Shown here in pieces: positions 1-39,295 of a stretch of 39,295 bases of DNA. Positions within the stretch are counted from its first letter, which is position 1. Every line of letters starts with the position of its first letter. Below the pieces are notes generated by a model. It saw nothing but the letters and a program-made list of their open reading frames with translations. It was not told the DNA's origin and searched no databases. The position numbers were made by a program, and so were the translations under genes. The DNA is taken from the NCBI GenBank assembly GCA_030017995.1, contig JASEGS010000015.1:1-39295 (forward strand), in the 5' to 3' direction. The stretch is from Thermodesulfovibrionales bacterium. Its GTDB lineage: Bacteria; Nitrospirota; Thermodesulfovibrionia; Thermodesulfovibrionales; Dissulfurispiraceae.

Positions 1-19
1 GGAGGCTATGGCAGCCTAA

Positions 20-322
20 CTTAACTGGAGTGTCCGTGAAAACGGGGGAATATCAGCTTATAATACTTCAGACAAGCTTGAACTCAGAGTAAAGCTCTAC
101 ATGGATGGCACAGCGATTTCTTTTCATGACATAGACAACAGACTAAAAGATATTATGGATGCTTTGCAGGGCCGGGCAGGTGGTTCAAAGAAGCTTCGGA
201 TATTAACGCCCATAATCCCAAATGATAAACAAGTCTATCGCGTTACTATTGAGAAAGCTCTACCGCCCAAACAGAGCAAGGGTATGGGGCATCTGGTAAT
301 TACAAGACGCAAAGATATTTAA
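20..322 (+). pseudogene. RusA-like Holliday-junction resolvase, 5'-truncated
   Basis: The reading frame is open from base 20 (just after an in-frame TAA at 17-19) to the TAA at 320-322. The first ATG is at 101, but residues encoded before it (ending LELRVKLY) already look like RusA, so the N-terminus has been lost. The RusA signature D-x-D-N-x-x-K followed by DAL(Q)G is visible as DIDNRLKDIMDALQG, which holds the metal-binding aspartates. RusA enzymes are dimeric endonucleases that resolve four-way junctions and are usually phage-borne. Bases 1-50 do not look like RusA. They hold a CCGT/ACGG hairpin at about 34-46 and a GCCTAAC heptamer at 14-20, so an element boundary may lie there. Family assignment is good; whether any product is made is doubtful. 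Confidence 0.6.
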
Positions 323-364
323 TATCTGGTTTGTCTCAATCTTTTAATGGTAGAATAAGACTGT

Positions 365-607
365 ATGAGTCCTTCAATTTTCAGGGAGAAAGGGTATAGA
401 TTTTATTTTCTTTCAAATGAAGAAGATAGAATCCATATCCATGTGACGTGTGAGGATGGAGAGGCTAAATTCTGGATAGAGCCGATAGTGTCATTGGCTG
501 TATCGCATAGGCTAACTCCAAGAAGATTAAACGAAATTCAAAAAATTGTTGAGGAGCATAAACATGAAATCACTAAAGCATGGCAAAGACATTTCCGTAA
601 GCGTTGA
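365..607 (+). CDS. DUF4160 domain protein
   Basis: This 80-residue protein opens MSPSIFREKGYRFYFLSNE and contains the R-I-H-I-H-V stretch followed by a short acidic and aromatic block (AKFWIEP) typical of DUF4160. DUF4160 genes usually sit directly upstream of a DUF2442 gene in a toxin-antitoxin-like arrangement, and that is the case here: the next start codon lies inside the 3' end of this gene. No enzymatic role is established. It probably belongs to an integron cassette ending in the attC at 829-886. The family call is confident and the function is unknown. Confidence 0.8.
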   Translation: MSPSIFREKGYRFYFLSNEEDRIHIHVTCEDGEAKFWIEPIVSLAVSHRLTPRRLNEIQKIVEEHKHEITKAWQRHFRKR

Positions 608-872
608 AAATATAACGCCTTTCGGCATATGGCTGTATGTAAAAGAAAAAGAATATTTTCTGAGCTATAAGGATTATCCATATTTTAAAGACCAGACATT
701 GAGTTCCATACAAAACGTTCAATTACTTCATGGCTATCATTTATATTGGACTGAACTTGATGTTGACCTTGAAATTGACAACCTCGAACATCCCGAAAAA
801 TACCCCCTGAAATTTGAATCAAAGAAGCATCTAACGAGTCATTCAACGGGACGGCGAGTAGCCGCCCGTTAA
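564..872 (+). CDS. DUF2442 domain protein
   Basis: This protein of about 102 residues shows DUF2442 features: ISVSVENITPFGIWLYV followed by KEYFLSYKDYPYF. I chose the ATG at 564, which follows a GAGGAG element at 551-556, over an in-frame ATG at 546. The gene overlaps the end of the DUF4160 gene, indicating translational coupling. Its last 44 bases lie inside an attC recombination site (829-886), so the C-terminal residues (about HLTSHSTGRRVAAR) come from recombination-site sequence; this is common for cassette genes. The pair resembles a toxin-antitoxin module by organisation only. Confidence 0.8.
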   Translation: MKSLKHGKDISVSVENITPFGIWLYVKEKEYFLSYKDYPYFKDQTLSSIQNVQLLHGYHLYWTELDVDLEIDNLEHPEKYPLKFESKKHLTSHSTGRRVAAR

Positions 873-886
873 TTCAGTCGTTAGAA
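829..886 (+). other. Integron attC site
   Basis: This 58-base site starts with a perfect R'' heptamer ATCTAAC (829-835) and ends with GTTAGAA (880-886, last base off the GTTRRRY consensus). Between them is a stem ACGGG-A-CGGC / GCCGCCCGT with one unpaired A, as expected of the extrahelical bases that orient attC sites. The TAACxAxTCAxTC stretch after R'' is shared with the attC sites at 13737, 14482 and 16197. It closes the DUF4160/DUF2442 cassette. Confidence 0.8.
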
Positions 887-908
887 GCAATAATGAGATA
901 AAGATGAC

Positions 909-1597
909 ATGACAAAGAAAGCAATTATTATTGGAGCAACATCGGGGATAGGAAAAGAATTATTGGACTTGCTGGAAGAAGGACTGACCTGCTTGATAAT
1001 TTAAAAAAGAAAAATCCTGACCGCCTTTTCACAAAATATATTGATGTTTCACAAACTGCTGGAGCAATAAATCAACTCAAAGATCTAATTGCGGAAATGG
1101 AAGGGATGGACATTATTGTTATTAGTTCTGGAGTTGGATATGTTAACAAGGATCTACAATGGTCCCCAGAAAAAGAAACCATTGATGTTAATGTCTCTGG
1201 TTTTACTGCAATAGCAAATGTTGCTATACATCATTTTTTATCGAAAGGTTCTGGTCATCTGGTAGGCATCTCGTCCATATCAGCACTTAGAGGGGATGGT
1301 GACGCTCCTGCATACAACGCATCAAAAGCCTTTGTTTCAAACTATCTGGAGGGCTTACGAAAAAAGGTTACAAAATTAGGATTATCCATTACGGTTACCG
1401 ATATTCAGCCGGGGTTTGTAGATACAGCAATGGCAAAAGGTGATGGACTTTTCTGGGTTGCATCTCCTCAAAAAGCAGCTCAACAGATTTATAACACCAT
1501 AGAGAGAAAGAAGAACCATGCTTATATTACTAAACGGTGGAGACTTATTGGGTGGCTAATGAAGGTCATGCCTGAATTCATCTATAATAGAATATAA
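909..1597 (+). pseudogene. Short-chain dehydrogenase/reductase, frameshifted by an internal deletion
   Basis: The ATG at 909 opens MTKKAIIIGATSGIGKEL, the nucleotide-binding GxxxGxG motif of an SDR oxidoreductase. The frame then runs into a stop near 985. The continuation (GLAGRRTDLLDNLKKKNPD) lies in another frame from base 965 and is open through to 1597. It carries the later SDR elements: N(V)SG, the catalytic S at GISSIS and the Y-x-x-x-K motif as YNASK, then the PGFVDT substrate-side motif. About ten residues expected between GKEL and GLAGRR are missing, so a small out-of-frame deletion explains both the gap and the shift. The gene lies between two attC sites, so it is a decayed cassette gene. 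A protein from the internal ATG at 1097 would lack the cofactor-binding half. Confidence 0.8.
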
Positions 1598-1606
1598 AAA
1601 GAGGGC

Positions 1607-1665
1607 TTCTAATAAACCACTCCAGTGGACGGCGTGAACGCCGCCGCTGATTTAAAGCGTTCCCG
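1607..1665 (+). other. Integron attC site closing the SDR cassette
   Basis: This site of about 59 bases has an imperfect R'' (TTCTAAT, 1607-1613) and a GTT core at 1659-1661. The stem GG-A-CGGCG / CGCCGCC again has a single unpaired A. It shares the TAAxAAxCCACTCCA and CGCTGATTTA blocks with other attC sites in the window, notably 14482-14539. It directly abuts the next inverted repeat. Confidence 0.7.
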
Positions 1666-1684
1666 CCGCGCTGCGCGCGTCGGG

Positions 1685-1823
1685 AACGGCCGAGTTGAGC
1701 TGTATCTCTCTCGGATTGTTATGGAAGAAAAAACCAATTAAATCGTCCCCTCGTGCGCTGACTCGCGCGGGGGAACAATCCGTTCGAGACTGACGGCAAC
1801 AGCCGCAGCTCAACTCGGCCGTT
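1685..1823 (+). other. Long attC-like inverted repeat, apparent ORF-less cassette
   Basis: Bases 1685-1702 and 1806-1823 form a perfect 18-bp inverted repeat beginning with AAC and ending with GTT, the invariant bases of attC R'' and R' boxes. Nested inside are CGGATTGTT (1712-1720) with AACAATCCG (1774-1782), and a GC-rich central stem around 1745-1775. Just upstream, CGTTCCCG (1658-1665) pairs with CGGGAACG (1681-1688). If this is an attC, the cassette between 1660 and 1822 contains no gene. The perfect pairing is unusual, because attC arms normally carry extrahelical bases. Confidence 0.5.
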
Positions 1824-1848
1824 ATGTGTAAAAATGTAAAAAATATAA

Positions 1849-2334
1849 ATGCTAAAGTTGATTGAAAATAATCATTATCATATTTGGACAGATGCCCTAC
1901 ACGCTCGTGCCCTATCACATGAAGCAAGTAATAGATGGGATCGTGGCACGTATGTTCGCTGGGCTCTTATGACAGCATGGATTGCTCTTGAAATTGCCTG
2001 CCAAGACGCGCTTGAAGAACCGAAAATCTCATACAGCTTTAAGGACAATCTAAACAAGGCAATAGAAGAGAAATCTTTTCCGAAGCTTGATTGGAGTCAG
2101 GGGATATGGCAAGAGGTGTTAAACCTGCAGGAACTTAGAAAAAACTGTGCTCATCGCTTTTCCCAAGAGACAGATTTGTTTCCTGATGCAAGTGTTGCCG
2201 ACAACGCTATTGTTATAGTTCGGCAGGCAATAGCGGCAATATATAAACATGTTGGGAAAAATGGACCTCTCTGGATTAACGATGATACCGATCAAGGCTG
2301 GGCTAAAAAAAGGAGGAATCAGTCTTTTTGCTAA
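1849..2334 (+). CDS. Hypothetical protein with a HEPN-like R-x4-H motif
   Basis: This 161-residue, mostly helical soluble protein is not one I recognise by family. Around residues 97-103 it has ELRKNCAHRF. An arginine spaced four residues from a histidine (RKNCAH), preceded by a helical stretch, is the R-x(4-6)-H motif of HEPN-domain RNases found in toxin and defence systems. The fold is inferred from this motif alone. It follows the attC-like repeat ending at 1823 and no partner nucleotidyltransferase (MNT) gene is adjacent. No clear ribosome-binding site precedes the ATG. A 44-codon overlapping frame (ATG near 2280 to TGA 2416) reads through its 3' end. Confidence 0.5.
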   Translation: MLKLIENNHYHIWTDALHARALSHEASNRWDRGTYVRWALMTAWIALEIACQDALEEPKISYSFKDNLNKAIEEKSFPKLDWSQGIWQEVLNLQELRKNCAHRFSQETDLFPDASVADNAIVIVRQAIAAIYKHVGKNGPLWINDDTDQGWAKKRRNQSFC

Positions 2335-2476
2335 TGCCTATACTACGCCGGCTGGAGTGGACGAAAATGCTCCGAACACAATTAAGGTTACTTATATTTA
2401 TAAGGATATAGAGTGAGCTAAGCTGAAGAAAGTGGACACCAAAGTTAAGGTAAAATAACTTAATGGAGGTGAAGGG

Positions 2477-2791
2477 ATGGAAAGGATACCATATGGGAAG
2501 TACACGAAGGAATTCAGGCAGGAGGCAGTAAAGCTTGTTAAAGAAGGAGGGTTGTCGGTTTTAGAAGCAGGGAGGCAGTTATCAATAGCGCCTTCAACAT
2601 TGAGCCACTGGGTTAAAGCAGAGAAGGAAGGGAAGCTAACAGAAGTAGGGAAGAATCATCGGCAACTGAACGACAAGGAAGTGGAGATGGCACAACTGAA
2701 GCGAGAGATAGCAGAGTTAAAGATGGAGCGTGACATATTTAAAAAAGCAGCAGCGTACTTTGCAAAGGAGTCGCAGCGAGGTGCGCGATGA
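2477..2791 (+). CDS. IS3-family transposase OrfA
   Basis: This 104-residue protein has an N-terminal helix-turn-helix of the HTH_Tnp_1 type (YTKEFRQEAVKLVKEGGLS, then APSTLSHWVK). A leucine-rich coiled coil follows (VEMAQLKREIAELKMERDIFKKAAAYF). This is the DNA-binding and dimerising OrfA of IS3-type elements. A GGAGGTGAAGGG sequence precedes the ATG. The stop overlaps the orfB start as ATGA at 2788-2791. The catalytic DDE protein is missing, so the element cannot move by itself. Confidence 0.9.
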   Translation: MERIPYGKYTKEFRQEAVKLVKEGGLSVLEAGRQLSIAPSTLSHWVKAEKEGKLTEVGKNHRQLNDKEVEMAQLKREIAELKMERDIFKKAAAYFAKESQRGAR

Positions 2792-2838
2792 TAAAAACTT
2801 TGCGGCTCAGATATCCAGTGCCCATACTCTGCAAAGGG
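2788..2838 (+). pseudogene. IS3 OrfB transposase, N-terminal stub
   Basis: From the ATG at 2788 the frame encodes MIKTLRLRYPVPILCK. This matches the start of IS3 OrfB proteins, where ...RYPV..LCR..GVS normally follows. After the LCK codons the sequence changes to GGGAAAAAGGGGGTCAGG, the leader of another element, so the DDE integrase core is absent. Confidence 0.65.
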
Positions 2839-2915
2839 AAAAAGGGGGTCAGGTCTTTACTTTTGCTATTTGATTTTTAGATAGATATAATATATTTCAT
2901 GGCGAGACCGTTATG
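2839..2915 (+). mobile_element. 5' stub of a REP-associated (Y1) transposase element
   Basis: The GGGGGTCAGGTCTTTAC block at 2855-2871 and the start MARPL at 2899 match the leader and first residues of REP-associated tyrosine transposases, which commonly begin MARPLR(I/L)EYPG. The catalytic HUH and Tyr regions are absent: after five codons the frame continues into an antitoxin-like sequence. I recognise this from the motif and leader only. Confidence 0.5.
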
Positions 2916-3015
2916 GATGATTCATTTATTAGATAAAGAAGCAAGGCGTTTAGGCGTGCCACGACAATCCATAATTAAGGTATAGGTAGCAGAACGTCTT
3001 GAGAAGGCAATCTGA
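2914..3015 (+). pseudogene. BrnA/CopG-type antitoxin C-terminal remnant with in-frame TAG
   Basis: In the frame continuing from 2899 the sequence reads WMIHLLDKEARRLGVPRQS, then IIKV, a TAG stop at 2983-2985, then VAERLEKAI and TGA. Antitoxins of the BrnA type end with GVxRQSxIKxWxAERL, so the TAG replaces the conserved tryptophan. The N-terminal half is missing and no BrnT toxin lies nearby. The rest of 3016-3102 shows nothing recognisable. Confidence 0.6.
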
Positions 3016-3102
3016 TAATAGCTGATTTTACAAATCACTCATCAGTAAAGCTACAAACAAATATATAATGAAACGATTGCTCTGAAAAGTCTGACTGGAC
3101 GT

Positions 3103-4566
3103 CTAAAACCCGTATTCCTTCCATCTCATATCAACGAGTCTCTTTATCTCTTCGGACATATAAATCTCATCAGGCCAGTCGCGTATCATACCCTCTTCTC
3201 TCGTCTTTCTTGTTGCGTCAATTCCCATCTTTGAGCCGTATCGCGGGAAGTTAGCAGCATGGTCAAGGTCATCGAGAGGCCCTTCTGCAATAACCACATC
3301 GCGCTTCCAGTCCACATTATTCAAAACACGCCATGCAGTGTAAGAGATATCCTGAACATCAACATCGTCGTCAACAATGATCAAGAGTTTCGCAAACATC
3401 ATCTGGCCTTTGCCCCATAAGCCATGAATTATCTTTTTCGCATGTCCGGGATAGCTCTTTTTTATCGAGATTAATGCTGCATTGTGAAATACGCCTTCCA
3501 TCGGAAGATTCATGTCTTTTATCTCAGGGAATTCAAGCCTTATCAACGGCAGGAATATCCTCTCGGTTGCCTTGCCCATATAACAGTCTTCCATCGGAGG
3601 CTTTCCAACGATTGTTGCTGGATATATCATGTCTTTTCGATGTGTAATACAGGTTACACGGAATACAGGATAATTATCCGCTGCCGAATAGAATCCAGTA
3701 TGGTCTCCGAATGGGCCTTCGATCCGCATTTCACCCGGCTCAAGATAGCCCTCTACCACAAGCTCGCTGTTTGCAGGAACTTCGATATCAGATGTAATGC
3801 ATTTCACCATCTCCACAGGCTCTTTTCTTAAAAAACCCGCGAAGAGCATTTCGTCAATGGCCTCAGGAAGTGGTGCGCTTGAAGCATAGATTACTGCCGG
3901 GTCGCTTCCTACGGCTATTGCGGCAGGCATTCTTTGATTCAGCTTTTTGTATTTGTCGTAGTGCCGGGCTCCGTCTTTATGAATATGCCAGTGCATGCCT
4001 GTTGTGGTTTTGTCATAAATATGAATTCTGTACATACCGCAGTTCGGTCTACCTGTCTCAGGGTCTTTTGTGAATACCATTGGAAGTGTGATGAATCTCC
4101 CCTCGTCAGTCGGCTGTCCGTCTCCGGGCCAGCATTTTATTATAGGAAATCTGGAGATGTCCGGATTATCTTTTTCGATCACTTCCTGACATGGCGCGCT
4201 CTTAACCGTTTTAGGGAGCCATCTCGACATCTCAAAGAGTTTCGGCAGCATTGCCAGTTTTTCCATCAATGTCTTTGGCGGCGCCTGATTGAGAAGGTCT
4301 TCTATCCGTTTGCCAACATCATCAAGGTGATTGATCTCAAGAGAAAGGCACATCCTCTCGAACGAGCCGAAAAGGTTTGTAACAACAGGATATTGAGAGC
4401 CTTTTACCTTCTCAAAGAATAGCGCCTTTCCGCCGTCAGGGCTTTTACACATTCTGTCTGTGATCTCTGTGATTTCGAGGATAGGATCAACCTCTGTTTT
4501 AATCCTATGAAGCAACCCTCTTTTCTCAAGGACTGAAATAAAATCTCTGAGGTCTTTATATGCCAT
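3103..4566 (-). CDS. ubiD: UbiD-family decarboxylase
   Basis: This 487-residue protein is full length for UbiD enzymes, which use prenylated FMN to (de)carboxylate aromatic or unsaturated acids. It starts MAYKDLRDFISVLEKRG, the standard UbiD N-terminus. It has the cofactor and metal region NCGMYRIHIYD...GMHWHIHKDGARH and the signature EGPFGDHTGFYS containing a conserved catalytic-side glutamate. Family members include UbiD (ubiquinone), a menaquinone-pathway decarboxylase and aromatic-acid decarboxylases. The sequence alone does not decide between these; a quinone role is plausible. It starts immediately after ndk at the end of the etfB-to-ubiD minus-strand run. The UbiX flavin prenyltransferase is not in the window. 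Confidence 0.92.
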   Translation of the reverse strand: MAYKDLRDFISVLEKRGLLHRIKTEVDPILEITEITDRMCKSPDGGKALFFEKVKGSQYPVVTNLFGSFERMCLSLEINHLDDVGKRIEDLLNQAPPKTLMEKLAMLPKLFEMSRWLPKTVKSAPCQEVIEKDNPDISRFPIIKCWPGDGQPTDEGRFITLPMVFTKDPETGRPNCGMYRIHIYDKTTTGMHWHIHKDGARHYDKYKKLNQRMPAAIAVGSDPAVIYASSAPLPEAIDEMLFAGFLRKEPVEMVKCITSDIEVPANSELVVEGYLEPGEMRIEGPFGDHTGFYSAADNYPVFRVTCITHRKDMIYPATIVGKPPMEDCYMGKATERIFLPLIRLEFPEIKDMNLPMEGVFHNAALISIKKSYPGHAKKIIHGLWGKGQMMFAKLLIIVDDDVDVQDISYTAWRVLNNVDWKRDVVIAEGPLDDLDHAANFPRYGSKMGIDATRKTREEGMIRDWPDEIYMSEEIKRLVDMRWKEYGF

Positions 4567-4980
4567 TTATAACAGCTCTAACGCAGAGAAGAAATAGGCT
4601 ATCTCGAAAGCTGCTGTTTCAGGGGCATCAGAGCCGTGAACAGCATTTCTTTCGATATTCTCTGCAAAGTCCTTTCTTATTGTTCCGGGTGCTGCGTTTG
4701 CAGGATTAGTCGCTCCCATTATCTCCCGATTCTTTGCGATAGCGCCCTTGCCTTCCAGCACCATTACGACTATAGGCCCCTCTGACATGAAATCTGTAAG
4801 GTCATCATAAAAAGGCCTCTCTTTATGAACGATATAGAACCCCTTTGCTTCTTCCTTTGTCATCCAAATCTTCTTCATTGCGGCAATCCTCAGGCCGTTC
4901 TTTTCAAATCTGCTGATTATCTCTCCAATCACATTTTTTTTCACTGCATCGGGTTTAATAATTGATAATGTCCTCTCCAT
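4567..4980 (-). CDS. ndk: Nucleoside diphosphate kinase
   Basis: The 137-residue protein has the canonical length and start ([13 protein letters not shown]). It transfers the gamma phosphate between nucleoside triphosphates and diphosphates through a phosphohistidine. The active-site motif NAVHGSD with its catalytic histidine is near residue 115, and [10 protein letters not shown] is present. A GGAGG element precedes the start. It lies 22 bases after mdh and abuts the ubiD-family gene, consistent with one transcript. Confidence 0.97.
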
Positions 4981-5002
4981 ATGAAATCCTCCATAACATT
5001 TT

Positions 5003-5929
5003 TTATAAATTTAATTTATCAACCAGCGACTTCACAGCCGTTACTGATTTTTCAAAATATATTCTCTCCTGCTGATTCAATTTCAGTTCTATAATATTTT
5101 CCACTCCCTTACTGCCGAGCATCACAGGCACGCCGGTATAAACACCGTTTACTCTATACTTCCCATTGAGATATGCAGCGCATGGAAGCAACCTGTGTTC
5201 ATTGAGAATGATAGCCTTGACCATCTGATATGTAGCGGCTGCAGGCGCATAATAAGCGCTTCCTGTTTTTAAAAGCGCGACGATCTCTGCTCCTCCATGT
5301 CTCGTCCTTTCAACAAGGGCATCAATTCTTTCCTTGCTAATAAGTTCTGTAATGGGAATGCCTTTAACAGTTGTAAACCTCGGCATAGGGACCATTAAAT
5401 CGCCATGACCTCCGAGAACCAGCGCCTCCACATCCTCTGGAGAAACACCCATTTCCCATGCAATAAATGTCCTGAACCTTGCGGAATCAAGGATTCCTCC
5501 CATTCCTATAACCCTCTCAGGATTAAATCCAGATATCTTGAAACTTACCTGAGCCATAACATCCATAGGATTTGTAACAATGATTATGATTGCCTGTGGG
5601 GATAATTTCGCTGTATTTGCGACCACCGCTGATACTACCTTTGCATTGGCATGGAGGAGGTCATCCCTGCTCATTCCGGGTTTTCTCGGGAAACCTGCTG
5701 TCACAACAATAACATCAGAACCTTCAGTATGAGAGTAATCATTTGTGCCTATTATGGAAGATGAAGAACCCCACAGAGGACATGCCTCTGAAAGATCAAG
5801 CGCCTTTCCTTGCGGCATTCCATCAGCAATATCAAAGAGAACTACATTGGCAATTCCTGAATGCACAATCATCTGAGCAAGTGATGCGCCTACATTTCCT
5901 GCACCTATTACAGAAACCCTCTTCTTCAT
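5003..5929 (-). CDS. mdh: Malate dehydrogenase (NAD-dependent, LDH-like type)
   Basis: The 308-residue protein interconverts malate and oxaloacetate. The Rossmann motif GAGNVGA (residues 9-15) and the NAD-selecting aspartate (LFDIADG) are visible. So are the substrate loop [20 protein letters not shown], and the catalytic histidine in GGHGD. The arginine in the mobile loop (PRKPGMSR) favours malate over lactate. It is the LDH-like bacterial Mdh found in many anaerobes. It is separated by about 100 bases from the upstream gene, so it may have its own promoter there. Confidence 0.96.
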
Positions 5930-6031
5930 TGCAATTTATTCTCCTTCACTGTCCCAGCTTATTTATAAGCTGAAGCACTAACGACTAATTAATTTTGCAA
6001 AAGTTAGTCTTGCCTTACAGTAACCGCCTAA
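5930..6031. other. Intergenic region upstream of mdh with two small inverted repeats
   Basis: The gap holds AGCTTAT/ATAAGCT arms at about 5956-5971 and ACTAAC/GTTAGT arms at 5977-5982 and 6003-6008. Neither has a T-run. A promoter or operator for mdh could lie here, but no clear hexamers stand out. Confidence 0.3.
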
Positions 6032-6265
6032 TCATCCGCACATACTGAACGGTGCAGATATATGCACATTCAAATGACCATCTTCTTTACGCACCTTATA
6101 TTTTGCGCGGCATGAGCGGAGATACATCTCAAACTTCTTCAGGTCTTCATCATTGTCATCCATATGCACAGCAATGTCCTCGTATACCGCACACAGACCT
6201 TCAAAGTGATCCCTGAACTTTCTTATATGGTCAGGATGTCGCAATCCTTTCAGGTCAATAATCAT
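6032..6265 (-). CDS. Small TusA/SirA-like protein lacking the CPxP cysteine
   Basis: This 77-residue protein starts MIIDLKGLRHPDHI, which resembles the DLxGLxCPxP opening of TusA-family sulfur carriers. The catalytic cysteine is a histidine here (H10) and the second proline is H13. Other cysteines occur at 25, 52 (RSCRAKYKV) and 76 near the C-terminus. The size and alternating pattern fit the TusA two-layer fold, but the similarity is short and the family call is inference. It starts directly after the fabD stop (TAA then ATG), so it is surely co-transcribed. Without the cysteine, canonical sulfur transfer is unlikely. Confidence 0.55.
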   Translation of the reverse strand: MIIDLKGLRHPDHIRKFRDHFEGLCAVYEDIAVHMDDNDEDLKKFEMYLRSCRAKYKVRKEDGHLNVHISAPFSMCG

Positions 6266-7189
6266 TTACAACTCCGATATAACCTTATTCAGTGTTTCTA
6301 AATTTTCTACATTAAACATCTTCGCAGAAGGCTCTATCCTTTTCATTAACCCTGAAAGAACCTTACCCGGGCCAACCTCAATGAAAGTGTCCGCGCCTGA
6401 TGCAAAAACGGTTTTTACACAATCCTCCCAAAGAACCGATTCGCTCAACTGCCTGACGAGTGATTTTCTTATATCATCGGCATTTGACACAAACCGGGCA
6501 TCAACATTGTTCACAAAAGAGACCTGCGCATTCTTTATCTCTATTTTGTTTAATTCCTCTTCAAACCTTTTGCCTGCATCTTTCATTAATTTACAATGAG
6601 ACGGGACGCTTACAGCAAGAGGAAGCGCCCTCTTTGCGCCCTTCTCTTTTGCAATGTTCATTGCCTCTTCGACAGCAGCTTTTTCTCCGGATATGACAAT
6701 CTGTCCGGGGCAGTTATAATTTGCAGCAGATACAAGGCCTGTCTTGACACCCCTGCAGATCTCGTCAACTGTTTCCCTTTCGAGTCCGAGTATTGCTGCC
6801 ATAAGCCCCTTGCCTTCAGGCACTGCGTTTTGCATTATCGTTCCCCTTATCTCTGTTATTCTCACGGCATCTCGGAAGGATAAGCTTCCTGCTGCAACAA
6901 GAGCTGAATACTCTCCAAGACTGTGACCGGCAAGAGCAAATGGCTTTATGCCTTTTATTGTCAGTGCTGTATACGCTGCAATGCTCGCAACCAAAAGACA
7001 TGGCTGTGTTCTGTAAGTCTTATTCAACTCCTCGGCAGGTCCATTGAAACTCAGCGTTGCAACATCATAGCCGAGGGCTTCTGATGCATCGCTATAAAGT
7101 CTCTTCACTTCATCAAAATTATCATAGAGATCTTTCCCCATACCAACAACCTGTGAACCTTGGCCAGGGAAGACAAAACAGGTTTTCAT
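6266..7189 (-). CDS. fabD: Malonyl-CoA:ACP transacylase
   Basis: The 307-residue protein loads malonate from CoA onto acyl carrier protein for fatty-acid synthesis. It has FPGQGSQ at residues 6-12, the nucleophile elbow GHSLGEYSAL with its active serine near 90, and the catalytic histidine in VPSHCKLM near 200. It starts directly after the etfA stop codon. Other fab genes are not adjacent, but acpS (ACP activation) is 2 kb upstream in the same orientation. Confidence 0.97.
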   Translation of the reverse strand: MKTCFVFPGQGSQVVGMGKDLYDNFDEVKRLYSDASEALGYDVATLSFNGPAEELNKTYRTQPCLLVASIAAYTALTIKGIKPFALAGHSLGEYSALVAAGSLSFRDAVRITEIRGTIMQNAVPEGKGLMAAILGLERETVDEICRGVKTGLVSAANYNCPGQIVISGEKAAVEEAMNIAKEKGAKRALPLAVSVPSHCKLMKDAGKRFEEELNKIEIKNAQVSFVNNVDARFVSNADDIRKSLVRQLSESVLWEDCVKTVFASGADTFIEVGPGKVLSGLMKRIEPSAKMFNVENLETLNKVISEL

Positions 7190-8380
7190 TTACGCTTTTG
7201 CCTCTTTGAGTTTTTTTATCAGCAATGGCACAACCTCATTGACATCCCCCACTATCCCATATGTTGCCACATTGAATATTGGCGCCTCAGGATTTTTATT
7301 TATAGCGATGATAATATCTGATGACTGCATGCCAACAAGGTGCTGGACAGCTCCTGATATCCCGCATGCTATGTATATCTTTGGACATACTGTTTTACCT
7401 GTCTGTCCAACCTGATGGCTGTAAGCAATCCACCCCTCATCAACAGCAGCCCTTGATGCGCCCACAGCTCCTCCAAGCAACTCTGCCAGTTCTTCAAGCA
7501 TCTCAAATCCCTTTGCATCACCGAGCCCCCTTCCACCGGAAACAATTATATCTACCTCCTGAAGGTTCACTTTGCAATGGGATGCCTCTTTTACTGTATC
7601 CGTGACTTTAGTCCTGCAAGAGAGGTTTCTATCTGTAACTGATACTATCTCTCCCTTTCTGTCAGGATTATGTTCTCCTCTCTTCATCACCCTCGGTCTT
7701 ACTGTTGCTATCTGAGGTCTATGGTTAGGGCAGAGTATAGTAGCCATTATATTGCCGCCGAAAGCAGGCCTTATCTGCAAAAGATTTCCTGTCTCACTAT
7801 CTATTTCAAGCGATGTGCAGTCTGCGGTAAGCCCTGTTTTTAATCTTGCGGCAACCCTCGGAATAAATGAACGGCCAATGGGCGTGGCTCCGGCGAGGAG
7901 TATTTCTGGCTTATGCCCGTTCACGAGATTTGTCAGAAGTTGTGAATACGGCTCATCATTGAATTTCTCAAAAATCGGGTCTGGACAATGATATACCTTA
8001 TCCGCACCACATTTTATAAGCTCTTTTGCTTCATCTGCTGTTGAACCAAAAAGAACAGCAGAGAGTTCTGTTTTCAATTCGTCTGCGAGCTTTCTGCCAG
8101 CGCCAAGCAATTCGTATGCAACAGATGCGATGACACCTTCCCTCTGCTCTGCGAATACCCATACACCTTTATAGGCAGATATATCAGCCTTAAAAACATC
8201 TCCTTCTTCTGAAATCTCAATTATTGCGCCTTCTGGACATACGCTCATGCATGCCCTGCACAACTGGCAGTATTCATTGATAAAAGCCTTGTCTTCTTTA
8301 ATTTCAATAGATGTGAATGGGCAGGAATCAATACATAAACCGCATCCAGTGCATTTTTCTATATTGACTACTATACGCAT
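7190..8380 (-). CDS. etfA: Electron transfer flavoprotein alpha subunit with N-terminal 2[4Fe-4S] ferredoxin
   Basis: This 396-residue protein has two ferredoxin motifs, C10-x2-C13-x2-C16-x3-C20-P and C38-x2-C41-x2-C44-x3-C48-P. An EtfA body follows, with the FAD-binding region (SGGRGLGDAKGFEMLEELA, GASRAAVDEGW, QVGQTGKTV, CGISGAVQHLVGM). EtfAB dimers pass electrons between acyl-CoA or other dehydrogenases and quinone or ferredoxin. The fused ferredoxin is typical of Etf proteins in anaerobes and suggests a route to or from ferredoxin. The gene overlaps etfB by 10 bases. No dehydrogenase partner is in the window. Confidence 0.95.
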   Translation of the reverse strand: MRIVVNIEKCTGCGLCIDSCPFTSIEIKEDKAFINEYCQLCRACMSVCPEGAIIEISEEGDVFKADISAYKGVWVFAEQREGVIASVAYELLGAGRKLADELKTELSAVLFGSTADEAKELIKCGADKVYHCPDPIFEKFNDEPYSQLLTNLVNGHKPEILLAGATPIGRSFIPRVAARLKTGLTADCTSLEIDSETGNLLQIRPAFGGNIMATILCPNHRPQIATVRPRVMKRGEHNPDRKGEIVSVTDRNLSCRTKVTDTVKEASHCKVNLQEVDIIVSGGRGLGDAKGFEMLEELAELLGGAVGASRAAVDEGWIAYSHQVGQTGKTVCPKIYIACGISGAVQHLVGMQSSDIIIAINKNPEAPIFNVATYGIVGDVNEVVPLLIKKLKEAKA

Positions 8381-9153
8381 TTCAACCCCCTGAGTTCCTG
8401 AACAAGGGCATCCACCTGTTCCTCTACGCTTCCCTGAAGCATCTTTCTGTCTGTCTTTGCCTGTGGAGCGAATATATTCTTTACCTGTGTTGGGGATCCC
8501 TTTAATCCGACATTTTCCTCTTCAGCCCCTATGGCATTCAAATCAAGCTTTGTAATTACAGCCTTTTTTGCCGCCATTTTGCCTTTAAGAGAAGGCAGCC
8601 TCGGGGTATTAATCTCTTTTACAACAGTTAATAAGACAGGGAGTTCGGACTCTACAACATCATATCCTTCATCCATCAATCTCTGGACTTTTATGGATTC
8701 ATTGCTCACTGTTTCTATTTTCTTTACATAAGCGATATGAGGGATATTCAGAAATTCAGCCACCTCCGGACCAACCTGTGCAGTATCCCCATCTATTGCC
8801 TGTTTCCCGCAAAGGATTATATTGTATCCCAATTTCTCTATACTCTTATAAAGTGCATATGATGTTGCCCACGTATCAGCGCCTGCAAATGCCCTGTCTG
8901 AAACAAGCCTCACATCATCCACACCCATAGATATTGCCTCTCTCAGGGCATCTTCTGCCTGCGGCGGCCCCATGGTAATCACAGTGACCTTCCCACCGGT
9001 CATTTCCCTTATCTGGAGAGCTGCTTCTATGGCGTGCAGGTCATAGGGGTTTATAATGCTCGGAACGCCCTCCCTTACGAGAGTATTTGTTGCAGGATTT
9101 ATCCTTACCTCTGCTGTGTCAGGAACCTGCTTTATACATACAATGATATTCAC
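8371..9153 (-). CDS. etfB: Electron transfer flavoprotein beta subunit
   Basis: This subunit of about 260 residues binds the second flavin or AMP of the EtfAB heterodimer. It shows the EtfB opening NIIVCIKQVPDTAEV, the ADP-binding region ILCGKQAIDGDTAQVGPE and the signature around VKEINTPRLPSLKGKMAAKK. I chose the GTG at 9153 rather than the upstream in-frame ATG at 9168. A GGAGGA element lies five bases before the GTG, and family members start at this point. Confidence 0.95.
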   Translation of the reverse strand: MNIIVCIKQVPDTAEVRINPATNTLVREGVPSIINPYDLHAIEAALQIREMTGGKVTVITMGPPQAEDALREAISMGVDDVRLVSDRAFAGADTWATSYALYKSIEKLGYNIILCGKQAIDGDTAQVGPEVAEFLNIPHIAYVKKIETVSNESIKVQRLMDEGYDVVESELPVLLTVVKEINTPRLPSLKGKMAAKKAVITKLDLNAIGAEEENVGLKGSPTQVKNIFAPQAKTDRKMLQGSVEEQVDALVQELRGLKCV

Positions 9154-9179
9154 AAAAATCCTCCACATAAAAGTTATTA

Positions 9180-9232
9180 GTGCCAGTGTTTAGTGTCTGA
9201 ACTATCACTGAAAACTGACACTGACACTCAGA
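9180..9232. repeat. Imperfect inverted repeat between etfB and acpS
   Basis: AGTGCCAGTGTTTAGTGTC on one side is largely complementary to GAAAACTGACACTGACACT on the other. The arms are built from a repeated CAGTGT/ACACTG unit. It could be a transcript-processing hairpin or a small interspersed repeat. There is no T-run. Confidence 0.4.
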
Positions 9233-9252
9233 TAAGCTTGAAATTATACCCT

Positions 9253-9660
9253 TTAATTCCCTTTTCTTTCAAGAACAACTGTTGCTACAGCGTAGTTGTG
9301 CTCATGGGTCAAAGTAATATGGATAATAAACGTGTCATGGAAAGATGTCTTCAGACTTCCCAGCAGATTGATGAATGGTTTGCCTGTGGGCTGATTGAGC
9401 ACTTCAATATTTTTTAAGTTTGCAAATTTTAGTCCTCGTTCTGCGCTCTGTGTTTTGTGCGCTGAAGTCGACAACGCCTTGATGAACGCCTCTTTTGCGG
9501 CAAATCTCGCTGCAAGATGGGGGAAGGGGTTTTTCTTTTTATAGCAGTAAGAGATTTCATTCTCGGTGAATATCTTTTTTAAGAATCGCTCTCCCCACTT
9601 TTCAACCGCGTCTTTAATCCTGCTTATTTCGACGATGTCTGTGCCGATACCGAGAATCAT
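9253..9660 (-). CDS. acpS: Holo-[acyl-carrier-protein] synthase
   Basis: The 135-residue protein transfers 4'-phosphopantetheine from CoA to apo-ACP. It has the AcpS signature GIGTDIVEISRI with the Mg-binding aspartate (D8), the second motif FAAKEAFIKAL with the metal-binding glutamate, and the C-terminal H-x-YAVATVVLE. It lies 21 bases downstream of the integron integrase on the same strand. In many bacteria acpS directly follows pdxJ; here pdxJ is 6.6 kb upstream on the same strand, with the integron between them. Its transcription may now depend on the intI promoter. Confidence 0.95.
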   Translation of the reverse strand: MILGIGTDIVEISRIKDAVEKWGERFLKKIFTENEISYCYKKKNPFPHLAARFAAKEAFIKALSTSAHKTQSAERGLKFANLKNIEVLNQPTGKPFINLLGSLKTSFHDTFIIHITLTHEHNYAVATVVLERKGN

Positions 9661-9681
9661 ATATTTATCTCCATTCCTGAT

Positions 9682-10986
9682 TCATTTATCCATCTGCCCA
9701 TAAAGCGCATCGAGCGGGCTTTGCGGAGCGTTGGACATATTTCTCAACACATGAGTATAAACCATGGTAGTCTCAAGATTCTTATGTCCAAGAAGACTCT
9801 GAACCTCTCTTATATTAACTCCGGCTTGAAGCAGATGGGTCGCAAAACTGTGGCGGAGAGTATGGACAGAGGCGTGTTTGGGTATGCCGGATTTTCTGAG
9901 CGCAATCTTGAATGGGTCCTGAATTGTTTTATCGCTGATGTGATGACGCGTAACCTTTCCGCTTCTGGGGTCAACTGAAAGTTTGGACGAGGGGAATACA
10001 TACTGCCATCCCCATTCCTTAGCGGCATTCGGATATTTACGGTTTAATGCATCGGGCATGAAAACTTCTCCGAATCCTTTTGCAAGATCCTTTTCGTGTA
10101 TGGATTTCACTACCTCAAGATGTTTGCGCAGTCTTTCTTTGACTGCAAGAGGCAGCACAGTCGAGCGGTCTTTATCGCCTTTACCGCTTCTGATAAATAA
10201 AGTGTCGGCATCGAAATCTATATCTTTTACCCTGAGACGCGCAAGTTCCATCATGCGAAGGCCGGAGCCGTAAATAATCTCTGCCATAAGAAGATTCAGG
10301 CCATGCATGTGGGAAAATATATTGGCTATTTCCTCAACGGACAAAACAACAGGCATCTTCTGCCCGCGTTTTGCCTTGACAGTGGAGCCCATATCTTCGG
10401 TTTCTTTACCCAACACATGGCGAAACAGGAACAATATGGCATTAAAGGCCTGGTTTTGAGTTGAAGCGGAGACTTTCTGTTTTACGGCAAGGTGGCTGAG
10501 AAAATCCCTGAAATCCTGAGAGTTCAGATCAGCGATAGTTTTTCCTGCTGACTGCAGGGAATATGTAATAAAGCGATTGATCCATTGCTTATATGTGCGC
10601 TCGGTGCTGTATGAATAATGAAGCAGTCTTATCATGCGGACAACCTCGTTTATAAGTGAAGGAAGGTCGGCAAAAAATGAGGTTTCGGAAACAGAGTTTT
10701 TTGAGTCCCCTAAATAATGAAAATAATAAAGTCTGACAGCATCATCAGCCTGCCGCAACTGCCAATCGCGGATGCGCTCATCTGACCGCAAAATATCGAG
10801 AAATTCGATGATTGCAGACTTCTGATAGGAAGAAGGATCGATTTTTTTGTCATGGGCAAAGGCTATGTATCTATTGACCCAGTACGCAAAAAACTGCGTA
10901 TTCTTCTGAGGCACAAGGTCTTTTTGAATAAGAAACTTTTGAAACTCAGGGAGTATATCCTGAGGCTTCTTGGCCAAATTTTCCAT
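9682..10986 (-). CDS. intI: Integron integrase (tyrosine recombinase) with extra N-terminal domain
   Basis: The C-terminal part has the tyrosine-recombinase residues R244 (SGLR), H375-x-x-R378 (HTLRH), H401 (LLGH) and the nucleophile Y410. Residues about 310-356 contain the extra patch that separates integron integrases from XerC/D: PDALNRKYP..., W, FPS...DPRSG, RHHI.D.T.Q. The C-terminus SPLDALYG also matches IntI. It recombines attI with attC and excises or inserts cassettes. At 434 residues it is about 100 longer than plasmid IntI proteins. The extra N-terminus (residues about 10-95) looks like a second SAM-like core-binding domain ahead of the usual one (about 115-195). The strand is opposite to the cassettes, as expected. 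Confidence 0.95.
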   Translation of the reverse strand: MENLAKKPQDILPEFQKFLIQKDLVPQKNTQFFAYWVNRYIAFAHDKKIDPSSYQKSAIIEFLDILRSDERIRDWQLRQADDAVRLYYFHYLGDSKNSVSETSFFADLPSLINEVVRMIRLLHYSYSTERTYKQWINRFITYSLQSAGKTIADLNSQDFRDFLSHLAVKQKVSASTQNQAFNAILFLFRHVLGKETEDMGSTVKAKRGQKMPVVLSVEEIANIFSHMHGLNLLMAEIIYGSGLRMMELARLRVKDIDFDADTLFIRSGKGDKDRSTVLPLAVKERLRKHLEVVKSIHEKDLAKGFGEVFMPDALNRKYPNAAKEWGWQYVFPSSKLSVDPRSGKVTRHHISDKTIQDPFKIALRKSGIPKHASVHTLRHSFATHLLQAGVNIREVQSLLGHKNLETTMVYTHVLRNMSNAPQSPLDALYGQMDK

Positions 10987-11071
10987 ATTATCCGAGCTCC
11001 GTTTTTAGTCCATAATATCATAAAGCACGTTATTCAGCCAATATCAACTTTGTTTTTAACTATTTTTTTCT

Positions 11072-11099
11072 TTGATATCTGGTTTAAATATGGTATAGT
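11072..11099 (+). promoter_or_regulatory. Candidate integron cassette promoter (Pc)
   Basis: TTGATA (11072-11077) and TATAGT (11094-11099) are separated by 16 bases and point into the cassette array from the region between intI and attI. This is where Pc promoters lie in other integrons that carry Pc outside the intI gene. It was found by eye and there is no experimental support. Confidence 0.5.
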
Positions 11100-11141
11100 A
11101 GCCTTAAAAAGTGAAATGAAACAGTAGCTCGTATATTAATT

Positions 11142-11148
11142 GTTAGGC
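11142..11148 (+). other. Candidate attI recombination core
   Basis: GTTAGGC is a perfect GTTRRRY core, located about 155 bases 5' of the intI start and about 25 bases before the first cassette gene. Its position matches where attI sites lie. The accessory integrase-binding sites of attI cannot be identified by eye. Confidence 0.55.
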
Positions 11149-11172
11149 GAGTAAAAGGTCGAGGGCGCGTCG

Positions 11173-11577
11173 ATGGATATCAACCAAGCAGAAAAAAACA
11201 TAAAGAGAGCCTGGCTCCTCAGTGCTATTGCCATCCCAGCATTCATTGCATCCATCTATCTGAGCAACATTATAAAAATCAATCTGTACTTGTTTATGCC
11301 TTGGTTGTTTCCGGGCATCTTTATGTTGCCGGAATTGGTGATTGTTTCGGTCCTGACGTTCATGGTTCGTAAGAAAAATCGGGTAGCCGCCGTCTTGCTA
11401 CTCGGTGTCTATATTCTCGACAGAGGTTTCACATATTTATGGTTATACGTTTTCGGCACGGTCTTCATAATCATCTGGCTCTGTGTCACTCTAATTTGGG
11501 GCTTAATTTTTATTCAAGGAATCAGGGGAACTTTTGCGTATCATCGCTTAAAGGGTACGATGACCAGTGAATCCTGA
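11173..11577 (+). CDS. Small integral membrane protein, first cassette
   Basis: This 134-residue protein has four hydrophobic segments at roughly residues 14-32, 38-63, 68-86 and 90-115. It starts MDINQAEKNIKRAWLL after a GAGGG element. I do not recognise a named family; it resembles small uncharacterised membrane proteins that are common in cassettes. As the cassette nearest attI, it would be the most recently inserted and the best placed for expression from Pc. Confidence 0.7.
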   Translation: MDINQAEKNIKRAWLLSAIAIPAFIASIYLSNIIKINLYLFMPWLFPGIFMLPELVIVSVLTFMVRKKNRVAAVLLLGVYILDRGFTYLWLYVFGTVFIIIWLCVTLIWGLIFIQGIRGTFAYHRLKGTMTSES

Positions 11578-11601
11578 TAGCAAGGGCAGAGTGACAAGTC
11601 C

Positions 11602-11700
11602 GCCTAACAAGTCAATTAAGGCGACGGGGAATAAGCCCGTCGCCTTTTTGCGAGGGTGGTTGCCCCCGCGCCTTATTTCTATCGTTACACATAATAAAAA
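11602..11700 (+). other. Integron attC site with embedded terminator-like hairpin
   Basis: R'' GCCTAAC is at 11602-11608 and the GTT core is at 11694-11696 (GTTACAC, off consensus). The first arm contains a perfect 11-bp stem, 11618-11628 with 11636-11646, with a 7-base loop and a run of five T's at its 3' edge (11645-11649). As RNA this would be a rho-independent terminator. A second G/C-rich stretch (GAGGGTGG...CCCCCGCG) follows. At 99 bases it is longer than the other attC sites in the array (58-66). Confidence 0.7.
11618..11649 (+). terminator. Rho-independent terminator-like hairpin inside attC
   Basis: AAGGCGACGGG pairs perfectly with CCCGTCGCCTT across a 7-base loop and the stem runs straight into T's. 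In transcripts coming from Pc it should terminate after the first cassette. This would fit the separate promoter seen in front of the methyltransferase. Confidence 0.6.
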
Positions 11701-11702
11701 AA

Positions 11703-11731
11703 TGATATGAAACAATGAAATGTGCTATAAT
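11703..11731 (+). promoter_or_regulatory. Candidate cassette-borne promoter for the methyltransferase
   Basis: A perfect TATAAT at 11726-11731 has a weak -35 match (TGATAT, 11703-11708) 17 bases upstream. It lies directly after attC and 15 bases before the preferred ATG at 11747, which favours that start over the ATG at 11720. Confidence 0.5.
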
Positions 11732-11746
11732 TTGGCGAGGATTAAA

Positions 11747-13174
11747 ATGCAAACCATAGCACAGTCATCTTTTTATCCGATTTCATTAGATGAGATAAAG
11801 GCGAAAGTTGCCAAAAAAAATGGCAGACGTAATGGCATCTCCAATGGCAAGATACATCAAGTAAATCTGTTCTATAATCAACCACTTGATAATGTCAAAG
11901 AAATAATAAATGAATTCGGAGAAAAAATTATTAGAGTGGATGGAGAAATACCTATTGATTTGCCAGTTAAGGATAAGGATAGATTTTTATTCATAAGTTA
12001 TGACCAGAGTATTCTTACTCATGGTTTACATAAATATCCCGCAAAATTTTTTCCTGAATTACCCCGTTGGCTTATTAAACGATATTCCAAAGAAAGCGAT
12101 ATAATTCTTGACCCATTCTCTGGCAGTGGCACAACAAATATCGAAGCTCTTTTGTCAGGAAGACATTCTATCGGCATTGATGTTGACCCATTCTCACGCT
12201 ATCTCTCTAAAGTGAAGATAACACCCTTGGACGAAAAGGAATTGCAATCTGCTCAAAAATATCTTTTAAGATTCACACTGAACTATAAACCGTCAAAAGT
12301 TTCCGCGAGAGACATACCTGTCTTCCCTTATAGAGACAATTGGTTTAATAAAGAAATTATTCTTGAATTGGCGTATCTGAAAAAAATTATAGAGGCTCTT
12401 GATACGTCAGAAGATATAAAAGACTTCTTTAGGATTTGTTTTTCTTCCATAATTCGTTCTATATCTAATGCTGATGACAATTGTACAAGAACAGTGATAC
12501 GGAAGAAATTAAATAAAAAAGTTTATCCTGCAGATGCTCTAAAAAGATTTGCAGAAGTTATATTAGTTAATGTCCCAAAAATGATAGAATTTTCTCAAAA
12601 CTGCCCAATAGATGTAAGGGTAAGTTTTCCTGATACGATGGATGCAAGGAATATTAACTACAAAGATTACTTTGACTTAGCAGTCACCTCTCCCCCTTAT
12701 GCCAATGCAGTAGATTATCCGAGAACACATCAACTTGAAAGCTACTGGCTGGGATTGACCAGAGGCTCATTAACTCCTTTAAAGAAAAAGCATGTAGGGA
12801 CAGAAAGTGTTTCATCAAACGAATATAAGCAATTACATAAAATTGGAGTCAAAGAAGCAGATATGACACTCTCAAAAATTTTCAGGAAGGATCCGAGACG
12901 GTCATATATAGCTTTCAAATATTTGGATGATATGAGGTTGAATTTATTAGAAGTGCATAAGGCTTTAAAGAAAGATGGAAAATATGCAGTTGTTGTTGGC
13001 AATAATAAAATCCGAGGCGAATTATTTGAAAACTGGAAATACATAATTGAGTTAGCCAAGAACATCGGCTTTAAAGTTGAAAATTATTTTGCCTCAGAAA
13101 TTATAAAACATTTTATAAAAGTGCCGAGAGAGGAACGTATAAATACTGACTGGATTATCGTTTTACAAAAATAA
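11747..13174 (+). CDS. Site-specific DNA methyltransferase (N4-cytosine/N6-adenine type)
   Basis: This protein of about 475 residues has the AdoMet-binding motif I DPFSGSGTTN (about 122-131) followed by an acidic G-I-D-V-D-P motif II. The catalytic motif IV is TSPPYANAVDY at about 314-324. The sequence HGLHKYPAKFFPELPRWLI just before motif I is typical of N4C methylases related to the PvuII type. The order motif I, then a long region, then motif IV puts the target-recognition segment between them. I prefer the ATG at 11747, which has GAGG upstream and lies downstream of the TATAAT, over the ATG at 11720. The downstream gene starts three bases after the stop and looks like its restriction enzyme. 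The recognition site cannot be read from sequence. Confidence 0.85.
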   Translation: MQTIAQSSFYPISLDEIKAKVAKKNGRRNGISNGKIHQVNLFYNQPLDNVKEIINEFGEKIIRVDGEIPIDLPVKDKDRFLFISYDQSILTHGLHKYPAKFFPELPRWLIKRYSKESDIILDPFSGSGTTNIEALLSGRHSIGIDVDPFSRYLSKVKITPLDEKELQSAQKYLLRFTLNYKPSKVSARDIPVFPYRDNWFNKEIILELAYLKKIIEALDTSEDIKDFFRICFSSIIRSISNADDNCTRTVIRKKLNKKVYPADALKRFAEVILVNVPKMIEFSQNCPIDVRVSFPDTMDARNINYKDYFDLAVTSPPYANAVDYPRTHQLESYWLGLTRGSLTPLKKKHVGTESVSSNEYKQLHKIGVKEADMTLSKIFRKDPRRSYIAFKYLDDMRLNLLEVHKALKKDGKYAVVVGNNKIRGELFENWKYIIELAKNIGFKVENYFASEIIKHFIKVPREERINTDWIIVLQK

Positions 13175-13177
13175 CCT

Positions 13178-13672
13178 ATGCCAAATACAGAAGATACGGG
13201 AAGACAAGCATCAATAGAAGGCTTTGCTAATGAGCATATCGTTGCTGGTCTCCTAATGAAAAAATACCAAAATGTTTCCCTTGTAGATTTACCTCTGTCA
13301 CCTTACGACATAATAATTGTTAGGAAACTTCAAGCTGGCGGTGAAGATATTATCAGGGCACAGGTTAAAACGGCAAGAACAAGCGTAAGCTTTACTGGTG
13401 GTACAAGAGGCGGCGTTGACAGAGAATATAAATCTGGTGTTAAAACTTATATTCAATCTCCAGAAACTTCGGATGTAATCATTGGGTTAAAACCATTGCC
13501 TAACGATGCTTTTGATATGTATTTCATTCCAACTATTCTTATTGAGATTTGGGGGACAAAAAGCAAGGGACTTGGAACAATTGAGCCGCTAAAAAACAAT
13601 TACTATATTCTTGAAAACTGCAAAAATAAAAATTTGATACTTCAAAAGTGCAGAGAATACGGAATTGTTTGA
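13178..13672 (+). CDS. Probable restriction endonuclease, PD-(D/E)xK-like
   Basis: This 164-residue protein follows the methyltransferase by three bases. It has an early helix with E14 (ASIEGFANEHIVAGLL), then SPYDIIIV with D44, and AQVKTA with Q62-x-K64. This E...D...QxK layout fits a PD-(D/E)xK nuclease with glutamine in place of the second acid. Fold and catalytic residues are inferred from the motif; I do not recognise a named type II enzyme. The pairing with a methyltransferase in one cassette supports a type II restriction-modification role. Confidence 0.6.
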   Translation: MPNTEDTGRQASIEGFANEHIVAGLLMKKYQNVSLVDLPLSPYDIIIVRKLQAGGEDIIRAQVKTARTSVSFTGGTRGGVDREYKSGVKTYIQSPETSDVIIGLKPLPNDAFDMYFIPTILIEIWGTKSKGLGTIEPLKNNYYILENCKNKNLILQKCREYGIV

Positions 13673-13736
13673 TTGTTAGACTTCTTACAATATATTCAAT
13701 AACCATCAAATTCAATAAGAATAAAAGGCATAAAAT

Positions 13737-13802
13737 GTGTAACAAATCACTCCACAGGATGCGGCGATACAACCGCCGCACCTGTGAGTTCAGGCGTTAG
13801 CC
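13737..13802 (+). other. Integron attC site closing the restriction-modification cassette
   Basis: This 66-base site has R'' GTGTAAC (13737-13743) and R' GTTAGCC (13796-13802). The apical stem TGCGGCG/CGCCGCA is flanked by complementary CACAGG/CCTGTG arms. The TAACAAATCACTC stretch after R'' is nearly identical to that of the site at 16197. Confidence 0.8.
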
Positions 13803-13961
13803 GTCAAGTTAATTAGAAGTTAATTAGGGACACATCCCCTATTTCTTAACAATAATATAGCTACCCTGTAGAATTACTGCATGCCGAGGATAGCAAAAGC
13901 CGTAGCGGTAGGATTCCCCCGCCCCGGAATTCGGTTCATGTGCTATTACTTCTTATATTAA
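13803..13961 (+). mobile_element. 5' stub of a REP-associated (Y1) transposase element
   Basis: An AATTAGGGACACATCCCC palindromic leader (about 13822-13841) is followed by an ATG at 13881 encoding MPRIAKAVAVGFP, the typical start of REP-associated tyrosine transposases (MPRxARxVxxGxPHH...). Directly after that proline the similarity stops, and the frame ends at 13961 without the HUH motif. Bases 13962-14041 show nothing recognisable. Confidence 0.55.
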
Positions 13962-14041
13962 GGAAAGCTATTCAAGCGTTTAACAGGCTACTATCTTCCC
14001 CCACGCTGCATTAAAAAAAGCAAAAATGATACAATACAGTC

Positions 14042-14284
14042 ATGAAATGTACGCAATATTTTTTATTTATCAGGCAGCGACCAGACAGGGCAATAATCAA
14101 AGATGAATGGATATTGGATACAATCAAAAACCCTGTCAAAACAGAAGTTCAGAGCGATGGAAGAATAAGGAAATGAAAATTTATCTAAGAAGTGGGGAGA
14201 TACTTAAGAGTAATCCTTTTAGAGGATGGAGAAACCGTTCATAATGCTTCCTTTGATAGAAACCTTAAGGAGGAAGGAAAATGA
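14042..14284 (+). pseudogene. DUF2283-partner gene with two in-frame stops
   Basis: Read through, this frame encodes an 80-residue protein starting MKCTQYFLFIRQRPDRAIIK and ending RYLRVILLEDGETVHNASFD. I recall similar small proteins encoded directly upstream of DUF2283 genes. It is interrupted by TGA at 14174-14176, where a tryptophan follows RIR(R/K) in relatives, and by TAA at 14186-14188. No frameshift is needed and the final stop overlaps the DUF2283 start as ATGA. Two stops mean that only a 44-residue N-terminal piece could be made. Confidence 0.7.
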
Positions 14285-14487
14285 AAATTCGGTATTTCTC
14301 AGATACTGATACTGCCTTGATTGAGTTTTCTAATGTTTCTGTTGTTGAGACAAAAGAAATATCAGAAAAACTCTACATTGACATGGATGAAAAGGGAAAT
14401 CTTGTCAGTATGACCATTGAGCATGCAAAAGAAAAAGCAGGCATGTCAGAAGTTTCTTTTCTGCAAATGGAAAAAAGTGCTGCCTAA
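14281..14487 (+). CDS. DUF2283 family protein
   Basis: The 68-residue protein starts MKIRYFSDTDTALIEF and contains the D-x-D-E-x-G-x-L-V-x-(M/I)-x-I-E-x-A motif (DMDEKGNLVSMTIEHA) that defines DUF2283. The function is unknown; members often pair with a small partner gene, here the broken upstream one. An AAGGAGG element lies upstream and the stop codon is inside the R'' box of the following attC. Confidence 0.88.
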   Translation: MKIRYFSDTDTALIEFSNVSVVETKEISEKLYIDMDEKGNLVSMTIEHAKEKAGMSEVSFLQMEKSAA

Positions 14488-14539
14488 CGAATTACTCGTA
14501 CGAATGGCTAATAGCCACCGCTGATTTAGGTCGTTAACC
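14482..14539 (+). other. Integron attC site
   Basis: This 58-base site has R'' GCCTAAC (14482-14488) and R' GTTAACC (14533-14539), with an apical hairpin TGGCT-AAT-AGCCA. R'' contains the DUF2283 stop codon. The CCGCTGATTTA block matches the left-array attC at 1607-1665. Confidence 0.8.
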
Positions 14540-14549
14540 GGAGAATATT

Positions 14550-14813
14550 ATGATTGACGCTATTACTGAAAGTGCAGCAAAAGCTATTTTCAAAAGCATA
14601 TTGCAATTCTTGTTTCAAGTAATCGTAGAGTTCATCTTCTTTTATACTGGCGAAATCGTTCTTTTCATCGCAACTCTTGGCAAGAGGAAGCCTCGTTGGA
14701 ATTACTACTCGAATGAATCTGCTTCAAAATTTGTGATATTTACTGAACTGAGCACTTGGATCGGTATAGCCTTTTGGCTGTTTATTGCATGGTTTATCAA
14801 TAGCATATTTTAA
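14550..14813 (+). CDS. Small membrane protein, cassette gene
   Basis: This 87-residue protein has two strongly hydrophobic segments (about 16-43 and 67-86) separated by a basic loop (GKRKPRWNYYSNES), so it is probably a two-helix inner-membrane protein. It starts 11 bases after the preceding attC core, with a CCGGAG element in between. I do not recognise the family. Confidence 0.65.
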   Translation: MIDAITESAAKAIFKSILQFLFQVIVEFIFFYTGEIVLFIATLGKRKPRWNYYSNESASKFVIFTELSTWIGIAFWLFIAWFINSIF

Positions 14814-14856
14814 GACGATGAACTCGCAAAAAATGATTGCTATCATGCCGTTACGA
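14814..14856 (+). other. Possible degenerate attC
   Basis: The segment ends with GTTACGA (14850-14856) after a small ATGAT/ATCAT hairpin. No R'' heptamer is recognisable. It sits where the attC closing the 14550-14813 cassette should be, so it may be a decayed site. Confidence 0.25.
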
Positions 14857-14896
14857 TATGGTAAGCTACTATTGATTACTGTGAAAGGAGGAAAAA

Positions 14897-15136
14897 ATGC
14901 AAAGCACTACATTAAAGAGAGAAGCTAAAAAAGCAATAGAGGAACTATCAGATGAAAAAATAAAAGTTGCTATTGATTTTATGGATTACCTAAAAGAAAA
15001 AGAAGAAATGGAAGCAACTCTTGAAATACTGTCCAGTCATGAACTTATGGCGCAGATAGAAGAAGCTGAAAAGGCTATTAAAAAAGGCAAACTTGATGAG
15101 TTTATCCCATGGGGAAAAGTTAAACGCAATGTATAA
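14897..15136 (+). CDS. Antitoxin of a RelE/ParE-type toxin-antitoxin pair
   Basis: This 79-residue, highly charged helical protein has an N-terminal LKREAKKAIEELSDEKIKVAIDFMDYL region like short RelB-type or DUF2281-like antitoxins. A C-terminal tail (IPWGKVKRNV) probably wraps the toxin. A strong AAGGAGG lies five bases before the ATG. Its stop overlaps the start of the RelE-type toxin frame by eight bases, the usual antitoxin-first order. It is intact while the toxin is not. Confidence 0.75.
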   Translation: MQSTTLKREAKKAIEELSDEKIKVAIDFMDYLKEKEEMEATLEILSSHELMAQIEEAEKAIKKGKLDEFIPWGKVKRNV

Positions 15137-15388
15137 AATTTTCTCGCACAAAAAGGCAGCTAAATACTATGAAAGTCTTGATAATAAAACAGCGGGAAGG
15201 ATAAATAAAGCTATTGAAGCAATCAGTAAAAATCTACTTGAATGACCTCATATCAAAAGGCTTAGAGGAATTCATGAAGGCAAATACAGATATGCGGTAG
15301 GTGATTTGAGAATCGTTTACAGGGTTAACATAGAAGATAAAATCATTCTCATCGAAGCAATTGGGCCAAGGGGGATGTTTATAAATAA
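15129..15388 (+). pseudogene. RelE/ParE-family toxin, inactivated by stop and frameshift
   Basis: The frame starts MYKIFSHKKAAKYYESLDNK and runs 38 codons to an in-frame TGA at 15243-15245. The same frame then continues with PHIKRLRGIHEGKYRYAVGDL and RIVYRVN...AIGPRG, the typical RelE/ParE core with its RxxxG-DxRIxY strands. The expected ending, GDVYK then stop, is present only one frame over (GAT GTT TAT AAA TAA at 15374-15388). One G therefore appears to be lost from the run at 15370-15374. Such toxins cleave ribosome-bound mRNA or poison gyrase. The two lesions make it non-functional unless both are sequence errors. Confidence 0.8.
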
Positions 15389-15641
15389 CCATAACAAAAG
15401 GGCTATCACTGATGTGGTCGTTCAATACGAATCGAGGATTATGGAAAGATGGCATCCTATTGTCCGATACGATTGTTCGCATGGTTTCTTTCACCGAGAT
15501 ATTTTAACGCCGAAAGGTGAAGCATCAAAACAGGCGATCCCCATCCAGAATCTTAAAGACGCCTTGACCTATGCTGAACAAGACATAAAGGATAGATGGG
15601 AATGGTACAAAGAACGATTTAAGAAAGGAATGAAAAAATGA
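15375..15641 (+). CDS. Conserved hypothetical protein (DUF7718-like)
   Basis: The recognisable part is VVVQYESRIMERWHPIVRYD, then HGFFHRDIL, PKGE and ALTYAEQDIKDRWEWYKERF. I associate this pattern with a small uncharacterised family (DUF7718-like). A longer open frame from 15306 is a chimera with the tail of the broken toxin, caused by the toxin frameshift. The true start is uncertain: ATG 15375, GTG 15414 or ATG 15441. I prefer 15375 because relatives have about 15-20 residues before the VQYE strand. It overlaps the next gene as ATGA. Confidence 0.55.
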   Translation: MFINNHNKRAITDVVVQYESRIMERWHPIVRYDCSHGFFHRDILTPKGEASKQAIPIQNLKDALTYAEQDIKDRWEWYKERFKKGMKK

Positions 15642-15853
15642 CAAAAAAAGAATATGTTGAAAGAAATATCGGCGTCACCTTTGACTTTGTAAAACATATT
15701 ATTGATCATCCTGAAGTTATTGACACGATCCCAGACGGCGCCGAACTCGATTTTATTGATAAAGATATGCCGTTCAAAACAAAAACTTCGCTTAAAAGAA
15801 AAAAAATTAAGCGATACAAAGTACAACATACCTTTGAATCCGTAAAGGCTTAA
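15638..15853 (+). CDS. DUF5647-like hypothetical protein
   Basis: The 71-residue protein starts MTKKEYVERNIGVTFDFVKH and has IIDHPEVIDTIPDGAELDFID, a pattern I associate with DUF5647 proteins. The function is unknown. Its start overlaps the previous stop (ATGA), so the two are a translationally coupled pair. The basic C-terminus (KRKKIKRYKV) is notable. Confidence 0.65.
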   Translation: MTKKEYVERNIGVTFDFVKHIIDHPEVIDTIPDGAELDFIDKDMPFKTKTSLKRKKIKRYKVQHTFESVKA

Positions 15854-15890
15854 ACTGCTTACGCAATTAACTCAAAAATCGAACGAGCGT

Positions 15891-15923
15891 GTGTAATAAA
15901 TCAATCATGCGGACAAGTTAAAC
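15891..15923 (+). other. Truncated attC remnant
   Basis: GTGTAATAAATCAATC at 15891-15906 closely matches the start of the attC at 13737 (GTGTAACAAATCACTC). The segment ends with a perfect R' GTTAAAC at 15917-15923. The middle of the site is missing (33 bases instead of about 60), so it is probably a deleted site that can no longer fold properly. Confidence 0.45.
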
Positions 15924-15968
15924 AAGTAATGAACATTATTGTGAAATATAAACTCCGAGGGACTGTTG

Positions 15969-16187
15969 ATGTATAAATATAAATACGAGATTATTATTTA
16001 CTGGAGCAATGAAGACAATGCTTTTATAGCAGAAGTGCCGGAACTTCCGGGCTGTATGGCTCATGGAGAAACTCCTGAAAAGGCATTAAAAAATGCCAAA
16101 GAAGCGATTCAATTGTGGATTGATACAGCAAAGGAATTCGGCGATACAATCCCCAAACCAAAAGGCAACAAACTGATATACGCATAA
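15969..16187 (+). CDS. HicB-like antitoxin family protein, orphan
   Basis: The 72-residue protein is a HicB/UPF0150-type partial RNase H fold: the strand YEIIIYWSNEDNAFIAEVPELPGCMAHGETPEKALKNAKEAI is the family signature. Proteins of this length lack the C-terminal DNA-binding domain of full HicB. No HicA mRNA-interferase gene is adjacent, so it is an orphan. I chose the ATG at 15969, with GAGGG upstream. Confidence 0.85.
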   Translation: MYKYKYEIIIYWSNEDNAFIAEVPELPGCMAHGETPEKALKNAKEAIQLWIDTAKEFGDTIPKPKGNKLIYA

Positions 16188-16196
16188 ATATTTTCT

Positions 16197-16254
16197 GCCT
16201 AACAAATTACTCTTGCGGATGGCTGATGGCCGCCTCACAGTTCTGACGTTATGC
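16197..16254 (+). other. Terminal integron attC site
   Basis: This 58-base site has R'' GCCTAAC (16197-16203), R' GTTATGC (16248-16254) and an apical stem around GGATGGC/GGCCGCC. R' overlaps the last codons and the stop of pdxJ, so the array ends exactly at the pdxJ 3' end. Confidence 0.8.
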
Positions 16255-16959
16255 CACTATCAGCTTTTTCATCTCCCTGACCGCCCTTTCTATTCCCACG
16301 AGGACAGCCCTTGATATAATGCTGTGGCCTATATAAAGCCCTCTGATTCCTTCTATTGCAGCAATTCTCTTAACATTAAAATAGGTCAATCCGTGTCCTG
16401 CATTTACCAGCAGTCCTAAATTATTGCCTATCTTTACTGCCTCCATAACCCTGTGAAGCTCATCTTCCTGCTTTTTGCCTTTTACATTGGCATAAAGTCC
16501 AGTGTGTATCTCTATCATGTCTGCATTTATCTCTTTGGATATGTCAACATCCATTATATGTGGGTTTATGAAAAGGCTCACAGGAATACCTGAATCGTGA
16601 ATCCTTTTAATCGTCTCCTTTAAATGTTCCTTCTGCCCAGTCACATTCAATCCGCCTTCTGTTGTAAGCTCCTGCCTTTTTTCAGGCACAAGGGTAACCA
16701 TGTCTGGCTTTATATCACGGGCGATGCGAACCATCTCCTCTGTTGCAGCCATTTCGAGGTTCAATTCACAATGCACAACATCCCTAAGCATTTTCAAATC
16801 CCTGTCGTGTATATGCCTTCTGTCCTCCCTCAGATGAACAGTGATGCCGTTAGCGCCCCCTAATATGGCAAGAGTCGCAGCCATAACCGGATCTGGCTCA
16901 AATGTCTTTCTTGCTTCCCTCACAGTTGCTACATGATCAACATTAACGCCTAAAATCAT
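16249..16959 (-). CDS. pdxJ: Pyridoxine 5'-phosphate synthase
   Basis: The 236-residue TIM-barrel enzyme condenses 1-deoxyxylulose 5-phosphate with 3-amino-2-oxopropyl phosphate in the DXP-dependent vitamin B6 pathway. Signatures include GVNVDHVATVREAR, the active-site block GITVHLREDRRHIHDRD, CELNLEMA, TLVPEKRQELTTEGGL and NAGHGL. Its last codons and stop lie in the terminal attC R' box of the integron, so the C-terminal residues may have been slightly changed. It follows the ydcF-like gene by 11 bases. Confidence 0.96.
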   Translation of the reverse strand: MILGVNVDHVATVREARKTFEPDPVMAATLAILGGANGITVHLREDRRHIHDRDLKMLRDVVHCELNLEMAATEEMVRIARDIKPDMVTLVPEKRQELTTEGGLNVTGQKEHLKETIKRIHDSGIPVSLFINPHIMDVDISKEINADMIEIHTGLYANVKGKKQEDELHRVMEAVKIGNNLGLLVNAGHGLTYFNVKRIAAIEGIRGLYIGHSIISRAVLVGIERAVREMKKLIVA

Positions 16960-16970
16960 AAGTTTCCCTC

Positions 16971-17726
16971 CTAATATGCAAGTTTATAAAATAGCATTCC
17001 AAGATATTCATGTAAAGCAGTATAAGTATTTTCAAGGTCTGAGATATCAGGAAGATAGTCTTTCCATTCAAATTTTTTATTATTCCATGTCTTAAAATTA
17101 GCAGGGAATGGGATAATATTCATATTTGCCTTTTTGAAGCTAAAGACAGTCCTGTTAATGTGATAAGCTGATGTTACAACGATCGGTTTTTTGAAGTTAT
17201 TCTTCCTGCAAATTTCCGAGGAATATATCGCATTTTCCATGGTGTCTCTGCTTATTTCTTCTGTAATAGTCTTGTTTGCAGGAACTCCAAGGTCTATAAG
17301 AAAACGCTTCACGATAACTGCCTCAGCAATCCTGTCTTTGTGTATCTTGCCGCCTGATATAATAACAGGGACTTTTAACATTTTCTGGAGTCTCACTGCA
17401 GTGACCATTCTCCCCATCATTTCCCCAGAAGGGACACCTGTGCCGCTCATGTCCGGAGCGTTATTATAGACCCCTCCGCCTAAAAGTATTATCACATCAC
17501 CCTGAGGGTTTGAAGGAATGCGAAGCCCTGATTCAAGCCTGCTCATTGCAAAGTCTGAGACAGGCGATATTGAAGACACATAAATTAAAATACCGAGACA
17601 AAGATTAATGATGCCTGCTGCAAACTTTTTTCTGAATAAAAACCATAAGCCGGTTGCATAAAGCAATAAGATAAATATGCCGGGCGGCAGGAGAAACGCT
17701 GCTATTGTCTTTTTAATTAAGAACAT
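16971..17726 (-). CDS. YdcF/SanA-like DUF218 membrane protein
   Basis: The 251-residue protein has two N-terminal hydrophobic segments (about 8-29 and 34-52). A DUF218 domain follows: DVIILLGGGV, VPVIISGGKIH, DTMENAIYSSEIC and VVTSAYHINRT. Relatives such as ElyC and SanA act in envelope or peptidoglycan-precursor homeostasis; the biochemical role is not settled. It is packed between nrdJ (3-base gap) and pdxJ (11-base gap), so it is co-transcribed with them. Confidence 0.85.
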   Translation of the reverse strand: MFLIKKTIAAFLLPPGIFILLLYATGLWFLFRKKFAAGIINLCLGILIYVSSISPVSDFAMSRLESGLRIPSNPQGDVIILLGGGVYNNAPDMSGTGVPSGEMMGRMVTAVRLQKMLKVPVIISGGKIHKDRIAEAVIVKRFLIDLGVPANKTITEEISRDTMENAIYSSEICRKNNFKKPIVVTSAYHINRTVFSFKKANMNIIPFPANFKTWNNKKFEWKDYLPDISDLENTYTALHEYLGMLFYKLAY

Positions 17727-17729
17727 TTA

Positions 17730-19427
17730 TCAATCCGAATCCGCAAATTTTACCAATGTCCCTTTCTTTGCGCCATACCTAAAAACAGTAATCCCCTTTA
17801 CACCTTTTTCGTATGCTAAAAGAAAAGCCTGTGCTACATCCTCTTTTTTTGCCTTATGAGGTATGTTTATGGTTTTTGAAACAGCATTGTCTGTATATTC
17901 CTGAAAGGCTGCCTGCATCTCAATGTGGTCTTCGAATGGGATTTCAAGAGCTGTCTTAAACAACTTTCTCACATCTGCCGGGATCTCTTTTATCCCTTTT
18001 GCGATTCCTGTCTTAAATATCCTGTTTATTACGACCTCGGAATAAAATCCACGCTTTCGGGCTGTTTCTATAAAATGCCTGTTTATCTCATACAATTCAG
18101 TATCAAGGACAAATCTTTTGTACGCAATGGCAAACAGAGGCTCTATGCCGCTTGAGCATCCAGCAATGGTTGCGAGCGTTCCTGTAGGCGCAATAGTGGT
18201 TGTGGTAGCGTTCCTGACCGCCGGCATGCATGGAGCGTCATAAATAGAGCCTTTGAAATTCGGGAATACGCCGCGTCTTTCAGCAAGCTCAACCGAAGCC
18301 TCGCGAGCCTTATCCCTTATAAACTTCATTATCTTCCGCGCAAACTCAAATGCCTTTTTGTGATTATACGGTATTCCGAGGAGTATCAGCATATCAGCCC
18401 ATCCCATAACTCCAAGCCCTATTTTACGGTTGCCCTTATGCATCCTCTCGATGTCAGGAAGAGGATAGATATTAACATCAATCGTATCATCGAGAAATCT
18501 CACAGCGGTCTTAATATCATTTTCGAGAAAGGAGTAATCTATAACACTATCTTTTACATATTTTGATAAATTCAGCGAGCCGAGCACGCATGCCTCAAAT
18601 GGAAGAAGAGGCTGCTCACCGCATGGATTTGTACTCTCAAAATTGCCGATGCCCGGTGTTGGATTTGCCATGTTAATCCTGTCTATGAATATTAATCCCG
18701 GGTCTCCAGTCTCCCACGCACTCTCCACAAGCTCGTCAAAGACAGTCCTCGCCTTAAGACTTTCAACAGCCTCGCCTGACCTTGGATTTATCAGGTCATA
18801 CTCCGCATTATTTTTCAGAGCCTCCATGAATACATCGGTAACATTGACAGAAATATTGAAATTGGTGAGTTCTCCCTCACTCCTTTTAACCTTTATGAAT
18901 TCAAGTATATCCGGATGGTCTATCCTGAGAATTCCCATGTTTGCGCCGCGGCGCGCCCCGCCCTGTTTGATAACCTCTGTGGCGGTATTGTAAATCTTCA
19001 TAAAAGACACAGGACCGCTCGCAATCCCTCCTGTTGACCTAACAATATCCGCCCTCGGCCTGAGCCTCGAAAAGGAAAAGCCTGTTCCACCGCCGCTCTG
19101 GAGTATCAATGCAGCATTCTTCAATGTGTCGAATATGCTCTTCATGGAATCTTCCACAGGCAGGACAAAACATGCAGCAAGCTGACCGAGAGATTTCCCT
19201 GCATTCATGAGAGTTGGCGAATTGGGGAGAAACCTCAGGGATGCCATTATCTCGTAAAATCTTTCTTCCCAGTAGTCAGCATCTTCGTTGTAGAGTTTCT
19301 CGGCCTTTGCGATATTATGGGCAACCCGCCTGAACATCTCCTCAGGAGTTTCCACTACATTGCCCTTTTCATTCCTCAGCAGATAACGGGCACTCAACAC
19401 CTTCAATGCATTCTCTGAAAGTTCCAT
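17730..19427 (-). CDS. nrdJ: Adenosylcobalamin-dependent (class II) ribonucleotide reductase
   Basis: The 565-residue enzyme makes deoxyribonucleotides using a B12-generated thiyl radical. It has the finger-loop motif NPCGE with the radical cysteine C269 and E271. The likely reductant pair is C86 (AACFVLP) and C280 (FEACVLGSLNLS). The phosphate-binding region is TTTIAPTGTLATIAGCSSGIEPLF. It ends at ...TLVKFADSD, without the cysteine-rich C-terminal tail (CxxC) that many NrdJ proteins use for re-reduction. The ATG is only 24 bases from the divergent HD gene and no Shine-Dalgarno sequence is obvious. Confidence 0.94.
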   Translation of the reverse strand: MELSENALKVLSARYLLRNEKGNVVETPEEMFRRVAHNIAKAEKLYNEDADYWEERFYEIMASLRFLPNSPTLMNAGKSLGQLAACFVLPVEDSMKSIFDTLKNAALILQSGGGTGFSFSRLRPRADIVRSTGGIASGPVSFMKIYNTATEVIKQGGARRGANMGILRIDHPDILEFIKVKRSEGELTNFNISVNVTDVFMEALKNNAEYDLINPRSGEAVESLKARTVFDELVESAWETGDPGLIFIDRINMANPTPGIGNFESTNPCGEQPLLPFEACVLGSLNLSKYVKDSVIDYSFLENDIKTAVRFLDDTIDVNIYPLPDIERMHKGNRKIGLGVMGWADMLILLGIPYNHKKAFEFARKIMKFIRDKAREASVELAERRGVFPNFKGSIYDAPCMPAVRNATTTTIAPTGTLATIAGCSSGIEPLFAIAYKRFVLDTELYEINRHFIETARKRGFYSEVVINRIFKTGIAKGIKEIPADVRKLFKTALEIPFEDHIEMQAAFQEYTDNAVSKTINIPHKAKKEDVAQAFLLAYEKGVKGITVFRYGAKKGTLVKFADSD

Positions 19428-19451
19428 AGTAGAATTATATTATAATACTCC
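19428..19451. promoter_or_regulatory. Very short divergent promoter region, nrdJ / HD gene
   Basis: The 24 bases between the two start codons contain a near-palindromic ATTATATTATAAT. TATAAT occurs on the plus strand at 19441-19446, and an overlapping copy occurs on the minus strand. Transcripts from either -10 would start at or next to the start codon, suggesting leaderless mRNAs, or the promoters lie inside the neighbouring genes. Confidence 0.4.
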
Positions 19452-20003
19452 ATGGATGTCATCAGTATTATAGAGAAATACTATGAATCCGACTCAAAGG
19501 CCTATCACTTTCTGATTCACCACAGCAAACTGGTTGTTAGAAAGGCACTGCAAGTGGCAGAAAGGGTTATGGAATTGAACCCGAACATTAAATTTATAGA
19601 AGAAGCAGCATTGCTCCATGACATAGGCATATTCATGACCTATTCGCCGAAGATCGGATGCTACGGATATCACCCGTATATATCCCACGGCTACCTTGGC
19701 AGGGAGATACTGGAACGAGAGGGACTTCCGGAACATGCCCTCGTCTGTGAAAGACATGTGGGTGTCGGACTGACAGTGGAGGATATTGAAAACAATAAAT
19801 TCCCTCTTCCCAAAAGGCATATGATACCATTGTCCCTCGAAGAAAAAATCATCTGTTTTGCCGATAAATTTTATTCAAAGGATGAAAACAGTCTCACTGC
19901 GGAAAAGCCTGTATGGAAAATAAGGGAACTTATCTGCAGATTCGGCGATGACAAGTTGAAACAGTTTGACGAATTGCTCATACTTTTCAAAGAGCCATTG
20001 TAA
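19452..20003 (+). CDS. HD-domain phosphohydrolase-like protein
   Basis: The 183-residue protein has an HD domain. A histidine near 24 (LIHHSKLVV) precedes the metal-binding HD pair at residues 56-57 (ALLHDIGIF). A later histidine cluster follows (YHPYISHGYLGREIL and CERHVGVGL). HD proteins of this size hydrolyse nucleotides or phosphoesters; the substrate is unknown. It lies divergent to nrdJ and just upstream of an acyltransferase gene, with which it probably forms a two-gene operon. Confidence 0.85.
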   Translation: MDVISIIEKYYESDSKAYHFLIHHSKLVVRKALQVAERVMELNPNIKFIEEAALLHDIGIFMTYSPKIGCYGYHPYISHGYLGREILEREGLPEHALVCERHVGVGLTVEDIENNKFPLPKRHMIPLSLEEKIICFADKFYSKDENSLTAEKPVWKIRELICRFGDDKLKQFDELLILFKEPL

Positions 20004-20030
20004 AGAAAAAATACAATAAGGAGGATTGTT

Positions 20031-20810
20031 TTGGAAGGGCTTATAATAAGAAACAGCTACTATAAAACAAGTCTTAACAAGATCTCGCTGCTATCAAAAA
20101 TAGCGACTTCATTCAGTTTTTACAGCAAGGGCATACTGATTGTCTTGAAGGCAAGTTTTAAGGCAAAGCATTTCAAATATGACAATGCGGAATGGGCTAA
20201 GAGCAGCTTCAGCATATTACGCGCTCTTGAGAGCGTTGGAATCGAAATCGAAATAACAGGCATTGATAATTTCAAAAATCTTGAATGCCCATGCGTATTT
20301 ATTGGAAATCATATGAGCACACTCGAAACATTTGTACTTCCTGCAATAATCGAACCATTAAAGGATGTGACATTTGTAGTAAAGAAAAGCCTTGTAGAAT
20401 ACCCTGTCTTTAAGCATGTAATGCGCTCAAGGGACCCTATCACTGTAGGCCGGACAAATCCCCGTGACGATTTAAAGGCTGTGCTTGAAGGAGGAGTCCA
20501 AATATTAAAGTCAGGCAGGTCTATCATTATATTTCCACAAACAACGAGAATGGCTGTTTTTGATCCAAAGATATTTAATACCATTGGGATAAAGCTCGCT
20601 CATAAAGCCAATGTGCCTGTAATCCCGATTGCATTGAAAACCGATGCATGGGGCAATGGGAAATATCTGAAGGATTTTGGAAAAATAGACCCCTCTAAAA
20701 AAGTGTATTTTGCCTTCGGAGAACCGTTGTGGATTAAAGACCGCGGCGCAGAAGAACATAATAAGGTCGTAGAATTTATAAGCAATAAGCTAAGAGAGTG
20801 GAGCAGATAA
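20031..20810 (+). CDS. PlsC-like lysophospholipid acyltransferase family protein
   Basis: The 259-residue protein carries the PlsC acyltransferase pattern. The catalytic block is GNHMSTLET, an H-x4-E (H94, E99) where most relatives have H-x4-D. The phosphate-binding block is FPQTTRM in place of FPEGTR, and VPVIPIALKT follows. It probably acylates a lysophospholipid or other lipid at the inner membrane. Translation appears to start at TTG 20031, seven bases after AAGGAGG. The two motif changes make the substrate uncertain. Confidence 0.82.
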   Translation: MEGLIIRNSYYKTSLNKISLLSKIATSFSFYSKGILIVLKASFKAKHFKYDNAEWAKSSFSILRALESVGIEIEITGIDNFKNLECPCVFIGNHMSTLETFVLPAIIEPLKDVTFVVKKSLVEYPVFKHVMRSRDPITVGRTNPRDDLKAVLEGGVQILKSGRSIIIFPQTTRMAVFDPKIFNTIGIKLAHKANVPVIPIALKTDAWGNGKYLKDFGKIDPSKKVYFAFGEPLWIKDRGAEEHNKVVEFISNKLREWSR

Positions 20811-20831
20811 ATTATAAGAGTTTACCTTTTA

Positions 20832-22115
20832 TCACTTTTTCTGCAATGCCCTCTCAACTGTCTTTATAGCGCAGAATTCTCCGCACATGCTGCAGACCTC
20901 TTGGAGTGTCGGCGGAACCTCTCCCCTCCACTCCCTCACCTTTTCAGGATTGAAGCTCATAGATATCTGCCCTTCCCAGTTGAGATTCTTCCTGTAATGT
21001 GCCATCTTTTTATCCTTTTCTATCGCACCCTGAACTCCCTTTGCTATATCGGCAGCGTGAGCAGCTATTTTTGAAGCGATAACCCCCTCTTTTACATCCT
21101 CGATATTCGGAAGCCTTATATGCTCCGCAGGCGTAACATAGCATAAAAAATCAGCGCCTGCTGCTCCTGCGATTGCTCCTCCAATGGCTGCTGCTATATG
21201 ATCATATCCCATTGCAATGTCCGTAACAAGAGGGCCGAGCACATAGAATGGAGCGCCCTTGCATATCTCTTTCTGTATTTTTATATTCATCTCAATCTGA
21301 TTCAGAGGTACATGTCCAGGCCCTTCGATGATGGTCTGGACTCCTGCCTCAAGCGCCTTATCCCTGAGTTCTCCGAGGGTCAAAAGCTCTTCGAGCTGGC
21401 TACGGTCTGTGGCATCTGCAAGGCATCCCGGCCTGAAGCCGTCTCCGAGACTTAATGCCAAATCATATTTTTTTGCCATGTTCAACAACCTATCATACTG
21501 ATCATAGAGAGGATTTTCTTTATTGTTATAGATCATCCATTCGAGAAGAAAAGCCCCTCCCCTGCTCACCACATCGAGAATCCTTCTGTCTTCCCTGAGC
21601 CTTTCTATTGCCTTCTGTGTAATTCCACAGTGGACCGTTACGAAGTCAATGCCGTCCTTTGCATGCTCTTCAATCACATCAAAAAGCTCGTCAGCAGACA
21701 TTTTTGCTATGTGTCCCTGCTTTTCCGCTGTTCTTACCACAGCCTCATAAATGGGAACAGTGCCTATTGCGATGGGAGAATTTTTAATCAACACATTCCT
21801 GAAATCTCTTATGTTCCCTCCGGTGGACAAATCCATTACTGCATCGGCTCCGTATTTCACAAGAGCCTCAAGCTTCTTCATCTCATCGTCATATGAGATC
21901 TTATCTTTGGATGTGCCAATGTTTGCGTTTATCTTTGTCTTCAGGCCTCTACCTATGCCGAGCGGATTAATATTATGGAGTGTATTTCTTGCAATAACCG
22001 TGACTCCCTCTGCAATGTCAGAGGCAAGACTCTCGGGCGATATGCCCTCGGATGCTGCAACTGCCTTCATCTCATCCGTAATGATTCCTTTTTGCGCATG
22101 TTCTATTCTTGTCAT
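20832..22115 (-). CDS. thiC: Phosphomethylpyrimidine synthase
   Basis: The 427-residue radical SAM enzyme converts aminoimidazole ribotide to the thiamine pyrimidine HMP-P. ThiC landmarks are present: INANIGTSKD, GADAVMDLSTGG, TVHCGIT, GDGFRPGC, EGPGHVPL and the C-terminal iron-sulfur motif CSMCGEFCAIK (C-x2-C-x4-C). It is the short ThiC form without the extended N-terminal domain. It is the last gene of the thi operon. AGGAGAAGG lies just before the ATG. Confidence 0.97.
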   Translation of the reverse strand: MTRIEHAQKGIITDEMKAVAASEGISPESLASDIAEGVTVIARNTLHNINPLGIGRGLKTKINANIGTSKDKISYDDEMKKLEALVKYGADAVMDLSTGGNIRDFRNVLIKNSPIAIGTVPIYEAVVRTAEKQGHIAKMSADELFDVIEEHAKDGIDFVTVHCGITQKAIERLREDRRILDVVSRGGAFLLEWMIYNNKENPLYDQYDRLLNMAKKYDLALSLGDGFRPGCLADATDRSQLEELLTLGELRDKALEAGVQTIIEGPGHVPLNQIEMNIKIQKEICKGAPFYVLGPLVTDIAMGYDHIAAAIGGAIAGAAGADFLCYVTPAEHIRLPNIEDVKEGVIASKIAAHAADIAKGVQGAIEKDKKMAHYRKNLNWEGQISMSFNPEKVREWRGEVPPTLQEVCSMCGEFCAIKTVERALQKK

Positions 22116-22150
22116 TGTCCTTCTCCTAACTCTGATTGTTCATAAACTTC

Positions 22151-22200
22151 GCTATGCGAAAGACAAAGCATTTCAGCTTCAATGCTTTGTCTTCCGCTTT
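22151..22200. repeat. Strong hairpins between thiE and thiC
   Basis: AAGACAAAGCATT (22160-22172) and AATGCTTTGTCTT (22181-22193) form a perfect 13-bp stem with an 8-base loop. The flanking GCG/CGC can extend the stem past a mismatch. A smaller TTCGC/GCGAA hairpin adjoins it. No T-run follows on either strand, so mRNA processing or attenuation between thiE and thiC is more likely than simple termination. Confidence 0.55.
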
Positions 22201-22209
22201 GACTATTAA

Positions 22210-22815
22210 TTATACGGCTAATATTTCTAAATATTTCTCTGTCGCAGTATTAATATCGCTTTCGCATAATATGCCGCTTATAACCGCAACTCCATAAGCT
22301 CCAGCGTTCATAACTGCTTTTGCATTTTCCGGCTTTATTCCTCCTATTCCAAAAACCGGAACCGAGATATTTTTGACAACTTCTTTAATCGCTCCCAATC
22401 CTATAGGCTTTCCATATTTGAGCTTTAAAGGGGTCGGATAAAGAGGACCAAGGGTTATAAAGTCCGCTCCCTCTTCTTGAGCAATCTTTGCCTCTTGAAG
22501 ATTATGAGTTGAAACGCCTATCATAAGCCTTTCGCCGACAACCTTTTTTATTGCATGCACGGGCATACTCGCCTGCCCGAGATGTACACCGTCAGCATCA
22601 ACGCTCATCGCAATATCAAGCCTGTCATTAATAAATAACTTAGCATTATATTGCATTGTAAGCTCTCTTATTTTGTAAGATAGAGCAAGCAATTCTTTCG
22701 TTGACAATTCCTTATCTCTCAGTTGAACTGCCTTTACTCCGGCCTTTAATGCATCCTCCACGCCTGCTGACAACTTATTGTCAGTTATCAGATAAAGCTT
22801 AAAGTCAACTCTCAC
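22210..22815 (-). CDS. thiE: Thiamine-phosphate synthase
   Basis: The 201-residue TIM-barrel enzyme joins HMP-PP and the thiazole phosphate to form thiamine monophosphate. It has [63 protein letters not shown] and the phosphate-binding VFGIGGI. It overlaps thiG by four bases (ATGA). Confidence 0.96.
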
Positions 22816-23582
22816 AGCATTCCTTCAATCGGGCTGCTCGCAGACGCATAAAGTTTTTTCTGGATTCTTCCTGCCAGATACGCCAGCCTTCCTGCAATTA
22901 CGGCATGCTTCATAGCCTCTGCCATCACAATTGGGTCTTTTGCGCCTGCAATGGCTGTGTTTATCAAAACCGCATCGCATCCCAGCTCCATTGCTATTGT
23001 TGCATCAGATGCAGTGCCAACGCCCGCATCAACAAGTATCGGAACCTTTGCCTGTTCCAGAATTATCTTTATATTATACGGATTCCTTATACCAAGTCCT
23101 GAACCTATGGGTGCGCCGAGCGGCATGACCGCAGCAGCTCCTGCATCTTCGAGCCTCTTTGCCATAATGGGATCGTCATTTGTGTATGGGAAAACTATAA
23201 ACCCTTCTTCTGCAAGAATCTCTGTCGCCTTCAGAAGGCCTATCGTGTCCGGAAATAATGTCTTTTCATCTCCTATGACCTCGAGCTTTATCATGTCGGA
23301 GACTCCTGCCTCTCTCGCAAGACGGGAATATCTTAAAGCATCCTCGACAGTATAACAGCCAGCGGTATTCGGAAGAATCTTGTATTTCTTTGGGTCTATG
23401 TAATCCAGAAGGTTTTCTGATTTCCTGTCAATGATATTAACCCTTCTCACCGCAACCGTCACCACATCAGCTCCAGACGCCTCAATGGCTTTTGCAGTCT
23501 CCTCAAAGTCTTTGTATTTGCCGGTTCCTACCCAGAGCCTAGATTTAAACTCGATTCCCCTGATTATCAATGTATCTTCCAT
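22812..23582 (-). CDS. thiG: Thiazole synthase
   Basis: The 256-residue enzyme builds the thiazole ring from deoxyxylulose phosphate, dehydroglycine and ThiS thiocarboxylate. Visible features are [33 protein letters not shown], the Schiff-base lysine region MIKLEVIGD, and [13 protein letters not shown]. It lies between thiS and thiE. The genes for ThiF and for dehydroglycine supply (ThiH or ThiO) are not in the window. Confidence 0.97.
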
Positions 23583-23591
23583 AGTTTCCTC

Positions 23592-23795
23592 CTAATATTG
23601 GCCTCCTCCGACAAAATAAACTATTTCTACGCTGTCGCCTTCATTCAGTCTATAGTCTTTAAAATCAGCCCGTTTCATAACCTTAAGGTTCACCTCTACA
23701 GCAACCCTTTCAGGAATGATATTCAACTCCTCTAGAAGACCTGCTATGGTCTTTCTTTCTGTCCGATAATCTTCGCCGTTGACTTTGAATTTCAT
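23592..23795 (-). CDS. thiS: Sulfur carrier protein ThiS
   Basis: The 67-residue ubiquitin-fold carrier donates sulfur as a C-terminal thiocarboxylate during thiazole formation. The sequence ends VEIVYFVGGGQY, so two residues follow the glycines. Functional ThiS must end in Gly-Gly, so either the tail is trimmed or this variant behaves differently. It is the first gene after the TPP riboswitch and terminator. Confidence 0.9.
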   Translation of the reverse strand: MKFKVNGEDYRTERKTIAGLLEELNIIPERVAVEVNLKVMKRADFKDYRLNEGDSVEIVYFVGGGQY

Positions 23796-23804
23796 AATAC
23801 CTCT

Positions 23805-23843
23805 AAAACAAAAATCCTCTATCCCTGAAAGGAATAGAGGATT
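23805..23843 (-). terminator. Rho-independent terminator in the thi leader
   Basis: On the minus strand AATCCTCTAT (complement of 23834-23843) pairs with ATAGAGGATT (23813-23822), and the stem runs into TTTTTGTTTT. It lies between the TPP aptamer and thiS, where it can act as the expression platform, ending transcription when TPP is bound. Confidence 0.85.
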
Positions 23844-23878
23844 TTATCAAGCTCTCTTATGCCTAATTCCTACGGCCC

Positions 23879-23966
23879 ATTCCCTACGCCGGCATTATCC
23901 GGATCAGGTCAGCGGGGTCTTTCCAGAAAGGAAACTCTCAGGCATTTTAGCCTCCCCCAGGGATTG
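23879..23966 (-). promoter_or_regulatory. TPP (THI-box) riboswitch
   Basis: The minus strand carries the THI-box consensus: GGGGAGGCTAAAATGCCTGAGAG at the 5' side (broken here only by base pairing), then ACCCCGCTGACCTGATCC, then GGATAATGCCGGCGTAGGGAA. CTGAGA and CCTGATCCGGATAATGCC form the pyrimidine- and pyrophosphate-sensing helices. It sits upstream of thiSGEC and should repress the operon when thiamine pyrophosphate is abundant. Confidence 0.96.
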
Positions 23967-24024
23967 ATTACATGATACGGCAGACCATTGAAAAATGTCA
24001 ATTAACTTGTGCTCCACCACTCCA

Positions 24025-25056
24025 TTACTCCAGCTTTTCTAATTTCCCAATCCTCATGCCTATAAGCCTAACTTTTTTCTTGAGTTCTATCCTGCTGAGG
24101 CACTCAAATGCGGCCTTTCTTATCTCATCAAGGGAAATTGTGTAATTATCGAGAGTCTTTGCCCTTGTGACTATTTTAAAGTCGTGGAACTTCACCTTAA
24201 CCGTTACTGTTTTACCTATATAGCCTGTTTGACACATATCATCAACAACCTCTTTTGAAAGCTCCGCGAGGGTCTTTGCCATGAACTGCCAGTTGTCCGT
24301 ATCCCTCTGAAATGTTATTTCTCTGCTCGTAGATTTAGGCTCCCAGTAAGTAATCAATGGACTTTCATCCACGCCTCTTGACGCCTCATAAAGATAATAC
24401 CCAAATGATTTACCAAAATGTTCAATGAGCTTATCAATAGGCATTGATGCAAGTTTTCCGATGGTCTCAATGCCCATGCCTTTAAGATGCGCCTCTGTCT
24501 TAGGTCCTACACCCTGCAGCTTTCTCACAGGCATCGGCCATATATGACTTGCTATGTCTCTTTCTGTGAGGATTGTCAGGCCGTCAGGTTTTTGCATATC
24601 AGAGGCTATTTTTGCGAGGAGCTTATTTGGGGCAATACCAATGGAACATGTAAGTCCGGTCTCTTCCTTTATTCTTTTTTTAATTTCCTTTGCAATCTCT
24701 TCTGATGACTTTTCTATTTTTGATATATCGAGGAATGCCTCGTCAATCCCGACATCTTCCATTATTGGAGATATTTCCTTGGGGATATTTTTAACTATTC
24801 TGGAAATCCTCGAATACTCCCTGTAATCCACAGGCAGGAAAACAGCACCAGGGCAAAGCTTGTAGGCAGTCCTTAAAGGCATTGCAGAATGTATTCCGAA
24901 CTTCCGTGCCTCATAGGATGCCGTTGACACAACACCTCTCTTGGTTGGATCGCCGTCACCGCCAATCACAACAGGCTTTCCGATTAATTCGGGATGCCGC
25001 TTCTGCTCAACAGCAGCAAAGAATGCGTCCATGTCTATGTGAAGGATTCGCCTCAC
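24025..25056 (-). CDS. dinB: DNA polymerase IV (Y family)
   Basis: The 343-residue translesion polymerase has the Y-family start ILHIDMDAFFAAVEQ with metal-binding D8. The second metal site is VGIDEAFLDIS, and SIGIAPNKLLAKIASDMQKPDGL precedes the helix-hairpin-helix LQGVGPKTEAHLKGMGI. The little-finger domain follows. The protein ends RIGKLEKLE with no obvious QLxLF clamp-binding peptide; the family usually has one at the C-terminus, so it may have been lost. No LexA-type box was recognised upstream. Confidence 0.95.
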   Translation of the reverse strand: MRRILHIDMDAFFAAVEQKRHPELIGKPVVIGGDGDPTKRGVVSTASYEARKFGIHSAMPLRTAYKLCPGAVFLPVDYREYSRISRIVKNIPKEISPIMEDVGIDEAFLDISKIEKSSEEIAKEIKKRIKEETGLTCSIGIAPNKLLAKIASDMQKPDGLTILTERDIASHIWPMPVRKLQGVGPKTEAHLKGMGIETIGKLASMPIDKLIEHFGKSFGYYLYEASRGVDESPLITYWEPKSTSREITFQRDTDNWQFMAKTLAELSKEVVDDMCQTGYIGKTVTVKVKFHDFKIVTRAKTLDNYTISLDEIRKAAFECLSRIELKKKVRLIGMRIGKLEKLE

Positions 25057-25131
25057 GAGTAATTTTTAGTATACAGTAAAATAAAAGATACTAATGATAT
25101 AATTGTATAAAAGCGGCAAAAGAGGTGGCCA

Positions 25132-25752
25132 ATGTCCTTACCATCTAAATAAAGATTCAGATGCGAAATCCTTTCATGGAATAGAGTCGTAAGGGATACA
25201 AAAAAGCTTTCGGAAAACATAACGGATTCAGGCTATAAACCTGATATCGTAATAACAATAGGCAGGGGTGGCTATGTCCCTGCAAGGATACTTTGCGACT
25301 ACCTGCTAATGAGAGACCTTACTTCAATAAAGGTGGAGCACTGGGGGATTGCTGCAATAGAGACAGAAAAAGCAGTCATCAAATTCCCTCTTTGTACGGA
25401 TATAAAAAATAAAAAGGTTTTGCTTGTGGATGACATAACCGATACAGGAGATACGCTGAGGGTTTCTCTTGAATACCTGAAAACATTTAAGCCTAAAGAT
25501 ATTAAAACTGCGGTGCTTATACATAAGACCTGTTCCGCAATCATACCGGATCACTTCGTCAGCAAGGTTACAAAGTGGCGGTGGATCATCTTTCCGTGGC
25601 ACATCTACGAAGACCTTGCCGGCTTTGTCAAAAGGATAAGGGATATGGGCATCCATAGCGAAGAGGATATAACTCGTGAACTCAGAGAACGATACAACAT
25701 CGTGGTGAATATAGATACTATCAAAGATGTGTTATTAGAACCGGAGCAATAA
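25132..25752 (+). pseudogene. Purine-type phosphoribosyltransferase with in-frame TAA at codon 7
   Basis: The ATG at 25132, preceded by GAGGTGG, opens MSLPSK and then hits TAA at 25150-25152. The same frame continues without a break as RFRCEILSWNRVVRDTKKL and SGYKPDIVITIGRGGYVPAR, then the PRPP-binding loop VLLVDDITDTGDTL and the C-terminal WRWIIFPWHIYEDL, through to 25752. This matches archaeal- and bacterial-type hypoxanthine/xanthine-like phosphoribosyltransferases over full length. No ATG, GTG or TTG occurs in frame between the TAA and 25309. A protein from the ATG at 25309 would lack the first third. All downstream motifs are intact, so the stop may be recent, an error, or bypassed. Confidence 0.75.
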
Positions 25753-25787
25753 ATGGTAACTTGTTAAATTAAGTTATGGAGGCAAAA

Positions 25788-26243
25788 ATGAAAACAATCC
25801 GCTTTTTGATCATAGTAATCGCATCACTCATCGCGCTAAATGCATTCGCCTCGACAGAGATAAAATGGATTCCGCTAAAAAAAGGCATGGAAAAGGCAAA
25901 GGCCGATAAAAAGCCTATAATCGTGGACTTCTTTTTCGGCAAGGGATGCCCTCGATGCGAGATATTGCAAAAAACGGTCTATGACAATCCGTCTATCGGC
26001 AAAAGGATAATGGATGAGTTCATACCCGTGCGTGTTGACCTTACAAAGAAGCTTACATCAGAGGAAGAAAGGCTCGGCACGCAGTATGACTTTAAAAATG
26101 ACTGCCTGCTATTGTTTTTAGACCATAACGGAAACGTGATAAAAGACCCTGCAGGCAGAAAGCTTTGCTTTGTAGATGCGATAGAGCCTGAGTGGTTCAT
26201 GAAATATCTCGATTTAATAAAGGAAAGCTATAAAAAACAATGA
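25788..26243 (+). CDS. Secreted thioredoxin-like protein
   Basis: The protein has about 151 residues. It begins with a signal peptide (MKTIRFLIIVIASLIALNAFA), then has VDFFFGKGCPRCEIL with a CxxC pair at C54 and C57, a cis-proline-side region less clear than in thioredoxin, and DFKNDCLLLFLDHNG. It resembles the thioredoxin_7 group of periplasmic proteins that reduce or fold disulfides. I chose the ATG at 25788, which follows ATGGAGG, over the upstream in-frame ATG at 25776 that is part of that element. Confidence 0.8.
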   Translation: MKTIRFLIIVIASLIALNAFASTEIKWIPLKKGMEKAKADKKPIIVDFFFGKGCPRCEILQKTVYDNPSIGKRIMDEFIPVRVDLTKKLTSEEERLGTQYDFKNDCLLLFLDHNGNVIKDPAGRKLCFVDAIEPEWFMKYLDLIKESYKKQ

Positions 26244-26252
26244 TGCTTGTTT

Positions 26253-27809
26253 TTATGAATTGCGTGGCTTCGCTTTCTGGATTTTGACCTTCCTGCCCTT
26301 CATCATCATGTCGTCAACAGAACGAATCACCCTGTCTGCGAGCTCTGCAGGAACTTCCACAAAGGTGAACTTTTCTAAAACATCAATATTCCCGATCTTG
26401 CTGTAAGGGATATTAGCCTCAGAAGCAATGGACTTCACAATATCGGGCACTTTTATACTGTCCTTTCTGCCTATTGTCATAAAAAGCCTTGCCATTCCTT
26501 GTTTAGCGGTTGTTGTTTCCTCTATAGCAGTTTCTTTTATTTCTCCATATGCTGCATACAAGGCTGCAGCAGCTATATCGCCGAAACTGTAATTCTCTGC
26601 CAATTCTTTAACGGCTGCTAAATAGACGGCGTGTCTCTCACCCTTTATTATCTCTGATATGTCATTAACTATATTTTTCTCCCTCGCCTTGATCACATCT
26701 CTGGCTGAAGGAAGCTTCTGCCTGTCAATGACGGTCTTTGCGGTCTTTTCTATAAGCCTCAGATGGCGGTATTCCCTGGGTGTTACAAAAGTAATTGCGA
26801 TGCCTGACTTCCCTGCCCTTCCTGTTCTGCCTACGCGGTGCACATAGCTCTCAGGATTTTGCGGTATGCTGTAATTAATCACATGGGTTACATTCTGGAT
26901 ATCCAGTCCTCTGGCAGCAACATCTGTCGCTACAAGAATATCGAGCATTCCTTTCTTGAACTTTTCCATAACCTCATCCCTGCGTGCCTGAGTGTAGTCG
27001 CCATGAAGAGCGCCTGAATTATATCCCATCTGCGCAAGCTTCATCGAAACATTATCCACCTCACGCTTTGTATGACAGAAAACTATGGCAAGTTTAGGGT
27101 CTTCTACATCTATGAGCCGCGAAAGGGCATTTGTCTTATCCTCCTCGCGAACCTCGTAAAAAACCTGTTTTATTTTTGGCACAACGACATCCTTAGTATT
27201 GACCTTAATCTTTTTTGGATGGTTCAGATATTTCTTCGAGATATCAAGTATAGGCTCAGGTATCGTTGCTGAAAACAAAAGGGTCTGCCTTTCTTGGGGA
27301 GTTGATTTAAGTATGGTCTCTATATCGTCAATGAAGCCCATGTTCAGCATCTCATCCGCTTCATCGAGAACTACAATCTTTATATCCGAAAGCGAAAGGG
27401 TCTTTCTGTTTATATGGTCTATTACACGGCCCGGCGTTCCAACGACAACATTCACGCCGCGCTGCAGCGCTTTTATCTGCCTTTCAATAGAAGTGCCTCC
27501 ATAAACAGGCAGGACATTAATCTTTTTGAACTTGCCTATCGTATTAATTTCCTGAGAAACTTGTACTGCAAGCTCCCTTGTAGGCTCCAGTATAATAGCA
27601 AAAGGACTTTTGCCTTTCTGGCATTTCTCAACAATAGGAATACCAAAGGCAGCGGTCTTTCCTGTGCCTGTCTGAGCCTGTCCGATAACATCCTGCCCCT
27701 CCATAAGCAACGGTATGGCAGAGACCTGAATCGGGGTCGGCTCCTCGAATCCTATTTCGGATATGGCCTTTAATGTCTCTTTGCTTAAAACGAATTCCTC
27801 AAATTTCAT
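26253..27809 (-). CDS. deaD: DEAD-box RNA helicase with DbpA-type RNA-binding domain
   Basis: The 518-residue ATP-dependent RNA helicase has the Q motif (GFEEPTPIQ), Walker A AQTGTGKTA, PTRELA, DEAD in VLDEADEML, SAT, and HRVGRTGRAG. The C-terminal 75 residues (MARLFMTIGRKDSIKVPD... to KVKIQKAKPRNS) form a DbpA/CsdA RNA-binding fold. Such helicases act in ribosome assembly and cold adaptation. I chose the ATG at 27809 (MKFEEF), with AAGGAG ten bases upstream, over the in-frame ATG at 27836. The transcript leader carries a terminator-like hairpin. Confidence 0.94.
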   Translation of the reverse strand: MKFEEFVLSKETLKAISEIGFEEPTPIQVSAIPLLMEGQDVIGQAQTGTGKTAAFGIPIVEKCQKGKSPFAIILEPTRELAVQVSQEINTIGKFKKINVLPVYGGTSIERQIKALQRGVNVVVGTPGRVIDHINRKTLSLSDIKIVVLDEADEMLNMGFIDDIETILKSTPQERQTLLFSATIPEPILDISKKYLNHPKKIKVNTKDVVVPKIKQVFYEVREEDKTNALSRLIDVEDPKLAIVFCHTKREVDNVSMKLAQMGYNSGALHGDYTQARRDEVMEKFKKGMLDILVATDVAARGLDIQNVTHVINYSIPQNPESYVHRVGRTGRAGKSGIAITFVTPREYRHLRLIEKTAKTVIDRQKLPSARDVIKAREKNIVNDISEIIKGERHAVYLAAVKELAENYSFGDIAAAALYAAYGEIKETAIEETTTAKQGMARLFMTIGRKDSIKVPDIVKSIASEANIPYSKIGNIDVLEKFTFVEVPAELADRVIRSVDDMMMKGRKVKIQKAKPRNS

Positions 27810-27838
27810 TGTTTCAACTCTCCTTAATTGCTTCAAAT

Positions 27839-27876
27839 AAAAACCCTCAGGGCCTAAAGGGATAATCCTCTGAGGG
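27839..27876 (-). terminator. Terminator-like attenuator in the deaD leader
   Basis: On the minus strand CCCTCAG-A-GG and CC-CTGAGGG pair and are followed by TTTTT. The hairpin lies about 30 bases before the deaD start and no minus-strand gene lies between it and glyQ, which points away. It therefore either ends a leader transcript of deaD or attenuates it. Confidence 0.6.
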
Positions 27877-27995
27877 ATTCTATGCAGCCTATGTTATGCT
27901 TATGTTGTGATAGTATACACAATCCATATGATGTTTGACAAAGGATTTGTTTTTCATATAACATGTTCATTCTTGTAATTAGATAAAACCACGCT

Positions 27996-28865
27996 ATGTA
28001 TTTTCAGGATATAATATTAAAACTACACGAATTCTGGTCGAAAAACGGCTGCATGCTACTCCAGCCTTATGATATAGAAGTTGGGGCAGGCACCTTCCAT
28101 CCCGCCACCTTCTTCAGGGTTTTAGGTCCTGAGCCATGGAGAGCAGCATATGTAGAGCCTTCAAGGAGGCCTACAGACGGCAGATATGGAGAAAATCCCA
28201 ATAGACTCCAGCACTACTATCAGTATCAGGTGATATTAAAACCATCGCCTCTTGAGAGTCAGGATATATACCTCGAAAGCCTGTCACATCTCGGGATCGA
28301 TACATTAAAACATGACATTCGTTTTGTGGAAGATGACTGGGAATCGCCCACCCTCGGAGCATGGGGGCTTGGATGGGAGGTGTGGCTTGACGGAATGGAG
28401 ATCACACAGTTCACATATTTCCAGCAAGTAGGCGGTATAGACCTTTCGCCTGTTTCAGTTGAAATAACATATGGCCTTGAAAGAATCGCAATGTACCTGC
28501 AAGAGATAGACAACCTGTTTGATTTGGAGTGGTGCAAAGGAATTAAATACGGAGAAATACATAAACAGGGAGAGATAGAGTTCTCCAAATTTAATTTTGA
28601 TTTTGCTGATACGGATTTGCTGGTCAAACAGTTTGACGCATATGAAAAAGAATCAAAGCGGATGAATGAACTGGGACTCGTTCTTCCTTCTTACGAATTC
28701 TGTCTTAAGTGCTCCCATACTTTCAATCTCCTCGATGCAAGGGGAGTCCTGTCTGTTACGGAAAGAACAGGATACATTGCAAGAGTAAGAGCGCTGGCAA
28801 AACTTTGTGCAGAGGCATTTTTGAGACAAAGGGAAGAAATGGGTTTTCCCCTTCTGAAGAGGTAA
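27996..28865 (+). CDS. glyQ: Glycyl-tRNA synthetase alpha subunit
   Basis: The 289-residue catalytic subunit of the alpha2beta2 GlyRS has [24 protein letters not shown], the class II motif 2 region [26 protein letters not shown], and [20 protein letters not shown]. It is full length. It activates glycine and works with the beta subunit encoded three bases downstream. Confidence 0.98.
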
Positions 28866-28867
28866 TT

Positions 28868-30961
28868 ATGACAGAGATGCAAAAGACAGATGAAAAACCA
28901 TATGTTGCCGACAATATGCTTATTCTGGAAATTGGAACAGAAGAAATCCCGGCAAGATTCCTGCCTGATGCGATAACTAAACTAAAAGAAAATGCGGCTA
29001 AAATACTTTCTGATTACAGGTTGTCCTTTAAATCTCTAAAGACATATGCTACACCAAGACGGTTAGCGCTCATTTCTGAAATAGATGCATTGCAAGAGGC
29101 ATCAGAAAAAGAGATATGGGGGCCTCCTGTGAATGCTGCATTCGACAGAAATGGAAAACCAACCAAGGCAGCGGAAGCTTTTGCTAAAACACATGGGGTA
29201 AATATCGAAGAACTGGTAAGAAAAGAAAAAGGGAAAGGCACATATGTAGTAGCTGTTGTGAAAGAGAGTGCTCAGGAGACCGAATCCCTTCTTCACGAGA
29301 TTCTGCCGAAGATAATCATCTCTCTGAATTTTCCAAAATCAATGCGCTGGGGCAACGGTAGTTTTAAATTCGTGAGGCCGATCCACTGGATAATGTCTAT
29401 ATTCAACAACAAAAAGATTGCTTTCGAAATAGACGGCATAAAAAGCAGCAACATGACAAGGGGCCACAGATTTCTGTCTCCCGCAGCCTTTGAAATAAAG
29501 GACTGTAAAACTTATCTTAATCTCTTGAGGAATAATTTTGTTATGCTGGACGATGAGGAAAGAAAAAAGATGATAATGGATGCTGCAAACAAACTGTCAT
29601 CTTCAGTTGACGCCTCTGTGGTTGAAGATCCAGAACTGCTTCAACATGTCTCCTTCCTTGTAGAACATCCAATGCCGGTTCTCGGCGCATTTTCGCCTGA
29701 TTACCTGCCTCTCCCCAAAGAATTGCTAATAACAGTAATGAGGGGGCACCAGAAATATTTTGCCCTGAAAGACAGTCAGGGCAGGCTCAAAAATTATTTT
29801 ATTGCTGTCAGCAATACAAGACAGGACAATGCTGAAACTGTTAGAAAAGGTGCTGAAAAGGTAATCAAGGCACGCTTTGAAGACGCAAAATTTTATTATG
29901 AAGAAGACAAGAAAATAAACCTGAATGACCGACTGGATGGACTGAAAAAGGTCATTTACCATGAAAGACTCGGCAGCCTTTATGACAAGAGCCTGCGTAT
30001 AGTTTCTATTGCAAACTACATTGCAGACCGATGCTTTCCAGAAAAAAGAGTAGATATACATACTGCAGCCCTTTTGTCAAAAACAGACCTTGTTTCAGGC
30101 GTTGTAAGGGAGTTCCCTGAATTGCAAGGGATAATGGGGAATTATTATGCGATGCATAACGGCTATAATCAGAAAATATCAAAGGCTCTAAAAGAGCAGT
30201 ATCTGCCTGCGCACTCAGGAGACAGGCTTCCAGAAAGTGATTCAGGATCTGTCCTCAGTCTTTCGGACAAACTGGACAATATCGCATCGTTTTTTATGCT
30301 TGGACTCAAGCCTACAGGCGCTGAAGATCCATTTGCCCTGAGAAGACAGGCCATTGGCATAATTTCTATTCTTATGGAGAAGAGATACAACCTGAACATT
30401 TCAGAGCTTGTGACAGCAGCATTACAAACACTAAATATTGACAACATTCGGGAAGTTTTGGAAGACATAATGAGATTTTTCGAACAAAGAATAGAGCCGT
30501 TATTTTTGTCAGCAGCCTATTCACAGGACTCCATAGCAGCGATAATAGACTTTATAAAAGATAGGCCGCTTTGCACAGTACTGGATCGGCTCGATGCTAT
30601 ACAGAAATTTAAAGAAGACAGTGATTATGAGCCCTTCCTGCTCGCCATTAAAAGGATAAATAATATAGCGCCCAAGAATGATGTTCCCCCTACAAACAGC
30701 GACCTATTTGTTCAGGAAGAGGAGACAATCCTTTATAAAGAAACAGAATCCGTAGCGCCTCAAATATATTCGTTGCTTAATGCTGAAAAATACTATGAAG
30801 CAATCAAGGCATTAACAACACTAACGGAGCCTATTAATAAATTTTTTGATACGGTGCTTGTGATGGACAAATCAGAGGAGATCAAACAGAACCGCCTATC
30901 GTTGATTAAAAATATTCAAACATTGTCACAGCAAATAGTAAATTTTTCAAGGCTTGGATAA
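28868..30961 (+). CDS. glyS: Glycyl-tRNA synthetase beta subunit
   Basis: The protein of about 697 residues is the tRNA-binding subunit of alpha2beta2 GlyRS. The N-terminus MLILEIGTEEIPARFLPDA (about residues 17-35), TPRRLALI, WGNGSFKFVRPIHWI, RGHRFLSP and VVMRGHQKYFAL-type motifs are present, plus an HD-like region and a C-terminal anticodon-binding domain. I chose the ATG at 28868, directly after the glyQ stop, rather than a longer open frame that would overlap glyQ by about 160 bases. Confidence 0.97.
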   Translation: MTEMQKTDEKPYVADNMLILEIGTEEIPARFLPDAITKLKENAAKILSDYRLSFKSLKTYATPRRLALISEIDALQEASEKEIWGPPVNAAFDRNGKPTKAAEAFAKTHGVNIEELVRKEKGKGTYVVAVVKESAQETESLLHEILPKIIISLNFPKSMRWGNGSFKFVRPIHWIMSIFNNKKIAFEIDGIKSSNMTRGHRFLSPAAFEIKDCKTYLNLLRNNFVMLDDEERKKMIMDAANKLSSSVDASVVEDPELLQHVSFLVEHPMPVLGAFSPDYLPLPKELLITVMRGHQKYFALKDSQGRLKNYFIAVSNTRQDNAETVRKGAEKVIKARFEDAKFYYEEDKKINLNDRLDGLKKVIYHERLGSLYDKSLRIVSIANYIADRCFPEKRVDIHTAALLSKTDLVSGVVREFPELQGIMGNYYAMHNGYNQKISKALKEQYLPAHSGDRLPESDSGSVLSLSDKLDNIASFFMLGLKPTGAEDPFALRRQAIGIISILMEKRYNLNISELVTAALQTLNIDNIREVLEDIMRFFEQRIEPLFLSAAYSQDSIAAIIDFIKDRPLCTVLDRLDAIQKFKEDSDYEPFLLAIKRINNIAPKNDVPPTNSDLFVQEEETILYKETESVAPQIYSLLNAEKYYEAIKALTTLTEPINKFFDTVLVMDKSEEIKQNRLSLIKNIQTLSQQIVNFSRLG

Positions 30962-30967
30962 TTTTAA

Positions 30968-31603
30968 TTAGACCCTTCTTTTATCATGCCCGTAGATATA
31001 TTTATGCAACTGCATATTAAGCCGCACAGAAAGCTTATCCTCTATTATCCATTTTGAGAGGCTTTCTGAAGAAAGCATTCCAAAGGCAGGCGAAAGAAGA
31101 ATTTTACATTTCTCAGCTAATCCATAATCCTTTATAAACTCCACTACCCACTCGTAATCTTCCCTGTCCATAACAACAAATTTAACCTCATCGTGAGGCT
31201 TTAGATGTTTCAGATTCATTAAATCCATCTCTTCAAACATCCCGCTTTTAGGGGTTTTGATATCCATTATAATAATGACTCTTTTATCCACATCCTTTAT
31301 GCTTACACTGCCATTTGTTTCGAGCAGGACAGTGAAACCACTGTCAAATAACGCTGTCATCAGATGGAGCACATCTTTTTGCAGCAATGGTTCACCACCG
31401 GTGATCTCCACGAGTTTTATCCCGTGCTCTCTGACCTTCTCTACAATCTCATTTTCTGACATTTCGATGCCTTCATCATAGGCATATGTTGTATCGCAAT
31501 ATGCACATCTAAGGTTACAGCCTGTCAGTCTTACGAAGACACATGGAAGACCGGCATATGTTGACTCGCCCTGAATGCTCGTAAAGATTTCACAAACTCT
31601 CAT
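30968..31603 (-). CDS. queE: 7-carboxy-7-deazaguanine synthase
   Basis: The 211-residue radical SAM enzyme forms the deazaguanine ring on the queuosine path. It starts MRVCEIFTSIQGES, with the cluster cysteines C29-x3-C33-x2-C36 (GCNLRCAYCDTTYAY) and VEITGGEPLLQ for SAM binding. The other queuosine genes (queC, queD, queF) are not in the window. It overlaps the DUF457 gene by 14 bases, so the two are co-transcribed. Confidence 0.96.
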   Translation of the reverse strand: MRVCEIFTSIQGESTYAGLPCVFVRLTGCNLRCAYCDTTYAYDEGIEMSENEIVEKVREHGIKLVEITGGEPLLQKDVLHLMTALFDSGFTVLLETNGSVSIKDVDKRVIIIMDIKTPKSGMFEEMDLMNLKHLKPHDEVKFVVMDREDYEWVVEFIKDYGLAEKCKILLSPAFGMLSSESLSKWIIEDKLSVRLNMQLHKYIYGHDKRRV

Positions 31604-32462
31604 AGATGCTCACAAACTGTGCAAAAAACCTCTCCCCTGCCATAAAAGAGCATGACAACTCTTTCCATGTAACTATCGTCTTATTACCTTCCGGTTTTAC
31701 TTCTGCATACGGATATTTTGCAAAGTAGAGAAAATTTTGAACTACCCTGTCTTTCTTTGACTCCTGTATTGCAGTGTTATCACTGTCGAGTCTGTATTTA
31801 TCATGAACACAAATCTTTTTAGTGAACATATCTGCAAAACCTGCATTGATCTCATCCCCTGACTTTATGATGAACCACCATCTCAGAAAATCATTGGGAA
31901 GGGGATAAACCTTATAAATATTGGCATCCATTTTCGTCTTCAAAAATTGCATTGTCTGCTTCTGTAAATATGACCTACCGAAAACATAACCGGCAAATAA
32001 TATTACTGCGCAAATGGCAATTATTGTTGCCCTCTTTCTGTTCGCTTTTCCAGCAATAATACAGAGCAACAAGCCAATGGTTATATAAGGGTCGATTATA
32101 AAAGTGAGGTCAAGTGAATACTGATTCCAGTCAAGTGGAGACAGTATCCTCGTGCCGTATTGGTTTGTTAAATCCATCAACAGATGTATGCCATAGGCAA
32201 GGAAGGAAATGGAATAATAATAGAAAAACCCGCCCTTCTTTCTAAAAATAAACGCTACCATGGCTGGGAATAATGCGAGGGCAAGGATTCCGTGTGTAAT
32301 GCCTCTATGGTATCTTAAGAAAACATCAGCACCCCATAGTCTGGTTATATAATCGAAGTCAGGAGCAATAGCCGAAAGAATGATTACAAATAACGCAGCC
32401 TTTCTTTTGAAGCCAAGCTGATGGATTACTGCACCTGACAATGCGTGGGTAATCGGATCCAT
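31590..32462 (-). CDS. DUF457 (YbcI/YdjM-type) membrane protein, putative metal-dependent hydrolase
   Basis: The 290-residue protein has several membrane spans in its first 170 residues. The histidine and aspartate motifs of the DUF457/YbcI group are clear: MDPITHALSGAVI, APDFDYITRLWG, RYHRGITHGI and HLLMDLTNQYG. These suggest a metal site at the membrane. The C-terminal 120 residues are soluble. Relatives are annotated as LexA-regulated membrane-bound metal-dependent hydrolases; the real substrate is unknown. Confidence 0.85.
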   Translation of the reverse strand: MDPITHALSGAVIHQLGFKRKAALFVIILSAIAPDFDYITRLWGADVFLRYHRGITHGILALALFPAMVAFIFRKKGGFFYYYSISFLAYGIHLLMDLTNQYGTRILSPLDWNQYSLDLTFIIDPYITIGLLLCIIAGKANRKRATIIAICAVILFAGYVFGRSYLQKQTMQFLKTKMDANIYKVYPLPNDFLRWWFIIKSGDEINAGFADMFTKKICVHDKYRLDSDNTAIQESKKDRVVQNFLYFAKYPYAEVKPEGNKTIVTWKELSCSFMAGERFFAQFVSIYESL

Positions 32463-32516
32463 ATTTGTTAATTTATCATGTTTTAATAAAAGCGGTCAAA
32501 GTGTTAAAATTTATAC

Positions 32517-33401
32517 ATGGATATACATCAGTTAAAGGTATTCGCATCTGTATTTAAGAACAGGAGCTTCTCCAATGCATCGGAAGATATACATCTCACA
32601 CAGCCTACGATCAGCGACCACGTAAAATCATTGGAAGAAGAACTTGATTGCAAGCTTTTTGACAGATTGGGTAGGACGATCATTCCCACCAAAGAAGCAG
32701 AGGCGCTTTATGTCCATGCAACAGAAATCATAGAAAAGATCGGCAATATTAAAGATGCTATCGGCCGCTTTAAAAAAGAGATTTCAGGAGAACTGATCAT
32801 AGGCGCAAGCACCATTCCTGGGACATATCTCATGCCGTCAATAATGGCTGGATTTCGGAAAAAATATCAGGCGATTTCATTTCAAATTCTTATAGCAGAC
32901 TCAAAAGAGATCATTGAAAAGATCGCAAAGCATAATCTCCTCATCGGAATAGTAGGCGCAAAGCTTACAAACAGTCAGGTAAATTATATCCCGCTCATGG
33001 AAGATGAGCTGATTGCTGTATCTTCTCTCTCATTGATAGATAAAGACAAGATGCCGTTAAAAGACCTGGTTAAATATCCTATGGTTTTAAGGGAGGAAGG
33101 CTCAGGAACCCGCAGGGAAACAGAAAAGATACTGGAAGGCAAAGGGATTGCACTCGAAAATATAAAGATTGCAGGCATCTTTGGCTCCACGGACGCGATA
33201 AAACAGGCTGTAAAGGCAGGCATGGGCACGGCGATACTATCAAGGCATTCAGTGAAAGATGAACTCACGCATAGGATATTCAAAAAAATAAAAATCACAG
33301 ATATTCATATGAAAAGAAAGTTCTATATTATTACCCACAAAAAAAGAACCCTTCCCGCCGTATACAACCTGCTTTTGGAATATATAAAAAAGAAACGGTA
33401 A
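32517..33401 (+). CDS. LysR-type transcriptional regulator
   Basis: The 294-residue protein has an N-terminal winged helix (MDIHQLKVFASVFKNRSFSNAS...LTQPTISDHVKSLEEELDCKLFDRLGR) and a periplasmic-binding-like effector domain from about residue 90. It is most like CysB/CbbR/CysL-type LTTRs. It reads toward the rhodanese/ArsS gene cluster that begins 184 bases downstream and is a candidate regulator of it. The divergent DUF457 gene is 54 bases away. Confidence 0.92.
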   Translation: MDIHQLKVFASVFKNRSFSNASEDIHLTQPTISDHVKSLEEELDCKLFDRLGRTIIPTKEAEALYVHATEIIEKIGNIKDAIGRFKKEISGELIIGASTIPGTYLMPSIMAGFRKKYQAISFQILIADSKEIIEKIAKHNLLIGIVGAKLTNSQVNYIPLMEDELIAVSSLSLIDKDKMPLKDLVKYPMVLREEGSGTRRETEKILEGKGIALENIKIAGIFGSTDAIKQAVKAGMGTAILSRHSVKDELTHRIFKKIKITDIHMKRKFYIITHKKRTLPAVYNLLLEYIKKKR

Positions 33402-33437
33402 GGATAAGTCTCCTCCGTTCAGGAGCTTCAGAAACCC
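33396..33437. repeat. Nested inverted repeat after the LysR gene
   Basis: CGGTAAG (33396-33402) pairs with CTTACCG (33431-33437), enclosing a CTCCT/AGGAG hairpin (33410-33425). The outer left arm contains the LysR stop codon. It could end transcription of the regulator, although no T-run follows. The remainder up to 33585 is AT-rich and probably holds the promoter of the rhodanese gene. Confidence 0.45.
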
Positions 33438-33585
33438 ATTCTTACCGCTTCTTTGAAATATAGCTTTTCCCTATCGTTTTATTTCGGTTCATAGCAATTA
33501 ACTATTGGAAATCCATATAGGATATAAGATATGCTTTAAGAAACTGTAGGTATTGCTTATAAAAATAAAACCATCGGGGGTTGAC

Positions 33586-34002
33586 ATGAGAAAATATCTT
33601 GTTTTGGCAATGGCTTTTGTTTTCGTATTAACTACTTCAGCTTTTGCTGCAAATATGGTGAAGGCAGATGAGTTTAAGAAGTGGCTTGAATCAGGGAAAA
33701 AGATGATTATCGTTGACATTCAGCCAAAGGATGAGTTCGAGAAACACCATTTCAAAGACTCCATAGAGACTAATGCCTATCCAGCAAAGACGGATGAAGA
33801 AAAAAAGAGGCTTGATAAGACAATTCCTATAATACAGGCATCAAAAGATGATGTTGTAATCATATGCCCAAGAGGCGGAAGCGGCGCAAGCAATACCTAT
33901 GACTATCTCAAATCAAAGGATGTTCCTGAAAATAGGTTATATATCCTTGAAGGTGGGATAGCAGGCTGGCCTTATAAAGAGATGCTGATAAAGAGAAGAT
34001 GA
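33586..34002 (+). CDS. Secreted rhodanese-like protein
   Basis: The 138-residue protein has a signal peptide (MRKYLVLAMAFVFVLTTSAFA) and a rhodanese domain: FKKWLESGKKMIIVDIQPKDEF, then the catalytic loop ICPRGGSGA with C94, then YILEGGIAGW. Rhodaneses carry persulfide sulfur or, with altered loops, other oxyanions. The loop CPRGGSG is close to the usual CxxGxRS. I chose the ATG at 33586 (GGGGG upstream), since the upstream extension would spoil the signal peptide. The stop overlaps the next start (ATGA). Confidence 0.85.
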   Translation: MRKYLVLAMAFVFVLTTSAFAANMVKADEFKKWLESGKKMIIVDIQPKDEFEKHHFKDSIETNAYPAKTDEEKKRLDKTIPIIQASKDDVVIICPRGGSGASNTYDYLKSKDVPENRLYILEGGIAGWPYKEMLIKRR

Positions 34003-34721
34003 CAGAAGCCAGAAGACAGAAGTCAGAAAGCAGAAGCCAGAAAAATATATCAGTCGTAATTCCTGCTTTAAACGAAGAGAATAATATCAGGGCTTGCATA
34101 GAGTCTGCTAAAAGGCTGAATCCTGTTGAAATTATCGTCGTTGACGGCGGAAGCACTGACAGGACAAAAGAAGTTGCAAAGGCTGCCGGTGCACAAGTGG
34201 TCGATTCTCCAAAAGGCAGGGGCGTCCAGATGAACATGGGCGCCTCTCATGCAAATGGAGATTTGCTCCTCTTCCTGCACGCCGATTCACGATTTCATGA
34301 ATCTCTCATGCCATGGCAAATATTCACACAAGAGTTTCTGCAGGATTACAGCGGGGGATTTTTCAAACTCGCCTTTGACGATAATTCTATCTCCACACGC
34401 CTTGTAGAGCTATTCGCCAACTTTCGCGCACGGTTTTTCTCATTACCTTATGGAGATCAGGCGGTTTTTATAAGGAGAGATATTTTTCAGAAGCTGGGCG
34501 GATTCAGGGAATATCCATTCCTTGAAGATATTGATATGTCGATAAGAATCAGGAAATTTGGAAGGCTTAAATATATCCCCCTGCCTGTTACAGCCTCCTC
34601 AAGAAGAATACAAAAGGGGATTCCGTTGTCTCCGGTTGCAGTGAGCATTAGAAATGTAGTCATTGCATTATTGTTTATGGCTGGAATAAGTCCTTTTGCT
34701 CTTATGAAATTTTATAGATAG
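33999..34721 (+). CDS. Family 2 glycosyltransferase (TIGR04283 type)
   Basis: The 240-residue GT-A enzyme has ISVVIPALNEENNI, EIIVVDGGSTDRT with the nucleotide-sugar aspartate, LLFLHADSRF with the DxD-like site, GDQAVFIRRDIF, FLEDIDMSIR, and a C-terminal hydrophobic helix (about 222-238). TIGR04283 proteins occur beside ArsS and DUF2064 (TIGR04282) genes. The first 15 residues (MTEARRQKSESRSQK) are translated from a short CAGAAG-type repeat and look like a non-conserved extension. It abuts arsS (TAG then ATG). Confidence 0.9.
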   Translation: MTEARRQKSESRSQKNISVVIPALNEENNIRACIESAKRLNPVEIIVVDGGSTDRTKEVAKAAGAQVVDSPKGRGVQMNMGASHANGDLLLFLHADSRFHESLMPWQIFTQEFLQDYSGGFFKLAFDDNSISTRLVELFANFRARFFSLPYGDQAVFIRRDIFQKLGGFREYPFLEDIDMSIRIRKFGRLKYIPLPVTASSRRIQKGIPLSPVAVSIRNVVIALLFMAGISPFALMKFYR

Positions 34722-35693
34722 ATGGAAACACGCCGATTCTGTATGAGCCTGCCGGTCAGCGCGGAGCAGTCTTTCAACGACGGTTTAAAAAGCCTTGGCA
34801 AAGGGCTTAAAAAAGACGTTATCAGTATTATTCAGGTTAATATCGGAAATCTGTGCAACCAATCATGCATTCACTGTCATGTGAGCGCCTCACCTGACAG
34901 CGCCGATATAATGGCATGGGGCACTATGGAAGAAATAATCGCCGTGCTGAAAGGCAGGGCTGGACTGTCTCTTGACATAACCGGAGGCGCACCTGAGCTT
35001 CATCCGAATATAGAGGACTTTATATCAAAGTGTTCATTTTATGTAAATGCCATATCTTTTAGAAGCAATCTTACCGCCCTATTGCTTAAGGAACCCATGA
35101 TAAAAACGTTAAAAGATTATAAAGTTGAACTTATCTGTTCTCTGCCTGATACATTCAGAGAAAAGACAAATTGCCAGAGAGGCAAAGGGGTTTTTGAAAA
35201 ATCAATTCAAACATTAAAGGTCCTAAATGATATAGGTTACGGATATGAGATTCCGCTTCACCTTGTTCATAATCCATCAGAATTTATGCTTCCTGAATTG
35301 CAATGCTTGGCCGAGAAACGATATAGAAGTTATCTCTCAAAGGAATACGGGATTTTTTTCCACAAGCTGTTTATCCTTAACAACATGCCTATCGGCAGAT
35401 TCATGAAAGTGCTCGAGAGTCATAACAATTACAAACAGTATATGAATACCCTTTCTTCAAACTTTAATCCTGCAACTCTTGATGGACTCATGTGCCGGTA
35501 TATTTTAAATATCGGATGGGATGGGAAAATCTATGACTGCGACTTTAACAATGCATTGAATATGCCATTACAAGGCTCGCTAAAGGAACTTAATATAGAT
35601 ACACTTACAGGCAATGACATTTTAGTTGGAGAACACTGTTACGGCTGCACTGCATTAAAGGGGTCTGGGTGCTTTGGAAATATCGTTAGATAA
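34722..35693 (+). CDS. arsS: ArsS-type radical SAM protein (arsenosugar biosynthesis family)
   Basis: The 323-residue protein has the radical SAM cysteines C45-x3-C49-x2-C52 in QVNIGNLCNQSCIHCHVSAS, SLDITGGAPELHPN, and a DUF3641-type C-terminus with more cysteines (LMCRYILNIGWDGKIYDCDFN and GEHCYGCTALKGSGCFGN). This matches the ArsS family, which makes the dimethylarsinoyl-ribose part of arsenosugars from a methylated arsenical and SAM. No arsM methyltransferase is in the window, so the substrate here is not certain. Confidence 0.88.
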   Translation: METRRFCMSLPVSAEQSFNDGLKSLGKGLKKDVISIIQVNIGNLCNQSCIHCHVSASPDSADIMAWGTMEEIIAVLKGRAGLSLDITGGAPELHPNIEDFISKCSFYVNAISFRSNLTALLLKEPMIKTLKDYKVELICSLPDTFREKTNCQRGKGVFEKSIQTLKVLNDIGYGYEIPLHLVHNPSEFMLPELQCLAEKRYRSYLSKEYGIFFHKLFILNNMPIGRFMKVLESHNNYKQYMNTLSSNFNPATLDGLMCRYILNIGWDGKIYDCDFNNALNMPLQGSLKELNIDTLTGNDILVGEHCYGCTALKGSGCFGNIVR

Positions 35694-37404
35694 GTCAGGG
35701 GTCGTGAGTCAAGAGTCAATAAAAACAGGGGACTTTTTAACAAACTGCAATTCCTGCGGGAAATGCAAAAAAGCGTGTCCATTTTTAGAAAAATGCGGCA
35801 CGCCTGACATGATTATCTCTAAAGGTTCTGAAGATGTATTTCTATGCACAAATTGCAGGGCTTGCAATATCTTATGTCCACTAAGGCTTTTGCCGTCTGA
35901 TGCGATACTCAGCACAAGACACAGGCTGATAAAAGAAAATAGGCTCTCCGAAAATATTAAAGACTCAGTAAAATCAGCAAATGCCTTTGCAAGGAAAGGG
36001 CACAGATTCCCGTTTTCATATTATGAGAGGGCAGAAATTATCTTTTGGCCGGGATGCGCCCTATCCGGCACGGAACCAGATATCATAAAAAAAACTATCA
36101 GGCTTTTAAACAAACACCTGAACTGCAAAGTGGGTATCGTGCTTGACTGCTGCTTTGACAGCTCATTCCAGATAGGAGATATTGACGAGGTTCAAAAGGC
36201 TGCGGAAAGGATTAGGGAAAGACTCAGAAAACACGGAATCAGGCGCGTGATAACAGGGTGCGTAAACTGCAAAAAGATATTTTCCCTTTATTTGCCGGAG
36301 ATCAGTGCAGAACATATCATGGAGGTGCTGTCTGATACCCATTCACACATTTACCGATTCACCCATTCACAGGTTTACCTTCACCATCCATGCCCGTCTT
36401 ACATGTTTGAAGGCATACAGGAGAAAGCAAGAAATATCCTTAAGAAAAACGCCTCTGATATTATAGAGCCTCCTTATCCATCATGCTGCGGACTCGGCGG
36501 AGGGCTGCATGATACATCAAAGGAATTATCCGACACATTTGCCGGCGCTGTGATTACAGATGCAGGCAACAGGGATATTATCACATACTGCATGGGCTGT
36601 AAGAATAAATTCTTAAAAAATGGCAAAAGGACATCCCATATACTTGAATTTATGAACGGGATAAAACCCATTGAAGAGGCAATCCCCTCACAAAGGAAAT
36701 GGCTAAACAGATTCCTCCTCGCAATGCACTTCAGGCTCAAAGGCAAGTCTTTTATCAGTGGGCTTATCCTCATAATACTCATCCTCGCTACAACATTTCT
36801 GAGAAAAACAGGGCACATATCCCTTGAGTCAATAATTGAATTTATCGAGGGGCATAGTGTAACAGCGCCGCTTCTATTTATCCTCATCTATGCAATAGGC
36901 CCCAGCCTGTTTATATCAAGCCTTGCGCTCACACTCGGCGCCGGCTTTATCTGGGGACCGTTCATGGGAGTGGTCTTTTCAATCACAGGCGCTACCATCG
37001 GCGCATCGGTTTCTTTTCTGCTCGCAAGGTATATCATTGGCAATGCCATAAAGGAGAGGTTCACCTATACTGTACGGAAACGGCTTGGAGATCAGGTGGC
37101 AAAACACGGCTGGAAGGCAGTTGCCTTTGCAAGATTAATCCCTATTTTCCCATTCCCTGTTTTGAATTATCTCTTCGGTGTCACACCCATTCCATTTATA
37201 CATTACTTGTGGAGCACATTTGTATTTATGCTCCCTGCCTGTATTGCATATGTTGCCTTTGGGAGTTCGATGGGAGAATTGATTATCAGCGGCAATATAA
37301 AGGGCATTATTATCGGCATCGTCATAGCGTCAGCAGCAATGCTTTTGCCATTAGCGTTAAAGCCGAAATTTAAAGAGATATTTCAAAAAAACAATGGCCG
37401 CTAA
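35674..37404 (+). CDS. Hdr/GlpC-like iron-sulfur protein fused to a VTT (TVP38/TMEM64) membrane domain
   Basis: The N-terminal half (to about residue 330) carries two [4Fe-4S] motifs, NCNSCGKCKKACPF and CTNCRACNILCPL. Two CCG-type cysteine domains follow (GCALSGTEPD...DCCFDSSF and HHPCPSYMFE...SCCGLGGGLH...YCMGCK), as in HdrD and GlpC. Residues about 350-570 are a VTT/DedA-like membrane domain with hydrophobic spans, including GAGFIWGPFMGVVFSITGATIGASVSFLLARYI (interior glycines) and ARLIPIFPFPVLNYLFG. The likely start is TTG 35674, nine bases after AAAGGGGT, overlapping arsS by 20 bases; GTG 35704 is possible. VTT proteins are frequent ArsS neighbours, but this fusion is unusual. Confidence 0.88.
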   Translation: MEISLDKSGVVSQESIKTGDFLTNCNSCGKCKKACPFLEKCGTPDMIISKGSEDVFLCTNCRACNILCPLRLLPSDAILSTRHRLIKENRLSENIKDSVKSANAFARKGHRFPFSYYERAEIIFWPGCALSGTEPDIIKKTIRLLNKHLNCKVGIVLDCCFDSSFQIGDIDEVQKAAERIRERLRKHGIRRVITGCVNCKKIFSLYLPEISAEHIMEVLSDTHSHIYRFTHSQVYLHHPCPSYMFEGIQEKARNILKKNASDIIEPPYPSCCGLGGGLHDTSKELSDTFAGAVITDAGNRDIITYCMGCKNKFLKNGKRTSHILEFMNGIKPIEEAIPSQRKWLNRFLLAMHFRLKGKSFISGLILIILILATTFLRKTGHISLESIIEFIEGHSVTAPLLFILIYAIGPSLFISSLALTLGAGFIWGPFMGVVFSITGATIGASVSFLLARYIIGNAIKERFTYTVRKRLGDQVAKHGWKAVAFARLIPIFPFPVLNYLFGVTPIPFIHYLWSTFVFMLPACIAYVAFGSSMGELIISGNIKGIIIGIVIASAAMLLPLALKPKFKEIFQKNNGR

Positions 37405-38035
37405 TCCATCTGCACTGGGCATCATGTTCAGAATACCTGAATACGGCAGGGTCAAGACCCGTCTTGCAAAAGAAGTGGGCAAGGGAGCTGCTCTCAGGGC
37501 TTACATCTCTATGCTCAATACGACATTGTTGAATATTTCTGAACTCAAAAATATAGACATCTATGGTTTCTATAAAGGCAAAGAACCCCTTAACTGGAAT
37601 GATAACATTAGATACCATCCTCAGAGCAGCGGAGACATCGGTGAAAGGATGCTTAATGCCATCCAATGGCTTTTTAAAAAAGGATACTATAAGGTTACAC
37701 TAATTGGCGCAGACTCGCCTGATCTTCCACTCTCCTTTATTACGAGGACGTTTTCAGAACTGGACAACTATGACCTTGTTATAGGCCCCTCTGAGGACGG
37801 TGGGTATTATCTCATCGGCATGAAAAACCCTCAAAAAGTATTATTTAAAAGCATCAGATGGGGCAGTTCCAGCGCATTTAAAGACACTGTCTCCATAGCA
37901 AAAAAAGAAGGAATCAAATATGTTGCGCTTCCGCAATGGTATGACATAGACAGTTTATCTGCTTTGAATAAATGGAGACGAAGACTAAATCTGCCTGACT
38001 TCTGCCCTAAGAGCGCTGTCAACGGCAGCGACTAA
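37394..38035 (+). CDS. DUF2064 glycosyltransferase-like protein (TIGR04282)
   Basis: The 213-residue protein has the GT-A-like DUF2064 motifs: MFRIPEYGRVKTRLAKEVG near the start, LIGADSPDLPLSFI, and GPSEDGGYYLIGMK. TIGR04282 genes co-occur with TIGR04283 and ArsS, consistent with building a glycosyl part of an arsenosugar-like product. The ATG lies inside the end of the Hdr-VTT gene. Its last 51 bases overlap the oppositely oriented histidine-kinase gene. Confidence 0.9.
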   Translation: MAANPSALGIMFRIPEYGRVKTRLAKEVGKGAALRAYISMLNTTLLNISELKNIDIYGFYKGKEPLNWNDNIRYHPQSSGDIGERMLNAIQWLFKKGYYKVTLIGADSPDLPLSFITRTFSELDNYDLVIGPSEDGGYYLIGMKNPQKVLFKSIRWGSSSAFKDTVSIAKKEGIKYVALPQWYDIDSLSALNKWRRRLNLPDFCPKSAVNGSD

Positions 38036-39220
38036 AACATCCCTCGTAAAAGGCTTGGTTATAAAGGCATCTATGTTTTTATCCTCTTTAGCGCTAATGT
38101 CATGGCCTGAAATTGCAATAATCTGTACAGAAGGCTTAACTGCTTTGAATTGTTTGACTAATTCTCTGCCGTCTAAAATAGGCATAACTATATCGGTTAT
38201 AACAACACTTACACTATCTACAATCTCCTTAAACATATCAAATGCATAAATAGGATTATCAGTAACAAAAACCTTGTAACCCTTAGCATCGAGTATCTCT
38301 TTTATATAATTAAGCACATACTCTTCATCATCGATCACCAATATATTCTTTTTGGATTCAGTCGAAGGCGCTGAACGTTTCCCGGGTTCAATACTGATAG
38401 CCCGATAAACCGGCAGATATATCTCAAAGGTTGTGCCCTTGCCAATCTCGCTATTTACATCAATCAACCCTTTATGTTCTTTAATAATCCCATAAACCAT
38501 TGCCAGACCCAAACCAGTTCCTTTCCCCTGCTCCTTAGTTGTAAAAAATGGTTCGAATATCCTATCTCTTATCCCATCAGGAATGCCTGCGCCTGTATCT
38601 GAAATTTTAAGGACAAAGTATTCTCCATCGCTCAACAATGGATTAATATATCCTGCCTTTTCCTTAAGACTTAATAAATTAGTGGATATTGTTATTGTGC
38701 CGCCGTCTGGCATGGCATCCATAGCGTTCACAATAAGGTTCATCATCACCTGCTCAAGCTGGTTGGCATCTCCATTAATAACAGGAACGGTGTCATCTAT
38801 CTCTTTTCTGATCTCAACTTTACGCTTAATCGCCATGCTTGCAGTTAATTCAATAGCATCGTTAATAATATCATTTAAGTTAACAGGCAGCATCTCAAAA
38901 TTTCCCTTTCTGGCAAAGCTTAACAGCCTTTGAACAATTGCACCAGCCTTTCTCGCAGCATTTTCTATAGATCTTATGTGTTGTTTTGCTGCAGTAGCTA
39001 AATCATTTCGAAAGAGCAATAATTCCGTCCTGCCTAATATTCCGCTCAGCACATTGTTGAAATCATGGGCTATGCCTCCAGCAAGTGTGCCGATTGACTC
39101 CATCTTCTGAGACTGATATAACTGCTCCTGAAGTTTTTTCTTTTCTGTTATATCCCTGTGAAGTGACTGGACATACAATTCGCCCGCAATGTCAATAGCC
39201 TTTGAGCTGACCTCGAGCAA
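37985..39220 (-). CDS. Hybrid sensor histidine kinase with receiver domain, N-terminus at window edge
   Basis: The 411 visible residues hold the end of a PAS-like domain ([12 protein letters not shown]...HRDITEKK), a HisKA domain with H52 in [16 protein letters not shown], and an HATPase domain ([43 protein letters not shown]). A C-terminal receiver has D343 in VVITDIVMP and the KP motif ITKPF. TTG 39220 is the only start-like codon. The PAS-like frame continues upstream to an in-frame TAA at 39293-39295, so the N-terminus is cut by a stop or shift at the edge. The signal and target are unknown. Confidence 0.85.
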
Positions 39221-39295
39221 TATCTTGCTGCCGTCCTTTCCGATATTGTCCCTTTCTTTAGTTGAAGTAAGAAGGACTCCGATTGCATAATCTTA

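Follow-up and report, generated by a model that had tools for sequence, protein, structure and literature searches.

A five-gene ArsS cluster behind a selenium-type LysR regulator in an ArsM-less Thermodesulfovibrionales genome

The window (the whole stretch of DNA analysed, 39,295 nucleotides of contig JASEGS010000015.1, assembly GCA_030017995.1) comes from a Thermodesulfovibrionales bacterium of the Nitrospirota, whose genome is referred to here as G000. Five co-directional genes, all transcribed rightwards (forward strand), occupy positions 33586–38035 with a LysR gene ahead of them, and encode a rhodanese, a glycosyltransferase, the radical SAM enzyme ArsS, an Hdr-VTT fusion and a DUF2064 protein. 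They overlap or abut throughout: the glycosyltransferase gene starts (33999) before the rhodanese gene ends (34002), and its own end (34721) abuts the start of arsS (34722); the Hdr-VTT gene starts (35674) before arsS ends (35693), and the DUF2064 gene starts (37394) before the Hdr-VTT gene ends (37404). The initial annotation described this chain behind a LysR regulator, and all six genes are located where it placed them, with their families above curated cut-offs. It treated the regulator as a plain LysR, however, and overlooked the subfamily: the gene (32517–33401, forward strand; PF03466, PF00126) encodes a member of the NCBIfam selenium-metabolism LysR family (LysR_Se; NF040786, 300.6 bits against a cut-off of 250), in a genome that decodes selenocysteine. 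The 184 bp between the regulator and the first structural gene (33402–33585) presumably contain the promoter and operator; a promoter and terminator scan of the locus gave scores near shuffled levels, with no significant promoter match in this gap. To the left are two reverse-strand genes that serve as syntenic markers of the site and are also neighbours at L036, L044 and L089, encoding the membrane protein YdjM (31590–32462; PF04307), which is probably outside the pathway, and QueE (30968–31603; TIGR04349, 274 bits, below the cut-off of 300), which is outside it and marks the site only.

The rhodanese (33586–34002, forward strand; PF00581, 46.9 bits, cut-off 22.2) has an N-terminal signal-peptide-like segment (MRKYLVLAMAFVFVLTTSAFA) and the active-site loop CPRGGSGA, and its orthologues in G030 and G005 are 75–80% identical; it scores 19 against a cut-off of 115 with the rhodanese-related (seleno)protein family NF041203. 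The two transferases, both above cut-off and both sharing the operon with ArsS, are a TIGR04283-family GT-A glycosyltransferase (33999–34721, forward strand; 224.7 against 182) and a TIGR04282/DUF2064 protein with a CofC-like nucleotidyl/glycosyl transferase fold (37394–38035, forward strand; TIGR04282, 183.1 against 134; PF09837, 105.9 against 25.8). Each is annotated as an arsenosugar biosynthesis protein, an annotation that itself appears to rest on association. The arsenosugar-like character first read from ArsS with both transferase types therefore holds for the gene set, and the product is a predicted one.

ArsS itself (34722–35693, forward strand; TIGR04167, 341.4 against 300; DUF3641, 152 bits) is free-standing. 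Enzymes of this family form a C-As bond by 5′-deoxyadenosyl transfer and have been characterised together with ArsM, and many members of both families are selenoproteins. The radical-SAM cluster motif C45-x3-C49-x2-C52 (34854–34877, forward strand) is invariant in the ArsS alignment, and the window protein keeps 52 of 52 near-invariant columns, this motif included, which rules out a broken or decaying enzyme. It is a Cys form: Cys317 (codon 35670–35672, forward strand) aligns with an in-frame TGA (Sec) in 20 of the 54 ArsS rows. For the window ArsS, loss of an ArsM half is no more than possible, since a tree that groups the three ArsM-ArsS fusions as a separate clade also survives the test (p-AU 0.39; the ArsM-like long branch L088_3975 was left out of the final tree).

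The fourth gene (35674–37404, forward strand; PF02754, PF09335) encodes the Hdr-VTT fusion. Its HdrC-like part has the ligands for two [4Fe-4S] clusters (C25, C28, C31, C35 and C58, C61, C64, C68), its HdrB-like part has twin CCG motifs (C128/C159 C160/C196 C199 and C240/C271 C272/C306 C309; PF02754 CCG, 39.6 bits, cut-off 20.6), and a VTT (DedA/TVP38-type) membrane domain lies at the C-terminus (residues 417–531, 36922–37266, forward strand; PF09335, 80.3 bits, cut-off 33.9). The cluster cysteines are invariant in alignment A1, and HdrB and HdrC chains match by profile (5odc, 7bkb, 8rvv). The protein thus resembles heterodisulfide reductase in its two CCG motifs and its dicluster ferredoxin domain, but differs from HdrB/HdrC in being a single chain with a membrane domain, and no HdrA is nearby; the match to NF045663 (diclust_near_Sec) is partial, covering residues 58–332 only, with 162.7 against a cut-off of 530. 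The initial annotation recognised the fusion but not its positional counterpart. Because a relative (G022, locus L089) has a MerA/LpdA-like reductase and a separate VTT protein at the same genomic site, we read Hdr-VTT as the substitute for this FAD reductase and VTT pair; the replacement in position is observed, and a corresponding reaction is predicted. L089 belongs to the Clade-A ArsS clusters, which in the same order have a Sec or Cys ArsS, a TIGR04169 peroxidase-like protein, the MerA/LpdA-like reductase with VTT, and the glycosyltransferase pair; L089 even has the same flanks and LysR_Se/YedF. Both arrangements have ArsS, the TIGR04283 protein and DUF2064, and both pair a disulfide-reductase module with VTT, whereas the window has an Hdr-type iron-sulfur reductase fused to VTT, and its ArsS falls in a different clade (about 40% identity).

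No arsM gene accompanies the cluster, as was guessed from the window alone, and this holds genome-wide: the 97% complete genome gave no match to NF008823 at 1e-30, nor did the ArsM domain of a relative find one at 1e-3, ruling out an overlooked ArsM elsewhere. A whole-genome search also found no Acr3, and the transporter candidate is a weak ArsB-superfamily match (75.6 bits). With neither ArsM nor Acr3, the usual arsenic setting is missing. ArsS clusters without ArsM are also present in G005, a single-contig, 100% complete genome, and 19 of the 35 genomes with a free-standing ArsS have no detectable ArsM. The cyanobacterial arsenosugar pathway of Synechocystis, in the accounts given in PMC8552651 and PMC12159101 (citing Xue 2019 and Cheng 2021), consists of ArsM and ArsS; the window likewise has an ArsS above cut-off with its motifs intact, together with TIGR04282 and TIGR04283 proteins, but the genome has no ArsM and the operon adds LysR_Se, an exported rhodanese and Hdr-VTT. 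An ordinary arsenosugar pathway could account for this if DMA or MMA were imported from neighbours, making ArsM unneeded, and if the selenium regulator dated from an ancestral selenoprotein ArsS of which the Cys form is a selenium-sparing isoform. The 20 relatives with Sec at the Cys317 position and the many ArsM-less genomes with free-standing ArsS agree with such an origin, which we nevertheless think unlikely, as it leaves unexplained both the recurring partners YedF, rhodanese and Hdr-VTT and the occurrence of a BioB-like radical SAM enzyme in the ArsS position of genomes without ArsS.

These partners emerge from the neighbourhood survey. Members of the Thermodesulfovibrionales, the Thermodesulfobacteria and lineages of deltaproteobacteria share the same core, which YedF and an exported rhodanese often accompany, and in G005 and G030 the block recurs at the same QueE-YdjM-LysR site. 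Because of this recurrence across families and phyla the block is no chance juxtaposition, and the genes are not scattered in relatives, an outcome that would have counted against the cluster as first described. That description overlooked the variability of the radical-SAM slot, which holds a free ArsS, an ArsM-ArsS fusion (in the same position in L053, L119 and L121), an ArsS-ArsM fusion (elsewhere, in L042 and others) or, in genomes without ArsS, an uncharacterised BioB-like enzyme; two clusters with Hdr-VTT of subfamily 2 also have rSAM-ArsM-MbdU fusions. As these fusions show, arsenic methylases are recurrent companions of the core. The BioB-like enzyme and ArsS are mutually exclusive only within the Hdr-VTT-linked cases examined; across all relatives they are not, with three of nine genomes having both. 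In G005 a TsuA/YeeE-like transporter and a split-Soret cytochrome are encoded upstream of the cluster.

Five core loci have no adjacent ArsS (L111, L112, L114, L116 and L138). Together with the G005 transporter and cytochrome, they could be taken to indicate a wider system, for sulfur/metalloid redox chemistry or the handling of thiosulfate, whose conserved function resides in rhodanese, YedF and Hdr-VTT, with ArsS as an incidental member. We give this very little credence, since three of the five carry the BioB-like enzyme and the glycosyltransferase pair is mostly kept, and since 12 of 13 genomes with subfamily-1 Hdr-VTT have ArsS or the BioB-like enzyme (p 3e-5). Over 150 relatives, the corresponding figure for all Hdr-VTT genomes is 19/20, against 37/130 of the others (p 1e-8). 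ArsS co-occurs in these genomes with ArsM (OR 5.0, p 1e-5) and with Acr3 (OR 2.8, p 0.015), and YedF presence does not predict ArsS at the genome level (OR 0.85), a pattern that still points to arsenic for the whole ArsS family.

At the level of gene neighbourhoods a selenium connection does exist, as the initial annotation had allowed in naming selenium chemistry as possible. The LysR_Se family is tied to selenium loci with YedF, SelD/SelB and cysteine desulfurase (Lin et al. 2015, PMC5322559); the window shares the regulator with these, and YedF and Hdr-VTT relatives occur in such loci (e.g. L236, where Hdr-VTT subfamily 2 lies within a SelB/SelD/YedF/cysteine-desulfurase operon), but the window block has neither an adjacent sel gene nor YedF. 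Whole-genome searches of G000 found SelB and a Sec-type SelD (in-frame TGA) elsewhere, and no YedF. YedF adjoins or lies inside the cluster in six relatives (G005, G030, G049, G025, G040 and G098) and, among the 27 genomes having both, lies no more than 4 kb from ArsS in 8, where 0.09 would be expected; in G004 (L237), LysR_Se, a MauE-like protein, an exported rhodanese and the BioB-like enzyme are side by side near SelD. All of these, with the presence of SelB/SelD and the absence of ArsM and Acr3 in G000, would fit an organoselenium operon, in which LysR_Se, YedF, rhodanese and an Hdr-VTT of selenium-operon type supply reduced selenium, ArsS or the BioB-like enzyme makes the C-Se bond, and sugar is added by the two glycosyltransferase proteins. 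We consider it improbable: close versions of the cluster fuse ArsS to ArsM or contain rSAM-ArsM, ArsS is unlinked to YedF across genomes, G000 has no YedF, and, because many ArsS and ArsM proteins are selenoproteins, the regulator may reflect only the supply of Sec or Cys.

We therefore hold, with about even confidence, that the window encodes, in a translationally coupled operon, an organoarsenical (arsenosugar-type) pathway that is under a selenium-linked regulator and does without ArsM. LysR_Se would control the operon according to selenium status. Membrane-tethered HdrCB-VTT would pass electrons of low potential along its two [4Fe-4S] clusters and its two CCG-bound ones, and these electrons may keep a thiol or metalloid partner reduced at the membrane. 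ArsS, judging from its family, would form the C-As bond by 5′-deoxyadenosyl transfer, with arsenite or an imported methylarsenical as acceptor, and the TIGR04283 and TIGR04282 proteins, going by their annotation, would convert the adenosyl-arsenical to a sugar derivative. The exported rhodanese might handle sulfur (or selenium) outside the membrane, e.g. as thiolated arsenic or polysulfide, and is the weakest step. The arsenosugar-like set, the absent arsM and the selenium link of the first description thus stand, with the chemistry predicted; its step from the absent arsM and the secreted rhodanese to a different oxyanion is at most conjectural. We also put forward, as a doubtful extension, a chassis of exported rhodanese, YedF, two sugar/nucleotide transferases and HdrCB-VTT whose slot takes ArsS, ArsM-ArsS or the BioB-like enzyme, giving a selenium-regulated, ArsM-free C-metalloid pathway; its product here would be an unmethylated adenosyl-arsenical or selenium analogue, a compound class of which we know no description. 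A conserved ArsS operon in ArsM-less genomes, including G005, makes ArsS action on unmethylated arsenic directly testable, and its repeated placement at selenium-type loci poses in concrete form the question of whether arsenic and selenium are connected in anaerobes. As new targets, the Hdr-VTT fusion and the BioB-like enzyme stand out.

A radical SAM enzyme that forms a C-As bond before ArsM acts has a precedent in ArsL, which works directly on As(III) and transfers a 3-amino-3-carboxypropyl group in arsinothricin biosynthesis (arsQML; PMC8552651). C-As bond formation is common to ArsL and the ArsS family, but ArsL is a different radical SAM enzyme, and none was found in this analysis. The BioB-like enzyme was rejected as ArsL, BioB or HydE, its only matches being weak ones to the NCBIfam bioB, PylB and HydE models, far below cut-offs. 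The ArsM half of the L053 fusion resembles AST-type ArsM (NF040538, 372 bits, below the cut-off of 500).

All six genes of the ArsS-centred cluster named in the initial annotation are present in the window, and they form a compact arrangement in which a LysR gene (32517–33401) precedes five structural genes that overlap or abut. These encode a rhodanese (33586–34002), a TIGR04283 glycosyltransferase (33999–34721), the ArsS-type radical SAM protein (34722–35693), a fusion of an HdrC/HdrB-like protein to a VTT membrane domain (Hdr-VTT, 35674–37404), and a DUF2064 protein (37394–38035), and together span 33586–38035. The rhodanese start at 33586 gains support from orthologues of 75–80% identity that start at the same residue. 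The LysR protein scores above the curated cut-off of the selenium-metabolism LysR family (300.6 against 250), a subfamily reported to be restricted to SelD-containing organisms (PMC5322559). Because the genome (1.70 Mb in 55 contigs, 97% complete), which belongs to the order Thermodesulfovibrionales of the Nitrospirota, encodes both a SelD with an in-frame TGA and SelB, it very likely decodes selenocysteine. The absence of arsM, as claimed earlier, holds for the whole genome, where a search gave no ArsM match; YedF was also searched for there and not found, and Acr3 is absent at 1e-30, compared with its presence in 103 of 150 relatives. One weak match is the sole ArsB superfamily protein in the genome.

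An alignment of the Hdr-VTT proteins has invariant cysteines for two [4Fe-4S] motifs as well as both CCG motifs in complete form, and profile matches are to HdrC (7bkb, 5odc) and HdrB (8rvv, 5odc) as well as to 9ojn, an iron-sulfur-binding reductase. DedA/VTT proteins are in several cases lipid flippases or scramblases, rhodanese-DedA fusions are known, and a probable link between DedA and selenite resistance has been reported (PMC10127716).

The genomes analysed are mostly MAGs, and genes at the loci were mapped with simple ORF calls. Among the 150 related genomes, 50 encode an ArsS above the cut-off, and most of these proteins fall into two clades. Members of the first score 384–454 bits and mostly have an in-frame TGA; those of the second score 340–376 bits and are mostly part of proteins of 660–744 residues, in which the added domain is an ArsM-like methyltransferase. 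The site marked by QueE, YdjM and the selenium-type LysR gene is common to the window and two relatives (G005 and G030), in which the order from LysR is a small protein, a beta-propeller, a split-Soret cytochrome, ArsS, YedF, rhodanese, the TIGR04283 glycosyltransferase, Hdr-VTT and DUF2064; in G005 a TsuA/YeeE-like transporter additionally follows LysR. A third relative (G022) has at this site LysR, split-Soret, YedF, glycosyltransferase, ArsS, VTT, a MerA/LpdA-like FAD reductase and DUF2064. Adjoining VTT and MerA-like genes occur at several ArsS loci of clade A, and no MerA-like gene lies within 9 kb at the mapped loci with the window's Hdr-VTT subfamily (subfamily 1); we therefore read Hdr-VTT as a substitute for the VTT/MerA-like pair.

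The window ArsS is intact, matching 52 of 52 near-invariant alignment columns, and its Cys317 lies in a column with selenocysteine in 20 of 54 rows. A tree, run again after dropping one long ArsM-like branch, joins it to three ArsM-ArsS fusions (100/99); the G005 and G030 proteins group with ArsS-ArsM fusions (100/99). Loss of an ArsM half is favoured for G005 and G030, a tree with the fusions as one clade giving a p-AU of 0.058, and is only possible for the window protein, for which the tree with the fusions as their own clade gives 0.39. The window order of glycosyltransferase, ArsS, Hdr-VTT and DUF2064 is that of a fusion-containing locus (L053) minus the ArsM half. At another locus (L054:2052–4286) a 744-aa ORF combines ArsS, a truncated ArsM and a TIGR04283 domain, and is possibly a frameshifted or rearranged gene.

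With the Hdr-VTT alignment as query, 84,980 species genomes yielded 80 named loci. Subfamily 1 (41–60% identity) extends to Thermodesulfobacteria and deltaproteobacterial lineages, and outside the order it is again accompanied by the glycosyltransferase, DUF2064, rhodanese, and a radical SAM gene. The slot between glycosyltransferase and Hdr-VTT is occupied by a BioB-like radical SAM protein in L116 and L233, and the genomes of L111, L112, L116 and L138 contain no ArsS. The uncharacterised BioB-like family, 45–69% identical and with a CX3CX2C motif, occurs in 9 of the 150 relatives; its members (L116:5580–6626, L138:12461–13495, L111:4605–5615, L233:9940–11013, L237:10348–11340) occupy the ArsS slot or lie close to it, or else adjoin the selenium-type LysR, MauE and rhodanese genes near SelD. 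Next to YedF in L233 is a 110-aa fragment (12551–12883) matching only the SelD C-terminus, a full SelD being encoded elsewhere in that genome. Subfamily 2, at about 30% identity, includes L236, where one operon-forming stretch (2600–11977) encodes SelB, a double-cubane reductase, an activase, SelD, YedF, a cysteine desulfurase and Hdr-VTT, and L174 and L176, whose clusters contain Hdr-VTT, rhodanese, and fusions of 1006–1095 aa (L174:12943–16230, L176:15991–19011) joining a SPASM-type radical SAM protein, an ArsM-like methyltransferase and a metal-binding region resembling MbdU.

Co-occurrence was scored across the 150 phylogenetically non-independent genomes with kinship ignored, and on this basis ArsS is associated with ArsM (fusions counted, OR 5.0, p 1.2e-5; free ArsS against unfused ArsM, OR 3.4, p 0.004) and with Acr3 (OR 2.8, p 0.015), and not significantly with YedF (OR 0.85). 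ArsS and YedF lie within 4 kb in 8 of the 27 genomes with both (0.09 expected), and thus ArsS presence tracks arsenic genes and its location tracks selenium genes. Either ArsS or the BioB-like protein is present in 19 of 20 genomes with Hdr-VTT against 37 of 130 without (p 1e-8). Part of this neighbourhood pattern may already be in the literature (ArsS, Cheng 2021; selenoprotein neighbourhoods, Haft and Tolstoy 2025).

We infer that the operon would be controlled by selenium status, that Hdr-VTT could serve as a membrane reductase, and that ArsS may act on arsenite or an imported methylarsenical, with a putative glycosylation step. The radical SAM protein ArsL is able to work on As(III) ahead of ArsM (PMC8552651).

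Elsewhere in the window, a tyrosine-recombinase-like protein (9682–10986; RHSFATHLL, HKNLETTMVYTHV) adjoins an acpS-like gene, and a DNA-methyltransferase-like ORF is directly followed by a 164-aa ORF (11720–13672), the two resembling a small modification/restriction pair.
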